Of a stretch of 64,000 nt of DNA, positions 1-64,000 are shown piece by piece. The stretch's first letter is position 1; each line of letters begins with the position of its first letter. Position numbers and translations under genes: made by a program. This DNA is from Thioalkalivibrio paradoxus ARh 1. GTDB lineage: Bacteria; Pseudomonadota; Gammaproteobacteria; Ectothiorhodospirales; Ectothiorhodospiraceae. The stretch lies in contig NZ_CP007029.1 of assembly GCF_000227685.2 (NCBI RefSeq), positions 2,082,501 through 2,146,500 on the forward strand, read 5' to 3'. The notes under the pieces were generated by a model that worked only from the letters and a program-made list of their open reading frames with translations, was not told the DNA's origin and did not search any database.

Positions 1-158
1 TGTCGCAGCGCGAAGGCGCGGTGTTGCGCCAGGAGCGCAAGCGCACCCGGGAACTGGAACGGGAGTTGCGCCGCAAAGAGGCGGCGCTGGCGGAGACCGC
101 AGCATTGCTGACGCTGCGAAAAAAAGCCGCGGCGATCTGGGGGGACGAGGACGCATGA
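1..158 (+). CDS. IS3-family transposase OrfA, C-terminal fragment
   Basis: The reading frame is open from base 3 to a TGA at 156-158 and gives the C-terminal 51 residues of an IS3 OrfA. The segment is rich in Arg, Glu, Leu and Ala, forms a leucine-zipper-like helix (ELERELRRKEAALAETAALL) and ends in KKAAAIWGDEDA, typical of OrfA tails. The N-terminal helix-turn-helix lies before the window. Its stop overlaps the orfB start as ATGA, and a slippery A-run lies 30 bases upstream, so OrfA would be made alone or as an OrfAB fusion. Confidence 0.8.
   Translation, partial: SQREGAVLRQERKRTRELERELRRKEAALAETAALLTLRKKAAAIWGDEDA
119..126 (+). promoter_or_regulatory. Candidate programmed -1 frameshift site (A7G) for OrfAB
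   Basis: Seven consecutive A bases followed by G lie in the orfA frame as cgA AAA AAA Gcc. A -1 slip enters the orfB frame, which is open from here to the orfB ATG at 155. IS3 elements typically make the active OrfAB transposase by such slippage. The phase is right, but no stimulatory structure was modelled. Confidence 0.65.
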
Positions 159-1222
159 CCAGCACCCCGGATCGCCAGCACGCCCTGGAGCTGGTCAACG
201 AAGCCCGTGCCGCGGGTGCCCGCCTGAAGAGCGCCTGCGCGGAGCTGGGCATCGGTGTCAACACCTACCGGCGTTGGTCCCGCGACCGGGAGGACAAGCG
301 TCCTGCCGCCGAGCGGCCGGCGCCGGCCCATGCGCTGAGCGAAGCCGAACGCCAGGCGATTCTCGACGCCTGTCACCGGCCCGACTTTGCCAGCCTGCCA
401 CCGGCCCAGATCGTCACCCGCCTGCTCGATGAGGAGGGTACCTACATCGCCTCGGAATCGAGCTTCTATCGGGTTCTGCGTGCGGCCAACGAGCAACATC
501 ACCGGGGGCGGGCCGCTCCACCCCGGGCACCGAGCCCACCGCCGCGCCATGTAGCCGATGGACCCAACCAGGTCTGGACCTACGACGTCACCTACCTGCC
601 TACACACGTGCGCGGCGTGTTCCTGTACCTGTATCTGGTCATCGACGTCTTCAGCCGCAAGATCGTCGGTGCCGAGGCCTTCGACGCCGAGAATGCGACC
701 AATAGCAGCCGGGTCGTGGAACGCGCCGTCCTGCGCGAGCAGTGCGCGCACCAGCCCCTGATCCTGCACGCCGACAACGGCAGCCCCATGAAGGGCTCGG
801 CGTTGCGGGTCACGCTGGAGCGGCTCGGCATCACGCCCTCGCACAGTCGCCCACGGGTCTCCAACGACAACGCCTTCTCCGAGGCGTTGTTCCGGACCTG
901 CAAGTACCGCCCGGACTACCCGGCAGAGGGCTTCGACAGCCTCCAGGAAGCACGTCTCTGGGTGCATGGCTTCGTGCAGTGGTACAACCATCAGCATCGC
1001 CACAGCGCGATCCGGTTCGTTACCCCGGCCCAGCGCCACCAGGGCCTCGATGCGGCGATCCTGGCGCAACGCGCGACGCTTTACGAACAAGCGCGCCAGC
1101 GGCATCCCCGCCGGTGGTCGCGCCACACCCGCAACTGGGATCCGATCTTCCTCGTTTGGCTCAACCCTGACCGGCAAGATCCCGGCGGCAGCTCGACCCT
1201 CGCAGCCCAAAAAGCTGCTTAA
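155..1222 (+). CDS. IS3-family transposase OrfB (DDE integrase)
   Basis: This 355-aa protein is the catalytic subunit that cuts and joins the element's ends. The N-terminal ~130 residues contain an HTH-like region (GIGVNTYRRW). The integrase core follows, with D144 in VWTYDVTY, D207 in LHADNGS and E243 in FSEALF. The D207-E243 gap of 35 intervening residues is the D(35)E signature of IS3. K250 and the following region fit the usual IS3 tail of the core. The length is slightly above the usual ~280 because the ORF includes the inter-domain region. It overlaps orfA by ATGA. No frameshift or stop interrupts it, so the element may be active if its left end is intact. Confidence 0.93.
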   Translation: MTSTPDRQHALELVNEARAAGARLKSACAELGIGVNTYRRWSRDREDKRPAAERPAPAHALSEAERQAILDACHRPDFASLPPAQIVTRLLDEEGTYIASESSFYRVLRAANEQHHRGRAAPPRAPSPPPRHVADGPNQVWTYDVTYLPTHVRGVFLYLYLVIDVFSRKIVGAEAFDAENATNSSRVVERAVLREQCAHQPLILHADNGSPMKGSALRVTLERLGITPSHSRPRVSNDNAFSEALFRTCKYRPDYPAEGFDSLQEARLWVHGFVQWYNHQHRHSAIRFVTPAQRHQGLDAAILAQRATLYEQARQRHPRRWSRHTRNWDPIFLVWLNPDRQDPGGSSTLAAQKAA

Positions 1223-1258
1223 CTCAGGTGCCAACTACCTTGACACATAGCGGACCTC

Positions 1259-4200
1259 ATGAGACCACAAATCCTTTTTGCATTCCTCGTATTGTTGGCG
1301 TTCTCCGGAAACGCTTCCCCGCAAGCGACCCAAGATATCCCCATTAGCTTACCGGACGAGGAGTTCACGCTCCGCATAAGCTATGGCGAGCCAACCCTTC
1401 AGATAACACAGGACTTCCTTCATGTGGGCCAAGACGGCTCGCTCCCTCGCGTAGACAGAATCGAAGTCATCGGGTTCACAACGCTTTCGCCCGTGGAAAT
1501 CGCTGACATTGTCTGGCAGCTTCTTTATCGTAGCCGTGTCAATTCCCACCTGGAACACCCCAGTATTTCTATTGGAGGCATCGAGTTTGCCGTCCCGGAA
1601 TACCTGCATGAGGACTCCGCGTTCCTTTCGCTTCTCGGGGATACCGAGGAGCGACGTGACGCCTATTACACGTTAATGATCGAAACCCTGATAATGGCAG
1701 ATTATTTCGACCGGTTTGGCCGACACATCCACCCGATCGGTTTTGAAGGAGAACTCATTACTGCCCTTAAGGCGGCCTATCCCAACGAGACGTTCCAGTC
1801 CGATCTTCATTTGTTTCATCGCGTCTTTGATGATCTCAAAAACCACCAAAAACCACAAATAAAAAGACAAACTGGTGTCGCATCTGACCTGTTTACTGTT
1901 CTTGATATTATAAGCGAAAGTTCCACAGGGACTATCTCCGCTGTCTTCAACACCCTCGATTCGGTGCTCAACCTTTTTGACGACATTTCGGCTCAAAACA
2001 AACGCGAACTGCAGCAATCGCTTGTCAGCGTACTTCAGATGGGCGCCGAAGCCCATACCCGATATCGCCTGTTCTCGGCGGCGGGGGAGTTTATCGATGA
2101 TCCCGCGTATGCACAGGCTTTGGCGATGTTCCAGACCTATGGAGTTGAATCCAGCCTTCAAGAGACACTTTTGGCTTGGGTTGAGTGGGCGCCACAGTTA
2201 AAGAACGGTTTGCTGGTGACGAATACTCTACTTACGAAAATCGCCCTTGCAAAATTAAACGCGCAGATTTTGGCTGCCTATAAAGCTGGCAACACAACTC
2301 TCGCCGCAGCTCTACAACTAAAGTATGAGATCGTAGCTTCCGCATCCAAAGCCTTCTCCGGCGTAGTACTAGCTGGCTACGCCGTCTACTCGAATTATCG
2401 CTTCGTCTCAGCCTACCTAGAATCCACACGGGCTGTTCGACTGATGGGTTCTCTCTCACATAAAGTTTATTGGGCCCTGGAAGGTTATCGAGCCTCGCTA
2501 GAGCCCAAAGGCGGAGCGTGGAATGCCGATCGACTGGAACTAAACCTCCAAGCGCACCAGACTCTGCATTCGATCAAGTACTACGATCTTCTTAGCCTAG
2601 CCCAGCTTTATAGCGAAGACCAGTCCCGGTGGGAGTGGTTGTATAAGCAAGTCGCCTCGCTATTGGGTGTTTCCGCAGCGGAATTTCTTGATTGGGCTTG
2701 GGGCGCGCAGGGGAACGGGGGAAGATTGGCGCAGTATGCCGATCAGATTGCGTTTTCCTATCGGTCGGGCGTTCACGCAACGCGTTTTCTTTCCGCTACG
2801 CAGGAGCCGGCTCCGCTTCGGGCGCCATACTCCGTGCGTGCATCGCAGGGGGTCTTTCCGGATGGCGTCCGCGCGAGTTGGGTGGCGCAATCGGTCGAAC
2901 GGTTTAACGTTTACCGCCGGAACGGACCGGGACAGAGCCATATACTTCTTGCAGAGGGCTTGTCGGAACCGTTTTTTTTCGACAATACCGCAAGCTACGG
3001 CGCAACGTACCAGTACGCTGTGCAAAGCTGCCACGCCGGTTCGTGTACGGAACTGAGCGACTTCGTTAACGGCTACGTGGGAAACCGGAACTGCGCCATC
3101 GAACTCAGTCCCGGATCTGCCAACCACACCGGACAGTCGGGGACTTTCCATATCGATATCGCGACTGAACCGGGGTGTTCGTGGACAGCCTCGCGCACGG
3201 GAACCTGGATCACGTTGGGATCCGGCAGCCATTCGGGCACGGGCAGCGCGCGCATCTCCTACAGCGTGGGTGCGAACCAGACGGCAGAGAACCGGAGTGG
3301 CTCCATTACGATTGGTGGGGTCCAATATCCCATCCTGCAGCATGGTACGGGTCCTACGTTGATCGAAGGCAACCACGTGTATCTATTGGGTACTCAACAA
3401 TCGGGGCAGAGTGGAAATACTGGGTATCAAAGGGACTGGACCGTGGCCGTGTCGGATACTGAGGAAGTGGGCGAACTCGAGTTCTGGCGCTACAATAATG
3501 AAGGAGAAACGCCCAATAGCGGGGGGCTAGCCATTGCCGCTCGGTTCGGGCAAGCGCCGACCATTCGGTGCCAGTCGGGGACTTCGGGCTGTACCTGGGA
3601 ATATTACGACTACCAGGGAGAAAGCACAAACTTTAACCGAAATGAGATCGTTGTTGTTCCGAATCCTCAACAGGGAACTTGGTGGTTGCGTGCCTACGGA
3701 CTTGCTGATTTCGGCAACGCTAGAATTCGGTACCAAAAACATTTTGCGCGATGTCGCCCCCGCGTACAACCGGGCTCCATAGCGCTGGCAGCGACAGGAG
3801 CATCGCAATCTCTCCATGTCGAGATGGAAGGCGCATGTTTGTGGTCGGTGTCGGGCGCGCCTTCGTGGCTGGCGGTCACTAATGGGTCCAATCGGAGGGG
3901 ACCCGGTGCGTTTACCATTCAGGCCAGCCCCAACCCTTCCGAAGAGAATCGGTCCGCGACCCTCGACGTTCGGGGCGCGAAGGTCCGGGTGGAGCAACGC
4001 GGCCAATGCTTTTATCTGTTCGACCGGGATCAGATTGAATTGCCGGGATCCGGCGGCTTCACGATGCCCGGTGCCCGGACTCGCAGTGCCTGTGAGGCGA
4101 GTATCGACTCGGATGTTCCCTGGCTCCAGGTTCAGGGTTCGGGGCAAGCACTGGTTGGCAGCGAAGCCCCGGCAACGGGAGCCGCTGTTCTCGCAATGAA

Positions 4201-6091
4201 TAACGCCGGGGCAACCACACGCTCGGGCACACTGACCGTGGATGATGTCTCCATAGCAGTGGTCCAGAGCGGGGGCACTGTGCTAGGCGTCAACTCGGAG
4301 GGGCTAACGGCAGGGTTCACAGTCACATTGGAGGAGGATTTTTCGATCGCACCGGGTACGTCCGAAATCCTGCTTGCCAACCGTAGTGCTACCGCAGTGG
4401 CCGTAAGCCTAGAGTCGAGTGTGTCATGGTTGTCTCTCGCCAACACGTCACTCAGCATAGCCCCGTCGGCAGCCGGGGGCATCGGCTTCTGGATCGAACC
4501 GAGCGCCCTTCCAGATCTTTCGGGAAGCCCTGTGCTTGAGGCTATGATTACGGTGACACCGGGCGATGGCAGCCCCGGTTTTGCCATCCCACTGACTTTC
4601 GAACTTCCTCTCTTTTCTGTTCGAATCGAAGCTGTGGGAAACCCAGACGCCATCTTTCGTTTGGAGAGCGCAGGCCGCGAGGAAACCTGCACCGGCACGT
4701 GCGATGTGCTTTCTAGCTTTGGAAGCCACTTTCAGGTCTCACTTGTCAGCGGTGGTTCGCTTAACTTCAGCGGATGGTCAGGGGAATGCGCCGGGTCTGC
4801 TCTGACGTGCAGTTTTGGCGTGACCGATAGCGTTCTGGTCTCGGCGAACTTCAAGTCAGGTTCCGGGTCTGAGTGCGGCCCGCAGGAGGATCGTGCCGTC
4901 ACCACCGGCCCGCAGCCCGGAGCGACCAAGGAAGTGGCCGGCTGCCGTTCGATCTCCGTCGAAAACGGGGTGCTAGTACCAGCCACGAGCAGCCTGCAGC
5001 TCGTCGCACGCGAACGCATCGTGTTCCGGCCGGGTGTCCGGGTTGCCGCGGGCGGATATCTGTCGGCCCGGGTGAATCCAACCTACGGATCGTCGGCGGG
5101 GCTGGCGAACCTGGCGATATCGGACCCCGAGGGTGCGGGAACGCCGAGCGGGGGTTCGGCGGAGTCTCCCCGCTGGTGGACACCCGAGTCCGAGGACGCC
5201 CGCAGGCGCGAAGGCGGCGCTTCGACGACGGCTGCGCAAGCGGCGGGCACATCCACGTCAACCGGCGGCGGCGGAAGTGGCGATGCGAATGAACAGGCCC
5301 TTACCGCCCCGCGCAGCCTCACCGCGACTCCCGGCGATGGCTCGGTGGGGCTGTACTGGGAGAACGTTCAGGAAGCGGACGGGTACCATGTGTACTGGTC
5401 GCGGAATCCCGGCATCCACCCGTACACCGCCGCCTCCTACGACGGCTTCGTCGCGAACGTAAGCGACGCCCGGCTGATCGTCGGCGAACTCGAGAACGAC
5501 CACGAGTACTTCTTCGTGGTCACCGCTGCCCGCGGCGGACACGAGAGTCCGCCGAGCATCGAGGTGGCGGCAATCCCGGAAGCGGGTCCGGTGCTGGTTG
5601 CCGGTCGCTACCGTCTGGAAGCCCTCGACGCGCCCACGGTGGTCGATCTGGAGACCGGGCTCGAATGGCAGCGCTGTGCGCTCGGTCAGCAGTGGGATGG
5701 CGCGGCCTGCACCGGCTCGGCCGGTGCCTACAGCCATGCCGAGGCCCGGCAGGCGACCACCGCGTTCAACCGCCCGCATGCGTCGGAAGAACCCGAATGG
5801 CGGGTGCCGGCCATCGAGGAACTGCAGGGGCTCGTGTACTGCACCAGCGGCACTCCCGCGCACTTCCCCGATGGCACCGGGTGCTGGGGCAGCCATGGCA
5901 TTCCGACGCTCGAGCCCACGGTGTTCCCCACCGGCTCCGCCGCCGGCGGCTGGTTCTGGTCGCGCTCCACTCACACTGATGGCCAGGCCTGGGGCGTGGA
6001 CTTCGACCGCGGCATCGCCCAGCCCTACCACTCATCGGCCTTCAGCAGCGTGCGCCTGCTGCGGCCGGTCTCTGAGAGGGGCGATGAATGA
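1259..6091 (+). CDS. Large secreted multidomain protein with BACON domains and C-terminal DUF1566 (Lcl_C) domain
   Basis: The product is 1610 aa with a signal peptide (about residues 1-22, cut near ASPQA). Residues ~25-520 are mostly helical and unrecognised. They are followed by an Fn3-like domain (~525-605) and three BACON-type beta domains (about 612-698, 832-917 and 920-1006), whose W-x-x-x-S/T and SGT/SATL patterns are visible. A jelly-roll or pre-peptidase-like domain lies between the first two. Residues 1205-1270 resemble a coathanger-stack domain. A further Fn3 domain (~1345-1430) and a DUF1566/Lcl_C lectin-like domain (~1461-1605) close the protein. The last ~400 residues match the ends of the next two genes. 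No catalytic motif was seen. It is probably a cell-surface or extracellular binding protein. The start lies 14 bases after an IS3 end and has no good ribosome-binding site, so its native promoter may have been replaced. Confidence 0.8.
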   Translation: MRPQILFAFLVLLAFSGNASPQATQDIPISLPDEEFTLRISYGEPTLQITQDFLHVGQDGSLPRVDRIEVIGFTTLSPVEIADIVWQLLYRSRVNSHLEHPSISIGGIEFAVPEYLHEDSAFLSLLGDTEERRDAYYTLMIETLIMADYFDRFGRHIHPIGFEGELITALKAAYPNETFQSDLHLFHRVFDDLKNHQKPQIKRQTGVASDLFTVLDIISESSTGTISAVFNTLDSVLNLFDDISAQNKRELQQSLVSVLQMGAEAHTRYRLFSAAGEFIDDPAYAQALAMFQTYGVESSLQETLLAWVEWAPQLKNGLLVTNTLLTKIALAKLNAQILAAYKAGNTTLAAALQLKYEIVASASKAFSGVVLAGYAVYSNYRFVSAYLESTRAVRLMGSLSHKVYWALEGYRASLEPKGGAWNADRLELNLQAHQTLHSIKYYDLLSLAQLYSEDQSRWEWLYKQVASLLGVSAAEFLDWAWGAQGNGGRLAQYADQIAFSYRSGVHATRFLSATQEPAPLRAPYSVRASQGVFPDGVRASWVAQSVERFNVYRRNGPGQSHILLAEGLSEPFFFDNTASYGATYQYAVQSCHAGSCTELSDFVNGYVGNRNCAIELSPGSANHTGQSGTFHIDIATEPGCSWTASRTGTWITLGSGSHSGTGSARISYSVGANQTAENRSGSITIGGVQYPILQHGTGPTLIEGNHVYLLGTQQSGQSGNTGYQRDWTVAVSDTEEVGELEFWRYNNEGETPNSGGLAIAARFGQAPTIRCQSGTSGCTWEYYDYQGESTNFNRNEIVVVPNPQQGTWWLRAYGLADFGNARIRYQKHFARCRPRVQPGSIALAATGASQSLHVEMEGACLWSVSGAPSWLAVTNGSNRRGPGAFTIQASPNPSEENRSATLDVRGAKVRVEQRGQCFYLFDRDQIELPGSGGFTMPGARTRSACEASIDSDVPWLQVQGSGQALVGSEAPATGAAVLAMNNAGATTRSGTLTVDDVSIAVVQSGGTVLGVNSEGLTAGFTVTLEEDFSIAPGTSEILLANRSATAVAVSLESSVSWLSLANTSLSIAPSAAGGIGFWIEPSALPDLSGSPVLEAMITVTPGDGSPGFAIPLTFELPLFSVRIEAVGNPDAIFRLESAGREETCTGTCDVLSSFGSHFQVSLVSGGSLNFSGWSGECAGSALTCSFGVTDSVLVSANFKSGSGSECGPQEDRAVTTGPQPGATKEVAGCRSISVENGVLVPATSSLQLVARERIVFRPGVRVAAGGYLSARVNPTYGSSAGLANLAISDPEGAGTPSGGSAESPRWWTPESEDARRREGGASTTAAQAAGTSTSTGGGGSGDANEQALTAPRSLTATPGDGSVGLYWENVQEADGYHVYWSRNPGIHPYTAASYDGFVANVSDARLIVGELENDHEYFFVVTAARGGHESPPSIEVAAIPEAGPVLVAGRYRLEALDAPTVVDLETGLEWQRCALGQQWDGAACTGSAGAYSHAEARQATTAFNRPHASEEPEWRVPAIEELQGLVYCTSGTPAHFPDGTGCWGSHGIPTLEPTVFPTGSAAGGWFWSRSTHTDGQAWGVDFDRGIAQPYHSSAFSSVRLLRPVSERGDE

Positions 6092-6148
6092 ATCCATCTG
6101 GGAGAATGGGTAACACGATCCATTTTGGAAGCCGAAGCCTGATCGTAA
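4873..6148 (+). repeat. Diverged copy of the shared C-terminal cassette plus conserved post-stop segment
   Basis: This stretch encodes the coathanger-like, Fn3 and Lcl_C part of the first large protein. It is clearly homologous to 9444-10716 and 13753-14949. Similarity is moderate at first but nearly exact over 5827-6003 against 10396-10572. It continues past the stop codon: 6087-6148 aligns with 10655-10716 (both begin aatgaatcc and share tccatt and gcctga). The duplicated unit therefore includes the gene end and the following spacer. Confidence 0.75.
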
Positions 6149-6171
6149 GTATGTTGGAAATGGAGGCTAAG

Positions 6172-9100
6172 ATGCGGACCTTTGCGCGCCAAGTTCTTGT
6201 GGCGATGCTTCTATCGCTTGCGTTTGCCGCATCGGCTGCGGCCAACGGGTTGTTCGTGCCGCTAGAGGCCGCGCAGGCCGACAGTGCCGCAGCTCTGGGC
6301 AGCGTCCCGCTTGCCGCCCACCGGGTGCGTGACGTAGCGATCGATCCGGCTTATCTGGCCCAGCGGATCGCACCTCCCGATGTCGACCACGTCCAGGGGC
6401 GCCTTGGCCTTGTCCCGGCGCCGGCGACGGTTCGGCTCGAGCTTTTCCCAGGGATCGTCGCCGATCTGGAACGCACCTCGATCTCGGAGGCCTTCGGCGG
6501 CGGGTTCGTCTGGACCGGCGAGGGCCGTGGCCCCTCGGCCGCCTGGGCCGACCTAGTGATCCGCGACGGACGCATCACCGGCCATGTCACGGTCTTCGGC
6601 ACCGAACCGCGCGCCTACCGCATCGATCCTTTACCGAACGAGGGTCTGCATCGGATCACCGAGCTGGACAGCGCCCTGTTCCCCGCCGAGGCGCATCCGC
6701 GGGGCGAGGGCCATGATCACGGCCATGATCATGAACACGGGCATGATGACCACGACCACGCCCATGAGACCAAGGCCGAGCACCTGCCGCAGGGCAGCTC
6801 CGCCGCCGAGAACACGACCATTGTCGATGTGTTGATCACCTATACCAGCGCCGCCGCCGCCATGGTCTCCGATATCCAAGCCCAGGCCAATCTGGCGATC
6901 TCGCTCTCCAACACGGCCTTCACACGCAGCGGCGTGCTGGTCCAATATCGCCTCGTCGGCACGCATCTGGTGTCCGGCTACACCGAGCCCAGCAGCTATA
7001 GTACCCTTTTACACGACCTGACCAACGGCATCCTGGCGCCGTTCCAGACCGTCCATACCCTGCGCAACAGCACCGGCGCGGACTTGGTCGCCCTGCTGGT
7101 GGACAACCAGCAGTACTGCGGGATCGCTTGGCGGCCGAACATGCCCTCGGCGAGCACGGCCCAATGGGGGTACTCAGTCACGACGATCGGCTGCATCAGC
7201 AACCACACCTTCGCCCATGAACTGGGGCACAACTTCGGCCTGCACCACGACCGCTATGTCAGCGATCCGGCGCCGAACACGGCCTACAACTATGGCTATG
7301 TCAACTTGGCCGGGCGGTTCCGGACGGTCATGGCCTACCAGAACCAGTGCACGGACTCGGGCTTTTCCTGCACGCGGATCAACAACTTCTCGAACCCCGC
7401 CGTCCTTCATGAAGGCCGAGCCACCGGGATCCCGGCAGGGACGACCGGTGCCGCCCATGCCCAGCGCTGGAAGAACGAGGTGCGCGAGATCATCGCCGCC
7501 TACCGGCCGGCCGCCGGACCGCCGAACAACCTGTTCGCCAACCGGATCAATATCTCGGTGCCGGGCACGGTAACGGGGACTAATGTCGGCGCAACGTCCG
7601 AACCCGGGCAGCCGACGATTGCCACATCGAACAGCAATAACGCCGTGTGGTGGCGCTTCACCCCTGCGAACAACTGCGCGGCGACCATCGACACTTTCGG
7701 CAGCAACTTCGACACGACGCTGGCGACCTTCACCGGCTCGGCGGTCAATGCGCTGACCCAGGTTGCGGCCAACGACGATGCCGGCGGTGGCTTACAATCG
7801 CGCGTGGAGTTCCAGGCAATGGCCGGCACTGAATACCAGATCGCCGTCGCAGGTTACAACAACGCCACCGGCAACATTACGCTCAACGTCGACTGCCCGG
7901 TACAGGGACCTTCCGTGACTACCAATCCTGCAACTAGCATTGGACAAGATAGCGCCACACTGAACGCCACGGTAAATCCGAATGGTGTGGAGTCTGCTTA
8001 TCTCTTTCAATATGGAACGACAACGAGCTACGGCACTACTATTGACGGGGAAAACATAGGTGCTGGCACGAATACACAGAATGTTTCTCGAACGATTACT
8101 GAGTTAAGTTGTGGCACCACATACAATTTTCAAGCTGTGGCGGGCAACGTTAATCAGCAGCTAGCCTATGGTGGAAACCAAACGTTCACCACCCTTGCCT
8201 GTGCCACCCGCATCATTCGCCTAACTGGAGGCCTGTCTTTCGGCGATGTCACCGTTGGGCAAAGCAGCCAACGCACACTAACTATCCACAACGACGGCAA
8301 CAGCACTCTGAACGTCTCGTCGATCTCGTACCCCAGCGGCTTCAGCGGCAACTGGAGCGGAAACATCCCCGCCGGCAGCTCACGCGATGTCACGGTGACC
8401 TTCGCACCCACCGCCGCACAGAACTATTCCGGTTCCTTGACCGTCTACTCGAACCGAACCTCGGGTACCAACACCCTGACCGTGTCCGGTGTAGGCGTTG
8501 TTCCTTCCCAGCCGCCCTCGGCGGTAACCAATGCTGCAACCAACATTACTATGCACAGCGCCACGCTGAATGCGTCCATCAATCCGAACGGGACTCCCAC
8601 CATCTATTGGTTCGACTACGGACCCACGATCAGCTACGGCTCGACTACTGCTGCTCACTCTGCGGGCTCTGGCACCTCCAACGTCAGTGGCACTGACACC
8701 GTTACAGGCCTCCAGTGTGGCACCACGTATCATTTCCGGGTGCGCGCGAGCAACTCCGACGGGTTCGACAGCAATGGAGACGACGAGACTTTTGCTACTG
8801 ATGCCTGCGACGCGCCAACCACACCAAGTAATCTTTCGGCCATAGATGTTGAGCCCACATCGGCTCGCCTTGTCTGGGAGGCCTCAACGGACAACAGCGG
8901 CTCTGGGCTGGCGGGGTACAAGATCGAGTATTGCACCGGAGCTGAATGCTCAGACTTTTTCGAGATCGGCACCGCCGTCGGCACAGACGTAACTATTGAA
9001 CCCCTGAGTCCCGATAGGACCTACCGCTTGCGCGTTCGAGCCTATGACAACGATGGTAACCACAGCGAATATTCCAACATCGTCAGCTTTACCACCCCGC

Positions 9101-10659
9101 TACCCGAGGTTACACCGGTCCAACTACAAAATGGTGTCGCCGTACACGAGCTCAGTGGTGACCAGGGCAGCCAGCAATTCTTCAGTATCGAAATCCCTGC
9201 CGATCGCACCGAGCTGCGCGTGGAAATCTGGGGGGGCAGCGGCGGCATTGTCGACCTCTACGTCCGCCACGGGCAGGTGCCCACCTTGGATAATTGGGAC
9301 TGCCGACCGTACTTATGGGGCAGCGAGGAAACCTGTGTCGCAACGAATCCTCAGGCCGGTACGCATTATGTGATGATCCATGGATACGAGGCGTACACGG
9401 GTCTATCCCTGCGGGCAACCTACACCCCAGCGCAGGGCGCCGTGTGCGGCCCCGACGACGACCATACCGTCACCGCCGGTCCGCAACCGGGCGCCACCAA
9501 GGAAGTGGCCGGCTGCCGTTCAATCTTCGTGGAGAACGGGGTGATCGTGCCGGCCACGGGTAGCCTGGAACTGGTCGCGCGCGAGCGCATCGTGTTCCGG
9601 CCAGGTGTCCGGGTTATTGCGGGTGGCCAGTTGTCGGCCCGAGTAGATTCGACTTATCCATCGTCTGCGTCCCCGGCATTGGCCGAACAGGGTTCGGTGG
9701 CCGTGGGAGCGCCGGGCGCAGAATCTACGCGGGCCACTCGGTGGTGGATACCCGAAGCCGACGATGCCCGCAGGCGTGAAGGCGTGGCAGCTACAGCGAC
9801 CGAGGAACGCGCCGGTGCTCCGATTTCGATCGGGGACGGCGATCCGGGCAGCGTTGAGGAAAGCGATTTGACCGCACCGGCCGGGCTCGACGCGATACCC
9901 GGCGATGGCTCGGTGGCGCTGCGCTGGGAAACCGTGCCGGAAGCCGACAGGTACCATGTGTATTGGTCGCGGAATCCCGGCATTCACCCGTTCACGGCTG
10001 CTTCTTACGAGGGTTTCCTGGGGAATGTGCCCGACGCGCGAGCGATCGTCGCCGACCTGGAGAACGATCGCGACTACTTCTTCGTAGTCACCGCCACCCG
10101 CGGGGGCCGCGAGAGTGCGGCCAGCATCGAAGTCGGCGCGACTCCGGAAGCAGGTCCGGTGCTGATTGCCGGCCGCTACGCTTTGGAAGCGCTCGACGCC
10201 CCGACCGTGGTGGATCTCGATACCGGGCTCGAATGGCGGCGCTGTGCGCTGGGCCAACAGTGGGATGGCGCTGCCTGCACCGGTTCCGCCGGTTCCTACA
10301 GCCACGCTGAGGCCCAGCAGGCAACGGCCGCGTTCAACCGCTCGCGTGCGTCGGAAGAACCCCAATGGCGGTTGCCCGAGGTCGGAGAACTCCAGGGGCT
10401 CGTGTACTGCACCAGCGGCACTCCCGCGCACTTCCCCGATGGCACCGGGTGCTGGGGCAGCCATGGCATTCCGACGCTGGAGCCCACGGTGTTCCCCACC
10501 GGCTCCGCCGCCGGCGGCTGGTTCTGGTCGCGCTCCACTCACACTGATGGCCAGGCCTGGGGCGTGGACTTCAACCGCGGCACCGCCCAGCCCTACCAGG
10601 CTTCCGCCTTCAGCGGCGTGAGGCTGGTGCGGCCGGCTTCTGAGGGGGATAACGAATGA
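6172..10659 (+). CDS. Secreted metzincin-type metalloprotease with C-terminal cassette
   Basis: The product is 1495 aa from ATG 6172, chosen because GGAGG precedes it and a signal peptide follows (MRTFARQ... to AASAAANG). An in-frame ATG at 6088 overlaps the previous gene but would bury the signal peptide. A propeptide-like region contains a striking His/Asp-rich stretch (about residues 175-204). The catalytic domain has HExxHxxGxxH (H349, E350, H353, G356, H359) and a VMAY Met-turn at M387, which is diagnostic of metzincins (reprolysin-like). Downstream come a pre-peptidase-type domain, Fn3-like units, a Hydin/ASPM-like beta domain (SFGDVTVGQSSQRTLTI), Fn3, a second pre-peptidase (PPC) domain, a coathanger-like domain, Fn3 and Lcl_C. 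It is probably an extracellular zinc protease with binding modules. The substrate is unknown. Confidence 0.88.
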   Translation: MRTFARQVLVAMLLSLAFAASAAANGLFVPLEAAQADSAAALGSVPLAAHRVRDVAIDPAYLAQRIAPPDVDHVQGRLGLVPAPATVRLELFPGIVADLERTSISEAFGGGFVWTGEGRGPSAAWADLVIRDGRITGHVTVFGTEPRAYRIDPLPNEGLHRITELDSALFPAEAHPRGEGHDHGHDHEHGHDDHDHAHETKAEHLPQGSSAAENTTIVDVLITYTSAAAAMVSDIQAQANLAISLSNTAFTRSGVLVQYRLVGTHLVSGYTEPSSYSTLLHDLTNGILAPFQTVHTLRNSTGADLVALLVDNQQYCGIAWRPNMPSASTAQWGYSVTTIGCISNHTFAHELGHNFGLHHDRYVSDPAPNTAYNYGYVNLAGRFRTVMAYQNQCTDSGFSCTRINNFSNPAVLHEGRATGIPAGTTGAAHAQRWKNEVREIIAAYRPAAGPPNNLFANRINISVPGTVTGTNVGATSEPGQPTIATSNSNNAVWWRFTPANNCAATIDTFGSNFDTTLATFTGSAVNALTQVAANDDAGGGLQSRVEFQAMAGTEYQIAVAGYNNATGNITLNVDCPVQGPSVTTNPATSIGQDSATLNATVNPNGVESAYLFQYGTTTSYGTTIDGENIGAGTNTQNVSRTITELSCGTTYNFQAVAGNVNQQLAYGGNQTFTTLACATRIIRLTGGLSFGDVTVGQSSQRTLTIHNDGNSTLNVSSISYPSGFSGNWSGNIPAGSSRDVTVTFAPTAAQNYSGSLTVYSNRTSGTNTLTVSGVGVVPSQPPSAVTNAATNITMHSATLNASINPNGTPTIYWFDYGPTISYGSTTAAHSAGSGTSNVSGTDTVTGLQCGTTYHFRVRASNSDGFDSNGDDETFATDACDAPTTPSNLSAIDVEPTSARLVWEASTDNSGSGLAGYKIEYCTGAECSDFFEIGTAVGTDVTIEPLSPDRTYRLRVRAYDNDGNHSEYSNIVSFTTPLPEVTPVQLQNGVAVHELSGDQGSQQFFSIEIPADRTELRVEIWGGSGGIVDLYVRHGQVPTLDNWDCRPYLWGSEETCVATNPQAGTHYVMIHGYEAYTGLSLRATYTPAQGAVCGPDDDHTVTAGPQPGATKEVAGCRSIFVENGVIVPATGSLELVARERIVFRPGVRVIAGGQLSARVDSTYPSSASPALAEQGSVAVGAPGAESTRATRWWIPEADDARRREGVAATATEERAGAPISIGDGDPGSVEESDLTAPAGLDAIPGDGSVALRWETVPEADRYHVYWSRNPGIHPFTAASYEGFLGNVPDARAIVADLENDRDYFFVVTATRGGRESAASIEVGATPEAGPVLIAGRYALEALDAPTVVDLDTGLEWRRCALGQQWDGAACTGSAGSYSHAEAQQATAAFNRSRASEEPQWRLPEVGELQGLVYCTSGTPAHFPDGTGCWGSHGIPTLEPTVFPTGSAAGGWFWSRSTHTDGQAWGVDFNRGTAQPYQASAFSGVRLVRPASEGDNE
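8812..10640 (+). repeat. 1.83-kb direct repeat, copy A (C-terminal cassette)
   Basis: This copy matches 13121-14949 at a constant offset of 4309 bases. By eye I found about seven substitutions (three near 8957-8978, one near 9616 giving Ile/Val, two near 10202-10221, one near 10362 giving Gln/Glu). It encodes Fn3, PPC, the coathanger-like domain, Fn3 and Lcl_C. Identity this high across a whole multidomain block, next to unrelated catalytic N-termini, implies recent duplication or gene conversion. Confidence 0.95.
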
Positions 10660-10716
10660 ATCCGTTCGGGAAAATGGGTGACACACTCCATTGCGGGAGT
10701 CAACGCCTGACCGCAA
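10655..10716 (+). repeat. Conserved segment spanning the stop codon (pairs with 6087-6148)
   Basis: About 62 bases starting aatgaatcc recur after both the first and second large genes, with blocks aatgaatcc, aatgggt, acac, tccatt and gcctga shared. The third gene lacks it: after its Lcl_C domain the sequence changes to cccggcaggcgaccaatga. The segment marks how far the ancestral duplicated unit extended. Confidence 0.6.
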
Positions 10717-11510
10717 CGATCTTGGATCAGAGTCGGGAGGAAAGGGCACACTACTGGCCTGCGGGTCGAGAGTTGTGGACCAGCAGTCACGGGCGGTATC
10801 CCTCGATCTCTGGCGCGGCTAGTATGCGCCTTCAACTCACGCGCAACGCTACCGCGAGCCAGCTGGCGCCCCGGTTCTGGTGCCATGCCCATGCAGCCGC
10901 GCCGGCGCAGGCAAGGAAAGGGTATGGGTCGACTGGCTCAGGTGCTGACCAAGCTGGAGCGCCAAACAAGAACGCAGTGCATTCGGAGCTCGTGAGTGGG
11001 GAACCTGCTACTTCATACTGTTCGCCTACTTGGGCCACTCTTGCACCAGGTTCAGCATCAGCACCACCGTCGCGACCAAGCACTTCCCGACCTCAGATGC
11101 CTCGCCAAGGCTACGTTCTAGCTGCCCACCAACGCTGTCCGCCGTGGGCAGGCCGTCGTTCGCGGCTCTCCCGCGTTGGGCGGCGCAGCACGATCTGGAT
11201 ATTCCACTGGCGGGATATCAAGCCTCGGACTTTTCTGGGCTGCATGGGGTTGAAGGACGTCGCAGGGAAGTGGATGCACGTCACCCTGTGTACCGGCCAA
11301 AACCTGCGCATGTTCCAGCGGGCAATTGGCCATTCGTTGCGCCTCAGCAAAGATATGGTGCAGGCGAAGCATCAGTCAGGTCCCTGGTCCGGGTGGTCAT
11401 ACTGTCTGGCCAAGGTCGGGGGAGATTGCCACCCGCCACCTCTCGTGGCTTCCAGTCTGAACGACTATGAGGCGGGAAAGCGCTCGGGTCCAGCACCCAG
11501 TAAGACGTTC
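10717..11510 (+). other. Intergenic stretch without a credible gene
   Basis: About 800 bases separate the two large protease genes. An 879-base frame is open on the plus strand (10656-11534), but its product has no recognisable domain, no good ribosome-binding site and a composition unlike its neighbours. Short antisense frames look equally random. The only clear element is a GAGGT ribosome-binding site at about 11513 for the next gene. It could be decayed coding or mobile DNA. Confidence 0.5.
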
Positions 11511-11527
11511 AAAGAGGTCACTGCTAC

Positions 11528-14500
11528 ATGCTAACCAAGCGCCTGCCCCATCGTACTTCTCCAACGGTATCCTCAAAACACACTGGGCCCATCGCTTTTA
11601 AGGTGCTCTTGTTCCTGCTGATTTTATTTTCGCCCCCCGTATTAGCGGGGAATTTCGAGCGACCAGTGACCGGTCACACTGTAACCCAAGAGTATAACGC
11701 CTACGGACAAGTGGTTCCCGGGCATTATCACACCGGAACGGACTATTGGAGCAGCAACCGCGAGGTGCGCGCAACAAGTCACGGGGTGGTGGTTCGAAAA
11801 CAAATAAACGGTGAAGGTTGCGCTCCAAGCTGCAATGGCCCCGGTTGCGGCTGCCTTGATCGTGGATTGGGTAATACCGTAATCGTTGAGCATACACTCA
11901 CCAATGGAGAAAAAGTCTATAGTCTTTATGCTCATCTACAACATTTTCAAAGCGGCATTAACATTGGAACCTGTGTGCAGCCAGGCACCCTTATTGGGGA
12001 AATGGGTGGGTCAGGATATGGGCTTTCAAACTATTATGGCGCCCATCTTCATTTCGAAATTAAGAACGCAAATGTCCTTCATAACCCATCCGGTTCAGGC
12101 CAGTATTGGGGGTATACTCCCGGAAATGCGAACACCTACGGTTACCAAGACCCATATGCCTATATAGTTTCGCCCGCCAACCAGGTAGCGGTGTCTTGCG
12201 ATATTGCTCAGGCGCCGACCGTCACAACCAACCCGGCAACCGGCATAAGCCAAAACAGTGCGACGCTGAACGCCACGGTAAACCCGAATGGCGCAAGCAC
12301 TATGGGAGGATTTCAGTACGGAACGACCTCAGCCTACGGCTCGATAGTTACTTTCGCCGACGCAGGATCAGGTACTTCTGCCATCAGTCGCAGCAGCACC
12401 GTCTCGGGCCTTGCATGTGGAACCCAATACCACTTTCGGGCATACGCCTTGAACTCGGCAGGTACAACGTTTGGAAACAACCAAACGTTCACCACCAGTG
12501 CCTGCCCCGTCCAGGCGCCAACGGCTAGCACCAATCCTGCAACGAGTATCGGGCAAAACGCGGCGACCCTGAACGCCTCGATCAACCCGAATGGCGCCAG
12601 CACCTCGTACTGGTTCGAGTACGGACTCACGACCAGCTACGGCTCCACCACGCCAAGTCAGAGTGCGGGCTCCGGCACCTCCAGTGTTAGCGGCAGTCGG
12701 TCCATTTCTGGCCTGCAGTGCGGCACTACGTACAACTTCCGCGTACGTGCCAGCAACTCCGGCGGCACCAGCAATGGAAGCAACCGAACCTTCACCACCA
12801 GTGCCTGCCCGGTCGACGCGCCAACGGTGACTACCAATCCTGCAACGAGTATCGGGCAAAACGCGGCGACCCTGAACGCCTCGATCAACCCGAATGGTGC
12901 CAGTACGACTTACCGATTCGACTTTGGAACCACGACCAACTACGACTCCGACACGACAAGTCAGAGTGCGGGCTCCGGCACCTCCAGTGTCAGCGGCAGT
13001 CAAGTCATTTCTGGCCTACATTGTGGCACTACGTACCATTTCCGCGTACGTGCCAGCAACTCTGGCGGCACCAGCATTGGAAGCAACCGAACCTTCACTA
13101 CCAGTGCCTGCCCGGTCGACGCGCCAACCACACCAAGTAATCTTTCGGCCATAGATGTTGAGCCCACATCGGCTCGCCTTGTCTGGGAGGCCTCAACGGA
13201 CAACAGCGGCTCTGGGCTGGCGGGGTACAAGATCGAGTATTGCACCGGAGCTGAATGCTCAGACTTTGTCGAGATCGGCACCGCCGGCAGCACAGACGTA
13301 ACTATTGAACCCCTGAGTCCCGATAGGACCTACCGCTTGCGCGTTCGAGCCTATGACAACGATGGTAACCACAGCGAATATTCCAACATCGTCAGCTTTA
13401 CCACCCCGCTACCCGAGGTTACACCGGTCCAACTACAAAATGGTGTCGCCGTACACGAGCTCAGTGGTGACCAGGGCAGCCAGCAATTCTTCAGTATCGA
13501 AATCCCTGCCGATCGCACCGAGCTGCGCGTGGAAATCTGGGGGGGCAGCGGCGGCATTGTCGACCTCTACGTCCGCCACGGGCAGGTGCCCACCTTGGAT
13601 AATTGGGACTGCCGACCGTACTTATGGGGCAGCGAGGAAACCTGTGTCGCAACGAATCCTCAGGCCGGTACGCATTATGTGATGATCCATGGATACGAGG
13701 CGTACACGGGTCTATCCCTGCGGGCAACCTACACCCCAGCGCAGGGCGCCGTGTGCGGCCCCGACGACGACCATACCGTCACCGCCGGTCCGCAACCGGG
13801 CGCCACCAAGGAAGTGGCCGGCTGCCGTTCAATCTTCGTGGAGAACGGGGTGATCGTGCCGGCCACGGGTAGCCTGGAACTGGTCGCGCGCGAGCGCATC
13901 GTGTTCCGGCCAGGTGTCCGGGTTGTTGCGGGTGGCCAGTTGTCGGCCCGAGTAGATTCGACTTATCCATCGTCTGCGTCCCCGGCATTGGCCGAACAGG
14001 GTTCGGTGGCCGTGGGAGCGCCGGGCGCAGAATCTACGCGGGCCACTCGGTGGTGGATACCCGAAGCCGACGATGCCCGCAGGCGTGAAGGCGTGGCAGC
14101 TACAGCGACCGAGGAACGCGCCGGTGCTCCGATTTCGATCGGGGACGGCGATCCGGGCAGCGTTGAGGAAAGCGATTTGACCGCACCGGCCGGGCTCGAC
14201 GCGATACCCGGCGATGGCTCGGTGGCGCTGCGCTGGGAAACCGTGCCGGAAGCCGACAGGTACCATGTGTATTGGTCGCGGAATCCCGGCATTCACCCGT
14301 TCACGGCTGCTTCTTACGAGGGTTTCCTGGGGAATGTGCCCGACGCGCGAGCGATCGTCGCCGACCTGGAGAACGATCGCGACTACTTCTTCGTAGTCAC
14401 CGCCACCCGCGGGGGCCGCGAGAGTGCGGCCAGCATCGAAGTCGGCGCGACTCCGGAAGCAGGTCCGGTGCTGATTGCCGGCCGCTACGCTTTGGAAGCG

Positions 14501-14968
14501 CTCGACGCCCCCACCGTGGTGGATCTCGACACCGGGCTCGAATGGCGGCGCTGTGCGCTGGGCCAACAGTGGGATGGCGCTGCCTGCACCGGTTCCGCCG
14601 GTTCCTACAGCCACGCTGAGGCCCAGCAGGCAACGGCCGCGTTCAACCGCTCGCGTGCGTCGGAAGAACCCGAATGGCGGTTGCCCGAGGTCGGAGAACT
14701 CCAGGGGCTCGTGTACTGCACCAGCGGCACTCCCGCGCACTTCCCCGATGGCACCGGGTGCTGGGGCAGCCATGGCATTCCGACGCTGGAGCCCACGGTG
14801 TTCCCCACCGGCTCCGCCGCCGGCGGCTGGTTCTGGTCGCGCTCCACTCACACTGATGGCCAGGCCTGGGGCGTGGACTTCAACCGCGGCACCGCCCAGC
14901 CCTACCAGGCTTCCGCCTTCAGCGGCGTGAGGCTGGTGCGGCCGGCTTCCCCGGCAGGCGACCAATGA
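11528..14968 (+). CDS. Secreted M23 (LytM-like) peptidase with Fn3-like repeats and C-terminal cassette
   Basis: The product is 1146 aa. The N-terminal hydrophobic segment (about residues 24-40, ending VLAG) is a signal peptide with a long n-region, and GAGGT lies about nine bases before the ATG. The M23 domain (about 45-200) has zinc ligands H68 and D72 (HTGTD) and the HxH motif H173-x-H175, with a YAHL strand between. M23 enzymes cut peptidoglycan cross-bridges or glycine-rich peptides, and all zinc ligands are present. Three exact 101-residue Fn3-like units follow (about 229-531). The same Fn3, PPC, coathanger-like, Fn3 and Lcl_C cassette as in the previous gene completes it. It is probably an extracellular lytic enzyme attached by the shared tail. 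Confidence 0.9.
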   Translation: MLTKRLPHRTSPTVSSKHTGPIAFKVLLFLLILFSPPVLAGNFERPVTGHTVTQEYNAYGQVVPGHYHTGTDYWSSNREVRATSHGVVVRKQINGEGCAPSCNGPGCGCLDRGLGNTVIVEHTLTNGEKVYSLYAHLQHFQSGINIGTCVQPGTLIGEMGGSGYGLSNYYGAHLHFEIKNANVLHNPSGSGQYWGYTPGNANTYGYQDPYAYIVSPANQVAVSCDIAQAPTVTTNPATGISQNSATLNATVNPNGASTMGGFQYGTTSAYGSIVTFADAGSGTSAISRSSTVSGLACGTQYHFRAYALNSAGTTFGNNQTFTTSACPVQAPTASTNPATSIGQNAATLNASINPNGASTSYWFEYGLTTSYGSTTPSQSAGSGTSSVSGSRSISGLQCGTTYNFRVRASNSGGTSNGSNRTFTTSACPVDAPTVTTNPATSIGQNAATLNASINPNGASTTYRFDFGTTTNYDSDTTSQSAGSGTSSVSGSQVISGLHCGTTYHFRVRASNSGGTSIGSNRTFTTSACPVDAPTTPSNLSAIDVEPTSARLVWEASTDNSGSGLAGYKIEYCTGAECSDFVEIGTAGSTDVTIEPLSPDRTYRLRVRAYDNDGNHSEYSNIVSFTTPLPEVTPVQLQNGVAVHELSGDQGSQQFFSIEIPADRTELRVEIWGGSGGIVDLYVRHGQVPTLDNWDCRPYLWGSEETCVATNPQAGTHYVMIHGYEAYTGLSLRATYTPAQGAVCGPDDDHTVTAGPQPGATKEVAGCRSIFVENGVIVPATGSLELVARERIVFRPGVRVVAGGQLSARVDSTYPSSASPALAEQGSVAVGAPGAESTRATRWWIPEADDARRREGVAATATEERAGAPISIGDGDPGSVEESDLTAPAGLDAIPGDGSVALRWETVPEADRYHVYWSRNPGIHPFTAASYEGFLGNVPDARAIVADLENDRDYFFVVTATRGGRESAASIEVGATPEAGPVLIAGRYALEALDAPTVVDLDTGLEWRRCALGQQWDGAACTGSAGSYSHAEAQQATAAFNRSRASEEPEWRLPEVGELQGLVYCTSGTPAHFPDGTGCWGSHGIPTLEPTVFPTGSAAGGWFWSRSTHTDGQAWGVDFNRGTAQPYQASAFSGVRLVRPASPAGDQ
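12212..13120 (+). repeat. Three tandem 303-bp units encoding Fn3-like domains
   Basis: Units at 12212-12514, 12515-12817 and 12818-13120 are each exactly 303 bases (101 codons) and start with gcgcc(a/g)ac. Each encodes TNPAT..I..NxATLNA(T/S)(V/I)NPNG. Units 2 and 3 are nearly identical in DNA, and unit 1 is more diverged. Related units occur in the preceding protease gene (about 7910-8200 and 8510-8811). The exact period points to unequal crossing-over of whole domains. Confidence 0.9.
13121..14949 (+). repeat. 1.83-kb direct repeat, copy B (C-terminal cassette)
   Basis: This is the partner of 8812-10640. Similarity begins exactly where the third 303-bp unit ends (gcgccaacc) and stops within the last codons of the gene (gccggcttc). 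The two copies in direct orientation 4.3 kb apart could recombine and delete 4309 bases, fusing the metzincin domain to the same tail. Confidence 0.95.
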
Positions 14969-15170
14969 ACACGGTCCTTGCGGCAGCCTTGTCGTTAAGG
15001 ACGGACGCAAGCGTCCCACAAAGGCATGGGGAGACCCGCTTTCGAACTTGCCGACATTCGCCCTACGGTACACAATCGGGCGATCCCTCGGGGATTTTCG
15101 ATCTCCGACGAGCACTTCAGGAGCGACCACCGGCACCATGTCCATCCTTTCACGAAACGGAGATGACTCA

Positions 15171-16019
15171 ATGAAACACGAAGGAACCCTCGTTCAGCGG
15201 AGTGCGGTTGCATTTGCGGCTGCCGGCGTCGCTGCGCTTCTCGCAACACTCACCCTTCCGCACCCTGTCCATGCACAGACCGATGCACTGGTTCTGGAGG
15301 CTAATGGAAACGTAGGAATCGGAGTGGATGATCCAGTACGGCAGCTGCACCTGCAGGGTGACAACGCGGCATTCCGGATGGACCGCGATCGCGATGGGGC
15401 GGCGTTTTTCTTGGTGCGAACCGATTCGAACTGGAATCCCTGGAAGGCCTTCCAAGTCGGCGTGGTCGCCTCGGGTCCAAATAACGGAGCGTTTATCATC
15501 AATGACCTAGGCCAAGCCGTAGGAGGCTACGGATTGAATCGAATGATGATCTCCAACGATGGATCCGTCACCTTCCCCGGGACGGTTCACGCGCACTCCG
15601 TTGTGGAAACCAGCTCGGAGCGTCACAAGCAGAATATCGAAGCGATCGGAGATCCCGGGGCGGCCCTTCAGCGGTTGCGTGGCGTGAGATTCACCTGGAA
15701 GGAATCGGGCCAGGCTTCGCTCGGACTGATTGCCGAGGAAGTGGCTGAGGTGTTTCCTGAACTCGTTACCCGCGGCGACGAAGGTGGGCTGGTGGAAGCC
15801 TTGAATTACTCCGCCCTCGTTCCAGTACTCATCGAGGGCTTCAAGACCCAGCAGGCTGAATTAACGAGCTATCAAGCCGAAGTTGCCGCACAGCGGGACC
15901 AGATCGACCGTCTTGAGCGCCGTCTCGCCGAACTCGAGGCGATCGAGGTTCGCCTGAGTCAGATTGAGGGGCGACTGGTCGAACGCGACATCCATATGGC
16001 GGCCATGCCCAAACCTTGA
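15171..16019 (+). CDS. Secreted protein with C-terminal S74 intramolecular-chaperone (tail-fibre type) domain
   Basis: The product is 282 aa from ATG 15171, chosen because GGAG lies eight bases upstream and a signal peptide follows (MKHEGTLVQRSAVAFAAAG... to PVHAQ). Residues ~40-135 form a short beta-rich part (NGNVGIGVDDPVRQLHLQG) like tail-fibre shafts. From ~145 (SSERHKQNIEAI) comes the S74 peptidase/chaperone-of-endosialidase domain, with the conserved S-D/E-x-x-x-K-x-N-I start and GLIAEEVAEVFPELV. A coiled coil occupies ~225-275. S74 domains trimerise and often self-cleave before the conserved Ser, leaving a trimeric fibre. It may form a surface fibre accompanying the three upstream proteins. 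Its partner is unknown. Confidence 0.83.
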   Translation: MKHEGTLVQRSAVAFAAAGVAALLATLTLPHPVHAQTDALVLEANGNVGIGVDDPVRQLHLQGDNAAFRMDRDRDGAAFFLVRTDSNWNPWKAFQVGVVASGPNNGAFIINDLGQAVGGYGLNRMMISNDGSVTFPGTVHAHSVVETSSERHKQNIEAIGDPGAALQRLRGVRFTWKESGQASLGLIAEEVAEVFPELVTRGDEGGLVEALNYSALVPVLIEGFKTQQAELTSYQAEVAAQRDQIDRLERRLAELEAIEVRLSQIEGRLVERDIHMAAMPKP

Positions 16020-16045
16020 ACCAGTTTTAAGGATACAAGCGAGCA

Positions 16046-16079
16046 GCGACCCGCACGGAACACGCGCTGTGCGGGTCGC
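16046..16079. terminator. Hairpin between convergent genes
   Basis: A perfect 11-bp stem (gcgacccgcac / gtgcgggtcgc) with a 12-base loop lies between the S74 gene and the convergent membrane-protein gene. Neither side has a strong T-run, so it may be a weak or factor-assisted bidirectional terminator. Confidence 0.45.
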
Positions 16080-16091
16080 GTTACTCGCCGA

Positions 16092-16958
16092 TCACGCCCC
16101 TTGCCGCGGACTTTTCCGGTCGCCCAATAGAGCCATGCCAAAAAACAAGACGTCACCAAGGGCAGTCACCAAGCGGCTCAGAAGTACAGCGAGCAACAGT
16201 TCAATCTCCCCGATTACGCCCTTCAGCAACACAAGAAGCACCAGCTCCCGAACGCCTACTCCGGCCGGGGCGCCAGGAGTCAAGAGACCTGCGAGCCAGG
16301 CCAGCACGTAGGCGCCGACGACCGGAAACCAGAGGAGGGTTCCAGTCCATTCAAAACCCGCGCTCGCAACATCGACCAGAGCCACAAAGAGCCCGCCTGA
16401 TATGGCGAGAAAAACTGCATACGCTACGAGTGCGCGAGCGGCAGATGGGCCAGCAGAACGCCACACCAGTACGAAAGCGACAGACACCATACCCAGGAAA
16501 AGCGCCGTTCCCGCCTCTGCGGGAAACCCCTCTACGACAAGGGGCAAAGCCAACCCGCCAAACAACGCACCAACGGCCGCGATCAACGCCAGTTCCCAAA
16601 CTGCCGATTTGGCCAGCGTCCAGCCCGGCACTCCCGCCGCCATCCCCATTGTCTGCCGGCCCGCCAGATGCATGATATTGCCCGGCAAATACTTCGCGAT
16701 TTGCGAAATGCCATAGACCCGGATAGCCCAGCCGAGCGACAGCCGCGTGCCAAACTGGCCCAGCAGGTTCCACCAGCCCAGTGCGAGCAACAGACTGGCA
16801 ACACCGTAAACGAGAGCAAGCCCCATCACCATCAGCCAATCAGCCGAACCGATGCGAGTCAGGTCGATCGCGGCGGCATGCTCACGCAACCCCAGAGCGA
16901 CAAAGACAATCCCCCCGATGGCGAGCAGGGATCCAGCCCAACGCAGACGCTTGTTCAA
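16092..16958 (-). CDS. Flippase-like integral membrane protein (LPG-synthase TM / UPF0104 type)
   Basis: The product is 288 aa with about eight hydrophobic segments and the family pattern of the lysylphosphatidylglycerol-synthase transmembrane region: G-x-x-x-K-Y-L-P-G in ISQIAKYLPGN near residue 90, and a late TPGAPAGVGVREL segment near 225. Such proteins without a catalytic domain are common beside glycosyltransferases and are suspected to move polyprenyl- or lipid-linked sugars across the membrane. It ends a minus-strand group with a methyltransferase, a GT2 and a GT39-like enzyme, which fits a lipid-linked sugar pathway. The substrate cannot be read from the sequence. Confidence 0.78.
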   Translation of the reverse strand: MNKRLRWAGSLLAIGGIVFVALGLREHAAAIDLTRIGSADWLMVMGLALVYGVASLLLALGWWNLLGQFGTRLSLGWAIRVYGISQIAKYLPGNIMHLAGRQTMGMAAGVPGWTLAKSAVWELALIAAVGALFGGLALPLVVEGFPAEAGTALFLGMVSVAFVLVWRSAGPSAARALVAYAVFLAISGGLFVALVDVASAGFEWTGTLLWFPVVGAYVLAWLAGLLTPGAPAGVGVRELVLLVLLKGVIGEIELLLAVLLSRLVTALGDVLFFGMALLGDRKSPRQGA

Positions 16959-17115
16959 AAATCAGTGCCAATGGAACCGCACCGTCGCATGGCCCAGCTC
17001 GAGCGACATACTTCCCGAAGCTGATTTGAGCAGGCGGACAGCACAGTAAGCTTGGCGAGAACGCCGCACTGAACCATGCCAGCACGACTTACGACAGCCC
17101 ACCCCACGACGAGGC

Positions 17116-17721
17116 TCATCGGTCCTCCTTTTGAAAAACCGCTATTTGATTAGCGCTGAATAGAAAACGACGATAGGAGCTCAGGCGCAGCCCCGCAACG
17201 GCTCCCGCACGGACGAGGGTTGCACGATCAAGCAGGCCTTCATGCTCCTCATTAGCGTGTTTACTAAACAAGCCAATCGCCGCCCCCACGTCGTGAATCC
17301 AGTCCATGGACGGATGCGGCGTGGTGACAACCAAGCGCGAATTTGAATCTCGCATGTAAGCGGTTAGACGCTTGAGGAAATCACCGGGCTCAGCGTCATG
17401 TTCGATCACGGCCAGCGCCACCACCGTATCAAAGCGTTCATCCAACGCCGGCAGTTGAGAAGAGAAGACATAATTAGGAAATCGCGAGCGCGCTAGTTCC
17501 AATGACTCCGGGTCGACATCGGTCCCGTAATATCGGTCCGCCTTCAACCGACCCGCCAGGGCCCCAGAACCGCAACCCACATCCAACACCCGCCCGGTCA
17601 AGTAGGGCAATGCCGCCGCGAACCGCCGTCTCTGCAACCAAGGAGACAAGACCCCTTCCGCACCCTGATCCGCCATAACCCAATCCTCCCCAAAGTTGCC
17701 CGCCGAACCGGCAGAACTCAT
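17116..17721 (-). CDS. Class I SAM-dependent methyltransferase
   Basis: The product is 201 aa with a Rossmann-type methyltransferase fold: motif I VLDVGCGSGALAGRL (about residues 45-58), an acidic residue after strand 2 (YYGTDVDPES), and motif IV-like DTVVALAVIEHD. It is a compact free-standing enzyme with no extra domain. It lies between a flippase-like protein and a GT2 in a minus-strand glycan group, so a methyl transfer onto a sugar or lipid-linked intermediate is a reasonable guess, though family membership does not give the substrate. An alternative start is an internal Met near residue 16. Confidence 0.82.
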   Translation of the reverse strand: MSSAGSAGNFGEDWVMADQGAEGVLSPWLQRRRFAAALPYLTGRVLDVGCGSGALAGRLKADRYYGTDVDPESLELARSRFPNYVFSSQLPALDERFDTVVALAVIEHDAEPGDFLKRLTAYMRDSNSRLVVTTPHPSMDWIHDVGAAIGLFSKHANEEHEGLLDRATLVRAGAVAGLRLSSYRRFLFSANQIAVFQKEDR

Positions 17722-17921
17722 CGCCGTGAGATACCCATTTTTCCCTTGCGTCTACTTCTACTGAGTTTGCGCGCCAAGATAGCTATCAGCGCGACTCATA
17801 TCCGACGTCCAGCAGGGTATCGGCCTTGCACCCCACGCTCGCACCGAAGACGCTTTCACGAAGAATCCGCTCTTGCGGTTTCGCGCGTTTCACGGGCAAA
17901 TCGAGCTGACCAGCCCGCCAG

Positions 17922-18893
17922 CTACCGGACTGTTCCGCGCCCCTCAACCGCCGTCCCACGACCGACATCACGACGCGTATGAAACCGCAACTCCTCCAGC
18001 AACTTCCGGTTAGCCGCAATCAGGTCGGCCACGAACGCAATGAGAATCGTCTGAAAGCCCATCACGAGCAAAGCGCCAGCCAAGATCAGCGACTGAATAT
18101 GTCCTTCGCCTTCGCCACCCAGCCATTTCCAGACAAACCGCAACCCGATCAACACACCAGCACCAAACAGCACCGCGCCAGTCGTCGCAAAGAAACGGAA
18201 TGGGCGATAGACCACAAAGATCCGGACAATGGTGACGATACTGCGTAGGATGTAGGACGGTATGCTCTTCACCAGCCGGGAGGGACGAAGATCTCCGTTG
18301 ACTCGCACGGGTACCGAGGCGATCGCCATGTTCTTCTGGCCTGCCTGGATGATCGTCTCCAGCGTGTAGGTGTAGTCGCTAAAGACCATCAGCCGTTGCG
18401 CCGCGCTCCGACTGATCGCGCGAAACCCGCTCGGCGCGTCCGGAATATCGGTTCCGCTCGCCATGCGCACTACCCAACTACCAAGCTTCTGCAGAACCCT
18501 CTTGACTGGCGAGAAGTGCTCGATGGTTTCGATCGGGCGCGCCCCGACCACGATCTCCGCCTCCCCGGCGAGTATCGGCGCCACCAGGGCGGGGATGTCG
18601 TCCGCGTTGTACTGGTTGTCTGCATCGGTATTCACGATCACATCCGCACCGCGTTGCAAGCCGGCTTCCAGGCCGGTCATAAAGCCCCGCGCCAAGCCCT
18701 GGTTGTCGGTGTGCCATACCACGTGATCAACGCCGTGTTCGCAGGCCACCCGGACCGTGTCATCCGTGCTGCCATCGTCGATCACTAACCACTCAACCGA
18801 ATCGAAACCCTGCACCTTCCGCGGCAGGGACGAGAGGGCGACACCGAGCGTCTCGGCCTCGTTGTAGCAGGGAATCTGGATAATAAGCTTCAA
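17922..18893 (-). CDS. GT2 family glycosyltransferase with C-terminal membrane segments (DPM1/GtrB-like)
   Basis: The product is 323 aa. A GT-A fold catalytic domain (1-~225) has the opening IQIPCYNEAETL, the IDDGSTDDT nucleotide-binding motif and a DxD in VNTDADNQY. Two transmembrane helices follow (about 235-258 and 272-298), as in dolichol- or undecaprenyl-phosphate sugar transferases. Such enzymes load one sugar from a nucleotide donor onto a polyprenyl phosphate. The next gene on the same strand is a large GT39-like membrane transferase that uses such donors, so the pair plausibly works in sequence. The C-terminal tail (TRRDVGRGT...) is basic and of unknown use. Confidence 0.88.
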   Translation of the reverse strand: MKLIIQIPCYNEAETLGVALSSLPRKVQGFDSVEWLVIDDGSTDDTVRVACEHGVDHVVWHTDNQGLARGFMTGLEAGLQRGADVIVNTDADNQYNADDIPALVAPILAGEAEIVVGARPIETIEHFSPVKRVLQKLGSWVVRMASGTDIPDAPSGFRAISRSAAQRLMVFSDYTYTLETIIQAGQKNMAIASVPVRVNGDLRPSRLVKSIPSYILRSIVTIVRIFVVYRPFRFFATTGAVLFGAGVLIGLRFVWKWLGGEGEGHIQSLILAGALLVMGFQTILIAFVADLIAANRKLLEELRFHTRRDVGRGTAVEGRGTVR

Positions 18894-19068
18894 CTAAATC
18901 TCCAAATTGCCGCCATTGGCGCCCTTTTGCCACTCGTCTGCAACCTTCATCAAACCGCCAAGTCCTTGCCCATCTCCGCCGGTCGACCGCCCGCGTCTCT
19001 GCTCACGCGAATACCGTTCACCATGGGTCACTTTTGCTATACTCTCAACACCAAAGCGCACTGGACCA

Positions 19069-21435
19069 CTACTCTCTACCCTCATGCCCACGCTCCGTTA
19101 TCTCTTCAAACATCACCTCGGAAATCCGCACATGCACACGATCCTTCACGTGATACCGGTACTCGAGATCATTCACCGCCTCTGTGAGCACGAACTCGAT
19201 CTCTCCTACAACACCGTCCCTTAACTCCGCCGGGACCACCCGTGCGCTTGCCACCTGCTCCGTGCCTTTGCCATGGACCACATCCACAAACCCGACATCA
19301 CCGGGCTCCGGCAGTACATCGACCCACTCCCCCTTCCAGATCACACGATACATCCCGGGTTCAACGGGTATATAGGGGCCGAACAACAACACGCCCTTCT
19401 CACCTGATGATTGCACCTCGCCAACCTCTTTTGCAAACACGCCGACCCTCGACCCAAACCGGCCTCCACTCGGAACGCTTCTAAAGATCACCGGCCCTGC
19501 TGTGTCAATCCGCCCAAAATTCGTACTATACGAGCGGAAATACAAAGACTGCGGCTTCTGTCCCCGCTGTTTCTCGAGAAAACGCCCCTCCAAGCTTCCG
19601 CGATAAAACCATTCCCCACTGGAGAACTCATCAAACCCCAAGAACAACAAGCCATCCATGGCCCCGCTTCCAAGCAGGTCCACCCCTTGATCTCTAATTA
19701 GGACGGTTTTCTTCCCGTACACATAGGTCAGGATCGACGCCGTCTGATAGTCTCGGGGATTGTCCCGGGAAAGGGACACTCCATTCCGGAATCCCACCTC
19801 GTCAATAGCCTCTACGACTGAATCATACCCTGTTCGCAGGTCCGCCATCATTGACTGAAACAGGTAGGGCGACGCGAACGCGAGAGACGAACCCACGTAG
19901 TACAATACCACTAGCGCGACAGCCGTTCCTCGGGCGAGCCTAGCTCCACCCTTATCCAGAAACACTCTCAGGCCCACAGCCGCAAACAAGATAAGCAGCG
20001 GGATGACTTGCGGAGTCCAACGCCGAGCCGCCCAAATGTGGTCGGGTGTGATCGTCGGACGCCACGTAAACAAAAACAGAACACTTATAGCCATCACAAT
20101 CAACGGAATGACCAGCGGGTTCCTGCTTTTCATGCTGATCGCGTGCCACAAACCATACAAAAAAACAGCGAACATGACTGGCGTGACATACCACGCCAAC
20201 TCACCGATCGCCCTGGCATTGAACCCGTCATCAAAAACCGGCCACAGGGACCACGCAAACAAAATCCATGCTCCAAGAAGAATAACCGCCCCTTTCAATA
20301 ATCCTTCAACAAGGGAACACTGTTCGACCCGCTTCAGAGGGATCTTACCCCTGAGCGCAAATGCCAAACCGGCAATTACCGGAATCCCGTAATTCAAATA
20401 TACCAAACCCTTCAAACTACCACCCATCCATAAATCATAGAAATATGGAAAGGTGTGAACGTACCCATCCACAAACCCCCAAGTACTGAACCCAAGATAC
20501 GTAACCATCAATGGCAGCACCACAGGTCTGAAATCGCTTGGACGGAAGAACGCAGCTCCCACCGCGCCGAGAATGATGAGAACGTTCAGGGCTGAATCTA
20601 CCCTATTCAATAACGCCAGACCAAGAATGGCCCCGCTCGCTGCGGCCCAGACGGCGGATCGCGAATCAAAGGCTCTTATCAACAGGTAAAGTCCGCTGAA
20701 CAAGAACGCCACCGCAAGCACCTCAGTCAGGGTGATCCGAGCGTTCCAAATGAACGCCGCGTTCAAAGCCAACGCCAGCGTCGCAAGCAATGCCGTAGGC
20801 GGACCTGCCAAACGTCGTGCCACCATAAAGAATGACCAAAGCGCGAAGACTGCAATGGCCGCATTGGTCCGGACCAATCCCTCAAGGCCCGCGAGCTGAT
20901 AAAAAATAGCGCCGATCGACGGAAAAAGGTGCATGAACTGCGGTATTAGTTCCGCCGGATCGCCCGACAAACCGCGAGCATATGCGCTGTAGATTCCCGG
21001 GAATCCAAGACGAATGACATCGCCGTGCGTCGCGTGAAGATCCCGAAGCACGGGAAGGTCGAGGACCAATCCCCCTGTATTCGCGATGTGCACCGAAAAC
21101 ACCAGGTAAAGGCCGGGATCACGTCCACCCAGAAGGTAATAGGTGGGAAAGAGCGCATAAAGGAGAACGGCAGCCAGAAGCAGACCGAAGAGCACACCGT
21201 TAACCGGCGTGAGCACCTGATGATTCAATCGCAAATCCATTTGTTTTCCCGCCGATGCACCCAACCCCCTTGTCTTCCCATAAACCGCCATAGCGGCCAG
21301 CACAACCACCAGCGCTATGGCCACCACGTCTACGCTGAACATGCCTACTCGCATGGAAAGAAAAGCGGACATCGCGATGACAAGGAAGGAGATCATCACC
21401 CCTACATAAATCCGGTCTAACCCATCGTACTGCAT
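19069..21435 (-). CDS. Large polytopic membrane glycosyltransferase (GT39/ArnT-like)
   Basis: The product is 788 aa. About twelve hydrophobic segments fill residues 10-520, followed by a soluble C-terminal domain of ~260 residues rich in beta strands. The first periplasmic loop after helix 3 carries GGRDPGLYL and a following DLHATHGDVI, resembling the acidic loop of GT-C enzymes that take sugars from polyprenyl phosphates. Other signs of the superfamily are the repeated short hydrophobic segments and LNRVDSAL near residue 265. No exact family was recognised. It probably transfers a sugar in the periplasm using the product of the neighbouring GT2. AGGA about seven bases before the ATG supports the start. 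Confidence 0.75.
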   Translation of the reverse strand: MQYDGLDRIYVGVMISFLVIAMSAFLSMRVGMFSVDVVAIALVVVLAAMAVYGKTRGLGASAGKQMDLRLNHQVLTPVNGVLFGLLLAAVLLYALFPTYYLLGGRDPGLYLVFSVHIANTGGLVLDLPVLRDLHATHGDVIRLGFPGIYSAYARGLSGDPAELIPQFMHLFPSIGAIFYQLAGLEGLVRTNAAIAVFALWSFFMVARRLAGPPTALLATLALALNAAFIWNARITLTEVLAVAFLFSGLYLLIRAFDSRSAVWAAASGAILGLALLNRVDSALNVLIILGAVGAAFFRPSDFRPVVLPLMVTYLGFSTWGFVDGYVHTFPYFYDLWMGGSLKGLVYLNYGIPVIAGLAFALRGKIPLKRVEQCSLVEGLLKGAVILLGAWILFAWSLWPVFDDGFNARAIGELAWYVTPVMFAVFLYGLWHAISMKSRNPLVIPLIVMAISVLFLFTWRPTITPDHIWAARRWTPQVIPLLILFAAVGLRVFLDKGGARLARGTAVALVVLYYVGSSLAFASPYLFQSMMADLRTGYDSVVEAIDEVGFRNGVSLSRDNPRDYQTASILTYVYGKKTVLIRDQGVDLLGSGAMDGLLFLGFDEFSSGEWFYRGSLEGRFLEKQRGQKPQSLYFRSYSTNFGRIDTAGPVIFRSVPSGGRFGSRVGVFAKEVGEVQSSGEKGVLLFGPYIPVEPGMYRVIWKGEWVDVLPEPGDVGFVDVVHGKGTEQVASARVVPAELRDGVVGEIEFVLTEAVNDLEYRYHVKDRVHVRISEVMFEEITERGHEGRE

Positions 21436-21509
21436 ATAATTTCCTAATCTCCCTCATGATGATCATCAGGGAAGCTCTGTAAATTAGAACGGGCCGTCAT
21501 CGAAACCAC

Positions 21510-21660
21510 CGTCATCGCGAGGACCGAAGCAACGTGGCGCTCCAAACGGCGTTGGTCCTCCCCGCGCTGCCTGGATTATTCGCTGCGCTCACCCTGCGGG
21601 CAAGCCTTCGGCTGTTCAATGCGCTGCGCGCATTGGTGCCGCGCTACGCTCGCAGTGACG
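21510..21660. repeat. Interspersed palindromic repeat (GTCATCGCGAGG...CGCAGTGACG type)
   Basis: The ends cgtcatcgcgag and ctcgcagtgacg are imperfect inverted repeats, and the interior includes ggaccgaagcaacgtggc and gcgctacgctcg. This matches a well-known class of non-coding repeats found in many bacteria, with consensus close to GTCATTGCGAGG...CCTCGCAATGAC. The remainder of the 605-base gap 21436-22040 holds no gene I can support, only a short T-rich stretch before the IS1595 element. Confidence 0.7.
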
Positions 21661-22040
21661 ATCGATGCCGCACGGCGTCGCACTCACTGCGCGGGTTTCG
21701 TGATAATCAGGATCTCCCTTGTTGCCAGAGGTCCCGCCTTCGCGCGACCAGAGCCCTAGTGCCGACAGAGCAGATTCGCCATGCCCAACAGACTAGAATG
21801 TTCCATTGTCTTTTTTTGTCCTACCTGCGTCGTGGTCTCCATGCTCGTGCCTTGCCAACTAAAACGTGTTCTCTACTGCGCTCCAGTCGCTGGCCACCAA
21901 TCCCATACCCTCTTTCTCTCAATCCACTCGGAATTTCGGATCCTCTATTCGGCTTTCACAGACGCCCCCCGTTAGACATCGGACGCTCTGTTTCGACATG
22001 CCATTACCCATTGACGTAGACCTCGGGTGACTTCGCCCTT

Positions 22041-22066
22041 CCTGATTAGCAACGAGAGTCAGCCAG
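22041..22066 (+). repeat. IS1595 left inverted repeat
   Basis: Twenty-six bases starting cctgattagcaacgagag, identical to the reverse complement of 23063-23088. Bases 22033-22040 (tcgccctt) immediately outside are the left target duplication. Confidence 0.95.
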
Positions 22067-22129
22067 GATCACTCTGTGAGCCACCACCGGGCGTACGCTG
22101 AGGGCACACGTCGAGCGGAGGGTGGCACC

Positions 22130-23083
22130 ATGGCACAGAATCGGATCCAGTTTCAGGCTGGGATGTCGATGCCGGAGTTCCTTGCGCAGTACGGGACGGA
22201 GGCCCAGTGCGAAGCGGCGCTGGAGCGGGTCCGCTGGCCGGAGGGCTTTCGCTGTCCGCGCTGCGGCGGTGACGCGCACTGTGTCCTGCGCAGCAGCCCG
22301 CGCAAGGTGTTTCAGTGCAATGCCTGCCGGCATCAGGCCTCGCTGATCGCCGGCACCGTGATGCAGGGGACGAAGCTGCCGCTGACCACGTGGTTTCTGG
22401 CCATCTACCTGGTCAGCCAGGCCAAGACCGGGATCGCGTCGTTGGCGCTGAAACGGCACTTGGGCGTCAGCTACCCCACCGCCTGGGCGCTGAAGCACAA
22501 GCTGATGCAGGCGATGACCGAGCGGGAAGAGCGCTACACGCTCAGCGGCACCGTGCAACTGGACGACGCCTACCTGGGAGGTGAGCGGACCGGTGGCAAG
22601 GCCGGGCGAGGCTCGGAGAACAAGGTTCCGTTCGTGGCGGCGGTGTCGCTGACCGACGCGGGCCGTCCCCTGCGGGTCAAGCTGACGCCGGTGGCGGGAT
22701 TCAGCTTCCAGGCCATCACCGAGTGGGCCCGCGCGTATCTGACCCCGGGCAGCACGGTCCACTCCGATGGTCTCGCGTGTTTCAACGCGGTCACGATGGC
22801 CGGTTGCCGGCACCAACCGACGGTCGTGGCCGGGCGCAAACCCAAGGACCTGCCCGAATTCCACTGGGTCAACACAGTGCTCGGCAACCTGAAGACCAGC
22901 CTGAGCGGGAGTTACCATGCCTTTGCGTTCTCCAAGTATGCCCCCCGCTACCTCGCGGCTTTCGCCTACCGGTTCAACCGGCGCTTTGATCTGGCCGCAT
23001 TGCCGGGACGCCTCCTGGTTGCCGCGGCGCACTGCAGGCCCCTGCCCGAGCAGTCCCTGCGGCTGGCTGACTCTCGTTGCTAA
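22130..23083 (+). CDS. IS1595-family transposase
   Basis: The product is 317 aa from ATG 22130, chosen because GGAGGG lies seven bases upstream; a GTG at 22076 would extend it by 18 residues. An N-terminal zinc ribbon has CPRC (42-45) and CNAC (63-66), typical of IS1595/ISSpo8-type proteins. The catalytic region opens with VQLDDAYLGGE (first Asp at 145), continues with VHSDGLACF (second Asp) and ends with the HWVNTVLGNLK segment that supplies the third ligand. The TAA stop (23081-23083) lies inside the right inverted repeat, so the element is fully packed. No frameshift was seen. Confidence 0.94.
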   Translation: MAQNRIQFQAGMSMPEFLAQYGTEAQCEAALERVRWPEGFRCPRCGGDAHCVLRSSPRKVFQCNACRHQASLIAGTVMQGTKLPLTTWFLAIYLVSQAKTGIASLALKRHLGVSYPTAWALKHKLMQAMTEREERYTLSGTVQLDDAYLGGERTGGKAGRGSENKVPFVAAVSLTDAGRPLRVKLTPVAGFSFQAITEWARAYLTPGSTVHSDGLACFNAVTMAGCRHQPTVVAGRKPKDLPEFHWVNTVLGNLKTSLSGSYHAFAFSKYAPRYLAAFAYRFNRRFDLAALPGRLLVAAAHCRPLPEQSLRLADSRC

Positions 23084-23088
23084 TCAGG
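23063..23088 (-). repeat. IS1595 right inverted repeat
   Basis: Twenty-six bases, exact reverse complement of the left end. It contains the last codons and stop of the transposase, and is followed by the right copy of tcgccctt (23089-23096). Confidence 0.95.
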
Positions 23089-23143
23089 TCGCCCTTTGAC
23101 TCTTGCCCACCATATAATCCTCGGTTCATACCGCACATTCGCA

Positions 23144-25714
23144 CTACAACGCAGTCTGTCGCGTTTGGCCGGTTCTTTCGTTGTCGCGTGGGCCTTCTGG
23201 CACCACGAGGCTCAACAACCATCGCGCACTTTCCCGCCAAGTCATCCAAGGCATATCGTCGGAGCTTGGAGCTATCCCTTCCTCGTGCATGAAAAGCCAT
23301 TCATTGAGTGCAGCCGCAAGGTGGTCAGCCTCAAGTCCGTCGAAGTAGTGTGCGTGGTTTCCCGCCACCTCTCGAAAAACGGGGATATCTCTGGCGATAA
23401 TCGGCATGCCCTGCTGTGCAGCTTCGATCAAGGGCAACCCAAACCCTTCTGCGTACGATGCTGCGATGAGACACGTACTGTTTTCGTAGACCTTCTGCAA
23501 ATACTCATCGCTGATGCCTTCTAGCCAAAACAGACGGGCATTCAGCTCCACGTGCCTACGAATTTTCTGTGCTAGCTTCTCCACCGCCCACCCCTGTTTT
23601 CCGACTATGACTAAGTTAACGTCGCGCCCCCCTTTCCATAACCGTTCCATGGAAGCCAGCACCTGCGCATGTCCTTTGCGCGGCTCCAATGTGCCCACCA
23701 TGAGAAAACTGGGGCGAGTGCGCAGTGCAGCCAATACATCATGGGATTCCGGTGGCATGCCTTTTGACGAAACACTACTCGCGATATCGGCTCCATTATG
23801 AAAGTGCTGGATACACAGAGGTCGGCTACGCTCCGGCGGATGATCTTGCAGCCAATCCCGGACATCGTCTGCGGTAGCTCTTGATATGCACAGCAGCGAA
23901 TCCGCGGTCGCGCCAACACCCTGGATCCACTTGGCGAATGCCTCCGGTACGCTAACATCACACCATTCCGGATGCCGCAACGGGATCAGGTCATATACCA
24001 CAAAATGAATCGGGATTCCCACGCGCCGCAAGAATCGCAAGAATGAAAGAAAAGAAGGAAACAGGTGAGCAGATAAATCAAGGCCCAGAAAGATGTCCCC
24101 ATGACCGACATCTATGAGCTGGTCCGCATCCGGAAACTCTACCTTTCCGGACGGGAGCGTCGCCACCTGGGGTGTATATCGGCACCAGCCATGCTCGGCA
24201 TCAAAGCATATGGGGCGAATACGATATCCGGTGGGTGGCTCGTTTAGCAGTTCTTTAAGGAGATTGCGCACGACACGCTGAACGCCGGTGCGAGCATCTT
24301 GCGCCGCTAGAACGGATACGTCGACCAGCATTTGCGGCTCGGCACCCAACCGTTCATTCAATGCAATGCTTGTTGCTACCTTACATAAGTCAGCCGTTTT
24401 TGGTGATACCGTGCTGTCAATGCCGGCAAGGGCATCGACCAATGTCGTCGGAAAAGTCGCCTCTTGGGAACGAATGACGTTGTTACGGGCACCACCTGTA
24501 TTCTGAGAGATCTTAGAGAACGCAGCAATGGCTCGCCGGGCGCAAATCTTCCAGGAAAATGCGCTTGCTCTATCAATTGCTCGGGACATCAGCGCATCGC
24601 GGAACGCCGTATCCGACAACGCTCGGCGCATCACCTTCGCAATCGAATCAGGATGGTAGGGATCGAACAACGCATCCTCCCAGCCAATAACCTCCGGAAC
24701 TGCACCACCCCAAGAGCCGATTGTGGGCGCACCACAGGCCATGGCTTCTAAAGCCGGCAGCCCGAAGCCTTCATGCACCGAAGGGAGCACAAACAAACGG
24801 CACTGATTATATAGCGAAACAAGGTCTTCGTCCGTTACGTAACCGGTCAGGACAAGTTCGTCCTCGGTCAGTCCGAACGAATGCGCAAATTTCATGAGGT
24901 TGCGCTCGTGTATATCGTCCATTCTTGCAACTATCACTAACTGGAACTGCCTGCGTAGCGCAGGATGGAGAAGCGCGAAGGCGTGTATCAGTCGGCGTAG
25001 ATTCTTATGAGTTTCAACATTACCTGTGCATTGGATAAACGGTCGCGTAATTCCGAACCGGGCCCGGAGCGCAACAGCCTCTTTGTTCGATAGTTCAACG
25101 GGATGGAAGCGATGGTCAATAGCGGTGCCAATAGTGACGATCCGTTCAGCGGGTATTTTCAGCAATTCCATAGCCTCCCGCCGGCTGTAATCCGAAATAG
25201 CCAAAAGGACGTCAGCATGGGCAAGGTACTTTAGCTTTTTCTGATACCACTCCTTGTGCATTGGTGTCTCAAGCAATTGCGGAAATCGCATGGGGATCAG
25301 GTCATAGAAGATGGCAGCTGTCGGCACTGCCGGGTGCAGTGTCCCGATACTGGTCAGTGCGTTATCGCCCAACCCTTCGAACAAGCTGGTGATGAGCACC
25401 AAATCGGGCTCGAGACTGGCCAGAAACGATTCCCTTATTCTTTCAGCTGCCAGCATTCGCCATTCGTTGTCGGAATCGAATGCACTTACAGGCGCGGGGG
25501 CATGCCAAACGCGGATATTCTCCTGCGGCAGGAGGTCATCGAAGGCAGCACGGATGGGTTCGATGGTATCGGGGAACAGACCGCTCAATGCGAGGAAGGC
25601 TTCATGCTCACCACGCTCGTGCACTACGGCCTTGGCGAAAGACATCGTATAGCGGCCAATACCCCGAAAGCGGCTTGCCGTCTGCGCTCCCTGCATGTCA
25701 ATTACGATCCTCAT
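23144..25714 (-). CDS. Fusion of two GT4-family glycosyltransferase modules
   Basis: The product is 856 aa, about twice the length of one GT-B enzyme. The first module (about 1-400) starts MRIVIDMQGAQ and carries an E-x7-E motif in HEGFGLPALEA near residue 318. The second (about 455-835) carries another in AEGFGLPLIEA near residue 758, after GTLEPRKGH, a typical GT4 donor-site strand. Both modules keep their key residues, so both may be active and could add two different linkages, as mannosyl- or rhamnosyl-polymerases of ABC-dependent O-antigens often do. Its start overlaps the stop of the upstream methyltransferase gene by 4 bp (ATGA). The IS1595 element sits 48 bases past its stop. Confidence 0.9.
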   Translation of the reverse strand: MRIVIDMQGAQTASRFRGIGRYTMSFAKAVVHERGEHEAFLALSGLFPDTIEPIRAAFDDLLPQENIRVWHAPAPVSAFDSDNEWRMLAAERIRESFLASLEPDLVLITSLFEGLGDNALTSIGTLHPAVPTAAIFYDLIPMRFPQLLETPMHKEWYQKKLKYLAHADVLLAISDYSRREAMELLKIPAERIVTIGTAIDHRFHPVELSNKEAVALRARFGITRPFIQCTGNVETHKNLRRLIHAFALLHPALRRQFQLVIVARMDDIHERNLMKFAHSFGLTEDELVLTGYVTDEDLVSLYNQCRLFVLPSVHEGFGLPALEAMACGAPTIGSWGGAVPEVIGWEDALFDPYHPDSIAKVMRRALSDTAFRDALMSRAIDRASAFSWKICARRAIAAFSKISQNTGGARNNVIRSQEATFPTTLVDALAGIDSTVSPKTADLCKVATSIALNERLGAEPQMLVDVSVLAAQDARTGVQRVVRNLLKELLNEPPTGYRIRPICFDAEHGWCRYTPQVATLPSGKVEFPDADQLIDVGHGDIFLGLDLSAHLFPSFLSFLRFLRRVGIPIHFVVYDLIPLRHPEWCDVSVPEAFAKWIQGVGATADSLLCISRATADDVRDWLQDHPPERSRPLCIQHFHNGADIASSVSSKGMPPESHDVLAALRTRPSFLMVGTLEPRKGHAQVLASMERLWKGGRDVNLVIVGKQGWAVEKLAQKIRRHVELNARLFWLEGISDEYLQKVYENSTCLIAASYAEGFGLPLIEAAQQGMPIIARDIPVFREVAGNHAHYFDGLEADHLAAALNEWLFMHEEGIAPSSDDMPWMTWRESARWLLSLVVPEGPRDNERTGQTRQTAL

Positions 25715-27230
25715 TGATCCGGCTTCCTTCGCTTCTCCAGTGCTTCCGTCAGCTCCGCATAGATGCGCCGGGCCCTCGGCGTGAGCGTCTCAAGGCCAGT
25801 GGTGTTCGCGTCGCTTACGCTGGAGCCATTCCTCTGGGCGGCATGGGAGGCAGCCCGAGGCGGGGCCACAATACCACGAACTTTGCTCGTGACCGCGGCG
25901 TGCAGGCGCGGGAACGGCCGCAGGCAACGGTGGACCAACGCGACCCACCGCGGTCTTCCAAGGGCTCCCAGCACGGCGCTACGAACCCAGCGTCTCGGGG
26001 CGGCCGGGCGCGGCCTGCGCCCCGAGATGAGCAAGAGGACGCCCAGCCCCCACCTCAAGGGTGCAGTGATGCGCCAGGAAAGGCTTCTATGCAGCGCCTC
26101 CGTTTCCAACTCCGCGCCCTGTGCCCGCGCCTCGGCCTCCGCAAGTCGGGCCTGTATGTAATGATTTTTCTTCTCAATCTCCTCTGCGCGACCCTGCAAG
26201 GCCTCCAATTCGCGTTCCGCAACTTCCGCACGCGCTTCCGCGCGTACGGCCTGTTCCTTGAGCTCCACTCGCTGTTCGGACTTCTCTGCCTCGGCAGCTA
26301 GACGTTCCTCCAGCGCACTCAGGTGCTTCCGCAGCGCCTGGACGGTCTCGGCGGATTCCGCTGCGGCCGATTCCGCTACGGCGGCCAGCTTCTCGTACAC
26401 CCGCGTCTCCGTCGCACGGTCCGCCCACATCCTTGCCTGATCCTCCTTGATCCGAGTGACCTGATCCTTAATTTCAGTCAGTCCGGCTTGAAGCTGATGG
26501 TCGAAACACTCCGTCAAGCCTGACAGGGAGTTCCCGTAATCCCTGGCGAAGGGTTCGTCCAACGCGGAAAGCTGATCCGCACCTCCAGGAGCTTGGGCGA
26601 CTACGGCGTAGTCGGGGCTCACGTCGTTCAGTACCTGGCGAAGTGTTACCCGCGGCGTACCGTCGGATTGTCGTGGTTCCTGCAATCCAAGGATCTTGCA
26701 GCGGGCAAAGCCGTGGAACTCCGGGAGGAAAGCCAAGAGCGGAGCGGGGATCGGTCGGATATGGGTCGGATCGAGATAGAAATTCGCCGTGCCGACAACC
26801 AAGTTCTCCGGATTGGGCGTCTCGAGGATCAGCAGCCCGCCCGGGAGCAGGACCCGTAATGCCGCCCTCACCAGATCCTGCAATGCCTCGAACGGAAGGT
26901 GCTCTGCCACATGGAACGCGGATACGACGCCGAAGCTCGCGCCTGGTTGCCCTTGCAGGTGCCTGACCGCGTCCTTCTGCACAACATCCAGATCCAGGTC
27001 CCGGCATGCCTGGAGCATCCCCGTATCGAGATCGACCCCCTGAGCCTCGATAGCATGCTCGCGCATCAACTCCAACCATTCGCCCCGGCCGCAGCCAAGG
27101 TCCAGCGCCTTCATCCCGGGATGAACACTTCTCAAACCATCGATAAACGGGAAATAGACCTTGAGGCGGCCCTTAATCAGTTCCCTCGGGCCACGATACC
27201 TTTCCTCGAAGGCGCGATAGAAATCCTCGG

Positions 27231-27234
<4 letters not shown>
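25711..27234 (-). CDS. SAM methyltransferase with long coiled coil and membrane-binding tail (possible O-chain terminator)
   Basis: The product is 507 aa. The methyltransferase domain (about 1-215) shows motif I ALDLGCGRGEWLEL (43-56), an acidic GVDLD and a HVAEHLPF segment. Residues ~270-390 form an almost uninterrupted heptad-type coiled coil rich in Glu, Ala and Arg. Then come LSWRITAPLRWGLGVLLLISG, an amphipathic/hydrophobic segment, and a basic tail. This order resembles WbdD of E. coli O8/O9a, which caps the chain by methylation and whose coiled coil sets chain length, but no kinase domain is visible here. Its place directly beside wzt supports a chain-terminating role, which is inference. 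It overlaps both neighbours by 4 bp. Confidence 0.83.
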
Positions 27235-28456
<1,222 letters not shown>

Positions 28457-28457
<1 letters not shown>

Positions 28458-29251
28458 CAGAGCTCGTCCACCATCTCGCCCGAACGGCGCAGGAACAGGC
28501 GCACACCGAGCGCGGACAGCATGAGACCAAGGACAAGCGGCAGCCAAAGCGAGGCCCAGTCTGGCATGGTGCCGTACACCATCAGGCCCTGATAGGCGGA
28601 CATGAGAGGATACATAGGGTTGAACCGCATCGCCGACGCAACCGCCTCCGGGAGAATGGCCGCCGGATAGACGATGGGAGTCAGCCAGAACCAGAAGAAA
28701 AGGACCACGGTGACCGTCTGGCCGACGTCGCGAAAGAAAACATTCAGGATGCCGAGGGTGACCCCAAGGCCCAGGGCGAACAGAAGCTGGACTGCCAGCA
28801 ATGGGATCATGGCCAGCAGCACCCAACCGGGAAAAGCGCCCACCACAACCAGGAAAAGGAGGAACAACACAAAGATCAGGACGAAATTCACCAGAGCGTT
28901 GAGGGTCAGGATCACTGGAAGGGAGAGCCGTGGAAAGCTCACCTTCTTCAGCAGGTTGGCGTTCTCGATGAACATCGTCTGGCTGCGCCCGACGATCTCC
29001 GCGAACAGGCCCCAGGTGATGATGCCGACGGTCAGGTAAATGCTGTAGGCGAACTGGCTCTGTACCCCCGGCAACTTGGCCTGCATGATCTGGGAGAAGA
29101 TGAGTGTGTAGACCACGATCATGCTGAGCGGCTGAATGACGTTCCAGGCGCCGCCGAGCATGGAGCGCCGGTACTTCGACTGGAACTCGCGCTTGACGCT
29201 GCCGAGAATGAAGCCGCGAAAATTCCAGACGGGTCTGACGATACCGATCAT
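28457..29251 (-). CDS. wzm: O-polysaccharide ABC exporter permease
   Basis: The product is 264 aa from ATG 29251, preceded by GGAG at eight bases. A longer frame to 29350 would add 33 polar residues atypical of the family. It has six hydrophobic segments in the ABC-2 arrangement and the conserved start FRGFILGSVKREFQSKYRRSMLG, here split by the first cytoplasmic helix. It forms the membrane channel partner of the downstream Wzt ATPase. Upstream (29252-29480) is a non-coding gap before a GT4 gene on the same strand, so transcription may restart here. Confidence 0.93.
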
Positions 29252-29480
29252 AGCTTCGCTCCGTGCGTGCTGGCGGGGGGCGCGCCGCTCCCTGGGGACC
29301 AACGACTCACCTCCCCGCCCTGCGATTTCGATCGCCGATCCGCTCGCCATGAACAGTCATGAGCTATCCGGCCTTTAGCCAAGAAATCAGGCACATGGGA
29401 GGCGGCCCCTTTTGCAGCGGCCGGAGTATAGCGTATTCAGTTGACCAACTCCGGGCATTTTCGGTGCATGCCACGATTCT

Positions 29481-30644
29481 TCAGACCACTGCTCTGTAGA
29501 CATCCAGCGTCATCCTGGCCGTACGGTCCCAGGTAAACTCCCGCGCCCGGGCCAGGCCCGATTCACTCAGCCGGGCGGCAAGACCCGCCGCGTCCAGCAC
29601 CTGACGCATGGCATCCGCGATCTCGCCCGTGTCCGTGGGATCCACCATGAGCGCCGCCCCCTCAGCCACCTCCGGCAGTGCGGTAGTCCGCGAGGCCACG
29701 ACCGGGACACCGGCGGCAAAGGCTTCGAGCAGGGGAAGACCGAAGCCCTCGTGCAGGGAGACGAACAGCAGGGCGGCGGCACCAGCAAACACAGCGGGCA
29801 GGTCCGCGTCCGGCACATAGCCGAGCCAGCGCAGGCCAGCATCACGCTCCGCCCGCAGTTCGGCCATCACGCTGTCACAACCCCAACCGGCCCTGCCCGC
29901 CACCACGAGCGGCACGTCTCGTCTCAGGTATTCAGGAAGCCGTCGGTGGGCGGCGATCAACCGTGTCAGATTCTTGCGCGGCTGCAGTGTCCCCACGAAC
30001 AGGAAATAGGCATCCGGAAGCCGATGATGTTGCCGCACGCGTTCGAGATCCTCGCCCCCCGGAGGTTCGAACCAGCGACTGTCCACACCGAGCGGGATGA
30101 CATGGATGCGCTCGCCGGGCACGCCGAACCAGCGTTCAATCTCCATGCGGGAGTATTCGGAGATAGTGATCACCCGGTTGGCCCACTGCACCGACCGCCG
30201 CCACAGGGCGTTGCTGATGCGTTTCAGGGGATAGGACACCCATTCGGGATGCGCCAGCGGGATGGCATCCATCACCGTGGCCACCACGGGCGTGCCACGA
30301 ACCCAGGGCACCAGATGATCGGTGGCATGGATCAGCTCCAGCCCCTCCCTGGCCATCGCTCGCAGGCCCGGAAATGACGCGCCGGTCAGCAGGGCGCCCA
30401 GGGCCTGATGGCGGAACCGCCCGACGTCCCGGGCACTTGAGTCACCAAGGAGCCCCGCCGGTGGACCGTAGACAAAGGGCCTCAGATCCATAGCCACCGT
30501 GCCAGCCAGTCGCGCCCCCAGTTCGCGGCTGTAGGCCCCAATACCATCGACCCCCTGGCCCGCCAGGCCGTGGGCCAGCGCCGTGACGCCAAACGCGACA
30601 CGCAACGTCCCCGCCGGCAGCCGTGCAGACGTATGTTCGCTCAC
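29481..30644 (-). CDS. GT4-family glycosyltransferase
   Basis: The product is 387 aa from GTG 30644, which overlaps the stop of the upstream reductase gene as GTGA. The open frame extends further upstream only as a shadow of that gene. Features of a GT-B enzyme are visible: GVDGIGAYSREL near the N-terminus (acceptor-side loop), VGTLQPRKNLTRLI near residue 215 and E-x7-E in LHEGFGLPLLEA near residue 295. It resembles the mannosyl/rhamnosyltransferases common in Gmd/Rmd clusters. GDP-D-rhamnose made by the two upstream genes is a likely donor, but specificity cannot be read directly. Confidence 0.88.
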   Translation of the reverse strand: MSEHTSARLPAGTLRVAFGVTALAHGLAGQGVDGIGAYSRELGARLAGTVAMDLRPFVYGPPAGLLGDSSARDVGRFRHQALGALLTGASFPGLRAMAREGLELIHATDHLVPWVRGTPVVATVMDAIPLAHPEWVSYPLKRISNALWRRSVQWANRVITISEYSRMEIERWFGVPGERIHVIPLGVDSRWFEPPGGEDLERVRQHHRLPDAYFLFVGTLQPRKNLTRLIAAHRRLPEYLRRDVPLVVAGRAGWGCDSVMAELRAERDAGLRWLGYVPDADLPAVFAGAAALLFVSLHEGFGLPLLEAFAAGVPVVASRTTALPEVAEGAALMVDPTDTGEIADAMRQVLDAAGLAARLSESGLARAREFTWDRTARMTLDVYRAVV

Positions 30645-31540
30645 GCCGACTCCGGGGCCTCGTACATCCAGCGCAGCGTCTCCCGCAGCGGGGTCCATGG
30701 CAGCTCCCCAACCGCCGCCTCCAGCCGGGCCCGGCTGCCGTGAAGGCGCTTGACCTCGTTGGCTCGGACGAAATCGGGGTTCACGTGAACCTCGATCCGG
30801 TAACCGGCGATCTCCGCCATCATCTCCAGGATCTGCTCCAGGCTCACCGCCTGCCCGGAACACACGTTGAAGGTCTGACCGGCGGGCGCGTGCCGGATGA
30901 GCCGCAGATAGGCATCCACCACAGAGCGCACGTCCGAGAAATCCCGCGCCACGTCCAGGTTGCCCAGTTCGATCACCCGGCTGCCGCGTCGGAAGTGATC
31001 AACGATCTTGGGCAGGAGGAACCGCCCCGATTGCCCGACACCCGTGTAGTTGAACGGACGCACCGTGACGATGGGCAGCCGCCCGGTCCAAAGCGCGGCC
31101 ATGTATTCCATGGCCAGTTTGCTCACGGCGTAGTCGTTGGCCGGCCGTACCGCGCTGGTCTCTGTCAACGGCCCGCCGGCCACGTTGCCGTAGACATTGG
31201 CGCTGCTGGCCAGGAGCACGCATGCCGGCGCGTGACCACCTGCCGCCACGGCATCCAGCAGGTTGCGCGTTCCGATCAGGTTCACGCGATAGAAATCGGC
31301 GGCATCGGCATGCCCCACAAAGGAGATCGCCGCCAGATGGACCACTACATCGGGCTGTACTTCCTCCACCACCCGTGACAACCCCGCCCGATCCTCAAGG
31401 TCCACGGCAAAATGCTCCGGAGACCCCGATGCATGGGGTGCCAATCCGAAGACCCGGAAACCGGCTGCGGCCAGTGCGCGTCCCAGATAGCGCCCAGTGA
31501 AGCCGCTCAGACCCGTAACCAGGGCACGCCGACTCGCCAT
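30641..31540 (-). CDS. rmd: NAD(P)-dependent sugar epimerase/reductase, probably GDP-4-keto-6-deoxy-D-mannose reductase
   Basis: The product is 299 aa from ATG 31540, one base after the gmd stop. It is an extended short-chain dehydrogenase with GLSGFTG dinucleotide-binding motif (G10, G13, G16), a Ser in LLASSANVYG and the catalytic Y-x-x-x-K in NDYAVSKLAMEY. Directly after gmd, such proteins usually reduce the 4-keto intermediate to GDP-D-rhamnose (Rmd). An alternative is a GDP-fucose or talose branch enzyme, but a Fcl-type epimerase/reductase would normally be longer and of a different pattern. The assignment of D-rhamnose is therefore context-based. Confidence 0.82.
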   Translation of the reverse strand: MASRRALVTGLSGFTGRYLGRALAAAGFRVFGLAPHASGSPEHFAVDLEDRAGLSRVVEEVQPDVVVHLAAISFVGHADAADFYRVNLIGTRNLLDAVAAGGHAPACVLLASSANVYGNVAGGPLTETSAVRPANDYAVSKLAMEYMAALWTGRLPIVTVRPFNYTGVGQSGRFLLPKIVDHFRRGSRVIELGNLDVARDFSDVRSVVDAYLRLIRHAPAGQTFNVCSGQAVSLEQILEMMAEIAGYRIEVHVNPDFVRANEVKRLHGSRARLEAAVGELPWTPLRETLRWMYEAPESA

Positions 31541-31541
31541 C

Positions 31542-32582
<1,041 letters not shown>

Positions 32583-32823
32583 TCAGCGACTCCCTATGAT
32601 CTGCATGCTCCCTAACTCGGGGGGCCTGTCGGCGGCCTCGTGCGCCGCCCAAAGGACGCTGATTATGCCCGAGTTCGCCGACCTTGCGACGCCATAGCCC
32701 ACGACTGCCCGACGGGATCCCCCGACCGCCCACCAGATCACCCCGTCATGACCCGTGTAATTGACTACACGCTTTTTACGAAGAACCCCCGGCGGTCCGT
32801 CTTCCATCGCTGGAGGGCGCCGA

Positions 32824-34236
32824 TCAGGATCTGCAACCCACCCGAAGAATCCACCACGCCGCGAACACGCTCAGCGGGACGAAATGCAGCAGGAGCCGGT
32901 TGACGCTGGTGAAACTCACCGCCCACTGCGACGCATCCGTGAACGTGAACAAGAACCCCATGAGTAGTAACGCCACGAACAGCGTGTACACCGGAATGCG
33001 GAGCACGGCGTCGCGGCCGGCTCGCACCGCACCATAGGTCAGAACGGGAAGGAGCACGAACCAAAGCAGATGCCAGCTTCCGAAAACGAAAAGTGCCTGG
33101 ACCAAGGCCTTCCAGACTTCAGGCTCATAGGCCAACTGCACGGCAATGAGCCCAGGGATCGAAATCTGGTCGAGCCAGAGACTCCATCCGTGCACGGCAA
33201 AGCCAGCCGCACCCTCCCCGGTCACCTGTCCCCATGCGAGAACCCCGGTCGCGAGGAATGCTGCGGCCAACAGAACGTACAGGGGGCGAACCCAAGCCAG
33301 CACGAGCCCCCCAAGTAACGGCACGAGCCAAACCCAGCCCTCTACCTTGAGGGTCGGCAACGCGAGCAGCATCGCACCAGCGAGCAGGCCTTGAATGCCT
33401 TCGCGGCGCTGCCACCAGGACCACAGCGCGACACCGCCGAGACCAATTGCCGCAGCGAGCCAGAGATCGGCGTAGCCGGCCAAGGCAGTATGCACACCCA
33501 GCATCGGAAGCGACACGACGACATACGCGACCAGCATGGCTTCCCAGGGCGTTCCCCCGAAACGTTTCACCTGTCCGTAGAGCCCGAGCAGCAAGGCCAC
33601 CACAGCGCCCAGCCACGGCAACAGAGCCAACCCATCAATCCAGACTCCGGAGACGAGCGCAATCCAGGCGGGGATCAGCGAGACGGTCTTCGGATAATGG
33701 TGGGCGTCGATCGTGTAGGCGCCCGTAACCTCGCTCGCAAGCCACTCCGCGCGAGGCACAAACGGCACCAACGTCCCTGCGTACGCCCACAACTCTGCCC
33801 GAAGCGCCCAGACCGTCCAGGCGTCCCAGGGTGTCAACGGGCGCCACAGCACTTCCGCGCCGAGAACCCCCAGTCGCAGAGCAATCAGGGCTGCCAACCC
33901 GTACCAGACCCAGCGTTGCCAGCCTGAAGCGAATCCGGGCACAGATCCTTGCGAGGCCAAGGCCGATCGCCCACGTCTCCGGTAGGACCACAGGATCCAG
34001 ACGCCCACGAGAAAAAACCAGGTTGACAGCGTCAGAACCACGTTCAGGCCCAGTCCGAGCGAATCCCAGATCCGGAGCAGCAGAACCGTCAGGAAGAGGC
34101 CCAGGAAATAGCCATAACCCAAGGCGATTGGCCAGCCCAGCGGCTCACCTCCCGAACCCGAGCGACGCAGCCAAAGCGCGGTCGCGATCCACGGCAGCAG
34201 CACGGCGACCAGCGCTGCGAGAAACACCGAAATCAT
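32824..34236 (-). CDS. Polytopic membrane protein, glycosyltransferase-like (unassigned)
   Basis: The product is 470 aa with about twelve hydrophobic segments throughout. A periplasm-facing loop after the third or fourth helix has WRPLTPWDAWTVWALRAE (about residues 130-148), with acidic and aromatic residues reminiscent of the GT-C superfamily loop, and YTIDAHHYPKT follows. No family was recognised with certainty. It lies between the gmd-led cluster and ybaK, overlapping ybaK by 4 bp (start 34236, ybaK stop 34233). A role in glycan transfer or lipid-linked sugar handling is plausible but not shown. Confidence 0.65.
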   Translation of the reverse strand: MISVFLAALVAVLLPWIATALWLRRSGSGGEPLGWPIALGYGYFLGLFLTVLLLRIWDSLGLGLNVVLTLSTWFFLVGVWILWSYRRRGRSALASQGSVPGFASGWQRWVWYGLAALIALRLGVLGAEVLWRPLTPWDAWTVWALRAELWAYAGTLVPFVPRAEWLASEVTGAYTIDAHHYPKTVSLIPAWIALVSGVWIDGLALLPWLGAVVALLLGLYGQVKRFGGTPWEAMLVAYVVVSLPMLGVHTALAGYADLWLAAAIGLGGVALWSWWQRREGIQGLLAGAMLLALPTLKVEGWVWLVPLLGGLVLAWVRPLYVLLAAAFLATGVLAWGQVTGEGAAGFAVHGWSLWLDQISIPGLIAVQLAYEPEVWKALVQALFVFGSWHLLWFVLLPVLTYGAVRAGRDAVLRIPVYTLFVALLLMGFLFTFTDASQWAVSFTSVNRLLLHFVPLSVFAAWWILRVGCRS

Positions 34237-34760
34237 GTCGCAATCCCGGGAACCCCGTGTCGAGTACTACCGAGCTCCGGCTGTGCGACGTGAACGAGGA
34301 TGGGATCCAGCACGCGCAACAGGTCCGCGGTCGCCAGCGAAACGATGTAGCCCCGCTTGCCGCCGTTGATGTACACGCGGGGAAGCTCGGCGATGCTGGC
34401 CTCGCAGTACACAGGCATCGACCAGCGCGTTCCGAACGGCGAGGTGCCGCCGACCTGGTACCCGGAGTGCCGGTCGGCGTCGGCCGGCGCGCAGGGCTGG
34501 ACGTGTTTCGCGCCGATCTGCCGGGCCAACTCGCGCACCGAGACCTGGCGGTCGCCGTGCATCAGTACGATCAGCGGGCTGCCCGCTTCGTCCTCCATGA
34601 CCAGCGTCTTGATCACGCTGCGTTCGTCGACGCCGTGCTCGCGGGCGAACTGCGCAGTGCCGCCGCCGTCAACGTAGCGGTAAGGATGCCCCTCGAACGC
34701 GACATCTGCGGCGCGCAGCACGCGCACGGCCGCCGTCACCGGCTCTTTCGGTTTGCCCAT
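34233..34760 (-). CDS. ybaK: Cys-tRNA(Pro)/Cys-tRNA deacylase, YbaK/EbsC family
   Basis: The product is 175 aa from ATG 34760, with GGAAGG upstream; the longer frame to 34832 lacks family similarity. It removes cysteine wrongly attached to tRNA(Pro). Visible family features are the early conserved Lys in SVIKTLVMED (about residue 51), GDRQVSVRELARQIG, and GYQVGGTSPFGTR with the loop that frames the active site, followed by VYINGGKRGYIV. The length is typical (~155-175). It is not part of glycan synthesis despite the overlap with the membrane-protein gene. Confidence 0.93.
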   Translation of the reverse strand: MGKPKEPVTAAVRVLRAADVAFEGHPYRYVDGGGTAQFAREHGVDERSVIKTLVMEDEAGSPLIVLMHGDRQVSVRELARQIGAKHVQPCAPADADRHSGYQVGGTSPFGTRWSMPVYCEASIAELPRVYINGGKRGYIVSLATADLLRVLDPILVHVAQPELGSTRHGVPGIAT

Positions 34761-34839
34761 CGTCCAGCCTTCCCCGACTTGCCCTCCCCTGGTTGAGCGC
34801 TGCTCCGGGGCACGGGGATATAGTACCGTCATTCACCCG

Positions 34840-35248
34840 TTCAGCCGAGAGCACAGGGAGCTCATCGTGGTCGCGCCGTTCCGCGCCCACGAATACGGCC
34901 CACGTGAGGTGTTCTACCTCGGCGCCTCCCTGTTGCTGCCCTAGCATCGGGGGCGCGGCCTCGGCGTCCGATTCTTCGAGGAACGCGAAGCGCATATGAC
35001 GGCGCTGGGCGACACGTCCTGGGCCGCGTTCTGCGCGGTGGACCGGCCGGTCCACCATCCTCCGCGCCCCCCGGGATTACGTGCCGCTGCGTGCGGTCTG
35101 GGAAAAGCGAAGTCATTACAAGGATCCGGAGCTCAGTGCCAATTGCAGTGGGCCCCACGTCGGCATGACGACCGAGACACCCAAGACGGTTACCTTCTGG
35201 AAAACGGGTAGCTTGAAACTCATTGAAGCAGCACGCATCCCATGCTAG
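34840..35248 (+). pseudogene. Broken GNAT-family acetyltransferase gene
   Basis: Translation gives a recognisable GNAT core, but the gene is disrupted. The segment VVAPFRAHEYGPREVFYLGASLLLP is followed by an in-frame TAG (34942-34944). It continues as [17 protein letters not shown] (the acetyl-CoA loop) and AFCAVDRP, then needs a +1 shift near 35060 to reach [14 protein letters not shown]...ELSAN, ending at TAG 35246-35248. The N-terminal part is missing or unrecognisable. The pattern matches acetyltransferases with the R-G-x-G-L/I-G-x-x-F-F-x-x-R-E motif. At least two lesions make a functional product unlikely. Confidence 0.75.
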
Positions 35249-35368
35249 CCTCACTTGCAGGTTTGCCGCTGCCAATGGACGCGCCCTTCGTCGAGGCTTG
35301 GGGCGTTTCGGAACGCAGCACGAACCCGATCAAAAACGAAGCCCGAACTTCCCATTGGAGGTAGTGCC

Positions 35369-35692
35369 ATGGCAAACCCGATTCAGCTCGACGTCTCCCG
35401 GCTTCTCGGCTTTCGCATCTGCGATCGAGACGACTCCCTGCAGCAAGACCTCCTTGCAAGCCATGGCCCTGGGGCGAAAGTCGGCCGCAAACCTGTAGTA
35501 CATTCCGGGGTCGTTGCCGGTGCGAAGGTCGGGACCAAGTTCGGCCAGAAGCCGATCGGCGGGGTCCTGATCGGCGCCAAAATTGGCGGCAAACCCGGCT
35601 TCGTGAAGCATGAAGCCCGAGACATCAGTGCTCGGATTGGTGCCAAAGTCGGCATCGTGAAACCGCGAATCGCAGCCACTGGCACGCGTTGA
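35369..35692 (+). CDS. Small Lys/Gly-rich repeat protein, candidate RiPP precursor
   Basis: The product is 107 aa from ATG 35369, supported by GGAGG seven bases upstream. No known family was recognised. Residues 1-32 (MANPIQLDVSRLLGF...) look like a mixed-charge helical leader. From residue 33 the sequence changes to a cationic region with four imperfect repeats: GAKVGRKP (35-42), GAKVGTKFGQKP (51-62), GAKIGGKP (69-76) and GAKVGIVKP (91-99). That region has 10 Lys and 5 Arg against one Glu and one Asp. There is a single Cys (C18), in the leader part. A leader-plus-repeated-core layout just before a peptide-hydroxylase-like gene and an ATP-grasp gene fits a modified-peptide precursor. Alternatively it is a small basic nucleic-acid-binding protein. 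Confidence 0.72.
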   Translation: MANPIQLDVSRLLGFRICDRDDSLQQDLLASHGPGAKVGRKPVVHSGVVAGAKVGTKFGQKPIGGVLIGAKIGGKPGFVKHEARDISARIGAKVGIVKPRIAATGTR

Positions 35693-35982
35693 GCAGCGCG
35701 AACGAACACAGTTTTCTGGAATGTAGCACTACCAAGGATGCTGGATCTCGTGCGCAGCGGGACGCATGTGCCCCTGATCCAGGTCTGCCACCGGATTGGC
35801 TTGCGGGAACCCACCCCTTGCCCTGGCAACGCCGACGCGTCTACGTTTCTTCGCTAGGTGGGCACATGGCTGTCACCACGACCCTGAACCTCAGCGAATC
35901 GCACCGAGGCCTACAACAGGGTCCTTCGGCTCTGGCGCCGACCCACTCCCGGCTGCATCCCGGGCCTGGAGGGCCTTGACCC
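35693..35982 (+). other. Spacer with a possible second short ORF (35866-35979)
   Basis: Between the repeat protein and the HExxH gene are 290 bases. A frame starting TTG at 35689 overlaps the repeat-protein stop and runs to TGA 35979. Inside it, ATG 35866 (weak AGGTGGG upstream) would give a 37-aa peptide starting MAVTTTLNLSES and rich in Gly, Pro and His. There is no independent evidence that it is translated, and it shares no repeat with the upstream protein. No hairpin with a T-run was seen, so all three genes could be one transcript. Confidence 0.35.
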
Positions 35983-36972
35983 ATGACGATCCACCTGCAG
36001 TTCGAGCCCGATCCCGGGCGCGCGGTCGCTCTGGACCGCCGAATGCACCAGGAACTCGGAAACAGCCTCACAGAGGTCTGCGGTCAGGCACGCGGGTCGG
36101 TGGCCTTCGATGCACCGTGTATGGAAGCGTTGATCGATGGTCTCCGGGGGGATGCCGTCCACGCGCCGACGACGTTCGGGCTGTACTACGATCTGGTGCT
36201 GGCCCTGCTCGGTGGGGATCGAGGCGAAGCCGAGCGCCTGTTTGCGATCCTGGCTGAGGTTGCCCCGGTCTCAACGGAGCCCGCGATTCGCGGATTGGAA
36301 GCCCCGGGAGCCTCTTCTTGGAGCGACCTATATCGTGCCAAGATGTCCGCCGATTTGTCCGATGGCATCGAGTTCCTGCCCCCCTCCCGAGAGGTCGTGG
36401 GTCGCTTTCGCGAGCGGCACGCGATCGCAATGGCGATGATGGACCGCGCCGTGCCGGAACTCGCGGCGGAGGTACGCGCATTGGTGCGTGACACCGTCTG
36501 CGTTACCGGGGCACCCGATGCGAAGATGTCGTTCCAGGGCGGCTCGCACTACCAGCTGTGGGGAGCCCTGTTCCTGAATGCCGAGTACCACGACAGCCCG
36601 CTGGCACTGGCCGAGGTCATCGCCCACGAGAGCGCACACAGCCTTTTGTTCGGGTTCTGCATTGAGGAACCGCTGGTGTTCAACAAGGACGAGGAACTGT
36701 ACCCCTCGCCGCTACGGGAGGATCCACGGCCGATGGACGGAATCTACCATGCCACCTTCGTTTCCGCCCGCATGCACTGGGCGATGTCGCGCCTTCTGGA
36801 CTCCGGGATGCTCAGCGCCGAGGAACGGCGGTTGGCAGCAGCCGCGCGAGACAACGACGCGGAAAACTTCGATGCCGGCCACAGGGTCGTGGCCGAACAT
36901 GCGCGTATGAGTGGATTCGCTGCGGAGTTGATGGAGGGCGCGCGAGCGTACATGGCCGTAGCAGCCCGATGA
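35983..36972 (+). CDS. HExxH protein resembling aKG-HExxH-type peptide beta-hydroxylases
   Basis: The product is 329 aa. The N-terminal ~170 residues are helical. The motif VIAHESAHSLLFG gives H215-E216-x-x-H219, followed about 25 residues later by SPLREDPRPMDGIYHATFVSARM, with conserved R245, R249-P250, G253 and H256. This pair of motifs matches my recollection of the HEXXH putative peptide-modification family (TIGR04267), now named 2-oxoglutarate/HExxH peptide beta-hydroxylases in NCBI. Metalloprotease features such as a third zinc ligand and Met-turn are absent. GGAGGG lies about ten bases before the ATG. It overlaps the ATP-grasp gene by 4 bp. The likely substrate is the upstream repeat protein (inference). 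Confidence 0.75.
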   Translation: MTIHLQFEPDPGRAVALDRRMHQELGNSLTEVCGQARGSVAFDAPCMEALIDGLRGDAVHAPTTFGLYYDLVLALLGGDRGEAERLFAILAEVAPVSTEPAIRGLEAPGASSWSDLYRAKMSADLSDGIEFLPPSREVVGRFRERHAIAMAMMDRAVPELAAEVRALVRDTVCVTGAPDAKMSFQGGSHYQLWGALFLNAEYHDSPLALAEVIAHESAHSLLFGFCIEEPLVFNKDEELYPSPLREDPRPMDGIYHATFVSARMHWAMSRLLDSGMLSAEERRLAAAARDNDAENFDAGHRVVAEHARMSGFAAELMEGARAYMAVAAR

Positions 36973-37940
36973 TCGTGTTGCTGACGACGCGCACCCACAG
37001 TCGCACGCACGCGGCCGTGGAGCAGCAGACCCAAGCACGCCTGCGGGCCCTGCCCTATGAACGGGCATTTCACGCGCTGCGACTGCCTCGAGCGACCTAC
37101 ATCTTCACCGACCTCGACCGCCTGAACTTCTGGGATCTGGAGCTTGCCGGCCGCCTTTACCGCCTTCTGGCCGACGCTGGCCTGAGGGTGCTCAACGATC
37201 CCGCGCGAGTGCTGACACGATTCCGGCTGTTGCGCAGGCTGTTCGAACGGGGCGCCAACCGGTTCGAGGTCTGGCGTGTCGAGGAAACGCGCGAGCCCAC
37301 GCGATACCCCGTTTTTCTGCGCACCGAATCAGCTCATCGAGGTGCCCTGAGCGGCCTGCTCCATGCGCCGGACGAGGTGAGTGCCGAGATTACCCGGGCG
37401 CTCGCTGCCGGGATTCCTGAGCGTGAGCTTCTGTTGGTGGAATTTCGGGCGCAACCGCTTGCCAACGGCATCTACCGCAAGCTGGCCATGTTCCGGGTCG
37501 CTGACCGCATGGTGCCCACGCTCAGCGCACACCAGCAGGACTGGCACGCCAAGATCGGCCAGAGCGGCGTGGCCGGGCAAGCATTATACGACGAGGAGTA
37601 CCGGCTGCTCACCGAGAACCCCTATCGGGAGGTGATCCGCAGCGCTTTCGATACCGGCCATACCGAGTACGGGCGCGCGGACTTCGGAATCGTGGACGGA
37701 AGGGTCGAGGTGTACGAAATCAACACCAACCCCTGGACCGCCCCGGTGAACGAGCACCCCTTTCCGATCCGACTGGAGACGTCGAAGCTCTTTTTCCGGC
37801 TGTACGGTGACGCCTTGCGCGAGATCGACACCGGCCGAACGGGTTCCTCCGTGCGGCTGCCCGATAAACGGACCTGGCGCCAATGGGTCGGCGATATGAT
37901 CGCAGGACGCACTCTGCGCCGCACTCCCCGGATGCCCTGA
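36969..37940 (+). CDS. ATP-grasp-like protein coupled to the HExxH gene
   Basis: The product is 323 aa. The C-terminal half has the metal-binding strand pair of ATP-grasp enzymes: ADFG with D238 and EVYEINTNPW with E250 and N252 (the E-x-N pattern). Earlier, RYPVFLRTE (about 112-120) and LLLVEFR (about 154-160) resemble the nucleotide-binding Lys/Arg strand and hinge, and YRKLAMFRVADRMVP fits the central strand. The first ~80 residues form a pre-ATP-grasp Rossmann-like part (YIFTDLDRLNFWD). ATP-grasp proteins ligate a carboxylate to an amine or thiol via acyl phosphate. Start and upstream stop overlap (ATGA), implying co-translation. The reaction and substrate are unknown, and the precursor lacks the acidic residues expected for graspetide cyclisation. 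Confidence 0.78.
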   Translation: MIVLLTTRTHSRTHAAVEQQTQARLRALPYERAFHALRLPRATYIFTDLDRLNFWDLELAGRLYRLLADAGLRVLNDPARVLTRFRLLRRLFERGANRFEVWRVEETREPTRYPVFLRTESAHRGALSGLLHAPDEVSAEITRALAAGIPERELLLVEFRAQPLANGIYRKLAMFRVADRMVPTLSAHQQDWHAKIGQSGVAGQALYDEEYRLLTENPYREVIRSAFDTGHTEYGRADFGIVDGRVEVYEINTNPWTAPVNEHPFPIRLETSKLFFRLYGDALREIDTGRTGSSVRLPDKRTWRQWVGDMIAGRTLRRTPRMP

Positions 37941-37941
37941 G

Positions 37942-37991
37942 TCAGAAAAGCAGAACGCGCGCCAAAGGTCTTGCCGGAGGCGCGCGTTCTG
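37942..37991 (-). terminator. Rho-independent terminator of tRNA-Val, shared with the ATP-grasp gene end
   Basis: A perfect 13-bp stem (cagaacgcgcgcc at 37951-37963 with ggcgcgcgttctg at 37979-37991) is followed on the minus strand by cttttctg. In that direction it is a good intrinsic terminator 13 bases past the tRNA 3' end. It also lies 11 bases after the ATP-grasp stop on the plus strand and may stop both transcripts. Confidence 0.8.
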
Positions 37992-38003
37992 CGAGATCGT
38001 GTC

Positions 38004-38078
38004 TGGTGGGCGGTACTGGGATCGAACCAGTGACCCCTGCCGTGTGAAGGCAGTGCTCTACCGCTGAGCTAACCGCCC
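38004..38078 (-). tRNA. tRNA-Val (anticodon CAC)
   Basis: On the minus strand a full cloverleaf can be folded. The acceptor 5' GGGCGGT pairs with 3' ACCGCCC, the D-arm contains AGCTCAGCGGTAGAGC, and the anticodon stem CTGCC/GGCAG encloses TTCACAC with anticodon CAC (reads GTG). The T-arm is CACTGGTTCGATCCCAGT. The CCA is encoded (38004-38006). It has its own promoter and terminator. Confidence 0.97.
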
Positions 38079-38090
38079 GAGCCGAGCGCA

Positions 38091-38119
38091 AGGTTAAGCC
38101 GGGACGGCGTTCCGGTCAA
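38091..38119 (-). promoter_or_regulatory. Sigma-70-type promoter of tRNA-Val
   Basis: On the minus strand TTGACC (38119-38114) and TAACCT (38096-38091) are separated by exactly 17 bases. The -10 lies about 12 bases before the tRNA 5' end, giving a start site a few bases upstream of the mature tRNA. Confidence 0.7.
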
Positions 38120-38223
38120 GGCGCTTCGCAAACAGCCGGCGGCCGGTCGCGGGGAACTGGCGGGACCGGCCGACCTCCAATGATCGTCCAGACAGGCCGG
38201 GTCCGAGACCCAGGGAGGCAGGT

Positions 38224-38826
38224 ATGAGTGGCTCAGCAACAGACATGGCTTCGGGACAGGCACTGCCACGGTACGCATTGGTTCAACGGCTGCTGCACTG
38301 GTTGGTCGCAGTCCTGGTGGTGCTGGCCCTGATCGCCGGTGGCACGATCGGGGTTCTGGGCTTCGAAGGCATGCGCGCCACTTTCGGCGCGGGTGGCACG
38401 GATTTCTTCTACACGGCGCACAAGACGATGGGTGTGCTGATCCTCGGGTTGATGGTGCTGCGTCTGGCCACGCGGCTGACGCTGGGCAAGCCCGCCTACG
38501 CGGTGCCGCTGCCGGCAGCCCAGCGCCTCGCGAGCCAGACCGTGCACACGTTGTTCTACGTGCTCCTGCTGGTGATGCCGGTGCTCGGCTGGTTGGCGAC
38601 GGCCTCGGGCGGATTTCCGGTGCACCTGTTCCACATCGAGCTGCCGGGACTGATCGGCCGAAACGATGCGTTATCCGAGACGCTGTTTCTGTGGCATCGG
38701 ATCGTCGGCATCACGCTGGTCGCGCTGATCGTGCTGCACGTGGCAGGCGCGATCTATCACTGGAAAATCCGCCGGGATGGGGTGATGCAGCGCATGAGCC
38801 TGTTCCGGCAACGGCGCCAGGACTGA
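38224..38826 (+). CDS. Cytochrome b561-family protein
   Basis: The product is 200 aa with four hydrophobic helices and the conserved histidines of di-haem b-type cytochromes: H in LLHWLVAVL (helix 1), HKTMGVL, HTLFYVLLL (helix 3) and the HVAGAIYH pair in helix 4. The pattern matches the YodB/CybB branch of cytochrome b561, which passes electrons from quinol at the inner membrane. GGGAGG lies about six bases before the ATG. It is monocistronic, between a tRNA gene and repeats. Confidence 0.92.
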   Translation: MSGSATDMASGQALPRYALVQRLLHWLVAVLVVLALIAGGTIGVLGFEGMRATFGAGGTDFFYTAHKTMGVLILGLMVLRLATRLTLGKPAYAVPLPAAQRLASQTVHTLFYVLLLVMPVLGWLATASGGFPVHLFHIELPGLIGRNDALSETLFLWHRIVGITLVALIVLHVAGAIYHWKIRRDGVMQRMSLFRQRRQD

Positions 38827-38871
38827 CGGCCATACCCTCGGGCGGTGGGCGCCCCGAAGGCAGGAAACGGA

Positions 38872-39112
38872 CCACGGAAGAACGCGGAAAAGAGTTTCTC
38901 TTGATTATCACGAAATCTCCGCCGGTGGCGGCCCGCGAGGTCTGGAAGGGGCGCATCTGTGGGAGGCCAGCCTCTGGCCGATGGTTTTCCGGCGCCCGAT
39001 CGGCGAGAGGGCTCGCCTCCTACGCACAAGCGGCATTCGCGAATGCTTTCGTGATAATCGGGAAAGAGTTTGAATACACTTCATTTCCCGTGCTGTCCGC
39101 GTTCTTCCGTGG
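38872..39112. repeat. Element bounded by 17-bp perfect inverted repeats (possible MITE-like element)
   Basis: The ends are ccacggaagaacgcgga (38872-38888) and its exact reverse complement (39096-39112). A second internal inverted pair, gattatcacgaaa (38903-38915) and tttcgtgataatc (39047-39059), extends the symmetry. Between them is a smaller palindrome around gaggccagcctctggcc and gagagggctcgcctcctac. The 241-bp unit encodes nothing credible and could fold into one long hairpin. No obvious target duplication was seen. Confidence 0.6.
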
Positions 39113-39123
39113 CGGCATTTTGA

Positions 39124-39283
39124 CGGGAACGTCGATGGCCAGCAGCCACCCTCCCGACCATGAACGAAGCGTAGGGCGAAGAGGCCGAAGGCCGTCATCC
39201 GCCATCCGGCGCCAGGGTGTTCGCAGCCCCTCGGGACGGCGCGTACGCCGTGTGGCGGATAACGCTGCGCTATTCCGCCCTAC
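39124..39283. repeat. Intergenic palindromic repeat, unit 1
   Basis: It begins cgggaacgtcgatggccagc and contains gtagggcgaagaggccgaag, with the partner gcgctattccgccctac at the right end. The inner gtagggcg.../...cgccctac arms form an inverted repeat, a common type of intergenic element. The whole unit is repeated in direct orientation at 39300-39470. Confidence 0.65.
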
Positions 39284-39299
39284 CGGGTCTGCATTGCCA

Positions 39300-39470
39300 C
39301 GGGAACTTCGGTGGCCAGCAGCCACCCTCGCGACCATGAACGCAGCGTAGCAGCGTAGGGCGGAAAAGGCCGAAGGCCGTCATCCGCCAGCTGGCGCTGG
39401 GGCGCCCCCCCCGGCTCCTGGGCGGCATGAACGCCGTGTGGCGGATGACGCTTGCGCTCTTCCGCCCTAC
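39300..39470. repeat. Intergenic palindromic repeat, unit 2
   Basis: A direct copy of the unit at 39124-39283, starting cgggaacttcggtggccagc, with inverted arms gtagggcggaaaaggccgaag and gctcttccgccctac. It sits 36 bases past the opgH stop. Related decayed pieces (gaccgaaggccg, gataacgctgcgctcg) appear at 53080-53190. Confidence 0.65.
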
Positions 39471-39506
39471 CGGTTGCCCGAGACGAGCCCAGCGAGTGCT
39501 TTCGCA

Positions 39507-41453
39507 TCAATTGCCGCTGGCGGCCTTGCGCAGGGCGCCGCCGGCCCAGGCCCTGCCCGGCGCTGGCGGCATTCGGCGCATACCCCGGAGGAGGACGCTG
39601 ACGCCGCCGGCCTGGGCCGGCTGCTCTTCCAACCGGACCATCGTCGCAAGTGCCGGCCCGGGGGTGATGTCCGCAGGTGTCAGCAGCAGACCCCTAACAC
39701 GCAGCCGGGCGCTGGCGGCGCGACTACCGCTGCCGCGCACCAGCGCGGGCGCCGCCAGCCACCCCACCAGAACCGGCAGCACCCACCAAAGGAACGCTGG
39801 CGCCAGCACTGCCAGCAGCGTGGCCCAGGCCAGGGCTGCCGCGACCATCGGTCCCGTGCGCCGCAGCGCTTCGCTCCAGGCGACCATCCGGCCCTCGCGG
39901 GGCTGTGCCGACCAGATCACGTTCCGCCCCGACAGCACCCCCGCGACAAACACGGCATGGAAGGCCATCATCAGCGGTGCGATCAGCACCGAGTACAGTG
40001 TTTCCAGAACCCCGCCTAGCACCAATCGCCCCCGGCCCCCGAACCTGCCCGGATCGCGCGCCGCGACCAGGAGCACGCCGAGCGCTTTCGGCAGCAGCAG
40101 CAACATGAGCGTGCCGCCGAGCAGCGCATAGGCGGTCGACAGCGAGGCCCCCTCTCCGCCCAGCGGCCCGCCCGATGGCGACGCGGGGACGCCCAGCGCG
40201 ACGACGGTCGCGGCTGCCAGCATCAGCAACCAGAACACCGAGACCAGGTACGACACGGCTCCGAACAGGAAATGGGCGCGATTCAGCGGGTGCAGGCCCG
40301 GCTCCGCAAGCAGCCGCAGGTGCTGCAGGTTGCCCTGGATCCAGCGCCGGTCGCGCCGGGCAAAGTCGACCAGATTGCCGGGCAGTTCCTCGAAGCTGCC
40401 CGGCAGCTGCGGCAGCAGCCAGAGGTCCCAGCCGGCGCGCCGCAGGAAGGACGCCTCGACGAAATCGTGGCTCAGGATCTCGCCACCCAGCGGCGGCCGG
40501 CCGGGGAGCACCGGCAACTGGCAGTGTTCGCGGAACGGCCGGATGCGGATGATCGCGTTGTGGCCCCAGTAGTTCGCGCTGTTCGCCTGCCAGAACGCGA
40601 GCCCGGTGGCCAGCATCGGACCGTGCACGGCGTTTGCGAACTGCTGGAAGCGCCCGAACAGCGTCTGCTGGCGCACCGGCAGCGGCAGCGTCTGGATCAG
40701 CCCGGCGTTCGGATTGGCATCCATCGTCTGCACCAGCCGGACCAGGGTCGGTCCCTCGATCAGGCTGTCGGCGTCGAGCACGACCATGTACTCGTACTCC
40801 GCGCCCCAGCGCTCGCAGAAATCCGCGATGTTCCCCGCCTTGCGGCCGCGGTTCTCCTGCCGCCGCCGGTAGCGCAGCCGGACACCATCGCCGAGGCGGG
40901 CTCGCAGCCGCCGCAGCGCGCGCTCCTCCGCGCCGATCACCGTGGGGTCGCTGCTGTCGCTCAGCACCCAGAAATCGAACTTGCCGCCCTGCCCCGTGGC
41001 GAGCAGTGACCGGCAGATCGCCTCGATGCCGCGGGTCACGCGCACGGGGTCCTCGTTGTACACCGGCATCACGATCGCCGTGCGCCGGCCCGGCTCGAGG
41101 CACCCGAAGGTGCCATCCTCGGCATGCAGGCGCCGCAGGCTCAGCGGGTCGCGCCGGAACGCCTGGAGCAGAAAGCCGGCGACGGCGGTCCAGAACGACG
41201 CTGCGATCCAGGTGAAGGTCACCGCGAACAGCGCCAGGATCACCCATTGCAGCGGCCCGAAGCCGCCGGTGGACAGGGCCTGCACCATCATCAGCGAACC
41301 GGCAACCGCGGTTGCCAGCACGGCACCGAAGAACGCGGCCTGCCGTGCCCGCGCCGCCGGGGCGTACAGCCGCAGCGAGCCGGATCTCTCCGCTGCCACG
41401 GACCCCGCGACGAAGCCGCGGGCCACGTCAGAGTTCGTCGGGGTGCCAGACAT
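39507..41453 (-). CDS. opgH: Glucans biosynthesis glucosyltransferase
   Basis: The product is 648 aa from Met at 41453; an upstream in-frame start at 41483 lies further inside opgG. It is an inner-membrane GT2-type processive glucosyltransferase that makes the beta-1,2-glucan backbone of osmoregulated periplasmic glucans. Two N-terminal helices are followed by the cytoplasmic domain with IVMPVYNEDP, ENRGRKAGNIADF, the DxD in VVLDADSL, a later SHDFVEASF and the Q/R-x-x-R-W motif RRDRRWIQGN, then several C-terminal helices. It is shorter than the E. coli protein (~850 aa), lacking much of the N-terminal and C-terminal extensions. It overlaps opgG by 26 bases. Confidence 0.95.
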   Translation of the reverse strand: MSGTPTNSDVARGFVAGSVAAERSGSLRLYAPAARARQAAFFGAVLATAVAGSLMMVQALSTGGFGPLQWVILALFAVTFTWIAASFWTAVAGFLLQAFRRDPLSLRRLHAEDGTFGCLEPGRRTAIVMPVYNEDPVRVTRGIEAICRSLLATGQGGKFDFWVLSDSSDPTVIGAEERALRRLRARLGDGVRLRYRRRQENRGRKAGNIADFCERWGAEYEYMVVLDADSLIEGPTLVRLVQTMDANPNAGLIQTLPLPVRQQTLFGRFQQFANAVHGPMLATGLAFWQANSANYWGHNAIIRIRPFREHCQLPVLPGRPPLGGEILSHDFVEASFLRRAGWDLWLLPQLPGSFEELPGNLVDFARRDRRWIQGNLQHLRLLAEPGLHPLNRAHFLFGAVSYLVSVFWLLMLAAATVVALGVPASPSGGPLGGEGASLSTAYALLGGTLMLLLLPKALGVLLVAARDPGRFGGRGRLVLGGVLETLYSVLIAPLMMAFHAVFVAGVLSGRNVIWSAQPREGRMVAWSEALRRTGPMVAAALAWATLLAVLAPAFLWWVLPVLVGWLAAPALVRGSGSRAASARLRVRGLLLTPADITPGPALATMVRLEEQPAQAGGVSVLLRGMRRMPPAPGRAWAGGALRKAASGN

Positions 41454-42990
41454 AGGTCCAGGTCTCCGTGACCGGGCGGCCATCGTGTACGAGGAACAGG
41501 CGCAGATCGGCGGGCCGTGCGTTCTCGGGTTCGAGCAGGAAAGACGCGCGCCAACCCGAATCGTCCGGCAGCCAGCGAGCGGTCAGGTCGGTGATCCGAC
41601 CAGAGCTCGCCTCGAGCCGTGGCTCCAGCCCGGCGCCCGGGCCGAGCGTGTCGAGGTCGCCGCCGGCGAAATCGACGACGAAGCGGCGCAGGCTGCGGGG
41701 CGGAGGCTCGGCAACCCCTGGCACCGCCCCCCAGCCGGATCGGGTGCGCAGAACCCGGGCTGGCGGTGTCACCCCAGACGGCGGCTCCGCGTCGAACACC
41801 TGGATCCGGTAACGGTAGCGGCGCCGTTCGCCGGCGCGAAACGGGGCGTCATCGACCCAGTACGCGACGATGTTGTCGTGGATCTCGGAGTCGGTGGGAA
41901 TCTCGACCAGTTCGACACCGCCGCTGCTCCAGTCGCCGTCGAGCGGCACCACCCACTGGCTCGGACGCCGGTGGTACTCGGCCTCGAGATCGAGATAGGC
42001 ATCGAACGCACGGTTGCGCTGGACGAGCCCGAAGCCCTGTGGACGCTGGTCCCGTAACGAACTCACGCGCAGGTGCCGGAAGTTGGAAACGGGCCGCCAG
42101 AGCCACTCACCCGCCGAGGTCCGGTGCAGCAGTCCCTCGGAGTCGTGCACCCGGGGCCGGAAGTCGTCGTGGTCCCGTACGCTGGCCTCGCCCAGGAAAT
42201 ACATGCTGGTCAGCGGCGCGACCCCCAGCTTGCGCAGGTCGGTGCGCGCGAACAGCCGGGAATCGACCTCCACGGTCACTTCCGGTGCGACGCGAAGGTC
42301 GAAGCGGTACGCGCCGGTGACCGAGGGACCGTCGAGCAGCGCCAGGATCGTCACCGTGTCGGCCTGCGCCTCCGGCCGCAACAGCCAGAACTCCCGGAAC
42401 GCCGGGAACTCCTCGCCGGAAGGCAGCGCCGTGTCGACGGCGAGCCCGCGGGACGACAGGCCATACACCTGCCCGGGCCCGACCAGGCGGAAGTACGAGG
42501 CCCCTAGAAACACCATCACCTCATCCTTGTACGCCTCGGTATTGATTGGAAAATGGAGCCGGAATCCGGCGAATCCGAGATCGGGTGCGACGACGTCTGC
42601 GAGCGGTGCCGCGTCGTGCTCGTAGCGGAACGACGCCGGGTCGAACGCGATCCTGTGCACCTCGCCATCGCGCAGCTCGTGCACCGTGACCGGGTGCGGG
42701 AACAGGAACCCCGGATGGAAGAACTGCACCTCGAAGCGCGCTTGCCCGCGCCAGAGCGCCCCCTCGGGCCGGAACCGGATCGACCGGTACTGGTCGTAGT
42801 CGATCGACGCCAGCGGCTCCGGCAGCATCTCCGCAGGCGGCTGGTAGGCTGTCGCGGCGCGCTCCGCCGCGAGATCGATGACCTGTTCGAACAGCGCGTC
42901 CGCCTCGTCTGCCACCGCGGCGGCGGACGCGCCGAGCAGCAGCGCCCCTGCCTGCAGCCAAACCGCGAATCTGAACCAGCCAGACGTCAT
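41428..42990 (-). CDS. opgG: Periplasmic glucans biosynthesis protein
   Basis: The product is 520 aa with a signal peptide (MTSGWFRFAVWLQAGALL..., cut near AAAVADEA). It has the OpgG/OpgD beta-sandwich features: YDQYRSIRFRPEGALWRG, FFHPGFLFPHPVTVHE, FLGASYFRLVGPGQVYGLSSRGLAVDT and a late WVVPLDGDWSSGGVELVEIPT. It acts in the periplasm on nascent linear glucan, introducing branches. It is the upstream gene of the opgG-opgH pair. The start at 42990 is near the divergent spacer 42991-43396. Confidence 0.96.
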   Translation of the reverse strand: MTSGWFRFAVWLQAGALLLGASAAAVADEADALFEQVIDLAAERAATAYQPPAEMLPEPLASIDYDQYRSIRFRPEGALWRGQARFEVQFFHPGFLFPHPVTVHELRDGEVHRIAFDPASFRYEHDAAPLADVVAPDLGFAGFRLHFPINTEAYKDEVMVFLGASYFRLVGPGQVYGLSSRGLAVDTALPSGEEFPAFREFWLLRPEAQADTVTILALLDGPSVTGAYRFDLRVAPEVTVEVDSRLFARTDLRKLGVAPLTSMYFLGEASVRDHDDFRPRVHDSEGLLHRTSAGEWLWRPVSNFRHLRVSSLRDQRPQGFGLVQRNRAFDAYLDLEAEYHRRPSQWVVPLDGDWSSGGVELVEIPTDSEIHDNIVAYWVDDAPFRAGERRRYRYRIQVFDAEPPSGVTPPARVLRTRSGWGAVPGVAEPPPRSLRRFVVDFAGGDLDTLGPGAGLEPRLEASSGRITDLTARWLPDDSGWRASFLLEPENARPADLRLFLVHDGRPVTETWTYVWHPDEL

Positions 42991-43396
42991 CGGATCCCCA
43001 GGGATGCCAGTGCCAAACGGTGTCAGGCGTTGAGTGCAGGCTTCGCCCCCGCCAAAGAGCGCATCGTGCGGAGGATTTGTGGAACCTGCAACGAACCCCT
43101 AAGACAATACCGGCAAGCGGAAGTTGTTGCCGAGCCGCGGAAGACCGCGAAGGGCGCAGTCCTTACGGCTCGGCCAACTGGCGGAATGCGGCTGTGACCT
43201 CCGCATTCGGCGTGGGCAGATCGTGGCCGGCCGGGCCATTACGGGCCATTACACGACGACTCCATGGCGGATGATGGTCTGGGCGTTTTCGGCCCTGCTC
43301 GATCCCGGGCAGCGCTGTTCATCGTTTTCATGAATCGGGGATGGGCCCCTTGCCATCGCCGCCAATGCCCAACCAGTCCCGGAGAGACCAACCGCC
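42991..43396. other. Divergent spacer between opgG and the sulfatase-fold gene
   Basis: Four hundred and six bases with no ORF that looks real. It should contain the promoters for both flanking genes. GGAGAG at 43381 may be the ribosome-binding site for the TTG start at 43397. Short internal duplications (ggccgggccattacgggccattac at about 43223-43250) are present. No clear -35/-10 pair stands out. Confidence 0.45.
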
Positions 43397-44977
43397 TTGC
43401 TGCGCCTACTGCTCATCTTCGGCCTACTGAACTTGCTGTTTCTCGCGCTCGAGATCCCGCGCTATGCAGGCTTCGGTCCCAACTGGCTGGCGCTGGAGGC
43501 GGCGCTGCTCGCAGGGCTCTTCGCGCTGCTGCCAGCCGGCCGCAGAACGGCCCGAATCGCCGCGCTTGCCGGCTGGCTGTTCGCCGCTCTAACGCTACTG
43601 GTGCTGGCCGACGCGCTCGCACGCCTGAGCCTGTCGCGCCCACTGAACCTCTATCTCGACTACCCGCTGGCGCGCTCGGTCTACGATCTCGCAGCGGGAA
43701 GCGTGTCGCTGCCCGGTGCACTGCTCGCGATGCTGCTCGTGTTCCTGGCCGTGGGCGCGGTCGGTCTGCTGGCGGCGCGCCTGCTCGTCCGCCTGCCCGG
43801 CGGCCGTGGCACCGCCCGGACCGGGGTGGCAACCGCGCTGGTCCTGGTCGGCGTTGCCGGGACGACCACCTTCCACGCAGGCGAAGCCGTACCCAACCTG
43901 CCGCGCGCGATCACACCCGGCATCACCCTGGTGCTGGACCAGTTCCGGTTCGGCCGCGACGCTCGATCCGAACGACTGGCCTTCAAGGCCGAGCTCGATC
44001 GGGAACGGAACGACGACCCCGAAACCCGCCTCGAAGGGCTCGCCGGGATCGACGTGATCATCGGTTTCATCGAATCGTACGGCGTCTCCGCGCTGTTCGA
44101 CGAGCGGTATTCCCCCGTGGTCGGCGCGCGCCTCGACGCCTTCGGGCAACGCGCTGAGGCGTCGCGGCTGCACGTGGCGACCGGCGTTGTAAACGCGCCG
44201 ATGTTCGGTGGCCAATCGTGGCTGGCGCATTCCACATTGCTCAGCGGGTTGTGGATCACCAGCCAAGCGCGCTACGAACTCCTGCTGGAAACCGAGCGTC
44301 CGACACTGGTCGGGGATTTCGCGCGCACCGGACATCGGACGGTCGCGGTAATGCCTGCCATTGTGCGTTCCTGGCCCGGGGGCCGCTGGTACGGCTTCGA
44401 CGAAATCCGGGGGGCCGGCGACATGCCCTATGCCGGCCCTGAATTCAACTGGGTGACCATGCCGGACCAGTTCGTCTGGTCACACTTCGAGCACGCTGTG
44501 CGCCGGGCCGAGGAACGCCCGGTATTCGCGAAGATCGCGCTGCTCAGCAGCCATGCGCCCTGGGTGCCAGTGCTGCCGGTCCTGGACGATTGGGACGCGA
44601 TCGGTGACGGTTCCGTGTTCCGGCAGTGGGAAGGCAGCGGCGAGCCCCCCGAGGTGCTGTGGCTGGATCCCGACCGGGTCCGGCAGGCCTACGCCGAGTC
44701 GGTCGCCTACGCGCTGGAAGTAGCCGGCGCCTACGCCGTCCGCCATACCGACGAGCGCACCCTGCTGATCCTGATCGGCGATCACCAGCCCGCCTCGATC
44801 ATCACCGGCCCCAACCCCAATCCAGGAGTCCCGGTACACCTCGTCAGCGGCGATCCCGCGTTGTTGGAGCCCTTTTTGCAGCATGGTTTCGTGCCTGGCG
44901 TCTGGCCCGATCGCGAATTCACCGAAGCGGGCATGGATCGCTTCCGGGACTGGCTGCACGACGCCTTCGGGAGATAG
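43397..44977 (+). CDS. Sulfatase/alkaline-phosphatase-fold membrane enzyme, possible phosphoglycerol or phosphoethanolamine transferase
   Basis: The product is 526 aa from TTG 43397 (GGAGAG upstream). Four to five N-terminal transmembrane helices (1-~165) precede a periplasmic domain of the alkaline-phosphatase superfamily. Likely metal ligands are in IGFIESYGVS (about residues 219-228) and LLILIGDHQPA (D and H near 460). The nucleophile is probably a Ser in MFGGQSWLAHSTLLSG near 275-287. This layout matches LtaS/OpgB-type transferases and differs from soluble sulfatases. Being divergent from opgG-opgH, it might decorate the glucans with phosphoglycerol. That is inference, since OpgB itself is longer. 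Confidence 0.78.
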   Translation: MLRLLLIFGLLNLLFLALEIPRYAGFGPNWLALEAALLAGLFALLPAGRRTARIAALAGWLFAALTLLVLADALARLSLSRPLNLYLDYPLARSVYDLAAGSVSLPGALLAMLLVFLAVGAVGLLAARLLVRLPGGRGTARTGVATALVLVGVAGTTTFHAGEAVPNLPRAITPGITLVLDQFRFGRDARSERLAFKAELDRERNDDPETRLEGLAGIDVIIGFIESYGVSALFDERYSPVVGARLDAFGQRAEASRLHVATGVVNAPMFGGQSWLAHSTLLSGLWITSQARYELLLETERPTLVGDFARTGHRTVAVMPAIVRSWPGGRWYGFDEIRGAGDMPYAGPEFNWVTMPDQFVWSHFEHAVRRAEERPVFAKIALLSSHAPWVPVLPVLDDWDAIGDGSVFRQWEGSGEPPEVLWLDPDRVRQAYAESVAYALEVAGAYAVRHTDERTLLILIGDHQPASIITGPNPNPGVPVHLVSGDPALLEPFLQHGFVPGVWPDREFTEAGMDRFRDWLHDAFGR

Positions 44978-45206
44978 CCGGCACTGCGGTCACGAAGACG
45001 CTCCCGGCGAGCCGCCCCCGGCACCGCCATCGCGCCGGGCGTCCGCAACCAGACCCACCGACACCGCGGGCCCCAAAGCCCTGCAACCGCACAGGGAACA
45101 AAAGCCACCGGCCGGGACGTCCTTGTGCGAGGCCCGTGGATCCGCCGACCGTTCGGTTCATTGGCGCGAAGTGGGCCGGCCGCGTTCGTCGAGTAAGGAG
45201 GAACTT

Positions 45207-46067
45207 ATGCCTGCCAGGATCATTCGGCGCTTGTCTGCCGTCGCGTTGCTCACCCTGCTGCTGGTCCCTTGGGCCGCCCACCCCGACGCTCTGCCGCTGT
45301 TCGATACCCACCTCCATTACAACGTCCCGCACGCGGAAGCGCTGCCGCCGGAGCAGGCATCCGCCGCGCTGGTCGACGCGGGGATCGTCCGCGCGGTGGT
45401 CTCCACCCGGACCGACGAACTGGCCGAAGCGCTGATGCAAGCGGCACCCGGGCGGATCCTGCCGTTTCTGGATGTCTACGACTCGCCGGCGCACAAGCAA
45501 ACCTGGATGCACCAGGAAGAACTGCCCGAACGCGTCCGGGCCCGGCTCGACGCGGGCCTGGCCACGGGCGCGTGGCGCGGGATCGGCGAACTGCATCTGT
45601 TCGCGGATGACCGGCATTCGCCGGTGTTCCAGGAACTTCTGGAACTCGCGCACCGGCGCGGGCTGCCGGTGATGATCCACGGCGATCCCGCAGTCATCGA
45701 TCGGGCCTACGAAATCGAGCCGGATGCGCTGATCCTCTGGGCGCACGCGGGCAGTTTTCCGTACCCGCCGCTGCTGCACGACTACCTCGAGCGCTACCCG
45801 AGCCTGTACGTCGACCTGTCGATGCGCAGCGAACGGCTGAACCCGCCGGGCGGCATGCCGCTCGAATGGCAGGATCTGCTGATCGAGCACGCCGACCGGT
45901 TTCTGATCGGTGCCGACACGTTCAGCACGCGCCGCTGGATGGAACTCGACGATCACGTGGCGGGCATCCGCGCCTGGCTCGCGCAGCTGCCGCCGGACGT
46001 CGCGCGCCACATCGGGCACGACAACGCCGCCGCGCTGTTCGCCGAAGAAGCCGCACCCCGCAACTGA
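45207..46067 (+). CDS. Amidohydrolase-family (TIM-barrel) protein with signal peptide
   Basis: The product is 286 aa from ATG 45207, with a strong AAGGAGG six bases upstream and a signal peptide (MPARIIRRLSAVALLTLLLVPWAAHPDA). Metal-site motifs of the amidohydrolase superfamily are visible: H-x-H in FDTHLHYN, Glu in GIGELHLF, His in PVMIHGD, His in ILWAHAGSF and Asp in FLIGADTF. It resembles TatD/amidohydrolase-2 proteins that act on cyclic amides or esters. Export to the periplasm is unusual for this group. The substrate is unknown. Confidence 0.83.
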   Translation: MPARIIRRLSAVALLTLLLVPWAAHPDALPLFDTHLHYNVPHAEALPPEQASAALVDAGIVRAVVSTRTDELAEALMQAAPGRILPFLDVYDSPAHKQTWMHQEELPERVRARLDAGLATGAWRGIGELHLFADDRHSPVFQELLELAHRRGLPVMIHGDPAVIDRAYEIEPDALILWAHAGSFPYPPLLHDYLERYPSLYVDLSMRSERLNPPGGMPLEWQDLLIEHADRFLIGADTFSTRRWMELDDHVAGIRAWLAQLPPDVARHIGHDNAAALFAEEAAPRN

Positions 46068-46301
46068 CACCCCTCAGCCCGCTGCTGGCCGCGACCCTGC
46101 CGCGATGGGGCTTCGACTACGGTGCCGATCGGATGAACGAGCCGTAAGAGAGGGCCAGGGCCGTCACGCGCCATGGTCGCACATGCCATGCCTGGGCGCG
46201 TGGGGCCATTCGACGGCATGGTGCAACGGCATCGCGGGTCAGATCACGTCGTACAGCCCCGACCTCCCCTTGCACGAACGGGGACAGCCACGACGTTCGC
46301 G

Positions 46302-47420
46302 TCAAGTCCGGCCGCCGGCCGAACTCCGCACCGATTCGATCGGAGAGAAGCTGCGTTCGATCTCGAGGTGCATCGCGCCACGCCAGGCGGCGATCGCGTC
46401 GAGATAACGCTCCAGCATGGCCGCTTCGAGATCCGCGCGCAGTCCTTCCAGGCGCCGTTCCCAGTCGGCGATCAGCGCATCGCGGTACCGCCACTCGTCG
46501 ACGCTGAGTAACGCCCAGTCCGCGGCCAGCCAGGACGCGCCGCCGACTGCCAGCGCGCAGGGGAGCGCCGCCGGGCCGGTCGCGGCACAACCGAGAGCGG
46601 TCGCACCCGCTGCGCCGGCCTTGGCGGCACCACGGCCCGCGCCCTTGGCAGCGGCTGCGCTTGCGGTCAGCGCCGCCCCGCCCGGCTGTACCAGCAGGCG
46701 CGCCAGCGCAGGAGCCGTCACTCCCGCTCCACCGGCCGCGGCGGTGCTGGTCGAGATCCGCTGCAGGAACTCGCTGCTGCCGTGCCCCGAGATCTCCGTG
46801 GCCAGCGCGTCCAGCGACAACTGTTCGGCCGGGGCGCGCTCGCGCGCGGGTGGCTGCCCGTTCGCCGCGAGTTCCATCAGGTCCTGCAGCCAGCGCGCGT
46901 GCAGCGCTTGCACGTGCCCCGCCAGCACGGACTGCGCCCGCGCGTCGATCGCGGTCAATTCCCGGTCGAAGGCCTCGCCACCGAACACCAGTGTCAGCGC
47001 CCGATCCGCCAGGTAATCCCCGTCGCGGACACCGATCCGCTGCAACACCGGCATCAGCATGCGGGCATACTCGCCGGAAACGGAAAAGTACCAGTCGGCG
47101 TAGTCGGGAATGCGCGCGGACAGCTCCGCGAACAGGGGGTCGAGCTCGGCCGCGAGCAGCGCACGCACCCGCGCCTCTGCCTCCGTCGAGCCGGCCGTGG
47201 CGTGGGCCTGCGATTGGCGGACCATCTCGCGGGCGGTCGCCGGCGTGACCGTCAGCCGCTCGCTCGCCACCAGGATCTCGAAAGGCGCCAGGGCCGACCC
47301 CAGCCTTTCCCATGGGCGCGGGTCGAGCGCGAGCACCATCAGCCCCGCCAGCGCCGCGATCAGCAGCAGCGCGCGAAACAGGTTACCAGCCGTGCCCATG
47401 TGCACGGAAATTGCGGTCAT
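46302..47420 (-). CDS. Membrane-anchored protein of unknown function
   Basis: The product is 372 aa from ATG 47420, overlapping the upstream stop by 4 bp (ATGA). One N-terminal transmembrane helix (about 12-33) is followed by a helical domain (REMVRQSQAHA... to ~240). A Gly/Ala-rich hydrophobic region (about 245-320: AAAAKGAGRGAAKAGAAG, then LALAVGGASWLAADWALL) may form a hairpin in the membrane. The C-terminal helix is charged. The family was not recognised. It is the last gene of a three-gene minus-strand unit with a second membrane protein and a DASS transporter, so it could assist that system. Confidence 0.7.
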   Translation of the reverse strand: MTAISVHMGTAGNLFRALLLIAALAGLMVLALDPRPWERLGSALAPFEILVASERLTVTPATAREMVRQSQAHATAGSTEAEARVRALLAAELDPLFAELSARIPDYADWYFSVSGEYARMLMPVLQRIGVRDGDYLADRALTLVFGGEAFDRELTAIDARAQSVLAGHVQALHARWLQDLMELAANGQPPARERAPAEQLSLDALATEISGHGSSEFLQRISTSTAAAGGAGVTAPALARLLVQPGGAALTASAAAAKGAGRGAAKAGAAGATALGCAATGPAALPCALAVGGASWLAADWALLSVDEWRYRDALIADWERRLEGLRADLEAAMLERYLDAIAAWRGAMHLEIERSFSPIESVRSSAGGRT

Positions 47421-48238
47421 GTCCCCACTCCCGGATGCCAGCTCCGCCAGTGCGCCAGCGCCAACACCGACGAGCAGAATACCAGGTAAGACCACACGAC
47501 CAGGGCATCGGTTGCGAGCAGCAGCGCCCAGCCCAGAAACTGCAGCCACGGCTGCGTGATCCCAGGCAGCCATTGCTGTCCCAGCCACCAGCCTACCGCG
47601 TCCACCGCCGCCGCGGCCTGCAGCAGCGCCTGCAGCAGCGCGCTCGACGCGTGCTGGCGAGCCGCTTCGAACAGCACGGCGTCGCGAAGGCTCAAGCCAG
47701 TGAAATCGGGATACGTCTGGAACACCGCGGCTGCGGCGAGCACGCCGAACAGCAGCACGAAGTTCACCCCGAGCGCCAGCCGCAGCGCGACCCCCGCCCG
47801 AAAGCGCGCAACCGCATGGCGCTCCACCAGCCGGAACGCCGCGTGCCACAGCAGCACGAACACCGGCACATTCAGGATCCACACGAGCGGCAGCAGACCC
47901 GGATCGCGCACGGTGGCGACCAGCAGCACCGTGGCCAGCACCGCGCCCTGGGCCAGAGACACGAGCGCGAGCCCGGCTCCGCCCCGCAGCCAGCGGTACC
48001 CGACACTCTCGGGCCGCAAGGCTCCGGCCAGGAAGATCCGCCTTCGGACGGCCGCGCGCAGCCAGACGCCGGCCGCCATCAGCGTCGCCAGCGCACCGAT
48101 CAGGCCGACCACTGCCGCCTGCGGCAGCAGCGCCGCCCACTCGCGGACCAGGAACAGGAACAGCGGGACCGGCACCAGCCACAGCATGTCGTTCAGCCTG
48201 GCGCGCAGCCGGGTCTCCGGAACAGGGCGCGCGGCCAT
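47417..48238 (-). CDS. Polytopic membrane protein of unknown function
   Basis: The product is 273 aa with about six hydrophobic helices and few charged loops. No recognisable motif was seen. It starts four bases after the DASS transporter stop (48243) and overlaps the next gene by 4 bp, so the three are almost certainly co-transcribed. Its Trp/Leu-rich segments and an amphipathic N-terminus (RLRARLNDML) are ordinary for inner-membrane proteins. A partner or regulator role is guesswork. Confidence 0.7.
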   Translation of the reverse strand: MAARPVPETRLRARLNDMLWLVPVPLFLFLVREWAALLPQAAVVGLIGALATLMAAGVWLRAAVRRRIFLAGALRPESVGYRWLRGGAGLALVSLAQGAVLATVLLVATVRDPGLLPLVWILNVPVFVLLWHAAFRLVERHAVARFRAGVALRLALGVNFVLLFGVLAAAAVFQTYPDFTGLSLRDAVLFEAARQHASSALLQALLQAAAAVDAVGWWLGQQWLPGITQPWLQFLGWALLLATDALVVWSYLVFCSSVLALAHWRSWHPGVGT

Positions 48239-48242
48239 CGGG

Positions 48243-49724
48243 TCAGCCGGTTTCGAAGATCACGCCGACCCAGGTCATCGCGACGATGACCAGAACCAGC
48301 AGCGAGATCAGGCTGGGCAGCGCGCCGCCGCGCACCATGTCGAGCACCGCCAGCCGATTGCTGCCGAAAACGATCGCGTTCGGCGGCGTCGCGACTGGCA
48401 GCATGAACGCCGCCGAGGCCGCGAGCGCCACCGGAATCGCCAGCAACAGCGGCGCCGCCTGCGCCTGAAGCGCCAGTGCCGCCACCAGCGGCAACAGCGT
48501 CGCGGCGGTCGCGGTATTGCTGGTCACATGGCTCAAGCCCATCGTCAGCACGATCACGCCGAGCACCAGCAGCCACAACGGCAGAGCGACCGCTCCATGC
48601 AGCGTCTGCGCCGCCATCGCGGCAAGCCCGCTGCCCTCGATCGCGGCGCCGAGGCTCAACCCGCCGCCGACCAGCAGCAGCACCCCCCACGGCAGATCCC
48701 GAGTGTTTTCCCAGGCCAGCAGGTACCGCTGCTCGGCGCGTCCCGAGGGCACGATGAACAGCACCGCGGCGCCGAGTATCGCGATTCCCGCGTCGGTCAG
48801 CTGCACCGGCAGCCACTCGTTCAACAACGGCCGGAACAGCCACGCCAGCGCGACCAGCGCAAAGATCACCGCCACGCGGCGTTCGGCCGACGACCAGCCG
48901 CCAAGTTCGGCCCGCTGCCCGGCCAGCAGGTCGCCCAGCCCCTCGAGTCCGATACGGTGGACCGGGAACACCCAGTGCGTCAGCGACCACCAGGTGAACG
49001 CCAGCAATGTGATCGAGATCGGCAGCCCCATCGCCAGCCACTGCACGAACCCGACCTCGAGTCCGTAGCGCTCATTCAGGAACGCGGCCGTCAGCGCGTT
49101 GGGTGGCGAGCCAATCAACGTGGCCATGCCGCCGATGTTCGCCGCAAACGCGATCCCGAGCAGCAACGCCACCGCGGGTCGCGAACCCGCGTCGCGCGCC
49201 TGCGCATCCGACTCGACCAGCGCCAGCACCGACAGCGCGATCGGCAGCATCAGCGCCGCGGTGGCGGTGTTGCTGACCCACATGCTGAGCCCCGCGGTCG
49301 CGAGCATGAAACCGCCGATCAGGCGGTCCAGTCGATTGCCCGAGAGATGCAGGATCGCCAGCGCGACGCGCCGGTGCAGGTTCCAGCGCTGCACGGCCAA
49401 TGCCACCGAGAAACCGCCGACGAACAGAAAGATCAGCGGGTTGGCATACGGCGCGGTGGCTTCCGCCATCGGCACCACGCCGAGCAGCGGCAGCACCGCG
49501 ATCGGCAGCAGCGCGGTCACCGGGATCGGCGCCGCCTCGGTGATCCACCAGATCGCCATGAACAGCGTCAACCCGAGCACGAGCCAGGCCTCGGCCGAGA
49601 AACCCGCGGGCGCGGCCAGTGCCAGAAACGCCAGGAACACGCCGGGTCCCAGCCAGCGCCCCAGCCGCGCGAACATCGGAACGGCCGGGGCCGCCGCCGG
49701 TACCGGGCGTGGCGCCTGCCTCAT
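48243..49724 (-). CDS. DASS-family (SLC13) anion/dicarboxylate:sodium symporter
   Basis: The product is 493 aa from ATG 49724; the frame extends upstream to 50135 but that part has no family similarity. It has about twelve transmembrane helices with the two SNT motifs of the divalent anion:Na+ symporters, SNTATAALML at 151 and SNTATAATLL at 402. Each follows a hairpin that shapes the sodium and substrate sites. It also has FVGGFSVALAVQRWNLHRRVAL and ANIGGMATLIGSPPNAL, both typical. Likely substrates are sulfate or C4-dicarboxylates, not separable by eye. It leads a unit with two unknown membrane proteins. Confidence 0.92.
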   Translation of the reverse strand: MRQAPRPVPAAAPAVPMFARLGRWLGPGVFLAFLALAAPAGFSAEAWLVLGLTLFMAIWWITEAAPIPVTALLPIAVLPLLGVVPMAEATAPYANPLIFLFVGGFSVALAVQRWNLHRRVALAILHLSGNRLDRLIGGFMLATAGLSMWVSNTATAALMLPIALSVLALVESDAQARDAGSRPAVALLLGIAFAANIGGMATLIGSPPNALTAAFLNERYGLEVGFVQWLAMGLPISITLLAFTWWSLTHWVFPVHRIGLEGLGDLLAGQRAELGGWSSAERRVAVIFALVALAWLFRPLLNEWLPVQLTDAGIAILGAAVLFIVPSGRAEQRYLLAWENTRDLPWGVLLLVGGGLSLGAAIEGSGLAAMAAQTLHGAVALPLWLLVLGVIVLTMGLSHVTSNTATAATLLPLVAALALQAQAAPLLLAIPVALAASAAFMLPVATPPNAIVFGSNRLAVLDMVRGGALPSLISLLVLVIVAMTWVGVIFETG

Positions 49725-50129
49725 CGCGCCCCACCCGCCATGGCTGCATCGACCCGGCAGCCGGAGGCGTATCCGGGGCCCGAACCCGAACCATTGGCCA
49801 GCCCTGCGTCGAGAATCGCCAAGCGCCCTCCCGGAACGACCGCATCGAGCCGGCATGATACAAGCGCCGTCCTGGCCCCGACTATCCCCGATACCTCTGG
49901 CCGATGCCTCTGGCCGATGCCGCCGGGGCGCGTTCGCGTGCCATGTCATACCCCTCCAGCGCCGGCACCCCCGGCCCGCTCGATCGGCGAGTGGATGGCC
50001 TAGGGGATGGGCGCAGCGCTGTGCAGGTTCCGTGCGCCAGTCCTGCGGCCGATCTGGCGCAACACGCCGTCCATCGGCAGCGCTTGCGTGCCGGTCGCCG
50101 CGGCGAAAGCCGACGCGAAGCCTCGGGAA

Positions 50130-50158
50130 TTGCATCCGACCGAGGGTATGTCTATCTT
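50130..50158 (+). promoter_or_regulatory. Candidate sigma-70 promoter for sodB
   Basis: TTGCAT (50130-50135) and TATCTT (50153-50158) are separated by 17 bases and lie about 42 bases before the sodB start, with GAGGAG in between. The rest of the 475-base divergent gap 49725-50199 shows no gene. Confidence 0.45.
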
Positions 50159-50199
50159 TCGTCGTCCCCTAGCAGTCGACCAACCGAGGAGAACCAAAG

Positions 50200-50781
50200 A
50201 TGGCACACGAACTGCCTCCCCTGCCGTATGCGAAGAACGCCCTGGAGCCGCACATCTCCGCGGAGACCCTGGAGTTTCACCACGACAAGCACCACGCGAC
50301 CTACGTGACCAAACTCAATGGCCTGCTTCCCGGCAGCGAGTTCGAAAATGCCAGCCTCGAAGACATCGTGCGCAACGCGCCGGCCGGCGGCATCTTCAAC
50401 AATGGCGCGCAGGTCTGGAACCACACGTTCTATTTCAACTGTATGGGCCCGAACGCCGGCGGCGAGCCGACCGGCAAGCTTGCGGATGCGATCAACGCCG
50501 CATTCGGTTCCTTTGCCGCGTTCAAGGAAAAGTTCAGCGATTCCGCGGTGAACAATTTCGGCTCCGGTTGGACCTGGCTGGTACAGAACGCCGACGGTTC
50601 GCTCGAGATCGTGAATACCTCCAACGCCGCGAACCCGCTGCGTGACGGCAAGACCCCGCTGCTGACCGCGGACGTCTGGGAACATGCGTATTACATCGAC
50701 TATCGCAACGCCCGGCCGAAGTACCTCGAGGGCTTCTGGAACGTGGTCAACTGGGATTTCGTTGCCAGCCAGATGAAATAG
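50200..50781 (+). CDS. sodB: Superoxide dismutase [Fe]
   Basis: The product is 193 aa, the standard length. It converts superoxide to oxygen and hydrogen peroxide in the cytoplasm. Metal ligands are H27 (in ETLEFHHDKHH), H75 (QVWNHTFYFN), D158 and H162 (DVWEHAYY). Gln71, placed before the second ligand, and the sequence around GPNAGGEP are typical of the iron form. GAGGAGA lies before the ATG. It is followed closely by argD but with an independent context. Confidence 0.97.
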   Translation: MAHELPPLPYAKNALEPHISAETLEFHHDKHHATYVTKLNGLLPGSEFENASLEDIVRNAPAGGIFNNGAQVWNHTFYFNCMGPNAGGEPTGKLADAINAAFGSFAAFKEKFSDSAVNNFGSGWTWLVQNADGSLEIVNTSNAANPLRDGKTPLLTADVWEHAYYIDYRNARPKYLEGFWNVVNWDFVASQMK

Positions 50782-50890
50782 TCTCACAATTCGGGTGAAC
50801 CACCGGGGGTGCGCGCCTCGCGCCTCCGGTTTCTGGGCCGGTGTGCCGTCGTTCGATGCCACCGGCCTCTTTCGTTCGGAGGCCATTGCC

Positions 50891-52087
50891 ATGGCAGATG
50901 CGTTGCAAACCACCTACAACCGGTTGCCGGTCGCCTTCGAGCACGGCGAAGGAGCGTGGCTGTGGGATACCGAGGGGCGACGCTATCTCGATGCGCTGTC
51001 CGGCATCGCCGTCTGCGGTCTGGGGCACGCCCATCCCAAGATCGCCGCCGCGATCGCCGAGCAGGCGCATACCCTGATCCACACGTCGAACCTGTATCGC
51101 GTTCCATTGCAGGAGCAGCTGGCGCGGCGCCTGTGCGCGCTTGCCGGCATGGACCAGGCCTTCTTCTGCAATTCCGGGGCGGAAGCCAACGAGGCCGCGA
51201 TCAAGCTGGCCCGGCTGCACGGACACCGGCGCGGGATCGCCCGGCCGAAGATCGTCGTGATGGAGGGGAGTTTCCACGGACGCACGCTGGCCACGCTCTC
51301 GGCGACCGGAAACGCGCGGATCCAGAACGGCTTCGAACCGCTGGTCGAAGGTTTCATCCGGGTGCCGTACGGCGACTCGGCCGCAGTCGCGGAACTGGGC
51401 GGCGACCCCGAAATCGCGGCGATCCTGGTCGAACCGATTACCGGCGAGGGCGGCATCCGCCTGCCACCCTCGGGCTATCTGCGCGAGCTGCGCACGCTGG
51501 CGACCCGGCACCACTGGTTGCTGATGCTGGACGAAATCCAGTCCGGAATCGGGCGCACCGGCCAGTGGTTCGCGTTCCAGCACGAGGACATCGTGCCGGA
51601 CGTGCTCAGCCTGGCCAAGGGCCTCGGCAACGGCGTGCCCATCGGCGCGAGCCTGGTTTCCGGCGCTGCGACCGACCTGTTCACCCCCGGCAGCCACGGC
51701 ACGACCTTCGGCGGCAACCCGCTCGTCTGCCGTGCGGCGCTGGCCGTGCTCGACGTGATGCAGGAAGAGGCGCTCGGCGAACAGGCCGCCCGGCACGGGG
51801 ACATGCTGCTGCGCCTGCTGCAGGAACGCTTGGGCTCGCATCCCGAGGTGATCGAGATCCGCGGCAAGGGACTGATGCTGGGCATCGAACTCGACCGCCC
51901 CGCAACCGAACTGGTGCGCCAGGCGCTGGACCGGGGCCTGCTGATCAACGTCACCGCAGAACGCGTCGTGCGGCTGCTGCCACCGCTGATCACGGACGAC
52001 GACCAGATCGCGGAGATCGCGGACACCGTTGCCGACCTCGTGTCCCGACTCATCACGGAGCAAAAGAAACAAAAGGTTACAGCATGA
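50891..52087 (+). CDS. argD: Acetylornithine aminotransferase
   Basis: The product is 398 aa from ATG 50891, with GGAGG eight bases upstream; an earlier in-frame start at 50795 adds unrelated residues. It is a class III PLP enzyme with [32 protein letters not shown] and [14 protein letters not shown], and its catalytic Lys is in [15 protein letters not shown]. It makes acetylornithine from acetylglutamate semialdehyde in arginine synthesis. Its stop overlaps the argF start (ATGA), forming an arg pair that yields ornithine and then citrulline. Confidence 0.95.
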
Positions 52088-52995
52088 CTCTGCGGCATTT
52101 TCTCTCGTTTTCCGACCTCAGCGGATCGGAGGTCCGGACGATCATCCAGCGCGCGATCGAGCTCAAGCGGCAAACCCGCGCAGGCGTCGCGCACGATTAT
52201 CTCCTGCGCGGCAAGACGCTCGGGATGATCTTCGAGAAATCGTCGACCCGCACGCGGGTCTCGTTCGAGGTGGGAATGCTGCAGCTGGGCGGCCATGCGC
52301 TGTTCCTGTCCCCACGCGATACCCAGCTCGGGCGCGGAGAGCCGATCGAGGACACCGCGCGGGTGCTCTCCCGGATGGTCGACGCGGTGATGATCCGCAC
52401 CTACGAGCACGAGAAGATCGAGCGCTTTGCACAGCATGCGACGGTGCCGGTCATCAACGGCTTGACCGACCACGAGCACCCCGCCCAGCTGCTCGCCGAC
52501 CTGCAGACCTACACCGAGCAACGCGGTGACATCGGCGGGCGGCGCGTGGCCTGGATCGGCGACGGCAACAACATGTGCAACAGCTACATCCTCGCGGCCC
52601 GGCAGCTGGGCTTCACGCTCGCCGCCGCCTGCCCCGAAGGCTACGACCCCGATCCCGGCATCGTGAAAGCTGCCGGGGACGCGTTGGAACTGCTGCGCGA
52701 CCCGGCGGCGGCCACGCGCGATGCCGACTTGGTGGTCACCGATGTCTGGGCCAGCATGGGCCAGGAAGACGAGAAGAGCGCCCGCCGCCAGGCGTTTACC
52801 GGATTCCTGGTCGATTCCGAACTGATGGCCCTGGCCCGCCCCGATGCCCTGTTCATGCACTGCCTGCCGGCGCATCGCGAAGAAGAAGTGACCACCGAAG
52901 TGCTGGAAGGGCCGCAAAGCGTGGTCTGGGAAGAGGCCGAGAACCGCCTGCATGCCCAGAAGGCACTGGTCGAGTTCCTGCTGACCGGCGACTGA
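52084..52995 (+). CDS. argF: Ornithine carbamoyltransferase
   Basis: The product is 303 aa. The carbamoyl-phosphate site motif STRTR is at 54-58, and the HxxQ-like segment [12 protein letters not shown] follows in the middle. The ornithine loop contains DVWASMGQE and the catalytic Cys is in HCLPAH (H259, C260). It converts ornithine and carbamoyl phosphate to citrulline. Translation is coupled to argD through a 4-bp overlap. Confidence 0.97.
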
Positions 52996-53324
52996 CCCGG
53001 CAGGCATGAGCGGGAGGCCGTCCTGCCTGCGCCCGGGACGAAGACCCGAACCCTTCCTCCACTGAACGCGATTGCCGCCTCGGCGCAGGGCAAGCAAGAC
53101 CGAAGGCCGCGATCCGGCATGCAGCGTCGGGGGGTTCGCCAGCATCCGGCGCGGTTTCGACCTCCGCCCGTGATAACGCTGCGCTCGCCGGCTGGTTCGG
53201 CGCGATCGGGGTTCCGGTGCGGGCCGGCGGTCCCGCCGAGACCATGAGCAGGGGCAACGGCCAAGCGGGATAGCCGCCCGCGCAACGTGTATAGTCTTCG
53301 CCATTCCCGCCCCATGGAACATGC
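52996..53324. other. Intergenic region with decayed repeat fragments
   Basis: Three hundred and twenty-nine bases between argF and ppk. gaccgaaggccgcgatccggca and gataacgctgcgctcg resemble arms of the palindromic repeats at 39124-39470, suggesting a diverged copy. No ORF is credible. The ppk promoter should lie near its 3' end (tatagtcttcgcc at about 53290), but no clear -35/-10 pair was identified. Confidence 0.45.
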
Positions 53325-55400
53325 ATGAACGCCGTCGACCTTTCCAATCCCGAGCTCTACCTGAACCGGGAGCTCTCGCTGCTGGAATTCAACCGCCGGG
53401 TGCTGGAACTCGCGCTCGACGAACGCTTTCCGCTGCTCGAGCGCCTGCGCTTCCTGTGCATCTCGTCGACCAACCTCGACGAGTTCTTCGAAGTGCGCGT
53501 GGGTTCGTTGCGCCAGCAGGTCGCGCTGAACGTGCAGACCCCCGGGCCGGATGGTCTGTCCGCCCAGGAACAGCTGGCGAAAATCAGCGTCGGCGCGCAC
53601 GAACTGGTCGCGGAGCAGTACCGAACGCTGAACGAGGTGCTGATTCCGGCGCTGGCCGAGCAGGAGATCCGCTTCATCCGGCGCACTCACTGGACCGAGG
53701 AGCAGCAGCGCTGGCTGCGCAGCTTCTTCCAGGAACAGCTGCAGCCGGTCCTGAGTCCGATCGGGCTCGATCCGGCGCATCCGTTCCCGCGCATCCTGAA
53801 CAAGAGCCTGAACTTCATCGTCACGCTCAGGGGCAAGGACGCGTTCGGGCGCGAGTCGCGCCGGGCGGTGGTGCAGGCCCCGCGTTCGCTGCCGCGCGTC
53901 GTGCGCCTGCCCCGCGAGGTCGCCGGCGGCGACAACGATTTCGTGTTTTTGTCATCGATCCTGCATGCCCACGTGAACGAACTGTTCCAGGGGATGAAGG
54001 TCACCGGCTGCTACCAGTTCCGGCTGACGCGCAATTCGGATCTGTTCGTGCGCGAGGAAGAGATCGACGACCTGCTGAACGCGCTGGAGGGCGAACTGCC
54101 CCAGCGCAACTACGGCGAAGCGGTACGGCTCGAGATCGCCGACAACTGCCCGGAGGACGACGCGCGCTTCCTGCTCGCGCACTTCCACCTGACCGACGAC
54201 GAGCTGTACCAGGTGCACGGGCTGGTGAACCTGAACCGGCTGATGGCAGTGCACGACCTGGTGGACCGGGCCGATCTCAAGTTCCCGCCATTCATCCCGA
54301 GCCTGCCGAAGGCGCACGGCAGCGGCAGCATCTTCGACGCGATCCGCCAGCAGGAGCTGCTGCTGCACCACCCCTACGAGTCGTTCATGCCGGTGGTCGA
54401 GTTCATACGCCAGGCGGCGCGGGATCCCGACGTGCTGGCGATCAAGCAGACGCTGTACCGCACCGGAACGCGCTCGCAGCTGGTCGAACTGCTGATCGAG
54501 GCCGCACAGGCCGGCAAGGAAGTCACGGTGGTGATCGAGTTGCGCGCGCGCTTCGACGAAGAGGCCAACATCGAACTCGCGAACCGGATGCAGGACGCCG
54601 GGGTGCACATCACCTACGGCGTGGTCGGGTACAAGACCCATGCCAAGATGGCGCTGGTCGTGCGCCGGGACAACGACCAGATTACCCGCTATGCGCACCT
54701 CGGCACCGGCAACTACCACGCCGGTACCGCGAAGGCCTACACCGACTACGGCCTGCTCACCGCGGACCCGGTGATCACCGAGGACGTGCACCGGGTGTTC
54801 CAGCAGCTCACCGGGCTGGGCCGGGTCTCCAAGCTCCGCAACCTGTTGCAGGCGCCGTTCACATTGCATCCGTCGATCATCGACCGGATCGAGCGCGAGA
54901 CCGCGATCGCGGTGGCGGGCAAGCCGGCATTGATCGCCGCGCGCATGAACTCGCTGATCGAACCGGGCGTGATCCAGGCGCTGTACCGCGCGTCGAGTGC
55001 CGGCGTGCAGGTGAAGCTGCTGGTGCGCGGCATCTGCTGCCTGCGTCCCGGCGTGCCGGGGGTGTCCGAGAGCATCGAGGTTCGCTCCGTGCTCGGGCGC
55101 TTCCTGGAACACTCGCGCGTGTTCTATTTCGGCAACGACGGGCAGCCCGAGCTGTACATGTCCAGCGCCGACTGGATGCCACGCAACTTCTTCCGCCGGG
55201 TCGAAGTGGCGTTTCCGATCAAGGATCCGAAACTGCGCGATCGCGTGGCCGAGGAATCAATGTTCTGCTACATGCGCGATACCTGCAGCGCCTGGGTGCT
55301 GCAAAAGGACGGCAGCTATCAGCGCCAGCAGCCGCCCCCGGGCGAACCACGGTATTCCGCGCAGGAAGATCTGCTGGAGAAACTCGCGAACAAGAGCTGA
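53325..55400 (+). CDS. ppk: Polyphosphate kinase 1
   Basis: The product is 691 aa, the usual PPK1 length. It polymerises the gamma phosphate of ATP into polyphosphate. The N-terminal domain starts with YLNRELSLLEFNRRVLE and RLRFLCISSTNLDEFFEVR. The phospholipase-D-like C-terminal domains include ELRARFDEEANI and RYAHLGTGNYHAGTAKAYTD. H458 in the latter corresponds to the autophosphorylated histidine (E. coli H435), and a second His lies in RVFYFGNDGQPELYMSSADWM's neighbourhood. It is convergent with an exopolyphosphatase gene, a common pairing. Confidence 0.97.
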   Translation: MNAVDLSNPELYLNRELSLLEFNRRVLELALDERFPLLERLRFLCISSTNLDEFFEVRVGSLRQQVALNVQTPGPDGLSAQEQLAKISVGAHELVAEQYRTLNEVLIPALAEQEIRFIRRTHWTEEQQRWLRSFFQEQLQPVLSPIGLDPAHPFPRILNKSLNFIVTLRGKDAFGRESRRAVVQAPRSLPRVVRLPREVAGGDNDFVFLSSILHAHVNELFQGMKVTGCYQFRLTRNSDLFVREEEIDDLLNALEGELPQRNYGEAVRLEIADNCPEDDARFLLAHFHLTDDELYQVHGLVNLNRLMAVHDLVDRADLKFPPFIPSLPKAHGSGSIFDAIRQQELLLHHPYESFMPVVEFIRQAARDPDVLAIKQTLYRTGTRSQLVELLIEAAQAGKEVTVVIELRARFDEEANIELANRMQDAGVHITYGVVGYKTHAKMALVVRRDNDQITRYAHLGTGNYHAGTAKAYTDYGLLTADPVITEDVHRVFQQLTGLGRVSKLRNLLQAPFTLHPSIIDRIERETAIAVAGKPALIAARMNSLIEPGVIQALYRASSAGVQVKLLVRGICCLRPGVPGVSESIEVRSVLGRFLEHSRVFYFGNDGQPELYMSSADWMPRNFFRRVEVAFPIKDPKLRDRVAEESMFCYMRDTCSAWVLQKDGSYQRQQPPPGEPRYSAQEDLLEKLANKS

Positions 55401-55474
55401 CCCGGCCGCCCTTCCGGGCATCGATCCGTTCGCCGAGCGGTCGCCGGCGCGGCCGCCCGGCGTTCCCGGGCAGA

Positions 55475-56962
55475 TTACCCAAACCGTAATGTGAACCCCA
55501 GCGGATCCAGCTGCACGGCTTCCTGTTCCAGATCGGTAACCGTCAGCGGGTGCTCCGACAGCCAGCCCGCTCCGAATTCCAGCGTGATCTCCCGCCGCTC
55601 GACGCGGACCGCCTGCAAAGGCACCGGCTGGTCGTTGCGCGAACGATGCAGCAGTACGGCCAAGCGCAGCAGCAACGCGAGCCGCATCAGCCGGCGCCGC
55701 CGGGCTTTCGGAAGCGATTCGAACAGTTTCGGCTGCAGCCGGCGGCGATGCGCGCGCACCAACAAGGCGAGGTCGGCCTGCTCCTGCCGGGAGAAGCCCG
55801 GCAGATCCGCATGGGTCAGGATGTACTCGCCGTGCTTGTGATAGCGGCTGTGCGACAGTGCAAGCCCGATCTCGTGCAGTTCGGCGGCCCAGGTCAGCAG
55901 ATCCGCCTCGACACCACCCAGCTGCCAGGTCCTGGCCACCGGCTCGAACAGGCGCATCGCCTCTGTCGCCACCCGTTCGGCATGCCGGGCTTCCACCGCA
56001 AAGCGCTTGCGCAGGTTCTGGATCGTCCGGGCGCGCACATCCTCGTGATGAAAACGCCCGAAGAGGTCGTGCACGACCCCCTCGCGCATCGCTCCATCGG
56101 ACGTCGTCAGGCGCTCGATCGCGAGCCCCCGGAAGGCCCCCAGAAGCACCGCAAGGCCCCCGACAATCACGGGCTTGCGATCCTCCGACAGACCCGGGAG
56201 GTTCAGCCAGTCGATGTGCCCGATTTCGATCATCCGGGCCCGCAGGGTCTCCAGGCCGCCCAGACTGATCCCCAGCGCCTTCTCCATCCCACCTTCGTGC
56301 AGCATCCGATCCAGCGCCAGCAGGGTCCCCGAAGAACCCAGCGCCTGTTCCCAGCCCATTTGGCGGTAGGCCGCGACGATCGGCTGCAGTTCCAGCTGCG
56401 CGTGCAATTCCGCCTGCCGGAACCGGGCCGCGGTGATGCGGCCGTCCGGAAAGTGCTGCCTGCTGAAGGTGACGCAACCCATCTGCAGGCTTTCGGCCAG
56501 CCGGGGCTCGAAGCGCTCGCCGATGATGACCTCGGTACTGCCGCCGCCGATATCGATCACCAAACGCCGGCCACCGTCGTCCGCCAGGGTATGGGCCACC
56601 CCGAGGTAGATCAGCCGCGCCTCCTCGCGCCCCCCGATGATTTCCACCGGGTGGCCCAGCGCGTCTTCCGCCGCTTCCAGGAAACCGCGGGCGCCGCGCG
56701 CCTTGCGCAGGGTGTTGGTGCCGAGCGCCCGGACGCTGCCCGGGGGAAGGTTGCGCAGGCGCTGGCCGAACCGCCGCAGGCAGTCGAGTGCCCGTTGCTG
56801 CGCTTCCTCCGACAACCGGTTGCGCGCGTCCAGCCCGCTGGCCAGGCGCACGGTCTCCTTCAGGCGATCCACGGTGATGATCTCACCGTCGTGCCAGCGC
56901 GCCACCAGCATGTGGAAGCTGTTCGAGCCCAAATCTACTGCCGCAACCGTGTCGAAATTCAA
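55475..56962 (-). CDS. ppx: Exopolyphosphatase / guanosine pentaphosphatase (Ppx/GppA)
   Basis: The product is 495 aa from TTG 56962, chosen because GGGGG lies about six bases upstream and the usual short N-terminus precedes AAVDLGSNSFHML. A GTG at 56989 would add nine residues. The ASKHA fold has DLGSNS (phosphate 1), DIGGGSTEV (phosphate 2) and GSSGT, plus a C-terminal HD-type helical domain (WAAELHEIGLALSHSRYHKHGEYIL). It releases phosphate from polyphosphate ends or converts pppGpp to ppGpp, and sequence alone does not separate the two. It faces ppk. Confidence 0.93.
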   Translation of the reverse strand: MNFDTVAAVDLGSNSFHMLVARWHDGEIITVDRLKETVRLASGLDARNRLSEEAQQRALDCLRRFGQRLRNLPPGSVRALGTNTLRKARGARGFLEAAEDALGHPVEIIGGREEARLIYLGVAHTLADDGGRRLVIDIGGGSTEVIIGERFEPRLAESLQMGCVTFSRQHFPDGRITAARFRQAELHAQLELQPIVAAYRQMGWEQALGSSGTLLALDRMLHEGGMEKALGISLGGLETLRARMIEIGHIDWLNLPGLSEDRKPVIVGGLAVLLGAFRGLAIERLTTSDGAMREGVVHDLFGRFHHEDVRARTIQNLRKRFAVEARHAERVATEAMRLFEPVARTWQLGGVEADLLTWAAELHEIGLALSHSRYHKHGEYILTHADLPGFSRQEQADLALLVRAHRRRLQPKLFESLPKARRRRLMRLALLLRLAVLLHRSRNDQPVPLQAVRVERREITLEFGAGWLSEHPLTVTDLEQEAVQLDPLGFTLRFG

Positions 56963-57009
56963 GGTACCCCCTGCTGCGGTCCGGCCCACGCCGGCTTCCG
57001 CGTGAGCCG

Positions 57010-57540
57010 TTAGAGCTTGCGCAGCGCGTACTGCGGAAGTTTCCAGAGCAATTCCATCGAACCCGGCGTGATCGCCCCCCGGCAGCGCAATGCACAGGCC
57101 GAGCCCTTCTCCATCGGCACCGGTGCCGCGCCGGTGGCACAGAGCCAGTGCCCGATCAGCCCGGACAGGTCGGGCTCGTGCCCGACCAGCACTGCGCTCT
57201 CCCCGACCCGCAGCCGCGGCTCGACCCAGGCGGAAAGGCGATCGCGGCGCCAGGGCGGACCCAGCTCCTCGAGCGCCTCCACCGGGCGGCCGAAGACCTC
57301 CGCCACCCCCTCCGCGGTTTGCCGCGCTCGCAGGTACGGGCTGGTCCAGACGTGATCCACCTGCTTCAGCAGGCGGCCCAGGCCGCGGGCCGCCTCGCGG
57401 TTGCGCTCGACACCGACGGCGGTCAGCGGTCGCTCGCGGTCCGGACGACCCGTGTCATGCAGAAAGCGCTCCGGGTCGCCCGCCTGGGCATGCCGGATCA
57501 GGATCAGTAACCGCTCTCCCGGTTCCAGCCGTGTCTTCAT
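57010..57540 (-). CDS. sixA: Histidine phosphatase, SixA type
   Basis: The product is 176 aa from ATG 57540; ATG 57570 is an alternative that adds ten residues. It is a branch-2 histidine phosphatase with the catalytic RH motif in LIRHAQAG (SixA proteins have RHA/RHG), a conserved Arg in TSPYLRARQTAE and the second His in VLVGHEPDLSGLIG. SixA dephosphorylates phosphohistidine of sensor kinases (ArcB in E. coli) or of the nitrogen-PTS. It lies next to ppx. Confidence 0.88.
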   Translation of the reverse strand: MKTRLEPGERLLILIRHAQAGDPERFLHDTGRPDRERPLTAVGVERNREAARGLGRLLKQVDHVWTSPYLRARQTAEGVAEVFGRPVEALEELGPPWRRDRLSAWVEPRLRVGESAVLVGHEPDLSGLIGHWLCATGAAPVPMEKGSACALRCRGAITPGSMELLWKLPQYALRKL

Positions 57541-57684
57541 CGCTGCTTCATCTGCTGGACGACCCTTCATCAACGCATATCGACGCTCGGGAACCGCTCG
57601 CGGCGCCACGCCGGTCCGTGCAAGCCCCCGGCGGGAACGCTACCATGAATGGGGTCGCCGCACCCACTCCCCGAGGTCATCCGG

Positions 57685-58458
57685 ATGTGCCGCCATCTCG
57701 CCTATGTTGGCCCGGAGGTTCCGCTGCAGGATCTGCTGTTGCGACCGCCGCACAGCCTGCTCCGCCAAGCCACGGAACCCGGGGAACTGCGCTATGCCCG
57801 CATCAATGCAGACGGCTTCGGGTTCGGGTGGTACGGCGAGGATGACATCGCGGTCGTCTACCGCCGCGCGGAGCCGATCTGGCAGGATCCCAACCTGCGT
57901 GACCTGGCGCGCAACCTGTACGCAGACCTGTGGGTCGCAGCGGTCCGCAGTGCGTCACCGGGCTTCGGGGCAGACGTGGTCAACGCCCAGCCTTTCGCCA
58001 GCGGCGATCTGTTGTTCAGCCACAACGGCCTGATCGAGGGTTTCCGCCCCTCGGTGCGCCGCCAGATCCAGGAGTTGCTCGATCCGGATGTCGAGGCCGA
58101 GATCCTCGGCACCACCGACTCCGAATACCTGTTCGCGCTGATCCGCCAGTTGCTGCTGGACGACGACAACCTGAGCCTGGAAGGAGCCCTGATGGAAGCT
58201 TTCTCGAGCGTGCAGCCCGCCGGTAAGGCACTGTTCAACGTGATCCTGACCGACGGAGAACGGCTGGTGGCGAGCCGCCACGCGGTGAACGATCCGAGCC
58301 CCAGCCTCTACTACACGCTGGACGACGAATCCTTCCCCGAGGGCGCGGTGGTGATCGCCTCCGAACCGCTGACCGACCCGGAACGCTGGCACAGCATTCC
58401 GGAAAATCATTTGTTGGTAGTGGTCCCCGATGACCCCCCGGAACTGTTTGCGCTCTGA
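57685..58458 (+). CDS. Class II glutamine amidotransferase, EgtC-like
   Basis: The product is 257 aa from ATG 57685, with GAGGT upstream and the family start MCRHLAYVGP. Cys2 becomes the N-terminal nucleophile after Met removal. INADGFGFGWYG and FSHNGLIEGF are glutaminase-type motifs shared with EgtC and YafJ proteins. EgtC removes the glutamyl group in ergothioneine synthesis in actinobacteria, but no egtB or egtD is nearby. A hydrolase of another gamma-glutamyl compound is therefore equally likely. The longer frame to 57649 is a shadow. Confidence 0.85.
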   Translation: MCRHLAYVGPEVPLQDLLLRPPHSLLRQATEPGELRYARINADGFGFGWYGEDDIAVVYRRAEPIWQDPNLRDLARNLYADLWVAAVRSASPGFGADVVNAQPFASGDLLFSHNGLIEGFRPSVRRQIQELLDPDVEAEILGTTDSEYLFALIRQLLLDDDNLSLEGALMEAFSSVQPAGKALFNVILTDGERLVASRHAVNDPSPSLYYTLDDESFPEGAVVIASEPLTDPERWHSIPENHLLVVVPDDPPELFAL

Positions 58459-58561
58459 GCCCGACCATACGGCGCTCGTCCTGCGCCCCCGCGAGAACCG
58501 GAGGGTTTCGCCCCCCTATACTTCAACTGCCTGCGTGCAGAACTACCCAACCGAGGTTCGA

Positions 58562-59290
58562 ATGTCCCGAATTCTGCTGCCCCTCACCCTGCTCGCCACC
58601 CTGCTGGCCTTGCCGCTGACCGCGCCGGCCGACGACGGTTCGACACTGCTGAACGTCACCGCCCAGGCCCAGGGAGACTTCGACAACGACCGAATGACCG
58701 TACAGTTGCGCGTGGAACGCCGTGCCGCCGAGGTGAGCGATGCGGTGGCCGAGGTCAACCGCAGGATGCGCGCCGCGCTCGACCGTCTCGAGCGTGAACC
58801 CGAAATCGATACGCGCACGCTGCGCTACTCGACCAGTCCGATCTATGATCGCGACCGCAGCCGCACCGAACCCGTAGCCTGGCAGGTCGAACAGGTGCTC
58901 GAACTCAAGGGCGGGGATTTCGAACGGATCGCCGGTCTCGCCGGGGAACTGCAGCAGCACGGATTGACCATCGCCCAGATCCATTTCTCGCTGAGCCCGG
59001 AGAAGCGCGCGCAGCATCACCGCGAGCTGCTGCTCGAGGCAATCGGCCGCTGGCAGCGCATCGCCCAGGACATGGGGGCCGCGATCGGGGCCTCGCATAT
59101 CGTGCCCAAGGCACTGACCCTGCACGACGACGGCCTGCCAGGCCCCCGGCCGATGCTCGCGATGCGGGCGCAAGACACGGTCGAAGCCACCCCCGCGCTG
59201 GAGGCTGGACAGTCGACGCTGCAGGTCACCGTATCCGGCGAAGCACGCGCATACGGCGCCGCAACGCTGCGCACCCTGGAACGGCGTTGA
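58562..59290 (+). CDS. SIMPL (DUF541) domain periplasmic protein
   Basis: The product is 242 aa from ATG 58562 with a signal peptide (MSRILLPLTLLATLLALPLTAPADD). The SIMPL pattern is visible: VTAQAQGDFDNDRMTVQLRVE, then ALDRLEREPEIDTRTLRYSTSPIYD and the late TLQVTVSGEARAY. DUF541 proteins are often periplasmic or outer-membrane-associated and linked to oxidative stress, with poorly defined activity. It is convergent with the next gene. Confidence 0.85.
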   Translation: MSRILLPLTLLATLLALPLTAPADDGSTLLNVTAQAQGDFDNDRMTVQLRVERRAAEVSDAVAEVNRRMRAALDRLEREPEIDTRTLRYSTSPIYDRDRSRTEPVAWQVEQVLELKGGDFERIAGLAGELQQHGLTIAQIHFSLSPEKRAQHHRELLLEAIGRWQRIAQDMGAAIGASHIVPKALTLHDDGLPGPRPMLAMRAQDTVEATPALEAGQSTLQVTVSGEARAYGAATLRTLERR

Positions 59291-59303
59291 CCCCCGCGCC
59301 GGT

Positions 59304-59963
59304 TCAGGGCGCCAGCAGCAGGTCCAGGCGGCCGTCGTCGACTTGCAGCGCCTCGATCCCTGCACCCAGCGCGGCCAAGCCGCTGGTGGCCAGCAGATCC
59401 TGGCCCTTGAGGCCGCCGAGCCAGGCGTCGGGGAGTGGCACGCCCGCCACGCTCACGCCCACCAGCCGGGCCTGCACGCGCTCGTCCCGCGTCAGCAGTT
59501 GCAGGCCGGTTTGCACCCGGAGCCTGCGCCCACCGAACAAGGGAATCTCCTCGGGCAGATCGACCCGGAAGCTCGCGCTGACCTGGCCCGGTGACAGCCG
59601 CACCGCAGCTCGACCGGCCAGCGCCGGATCACGTGCGATCAATCCATTGAGTTCGCGTTCGCTGAACTCGATCCGACGCCGCTCCGGGTCCTCCCGGTAG
59701 ATTTCCGGCCGCTCGGCGTCCCCGGGCGCGACCCTGTTTCCGGGTGTTCGGTCCGGGCCTTCGCCCGCAACGCCCCGCAGGCGGTCCAGCTTTTCATCGA
59801 GGATCCGCTCCTCGGCTGCACTCAGCGCGGGCGCCGCTGCGGGCGCCGAGACCAGATACCAGATCCAGCCCCCGGCAGCGACCAGTAGCAGTGCCAACAG
59901 TGCCGCTACCCACCAGCCCGCAGCGGACGATCCGGCGGCGGTTCTCTGCGGATTCTCCTTCAC
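59304..59963 (-). CDS. Single-pass membrane-anchored protein, unknown function
   Basis: The product is 219 aa with one N-terminal transmembrane helix (about 17-39, WWVAALLALLLVAAGGWIWYLV). A polar spacer is followed by a beta-rich extracytoplasmic domain starting FSERELNGLIARDPALAGRAAVRLSPG, a pattern seen in LptE-like or DUF2140/DUF2993-type lipid-binding proteins. Such domains are sometimes labelled arginine N-succinyltransferase by mistake. The exact family is uncertain. Confidence 0.72.
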   Translation of the reverse strand: MKENPQRTAAGSSAAGWWVAALLALLLVAAGGWIWYLVSAPAAAPALSAAEERILDEKLDRLRGVAGEGPDRTPGNRVAPGDAERPEIYREDPERRRIEFSERELNGLIARDPALAGRAAVRLSPGQVSASFRVDLPEEIPLFGGRRLRVQTGLQLLTRDERVQARLVGVSVAGVPLPDAWLGGLKGQDLLATSGLAALGAGIEALQVDDGRLDLLLAP

Positions 59964-60038
59964 GGACCATCAACCTTCATGCATCGGGCGGCCTTTGAAG
60001 GTAGCATAAGGGACCCACGTAGGTACCGGATCTGACCC

Positions 60039-60893
60039 ATGCGCACGGCTCTGCTCATCCTGCTCCTGTTGGTGCTGTCGGCCCCGGCTGCGGCGGGCCC
60101 GAAGTCCTATTCCACGGAACTCGCCGCGACCCTGGATGCCGAGGAGCAGCGGCTCGAGGCAGAACGGCACCTGCAGCGGAACCCGCCCGATCTGGGCGAA
60201 GCCCGGCAGTGGCTGGAGAGCGCGGCCGAGAGCGGTTCCGTCGAGGCGATGGGCGCGGCCGGCTGGCTGTACGAACAGGGTCTGGGCGTCGAGCCCGATC
60301 CCGACCGCGCGATGACCTATTACCGCCAGGCCTACGAGGCCGGCGACAACGAATACGGCCTGCGGCTCGGCTGGATGAACCTTCAGGGGCATGGAGTCGA
60401 GCCCGACAGGGCCCGGGGAGAGGAGTGGTTCCGGCGGGTGATTGCCGAGCGCGACGACAGCAAGGCGCGCCTGGCGCTGGCGTCGGTACTGATCGCCGAT
60501 GCATCGGCCAATGTCCAGCCCGATCCAGCGCCCGAGGCCCGTGACCTGCTCGCGCGCGCACTCGACGATGGCATTACCGGTGCCGCCTACTACTTGGCGC
60601 GCATCTACATGGACGGCCTCGGGTCCGTCAGCCGCGACCGCGCACGCGCGATTCACTACGCTCGCATTGGCGCCGAAGGCGGGCATCCGGAACTGCAGAA
60701 CTGGCTGGCGGTGCTGCATGCGCGCGGTGAGGGCGTGCCGCTGGATCTCGTCGAAGCCTACAAGTGGGCGAGCCTGGCCGCAGCAGGCGGGAATCCGTCG
60801 GCAGAGCGGGTCCGCCAGGAACTCGAGCCCCAGATGGACCGGGAAAGCCTCGATGAAGCCCGCCGGCGCGCACTGCAATGGCTCGGTCGCTGA
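60039..60893 (+). CDS. Periplasmic Sel1-repeat protein
   Basis: The product is 284 aa with a signal peptide (MRTALLILLLLVLSAPAAAG). At least four Sel1-like (TPR-related) repeats can be traced: WLESAAESGSVEAMGAAGWLYEQG, YYRQAYEAGDNEYGLRLGWMNLQG (each seen in pieces), LARALDDGITGAAYYLARIYMDGLG and ARIGAEGGHPELQNWLAVLHARGEG. Sel1 proteins are scaffolds for protein interaction. The partner is unknown. Confidence 0.87.
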   Translation: MRTALLILLLLVLSAPAAAGPKSYSTELAATLDAEEQRLEAERHLQRNPPDLGEARQWLESAAESGSVEAMGAAGWLYEQGLGVEPDPDRAMTYYRQAYEAGDNEYGLRLGWMNLQGHGVEPDRARGEEWFRRVIAERDDSKARLALASVLIADASANVQPDPAPEARDLLARALDDGITGAAYYLARIYMDGLGSVSRDRARAIHYARIGAEGGHPELQNWLAVLHARGEGVPLDLVEAYKWASLAAAGGNPSAERVRQELEPQMDRESLDEARRRALQWLGR

Positions 60894-60969
60894 CGCACTG
60901 TACTCAGCAGCGATCGGGGGCACACAAGAACCATGCGTATACAATAGTTTATAGAGCGGACTTTAAAAT

Positions 60970-61152
60970 ATGATTGAAGTTTCCGGCCTGCTGGGCCTTG
61001 TGCTGCTGGTGCTGGTGATCTGGGCAATCGTCAGCACGGTGCAGAGCCGCGCATCGACGGCGGCGAAGGTCGTCTGGATCGTGGTACTGGTGTTGCTCCC
61101 GCTGCTGGGGTTCATCCTCTGGCTGATTTTCGGTCCGCGCGCCAGCCGTTGA
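60970..61152 (+). CDS. Small two-helix membrane protein, PLDc_N-like
   Basis: The product is 60 aa with two transmembrane helices (about 5-23 and 33-52). The second runs through VVLVLLPLLGFILWLIFGPR, the signature end of phospholipase-D N-terminal-type (PLDc_N) small proteins. These occur alone as membrane proteins of unknown role. TATACAATAG at about 60936 could be part of its promoter, without a convincing -35. Confidence 0.8.
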   Translation: MIEVSGLLGLVLLVLVIWAIVSTVQSRASTAAKVVWIVVLVLLPLLGFILWLIFGPRASR

Positions 61153-61275
61153 CGGCATGCGGCCACAGGGACGCTGTTCCGCACCGGGAGGTGGATCTCG
61201 GGGCTGTTCGGGCGCGACTCTTGCTGACCCGTGCACCGGCCGCTTCCGGCCTTCCCCCGCCAGCCTCTTGAATTG

Positions 61276-62499
61276 ATGATGTCAACGACCGACGCCACGC
61301 GCAGCACCTCGATCCGTCTCCGAGGTGTCGGCAAGACCTACGCGGTCTACGCCCAGCCCGTCGACCGACTGCTGGAGCTTGTGAGCCGCAGGAAGCGACA
61401 TCAGGAGTTCACGGCGCTCGCGCCGTTGGATCTGGACGTTTACACCGGCGAATCGCTGGGAATCGTGGGATCGAACGGAGCCGGCAAGAGCACGCTGATG
61501 CACCTGCTCGTCGGGTCGCACCAGCCGAGTTCCGGGGAGATGGAGATCCATGGCACGGTGCTCGGTCTACTTGAACTCGGTGTCGGCTTCCACCCGGAGT
61601 TCTCGGGCCTGCAGAACATTTTCTTCTATGCCGACACCCTGGGCCTCGACCGGCGTTTCGTGCGCGCGCGCATCCCCGAGATCATCGCATTCTCGGAAAT
61701 CGGAGGGTTCATCGACCAGCCCTTGCGCACCTACTCGACCGGGATGAAGGTCCGCCTGGCATTTGCGCTCGTGGCGTCGCTGGATCCGGATATCCTGATC
61801 GTCGACGAGGCGCTAGCGGTCGGCGATCTGCATTTCCAGAAGAAGTGCATTGACCGCATGACCGCATTCCGCCGCGCAAACAAGACGATCGTCTTCTGCT
61901 CGCACAGTCGCTATCAGATCGAGCAGTTCTGCGACCGGGTGCTGTGGCTCGACCAGGGGCGCGTCAGGATGCTCGGAACACCTGCCGATGTGATGGCCCG
62001 GTACGAAGCAGAACAGTTGGCCCTGTCGGACGATGACCGCCTCGGGACCGGGAACCGCGCGCAGACCCGAGTGCGCATCGACGAGTTCACGCTGCTGACC
62101 CCCCAACCCATGTCGGAAGGCGACGACCTGGTCGTGCGCTGGAGCACGGACACGGATCCCGATGTGCGCTACCACGTGTCCGTGTCGCTGAAACTCGATT
62201 CGGGCCGCGGACTGGCCGTGGTCGGAACCCAGTTCCGCGGCGATGCACCCTGCCAGGGACCGCAGCAAGGCACGCTGGCCTTCCCGTCGGTGCCGCTGTT
62301 GGGCGGGATCTACAGTCTGCAGCTCCGCGTCTGGGACGACGAAGCGCTGATCGAGATCGATGAACGCTATATCGACAACGTCGTGGTCCGACGCAGTGAT
62401 GCCCAACTCGGTATCATGCGCCTGCCCTATCACTGGCGAGTCGAACCGGGGAAATCAGGGGCACCCGTGCCACCGGCTGCGCCGAGTCCGAACGAATGA
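61276..62499 (+). CDS. Polysaccharide ABC transporter ATPase with C-terminal extension (Wzt-like)
   Basis: The product is 407 aa from the ATG at 61276 (another ATG follows at 61279). The ATPase has Walker A GSNGAGKST (65-73), signature YSTGM and Walker B ILIVDEALAVGD. Residues ~285-400 form the extra beta domain (LRVWDDEALIEIDERYIDNV) of Wzt-type exporters. It is clearly homologous to the wzt at 27231-28457 but not a close copy. No permease gene precedes it, so its partner is outside the window or elsewhere. Its stop overlaps the next gene by 4 bp, and the group looks like the start of a second glycan-export locus. Confidence 0.88.
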   Translation: MMSTTDATRSTSIRLRGVGKTYAVYAQPVDRLLELVSRRKRHQEFTALAPLDLDVYTGESLGIVGSNGAGKSTLMHLLVGSHQPSSGEMEIHGTVLGLLELGVGFHPEFSGLQNIFFYADTLGLDRRFVRARIPEIIAFSEIGGFIDQPLRTYSTGMKVRLAFALVASLDPDILIVDEALAVGDLHFQKKCIDRMTAFRRANKTIVFCSHSRYQIEQFCDRVLWLDQGRVRMLGTPADVMARYEAEQLALSDDDRLGTGNRAQTRVRIDEFTLLTPQPMSEGDDLVVRWSTDTDPDVRYHVSVSLKLDSGRGLAVVGTQFRGDAPCQGPQQGTLAFPSVPLLGGIYSLQLRVWDDEALIEIDERYIDNVVVRRSDAQLGIMRLPYHWRVEPGKSGAPVPPAAPSPNE

Positions 62500-63470
62500 A
62501 CGCGCCTTCCGCTGCGAACCTTGTCGACGCATCGGTAGCTGCCAGGCGGCGGCTGCACTTTCGACAGGCTCACCCCGAAGACGTACCGGCACTCTGCCAA
62601 CTCTTCACGACGGTATTTGGCGCGCCGATGCCCTCCGCACTCTGGCGTTGGAAATACCGGCGTTCAGCCGCACTGGACGCGATCAACGTCGTCGGCTGCA
62701 CCGACGACGGCGAGATCCAAGCCCATATGGGCGCACAGGTCTACCGCGACGACTGGGTGCATGGGTCAGTCTCGCCCTGGATTCACGGGTGCGACGTGAT
62801 GGTGCACCCGGCGATGCGCGGTTCGCCTTCGCTGGGCGGCGCCTACGGCGGGATCGTGCGTGCGCTGCAGAATGCGATCGATGCGCGATATCCGGGCGGT
62901 TTCTGCTTCGGCTTTCCTGGAGAACGGCCGTTTCGGCTCGGCGAACGACTGGATTTCTACCGCCCGCTGCACCGAATGGCGCTCGCACAGCGCAATTGCG
63001 AAGGCATCTCGCCCTCGCGCGGGCTGTGGCCACGGCTGAAGCGACTGCCGGCAACGGAGGAACTCGCAGACCTGAACGGGCGCAGCACGATTCACGGCAT
63101 CCGGCGCAGTGCCGAATACCTCCACTGGAGGTATGACTCGCATCCCGCCCGCACCTACGGAACCTGGGTATGGCGAACCGGCTGGCGGCGTTTCGAGGGG
63201 TTCGTGGTCGAAGAGGGAGCGGACCACTGGACCGTGGTTGACGTGCTGGGTGCCGCAGCCCCGGATCGCGCGGCGCTGGACCGCCTGGCATCGCCGGCGC
63301 GCCACGCGGGCCGGCAGGCGCTGCGCTGGGACGCCGACTGGACTCCGAACGGCGTTCGGGGCGCAGAGGTACGACCCACCGGCATCGTCTGCGTCTGGAT
63401 CCGTACGCCCGAGGGGCGCTGCGAGACGCCCGCGCCGCGCTTCCGCCCTGGCGATACCGACGTATTCTGA
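62496..63470 (+). CDS. GNAT-like N-acyltransferase of a glycan locus
   Basis: The product is 324 aa. The N-terminal half resembles the GNAT fold: LHFRQAHPEDVPALCQLF, then HGCDVMVHPAMRGS in place of the usual acetyl-CoA loop, and FCFGFPGERPFRLGERLDFY, typical of the enlarged acyltransferases found in exopolysaccharide clusters. The second half is unassigned (RRSAEYLHWRYDSHPARTYG is common in this group). It overlaps the ABC ATPase gene by 4 bp. The acyl donor and acceptor are unknown. Confidence 0.72.
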   Translation: MNAPSAANLVDASVAARRRLHFRQAHPEDVPALCQLFTTVFGAPMPSALWRWKYRRSAALDAINVVGCTDDGEIQAHMGAQVYRDDWVHGSVSPWIHGCDVMVHPAMRGSPSLGGAYGGIVRALQNAIDARYPGGFCFGFPGERPFRLGERLDFYRPLHRMALAQRNCEGISPSRGLWPRLKRLPATEELADLNGRSTIHGIRRSAEYLHWRYDSHPARTYGTWVWRTGWRRFEGFVVEEGADHWTVVDVLGAAAPDRAALDRLASPARHAGRQALRWDADWTPNGVRGAEVRPTGIVCVWIRTPEGRCETPAPRFRPGDTDVF

Positions 63471-63484
63471 CGGGCCCGGGAACC

Positions 63485-64000
63485 ATGGAGTCGGCAACGC
63501 CCCGGCGCAACCGGGTTCTCCTGGTCGTTCATCTCGCCGCGACCTTCGGCGGGGCCGAGCGAACGACGCTGAACGTACTGAACGGTCTCGGGCGTGCAGA
63601 CTTCACCGAGGTCGTGGTGCTGGCGCCGCGCGGGATGCATGCGCACTGGAGCAAGGCGGCCGACCGCATCATCGACGCCGACCCACTGGAAATGGCCGGC
63701 TGGTTCAGATCCCCACGACGTCTCAGGCACGACGCCAACCGCCTTGCGGTCGTGATCCGTACGATTGGTGCGGACGTGGTGCTGGGCATGATGCACTACA
63801 TGGCTGCGGTGGCCGAGCAGGCAGTGCGCCGGCACCGGCTACCGGCGCGTGTCATTGGCAGCTTCCGTGGGCCCGTTTTCGAGCACCTGCGGGCGTACGA
63901 GCCAAACCTCCCGCGGCGCTGGTGGATCCGCTGGCAACTGCGCCGGTCCGCACGGGGAATGTTCTCGATCACCGTTCCGGGTTCCGGAACCCGGGACGAG
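63485..64000 (+). CDS. GT4-family glycosyltransferase, N-terminal part (runs off window)
   Basis: A frame opens at ATG 63485 and continues to the window end (172 codons). The start MESATPRRNRVLLVVHLAATFGGAERTTLNVLNGL is the usual GT-B acceptor-side opening, shown here in pieces because of its length, with the glycine-rich GGAE motif. ADVVLGMMHYMAAVAE and RVIGSFRGP follow. The donor-site E-x7-E lies beyond the window. It continues the locus of the ABC ATPase and acyltransferase. Confidence 0.82.
   Translation, partial: MESATPRRNRVLLVVHLAATFGGAERTTLNVLNGLGRADFTEVVVLAPRGMHAHWSKAADRIIDADPLEMAGWFRSPRRLRHDANRLAVVIRTIGADVVLGMMHYMAAVAEQAVRRHRLPARVIGSFRGPVFEHLRAYEPNLPRRWWIRWQLRRSARGMFSITVPGSGTRDE

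Follow-up and report, generated by a model that had tools for sequence, protein, structure and literature searches.

The window, i.e., the whole 64,000-nt stretch of DNA that was analysed, derives from Thioalkalivibrio paradoxus ARh 1 (NZ_CP007029.1, positions 2,082,501 to 2,146,500, forward strand) and carries an ORF for a small repeat-bearing peptide, followed by the genes for an HExxH protein and an ATP-grasp ligase (Table 1). The two enzyme ORFs overlap by 4 bases, and a GGAGG sequence is located at 35357–35361, ahead of the 107-aa ORF; no promoters or terminators were revealed by a simple scan. An earlier sequence-only reading had proposed this three-gene region, together with the four repeats of the peptide, an H215-E-x-x-H219 motif in the HExxH protein, and the D238, E250, and N252 residues of the ATP-grasp, all of which were confirmed on the sequence, the motif reading H215-E-S-A-H219. 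A 37-aa ORF in the gap between the peptide and HExxH ORFs (35866–35979) was considered as a second precursor and rejected, since it lacks the leader motif and K-x-G and has no family match.

Table 1. Features of the locus, in positions of the window
Feature	Position	Strand	Evidence
107-aa precursor peptide with leader and four K-x-G repeats	35369–35692	+	ORF, sequence, precursor profile, homologues adjoining HExxH genes elsewhere
Leader, residues 1–17 (MANPIQLDVSRLLGFRI)	35369–35419	+	Conserved columns in 32 aligned precursors
Core repeat 1, GAKVGRKP, residues 35–42	35471–35494	+	Sequence; K-x-G enrichment
Core repeat 2, GAKVGTKFGQKP, residues 51–62	35519–35554	+	Sequence; K-x-G enrichment
Core repeat 3, GAKIGGKP, residues 69–76	35573–35596	+	Sequence; K-x-G enrichment
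Core repeat 4, GAKVGIVKP, residues 91–99	35639–35665	+	Sequence; K-x-G enrichment
HExxH protein, 329 aa, predicted alpha-ketoglutarate-dependent peptide hydroxylase	35983–36972	+	TIGR04267 match; 8s5f-like fold
ATP-grasp ligase of unnamed family, 323 aa	36969–37940	+	Predicted model; invariant D238/E250/N252

The HExxH protein matched TIGR04267 with 103.2 bits (E = 1.6e-29), above the curated cut-off of 40 and in line with its earlier assignment to this family, and all 30 HExxH proteins in an alignment retained residues H215, E216, and H219. Its predicted model resembled 8s5f (the fold of the ChlB HExxH domain; E = 5.9e-11, TM 0.67), and all five Foldseek matches at E ≤ 0.001 fell within the HExxH oxygenase entries 8s5f and 22ob. 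The sequence-only reading had set its assignment against an ordinary HExxH metalloprotease, which was rejected since no peptidase model was found in Pfam or NCBIfam and no peptidase fold appeared among the Foldseek matches at that threshold. Profile and model together predict an iron-type, alpha-ketoglutarate-dependent peptide hydroxylase.

The predicted model of the ATP-grasp (pLDDT 91.1) has ArgX, LysX, RimK, and Ddl as its closest solved folds (TM of about 0.5, 12–17% identity), and all 20 ATP-grasps in an alignment retained D238, E250, and N252. The window protein had no Pfam match and no NCBIfam match at E values up to 1, and its counterpart in locus L013 gave only a weak Ddl match against NCBIfam. 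This window-type ATP-grasp also occurs without the present HExxH subfamily, i.e., as second copies in its own genome and in genome G185, on two plasmids, and in genome G386, where it adjoins a longer TIGR04267 protein. The family was moreover encountered in different gene neighbourhoods, some of which include glycan genes.

Linkage was surveyed over 40 distinct loci, comprising 30 from a contig scan, the window, L005, L046–L050, and L057–L059, with duplicates removed (L006, a duplicate of L012; L007, of L008; and L045, of L014) and the weaker relatives L060–L062 left out of the counts. A same-strand, leader-bearing small ORF adjoins the HExxH gene in 37 of these loci, in multiple copies in five, and none of the 43 precursors is encoded on the opposite strand or more than 557 bases from the HExxH ORF. 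The loci where no leader ORF was found (L017, L036, and L048) each sit at a contig end. An ATP-grasp gene is present in 39 loci, at no more than 1.5 kb in 38 of them; that of L032 lies 5.5 kb off and is truncated where the locus ends, that of L029 is divergent (194 bits), and the match in L048 (genome G168) contains one stop. Taken separately, the contig-scan loci have an adjacent leader ORF in 28/30 and an ATP-grasp in 29/30 cases, and eight extra loci from whole-genome samples in 7/8 and 8/8 cases, respectively, the eighth locus probably being split across two contigs. In L037, the HExxH protein is represented by a fragment only and the core is devoid of K-x-G, and the leader of L024 is weak (9.8 bits).

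The cassette was found in scattered bacteria, and a search of viral contigs with two patterns found no spread of it. Among 398 genomes, 16 TIGR04267 loci were present, five of which scored at least 248 bits on the profile of this subfamily; all five had an ATP-grasp and a K-x-G precursor, and in the remaining 11 no ATP-grasp of either type lay within about 1.5 kb. The earlier expectation that repeat peptides would lie beside both enzymes in other genomes was thus borne out. Homologues linked to neither enzyme, which had been named as evidence to the contrary, amounted to one peptide located about 850 kb from the cassette in the same genome, against the 37 of 40 loci with a precursor beside the HExxH gene.

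The ATP-grasp was of the window type in 26 of the 40 loci, cyanophycin-synthetase-like (CphA-like) in 13, and neither in one, and both kinds were never found together. On the tree, which includes long branches (L047–L050 and L060–L062), the kind was swapped at least two times, and the second CphA-like pair (L026 and L046, the latter with its CphA-like gene split over two frames) clusters at 100/100 with L029, the carrier of the divergent ATP-grasp. The CphA-like partner aligns to cyanophycin synthase 7wac (profile positions 140–534, E = 3.4e-71). It was rejected as a true cyanophycin synthetase, since the protein of L027 scored 240 bits, below the cut-off of 877, and the MurE-like P-loop region is degenerate in the alignments, the CphA loop GNHGRG reading RDRGEG. 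Loss of the MurE-like P-loop is described for CphA2 in excerpts of PMC9427784.

Across loci, the precursors share a leader of approximate consensus [IV]xLDxxKLLGFK (columns L7, D8, L12, G14, and F15 being conserved in an alignment of 32 precursors), followed by cores of K-x-G-x-K repeats. With the core start placed, as a scripting convention, 11 residues past the leader match, the 43 precursors contained 113 K[IVLM]G and 111 KxGxK motifs, versus means of 10.2 (maximum 20) and 6.0 (maximum 14), respectively, in 500 within-core shuffles, and successive lysines were spaced by four in 112 of 223 intervals. Of 158 repeats, no more than 17 had an Asp or Glu at any one position relative to the repeat Lys; some acid was present in 41 of 43 cores, at no conserved position, and two cores were acid-free. 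A standard graspetide was rejected, since these counts leave no conserved acidic acceptor and no described graspetide ATP-grasp family was matched. The last residue was of 14 kinds among the 43 precursors (Ala being commonest, n = 12), the shortest precursors measured 33 aa, and single-repeat cores exist (e.g., in L014). Other short precursors are a 36-aa peptide from Methylohalomonas lacus and two of 56 and 57 aa from Thioalkalivibrio sp. ALJT.

The window precursor was the top match of the precursor profile in its own genome (E = 1.1e-16, with a profile built including the window sequence) and gave no useful score against any Pfam or NCBIfam family. In the profile search, the precursor of genome G250 fell below threshold, and weak matches in G327, G405, G296, and G166 (E of 0.002–0.03) were taken as chance. 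A locus sharing the leader but lacking an ATP-grasp has a different core (LGRLFSKRG, twice), and this one contrasting locus suggests that core type may be tied to the presence of the ATP-grasp.

ORF clustering and Pfam scans of neighbouring proteins revealed no dedicated transporter, protease, or immunity gene recurring beside the cassette. Among the matches listed, the only clusters present in at least 4 of 32 loci were the HExxH protein, the window-type ATP-grasp, the CphA-like partner, and antisense frames; clustering used ORFs of at least 90 aa and BLAST scores above 80 bits, which small or divergent families would escape. The Pfam scans covered 92 of 102 type-I and 52 of 54 CphA-type neighbour proteins, and among the 25 commonest families considered none occurred in more than five, MFS transporters (PF07690) being found in 4 of the 92 type-I neighbours; two loci that are nearly identical, L005 and L006, each contributed neighbours to these scans. 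As a side observation, 11 of 21 window-type loci inspected had a surface-polysaccharide context as judged by eye. Glycosyltransferase family 2 occurred in five of the 92 type-I neighbours, and no glycosyltransferase was among the 25 commonest families of CphA-type neighbours.

At the sequence level, the RiPP criterion of a conserved leader and a variable core beside modifying enzymes is found in several genomes. The small peptide is very probably modified by the oxygenase and ligase encoded alongside it, and we consider with high confidence that these genes represent the minimal cassette of an undescribed RiPP class. The cassette is strongly supported, and from its genes we infer the chemistry. 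As a whole, the reading of an undescribed RiPP class, with leader binding and repeat hydroxylation by the oxygenase and amide formation on the lysines by the ATP-grasp, is given a probability of about 0.7.

In such a pathway, the oxygenase would recognise the leader of the precursor and then, somewhat more probably than otherwise, hydroxylate each repeat, the likeliest site being the beta carbon of either Lys or the bulky residue that follows it. More tentatively, the ATP-grasp may produce an acyl phosphate and from it amide bonds with the repeat lysines, the carboxylate being likelier to stem from a small molecule than from a peptide Asp or Glu, given that the core has no conserved acid. Maturation and export would proceed via functions encoded elsewhere, or the product might be retained in the cell. 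LysX/ArgX and RimK join a free amine to a peptide or protein carboxylate, i.e., the reverse of this proposed ligation; CphA likewise uses a peptide carboxylate and a free amine (excerpts of PMC9427784).

In a variant of the RiPP cassette, the ligase would work in the manner of RimK, LysX/ArgX, and cyanophycin synthetase: it would activate a peptide carboxylate, located at the C-terminus or released by oxidative cleavage, and couple a free amino acid or another amine to it. Although the closest solved folds speak for it, the variable C-terminus of the precursors argues against this ligation, which would also leave the lysines at every fourth residue unexplained, and we regard it as rather unlikely. 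A graspetide-like product with Lys–Asp/Glu cross-links made by the ATP-grasp and the linked residue hydroxylated by the oxygenase is improbable: corallotide does pair an ATP-grasp with a 2-oxoglutarate oxygenase on KxxxD repeats (excerpts of PMC13097080) and most cores hold at least one acid, but the acid counts per offset are low, two cores have none, and the window ATP-grasp has no NCBIfam match.

The HExxH enzyme might instead mainly cleave the backbone oxidatively at the repeat Gly/Ala, releasing short, amidated lysine peptides for capping or joining by the ATP-grasp. PosC/PflC of the same enzyme family cut at a small residue, and variants indicate that cleavage is favoured by Ala and Gly (excerpts of PMC12636437), and no protease gene recurs near the cassette; nevertheless, the characterised reactions at larger residues are hydroxylations (excerpts of PMC12636437 and PMC13060819) and single-repeat cores such as that of L014 offer little to cut, making predominant cleavage a slim prospect. 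Finally, the small protein might be no substrate at all and instead serve a structural role, bind metals or polyanions, or act as a partner subunit, with the enzymes acting on something else, as the solitary homologue and the occurrence of the ATP-grasp family in different neighbourhoods, some of them with glycan genes, could suggest. The same-strand precursor next to the oxygenase gene in nearly all loci, its multiplication in five, and the conserved leader with variable core make this very improbable.

The preferred RiPP reading has an unlikely further form, in which the product would be a ribosomal counterpart of cyanophycin, i.e., an encoded Lys/Gly backbone hydroxylated near its regularly spaced lysines, often four residues apart, and capped or bridged through amides by the ATP-grasp, with the two exchanged ATP-grasp lineages, one of them related to cyanophycin synthetase, performing the same step. 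At its boldest, oxidation of one Lys in a K-x-G-x-K pair would give a carboxylate that is then linked to the second Lys, which would explain the absence of a conserved acid in the core.

If true, the pairing of an HExxH oxygenase with an ATP-grasp would define a new RiPP class, of which both the precursor family and the window-type ATP-grasp family are unnamed in the Pfam and NCBIfam scans made. The repeated ligase exchange would provide two unlike enzymes by which the product may be found, and hints that storage-polymer synthesis and peptide tailoring may be connected by an evolutionary route. In the openly licensed PubMed Central literature, neither a description of this pairing nor an occurrence of the motif strings was found; the term ATP-grasp is absent from the main text of PMC13060819 and PMC12452194, and HExxH from that of PMC8939145.

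The HExxH protein shares its HMM, motif, fold, and a precursor beside the enzyme gene with the TIGR04267/IPR026337 hydroxylases (the ChlB HExxH domain, BpmH, PflC/PosC, and PesO). In excerpts of PMC12636437, PMC13060819, and PMC12452194, the partners given for these hydroxylases are radical SAM, MNIO, MNIO-nitroreductase, or asparagine-synthetase-like enzymes, with no ATP-grasp named, and the pfl cluster resembles the present cassette in that no protease gene was found nearby (excerpts of PMC12636437). The window ATP-grasp has its fold and metal-binding D/E/N in common with LysX/ArgX and RimK, but at a TM of only about 0.5 and with no Pfam or NCBIfam match. The CphA-like partner, which is not present in the window, resembles the CphA1 and CphA2 synthetases in its alignment with 7wac, but differs in adjoining a RiPP-like precursor. 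Corallotide (CorA-D, graspetide group 15), reported from Corallococcus only according to excerpts of PMC13097080, likewise combines an ATP-grasp with a 2-oxoglutarate oxygenase, and its enzymes act on Lys motifs repeated within a single precursor. It differs, however, in its KxxxD core with an acid partner, its TIGR04187 synthetase, its PF13640 oxygenase, and its beta-lactamase-like partner (excerpts of PMC13097080).

The cassette is well supported as an undescribed RiPP-type unit whose chemistry is predicted from sequence. Checking confirmed the positions that the sequence-only reading had given for the four GAK(V/I)G...KP repeats, all three ORFs, the ATP-grasp residues and the HExxH motif; the two enzyme genes overlap by 4 bases. 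The cassette is flanked by an opposite-strand YbaK-like gene (by eye) on one side and a tRNA-Val gene on the other, the latter possibly serving as insertion site for this patchily distributed cassette. Its own genome (one 3.76 Mb contig) yielded a single HExxH match.

Features of the window and of compared loci (L-numbers)
Feature	Location	Remark
Precursor ORF (107 aa)	window 35369-35692, + strand	GGAGG ahead of start (sequence)
HExxH ORF (329 aa)	window 35983-36972, + strand	GGAGGG ahead of start (sequence)
ATP-grasp ORF (323 aa)	window 36969-37940, + strand	
tRNA-Val gene	window 38004-38078	just 3' of ATP-grasp gene
Precursor, cassette-type leader, LGRLFSKRG-twice core	L060:7100-7342	adjoins HExxH gene without ATP-grasp
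Paralogous window-type ATP-grasp	L071:5256-7046	own genome, C1 about 178.4 kb
Orphan second precursor, 45 aa	L101:5022-5156, also in L099	own genome, about 850 kb from window
Window-type ATP-grasp facing 499-aa TIGR04267 protein	L073:958-1908 and 1951-3450	genome G386
Window-type ATP-grasp right after oligosaccharide-flippase gene	L104:2837-5278 (Paracoccus sp. MC1862 plasmid); L018:4911-7378; L021:6996-9431	flippase by annotation (Paracoccus), Pfam (L018) or eye (L021)

The cassette oxygenase falls in an already known RiPP enzyme family, as its suspected membership of TIGR04267 (aKG-HExxH-type peptide beta-hydroxylase domain) was borne out by a score of 103 bits (cut-off 40); no Pfam model matched. 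A profile of 30 relatives matched two solved sequences, ChlH 8s5f (E=3e-8; the alignment takes in the RP..G..HA block) and 22nu (E=1.1e-5), and the AlphaFold2 model (mean pLDDT 94.9) gave five Foldseek matches at E<=0.001, being four 8s5f chains (best TM 0.67) and 22ob. For the presumed ATP-grasp protein, HMM searches matched neither Pfam nor, at E up to 1, any NCBIfam model. Its predicted structure (mean pLDDT 91.1) resembles ArgX, LysX, RimK and Ddl (TM about 0.5), and K171, K195, D238, E250 and N252 are invariant in 20/20 relatives.

A scan of species genomes with two peptide patterns yielded 30 loci, judged by titles to be mostly from Proteobacteria (and one Planctomicrobium bin). Homologous repeat peptides were indeed found adjoining both enzymes elsewhere, with a leader ORF in 37 and an ATP-grasp in 39 of 40 distinct loci. 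The 43 precursors all lie on the HExxH strand, at most 557 bases from the HExxH ORF, and in 38 loci the ATP-grasp lies within 1.5 kb (5.5 kb away in L032). The three loci lacking a leader ORF (L017, L036 and L048) are all at contig ends, and for L048 a leader ORF was found at the end of another contig, the terminal residues of which are identical to those opening the HExxH contig. Within the order, the HExxH protein is present in 4/47 genomes. Profile searches (E<=1e-30 for the HExxH protein, E<=1e-20 for the window-type ATP-grasp) recovered it in 6/369 genomes of the class sample and 8/398 of the phylum sample (three of the 8 being weaker relatives, L060-L062). The ATP-grasp was likewise found in 6/369 class genomes, five common to both sets; the sixth HExxH genome (G391) carries a CphA-like protein, and in the sixth ATP-grasp genome (G386) the gene adjoins another TIGR04267 protein, from a subfamily other than the window's and with no precursor recognised in that locus (L073). 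Five of the six precursor-profile matches below E=1e-4 in the 369 genomes adjoin an HExxH gene, the sixth being the orphan precursor of the own genome (leader RLNMSRLLGFRL, core LGAKIGSKLGKKP), around which 11 kb gave neither an HExxH nor an ATP-grasp match. Formyltransferase-like and glycosyltransferase-like genes (by eye) lie on either side of this orphan.

The ATP-grasp is window-type in 26 and CphA-like in 13 of the 40 loci, and both together in none. Where complete, the CphA-like protein measures about 600-660 aa, and its profile positions 140-534 align to cyanophycin synthase 7wac (E=3.4e-71); the L027 protein scores 240 bits against NF010623, below the cut-off of 877. The MurE-like P-loop site is degenerate, a likeness to CphA2 as reported in the part of PMC9427784 consulted. 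In a maximum-likelihood tree of 41 HExxH proteins, the CphA-like group needs two changes, and the starred branches force two. Such repeated exchange of the ligase suggests that the cassette depends on an ATP-grasp reaction as an essential step. Two loci carry two ATP-grasp genes each: window-type copies flank HExxH on both sides in L024 (4643-5605 and 6988-7950), and L030 has two CphA-like genes (6957-8924 and 9566-12766), the second lying in a single open frame together with a part resembling an adenylate-forming ligase (by eye).

Among the 398 genomes, 16 TIGR04267 loci were found. Five of them score at least 248 bits on the window subfamily's profile, and each of these carries a K-x-G precursor as well as an ATP-grasp gene. 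Around the remaining eleven, no ATP-grasp of either type lies within about 1.5 kb; one of them (L060/L080) combines a leader of the cassette kind with a core of LGRLFSKRG twice, and L060 is possibly a sister RiPP. By this pattern the leader apparently goes with the oxygenase and, judging from this one contrasting locus, the K-x-G-x-K core with the ATP-grasp. K.G.{0,2}K is present in 41/43 cores, K[IVLM]G was counted 113 times (10.2 on average after shuffling), and 112/223 intervals between successive lysines span four residues. The Lys of K-x-G is preceded by Ala or Ser in 77/158 repeats and followed by Ile, Val or Leu in 107/158.

We propose that the leader would guide the predicted oxygenase, which would hydroxylate the repeats, and that the ATP-grasp would form amides at the repeat lysines with an external acid as partner. 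A general peptide-internal Lys-Asp/Glu bond is unlikely, because acids are scarce at every offset (17/158 repeats at the best, +3) and the L014 and L050 cores are acid-free. The main alternative, ligation at a carboxylate of the peptide, better matches the known chemistry of ATP-grasp relatives, but fits the repeat pattern more poorly than amide formation at lysines.

Neither ORF clustering nor the commonest Pfam families revealed a recurring transporter, protease or regulator near the loci, MFS transporters being the most frequent candidate (4/92 type-I neighbours). Polysaccharide genes lie near 11/21 window-type loci inspected (by eye), and upstream of the window cassette, on the other strand, a polysaccharide-type region (28460-34236) holds ABC-2-like, glycosyltransferase-like and GDP-mannose-dehydratase-like genes (by eye). 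The window-type ATP-grasp also occurs without the window HExxH subfamily. Its paralogue in the own genome sits with P450-like, acetyltransferase-like and methyltransferase-like genes, with no HExxH match or K-x-G peptide seen in 13 kb; the copy in genome G185 has acyl-ligase-like and glycosyltransferase-like genes nearby; and 72,556 plasmid records hold two copies, one within an O-antigen-type locus. The adjacency to flippase genes hints at a tie of this ATP-grasp to surface glycans.

The openly licensed PubMed Central literature searched contained no description of the precursor, the HExxH/ATP-grasp pairing or the ligase exchange. Known members of the oxygenase family hydroxylate His, Asp, Phe, Gln and Pro according to the portion of PMC13060819 consulted, and excerpts of PMC12636437 add backbone cleavage by PflC and PosC. 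That an ATP-grasp and a 2-oxoglutarate oxygenase can act together on lysine repeats in another system is shown by corallotide which, as far as the consulted part of PMC13097080 describes it, differs from the window cassette in both enzymes and core.
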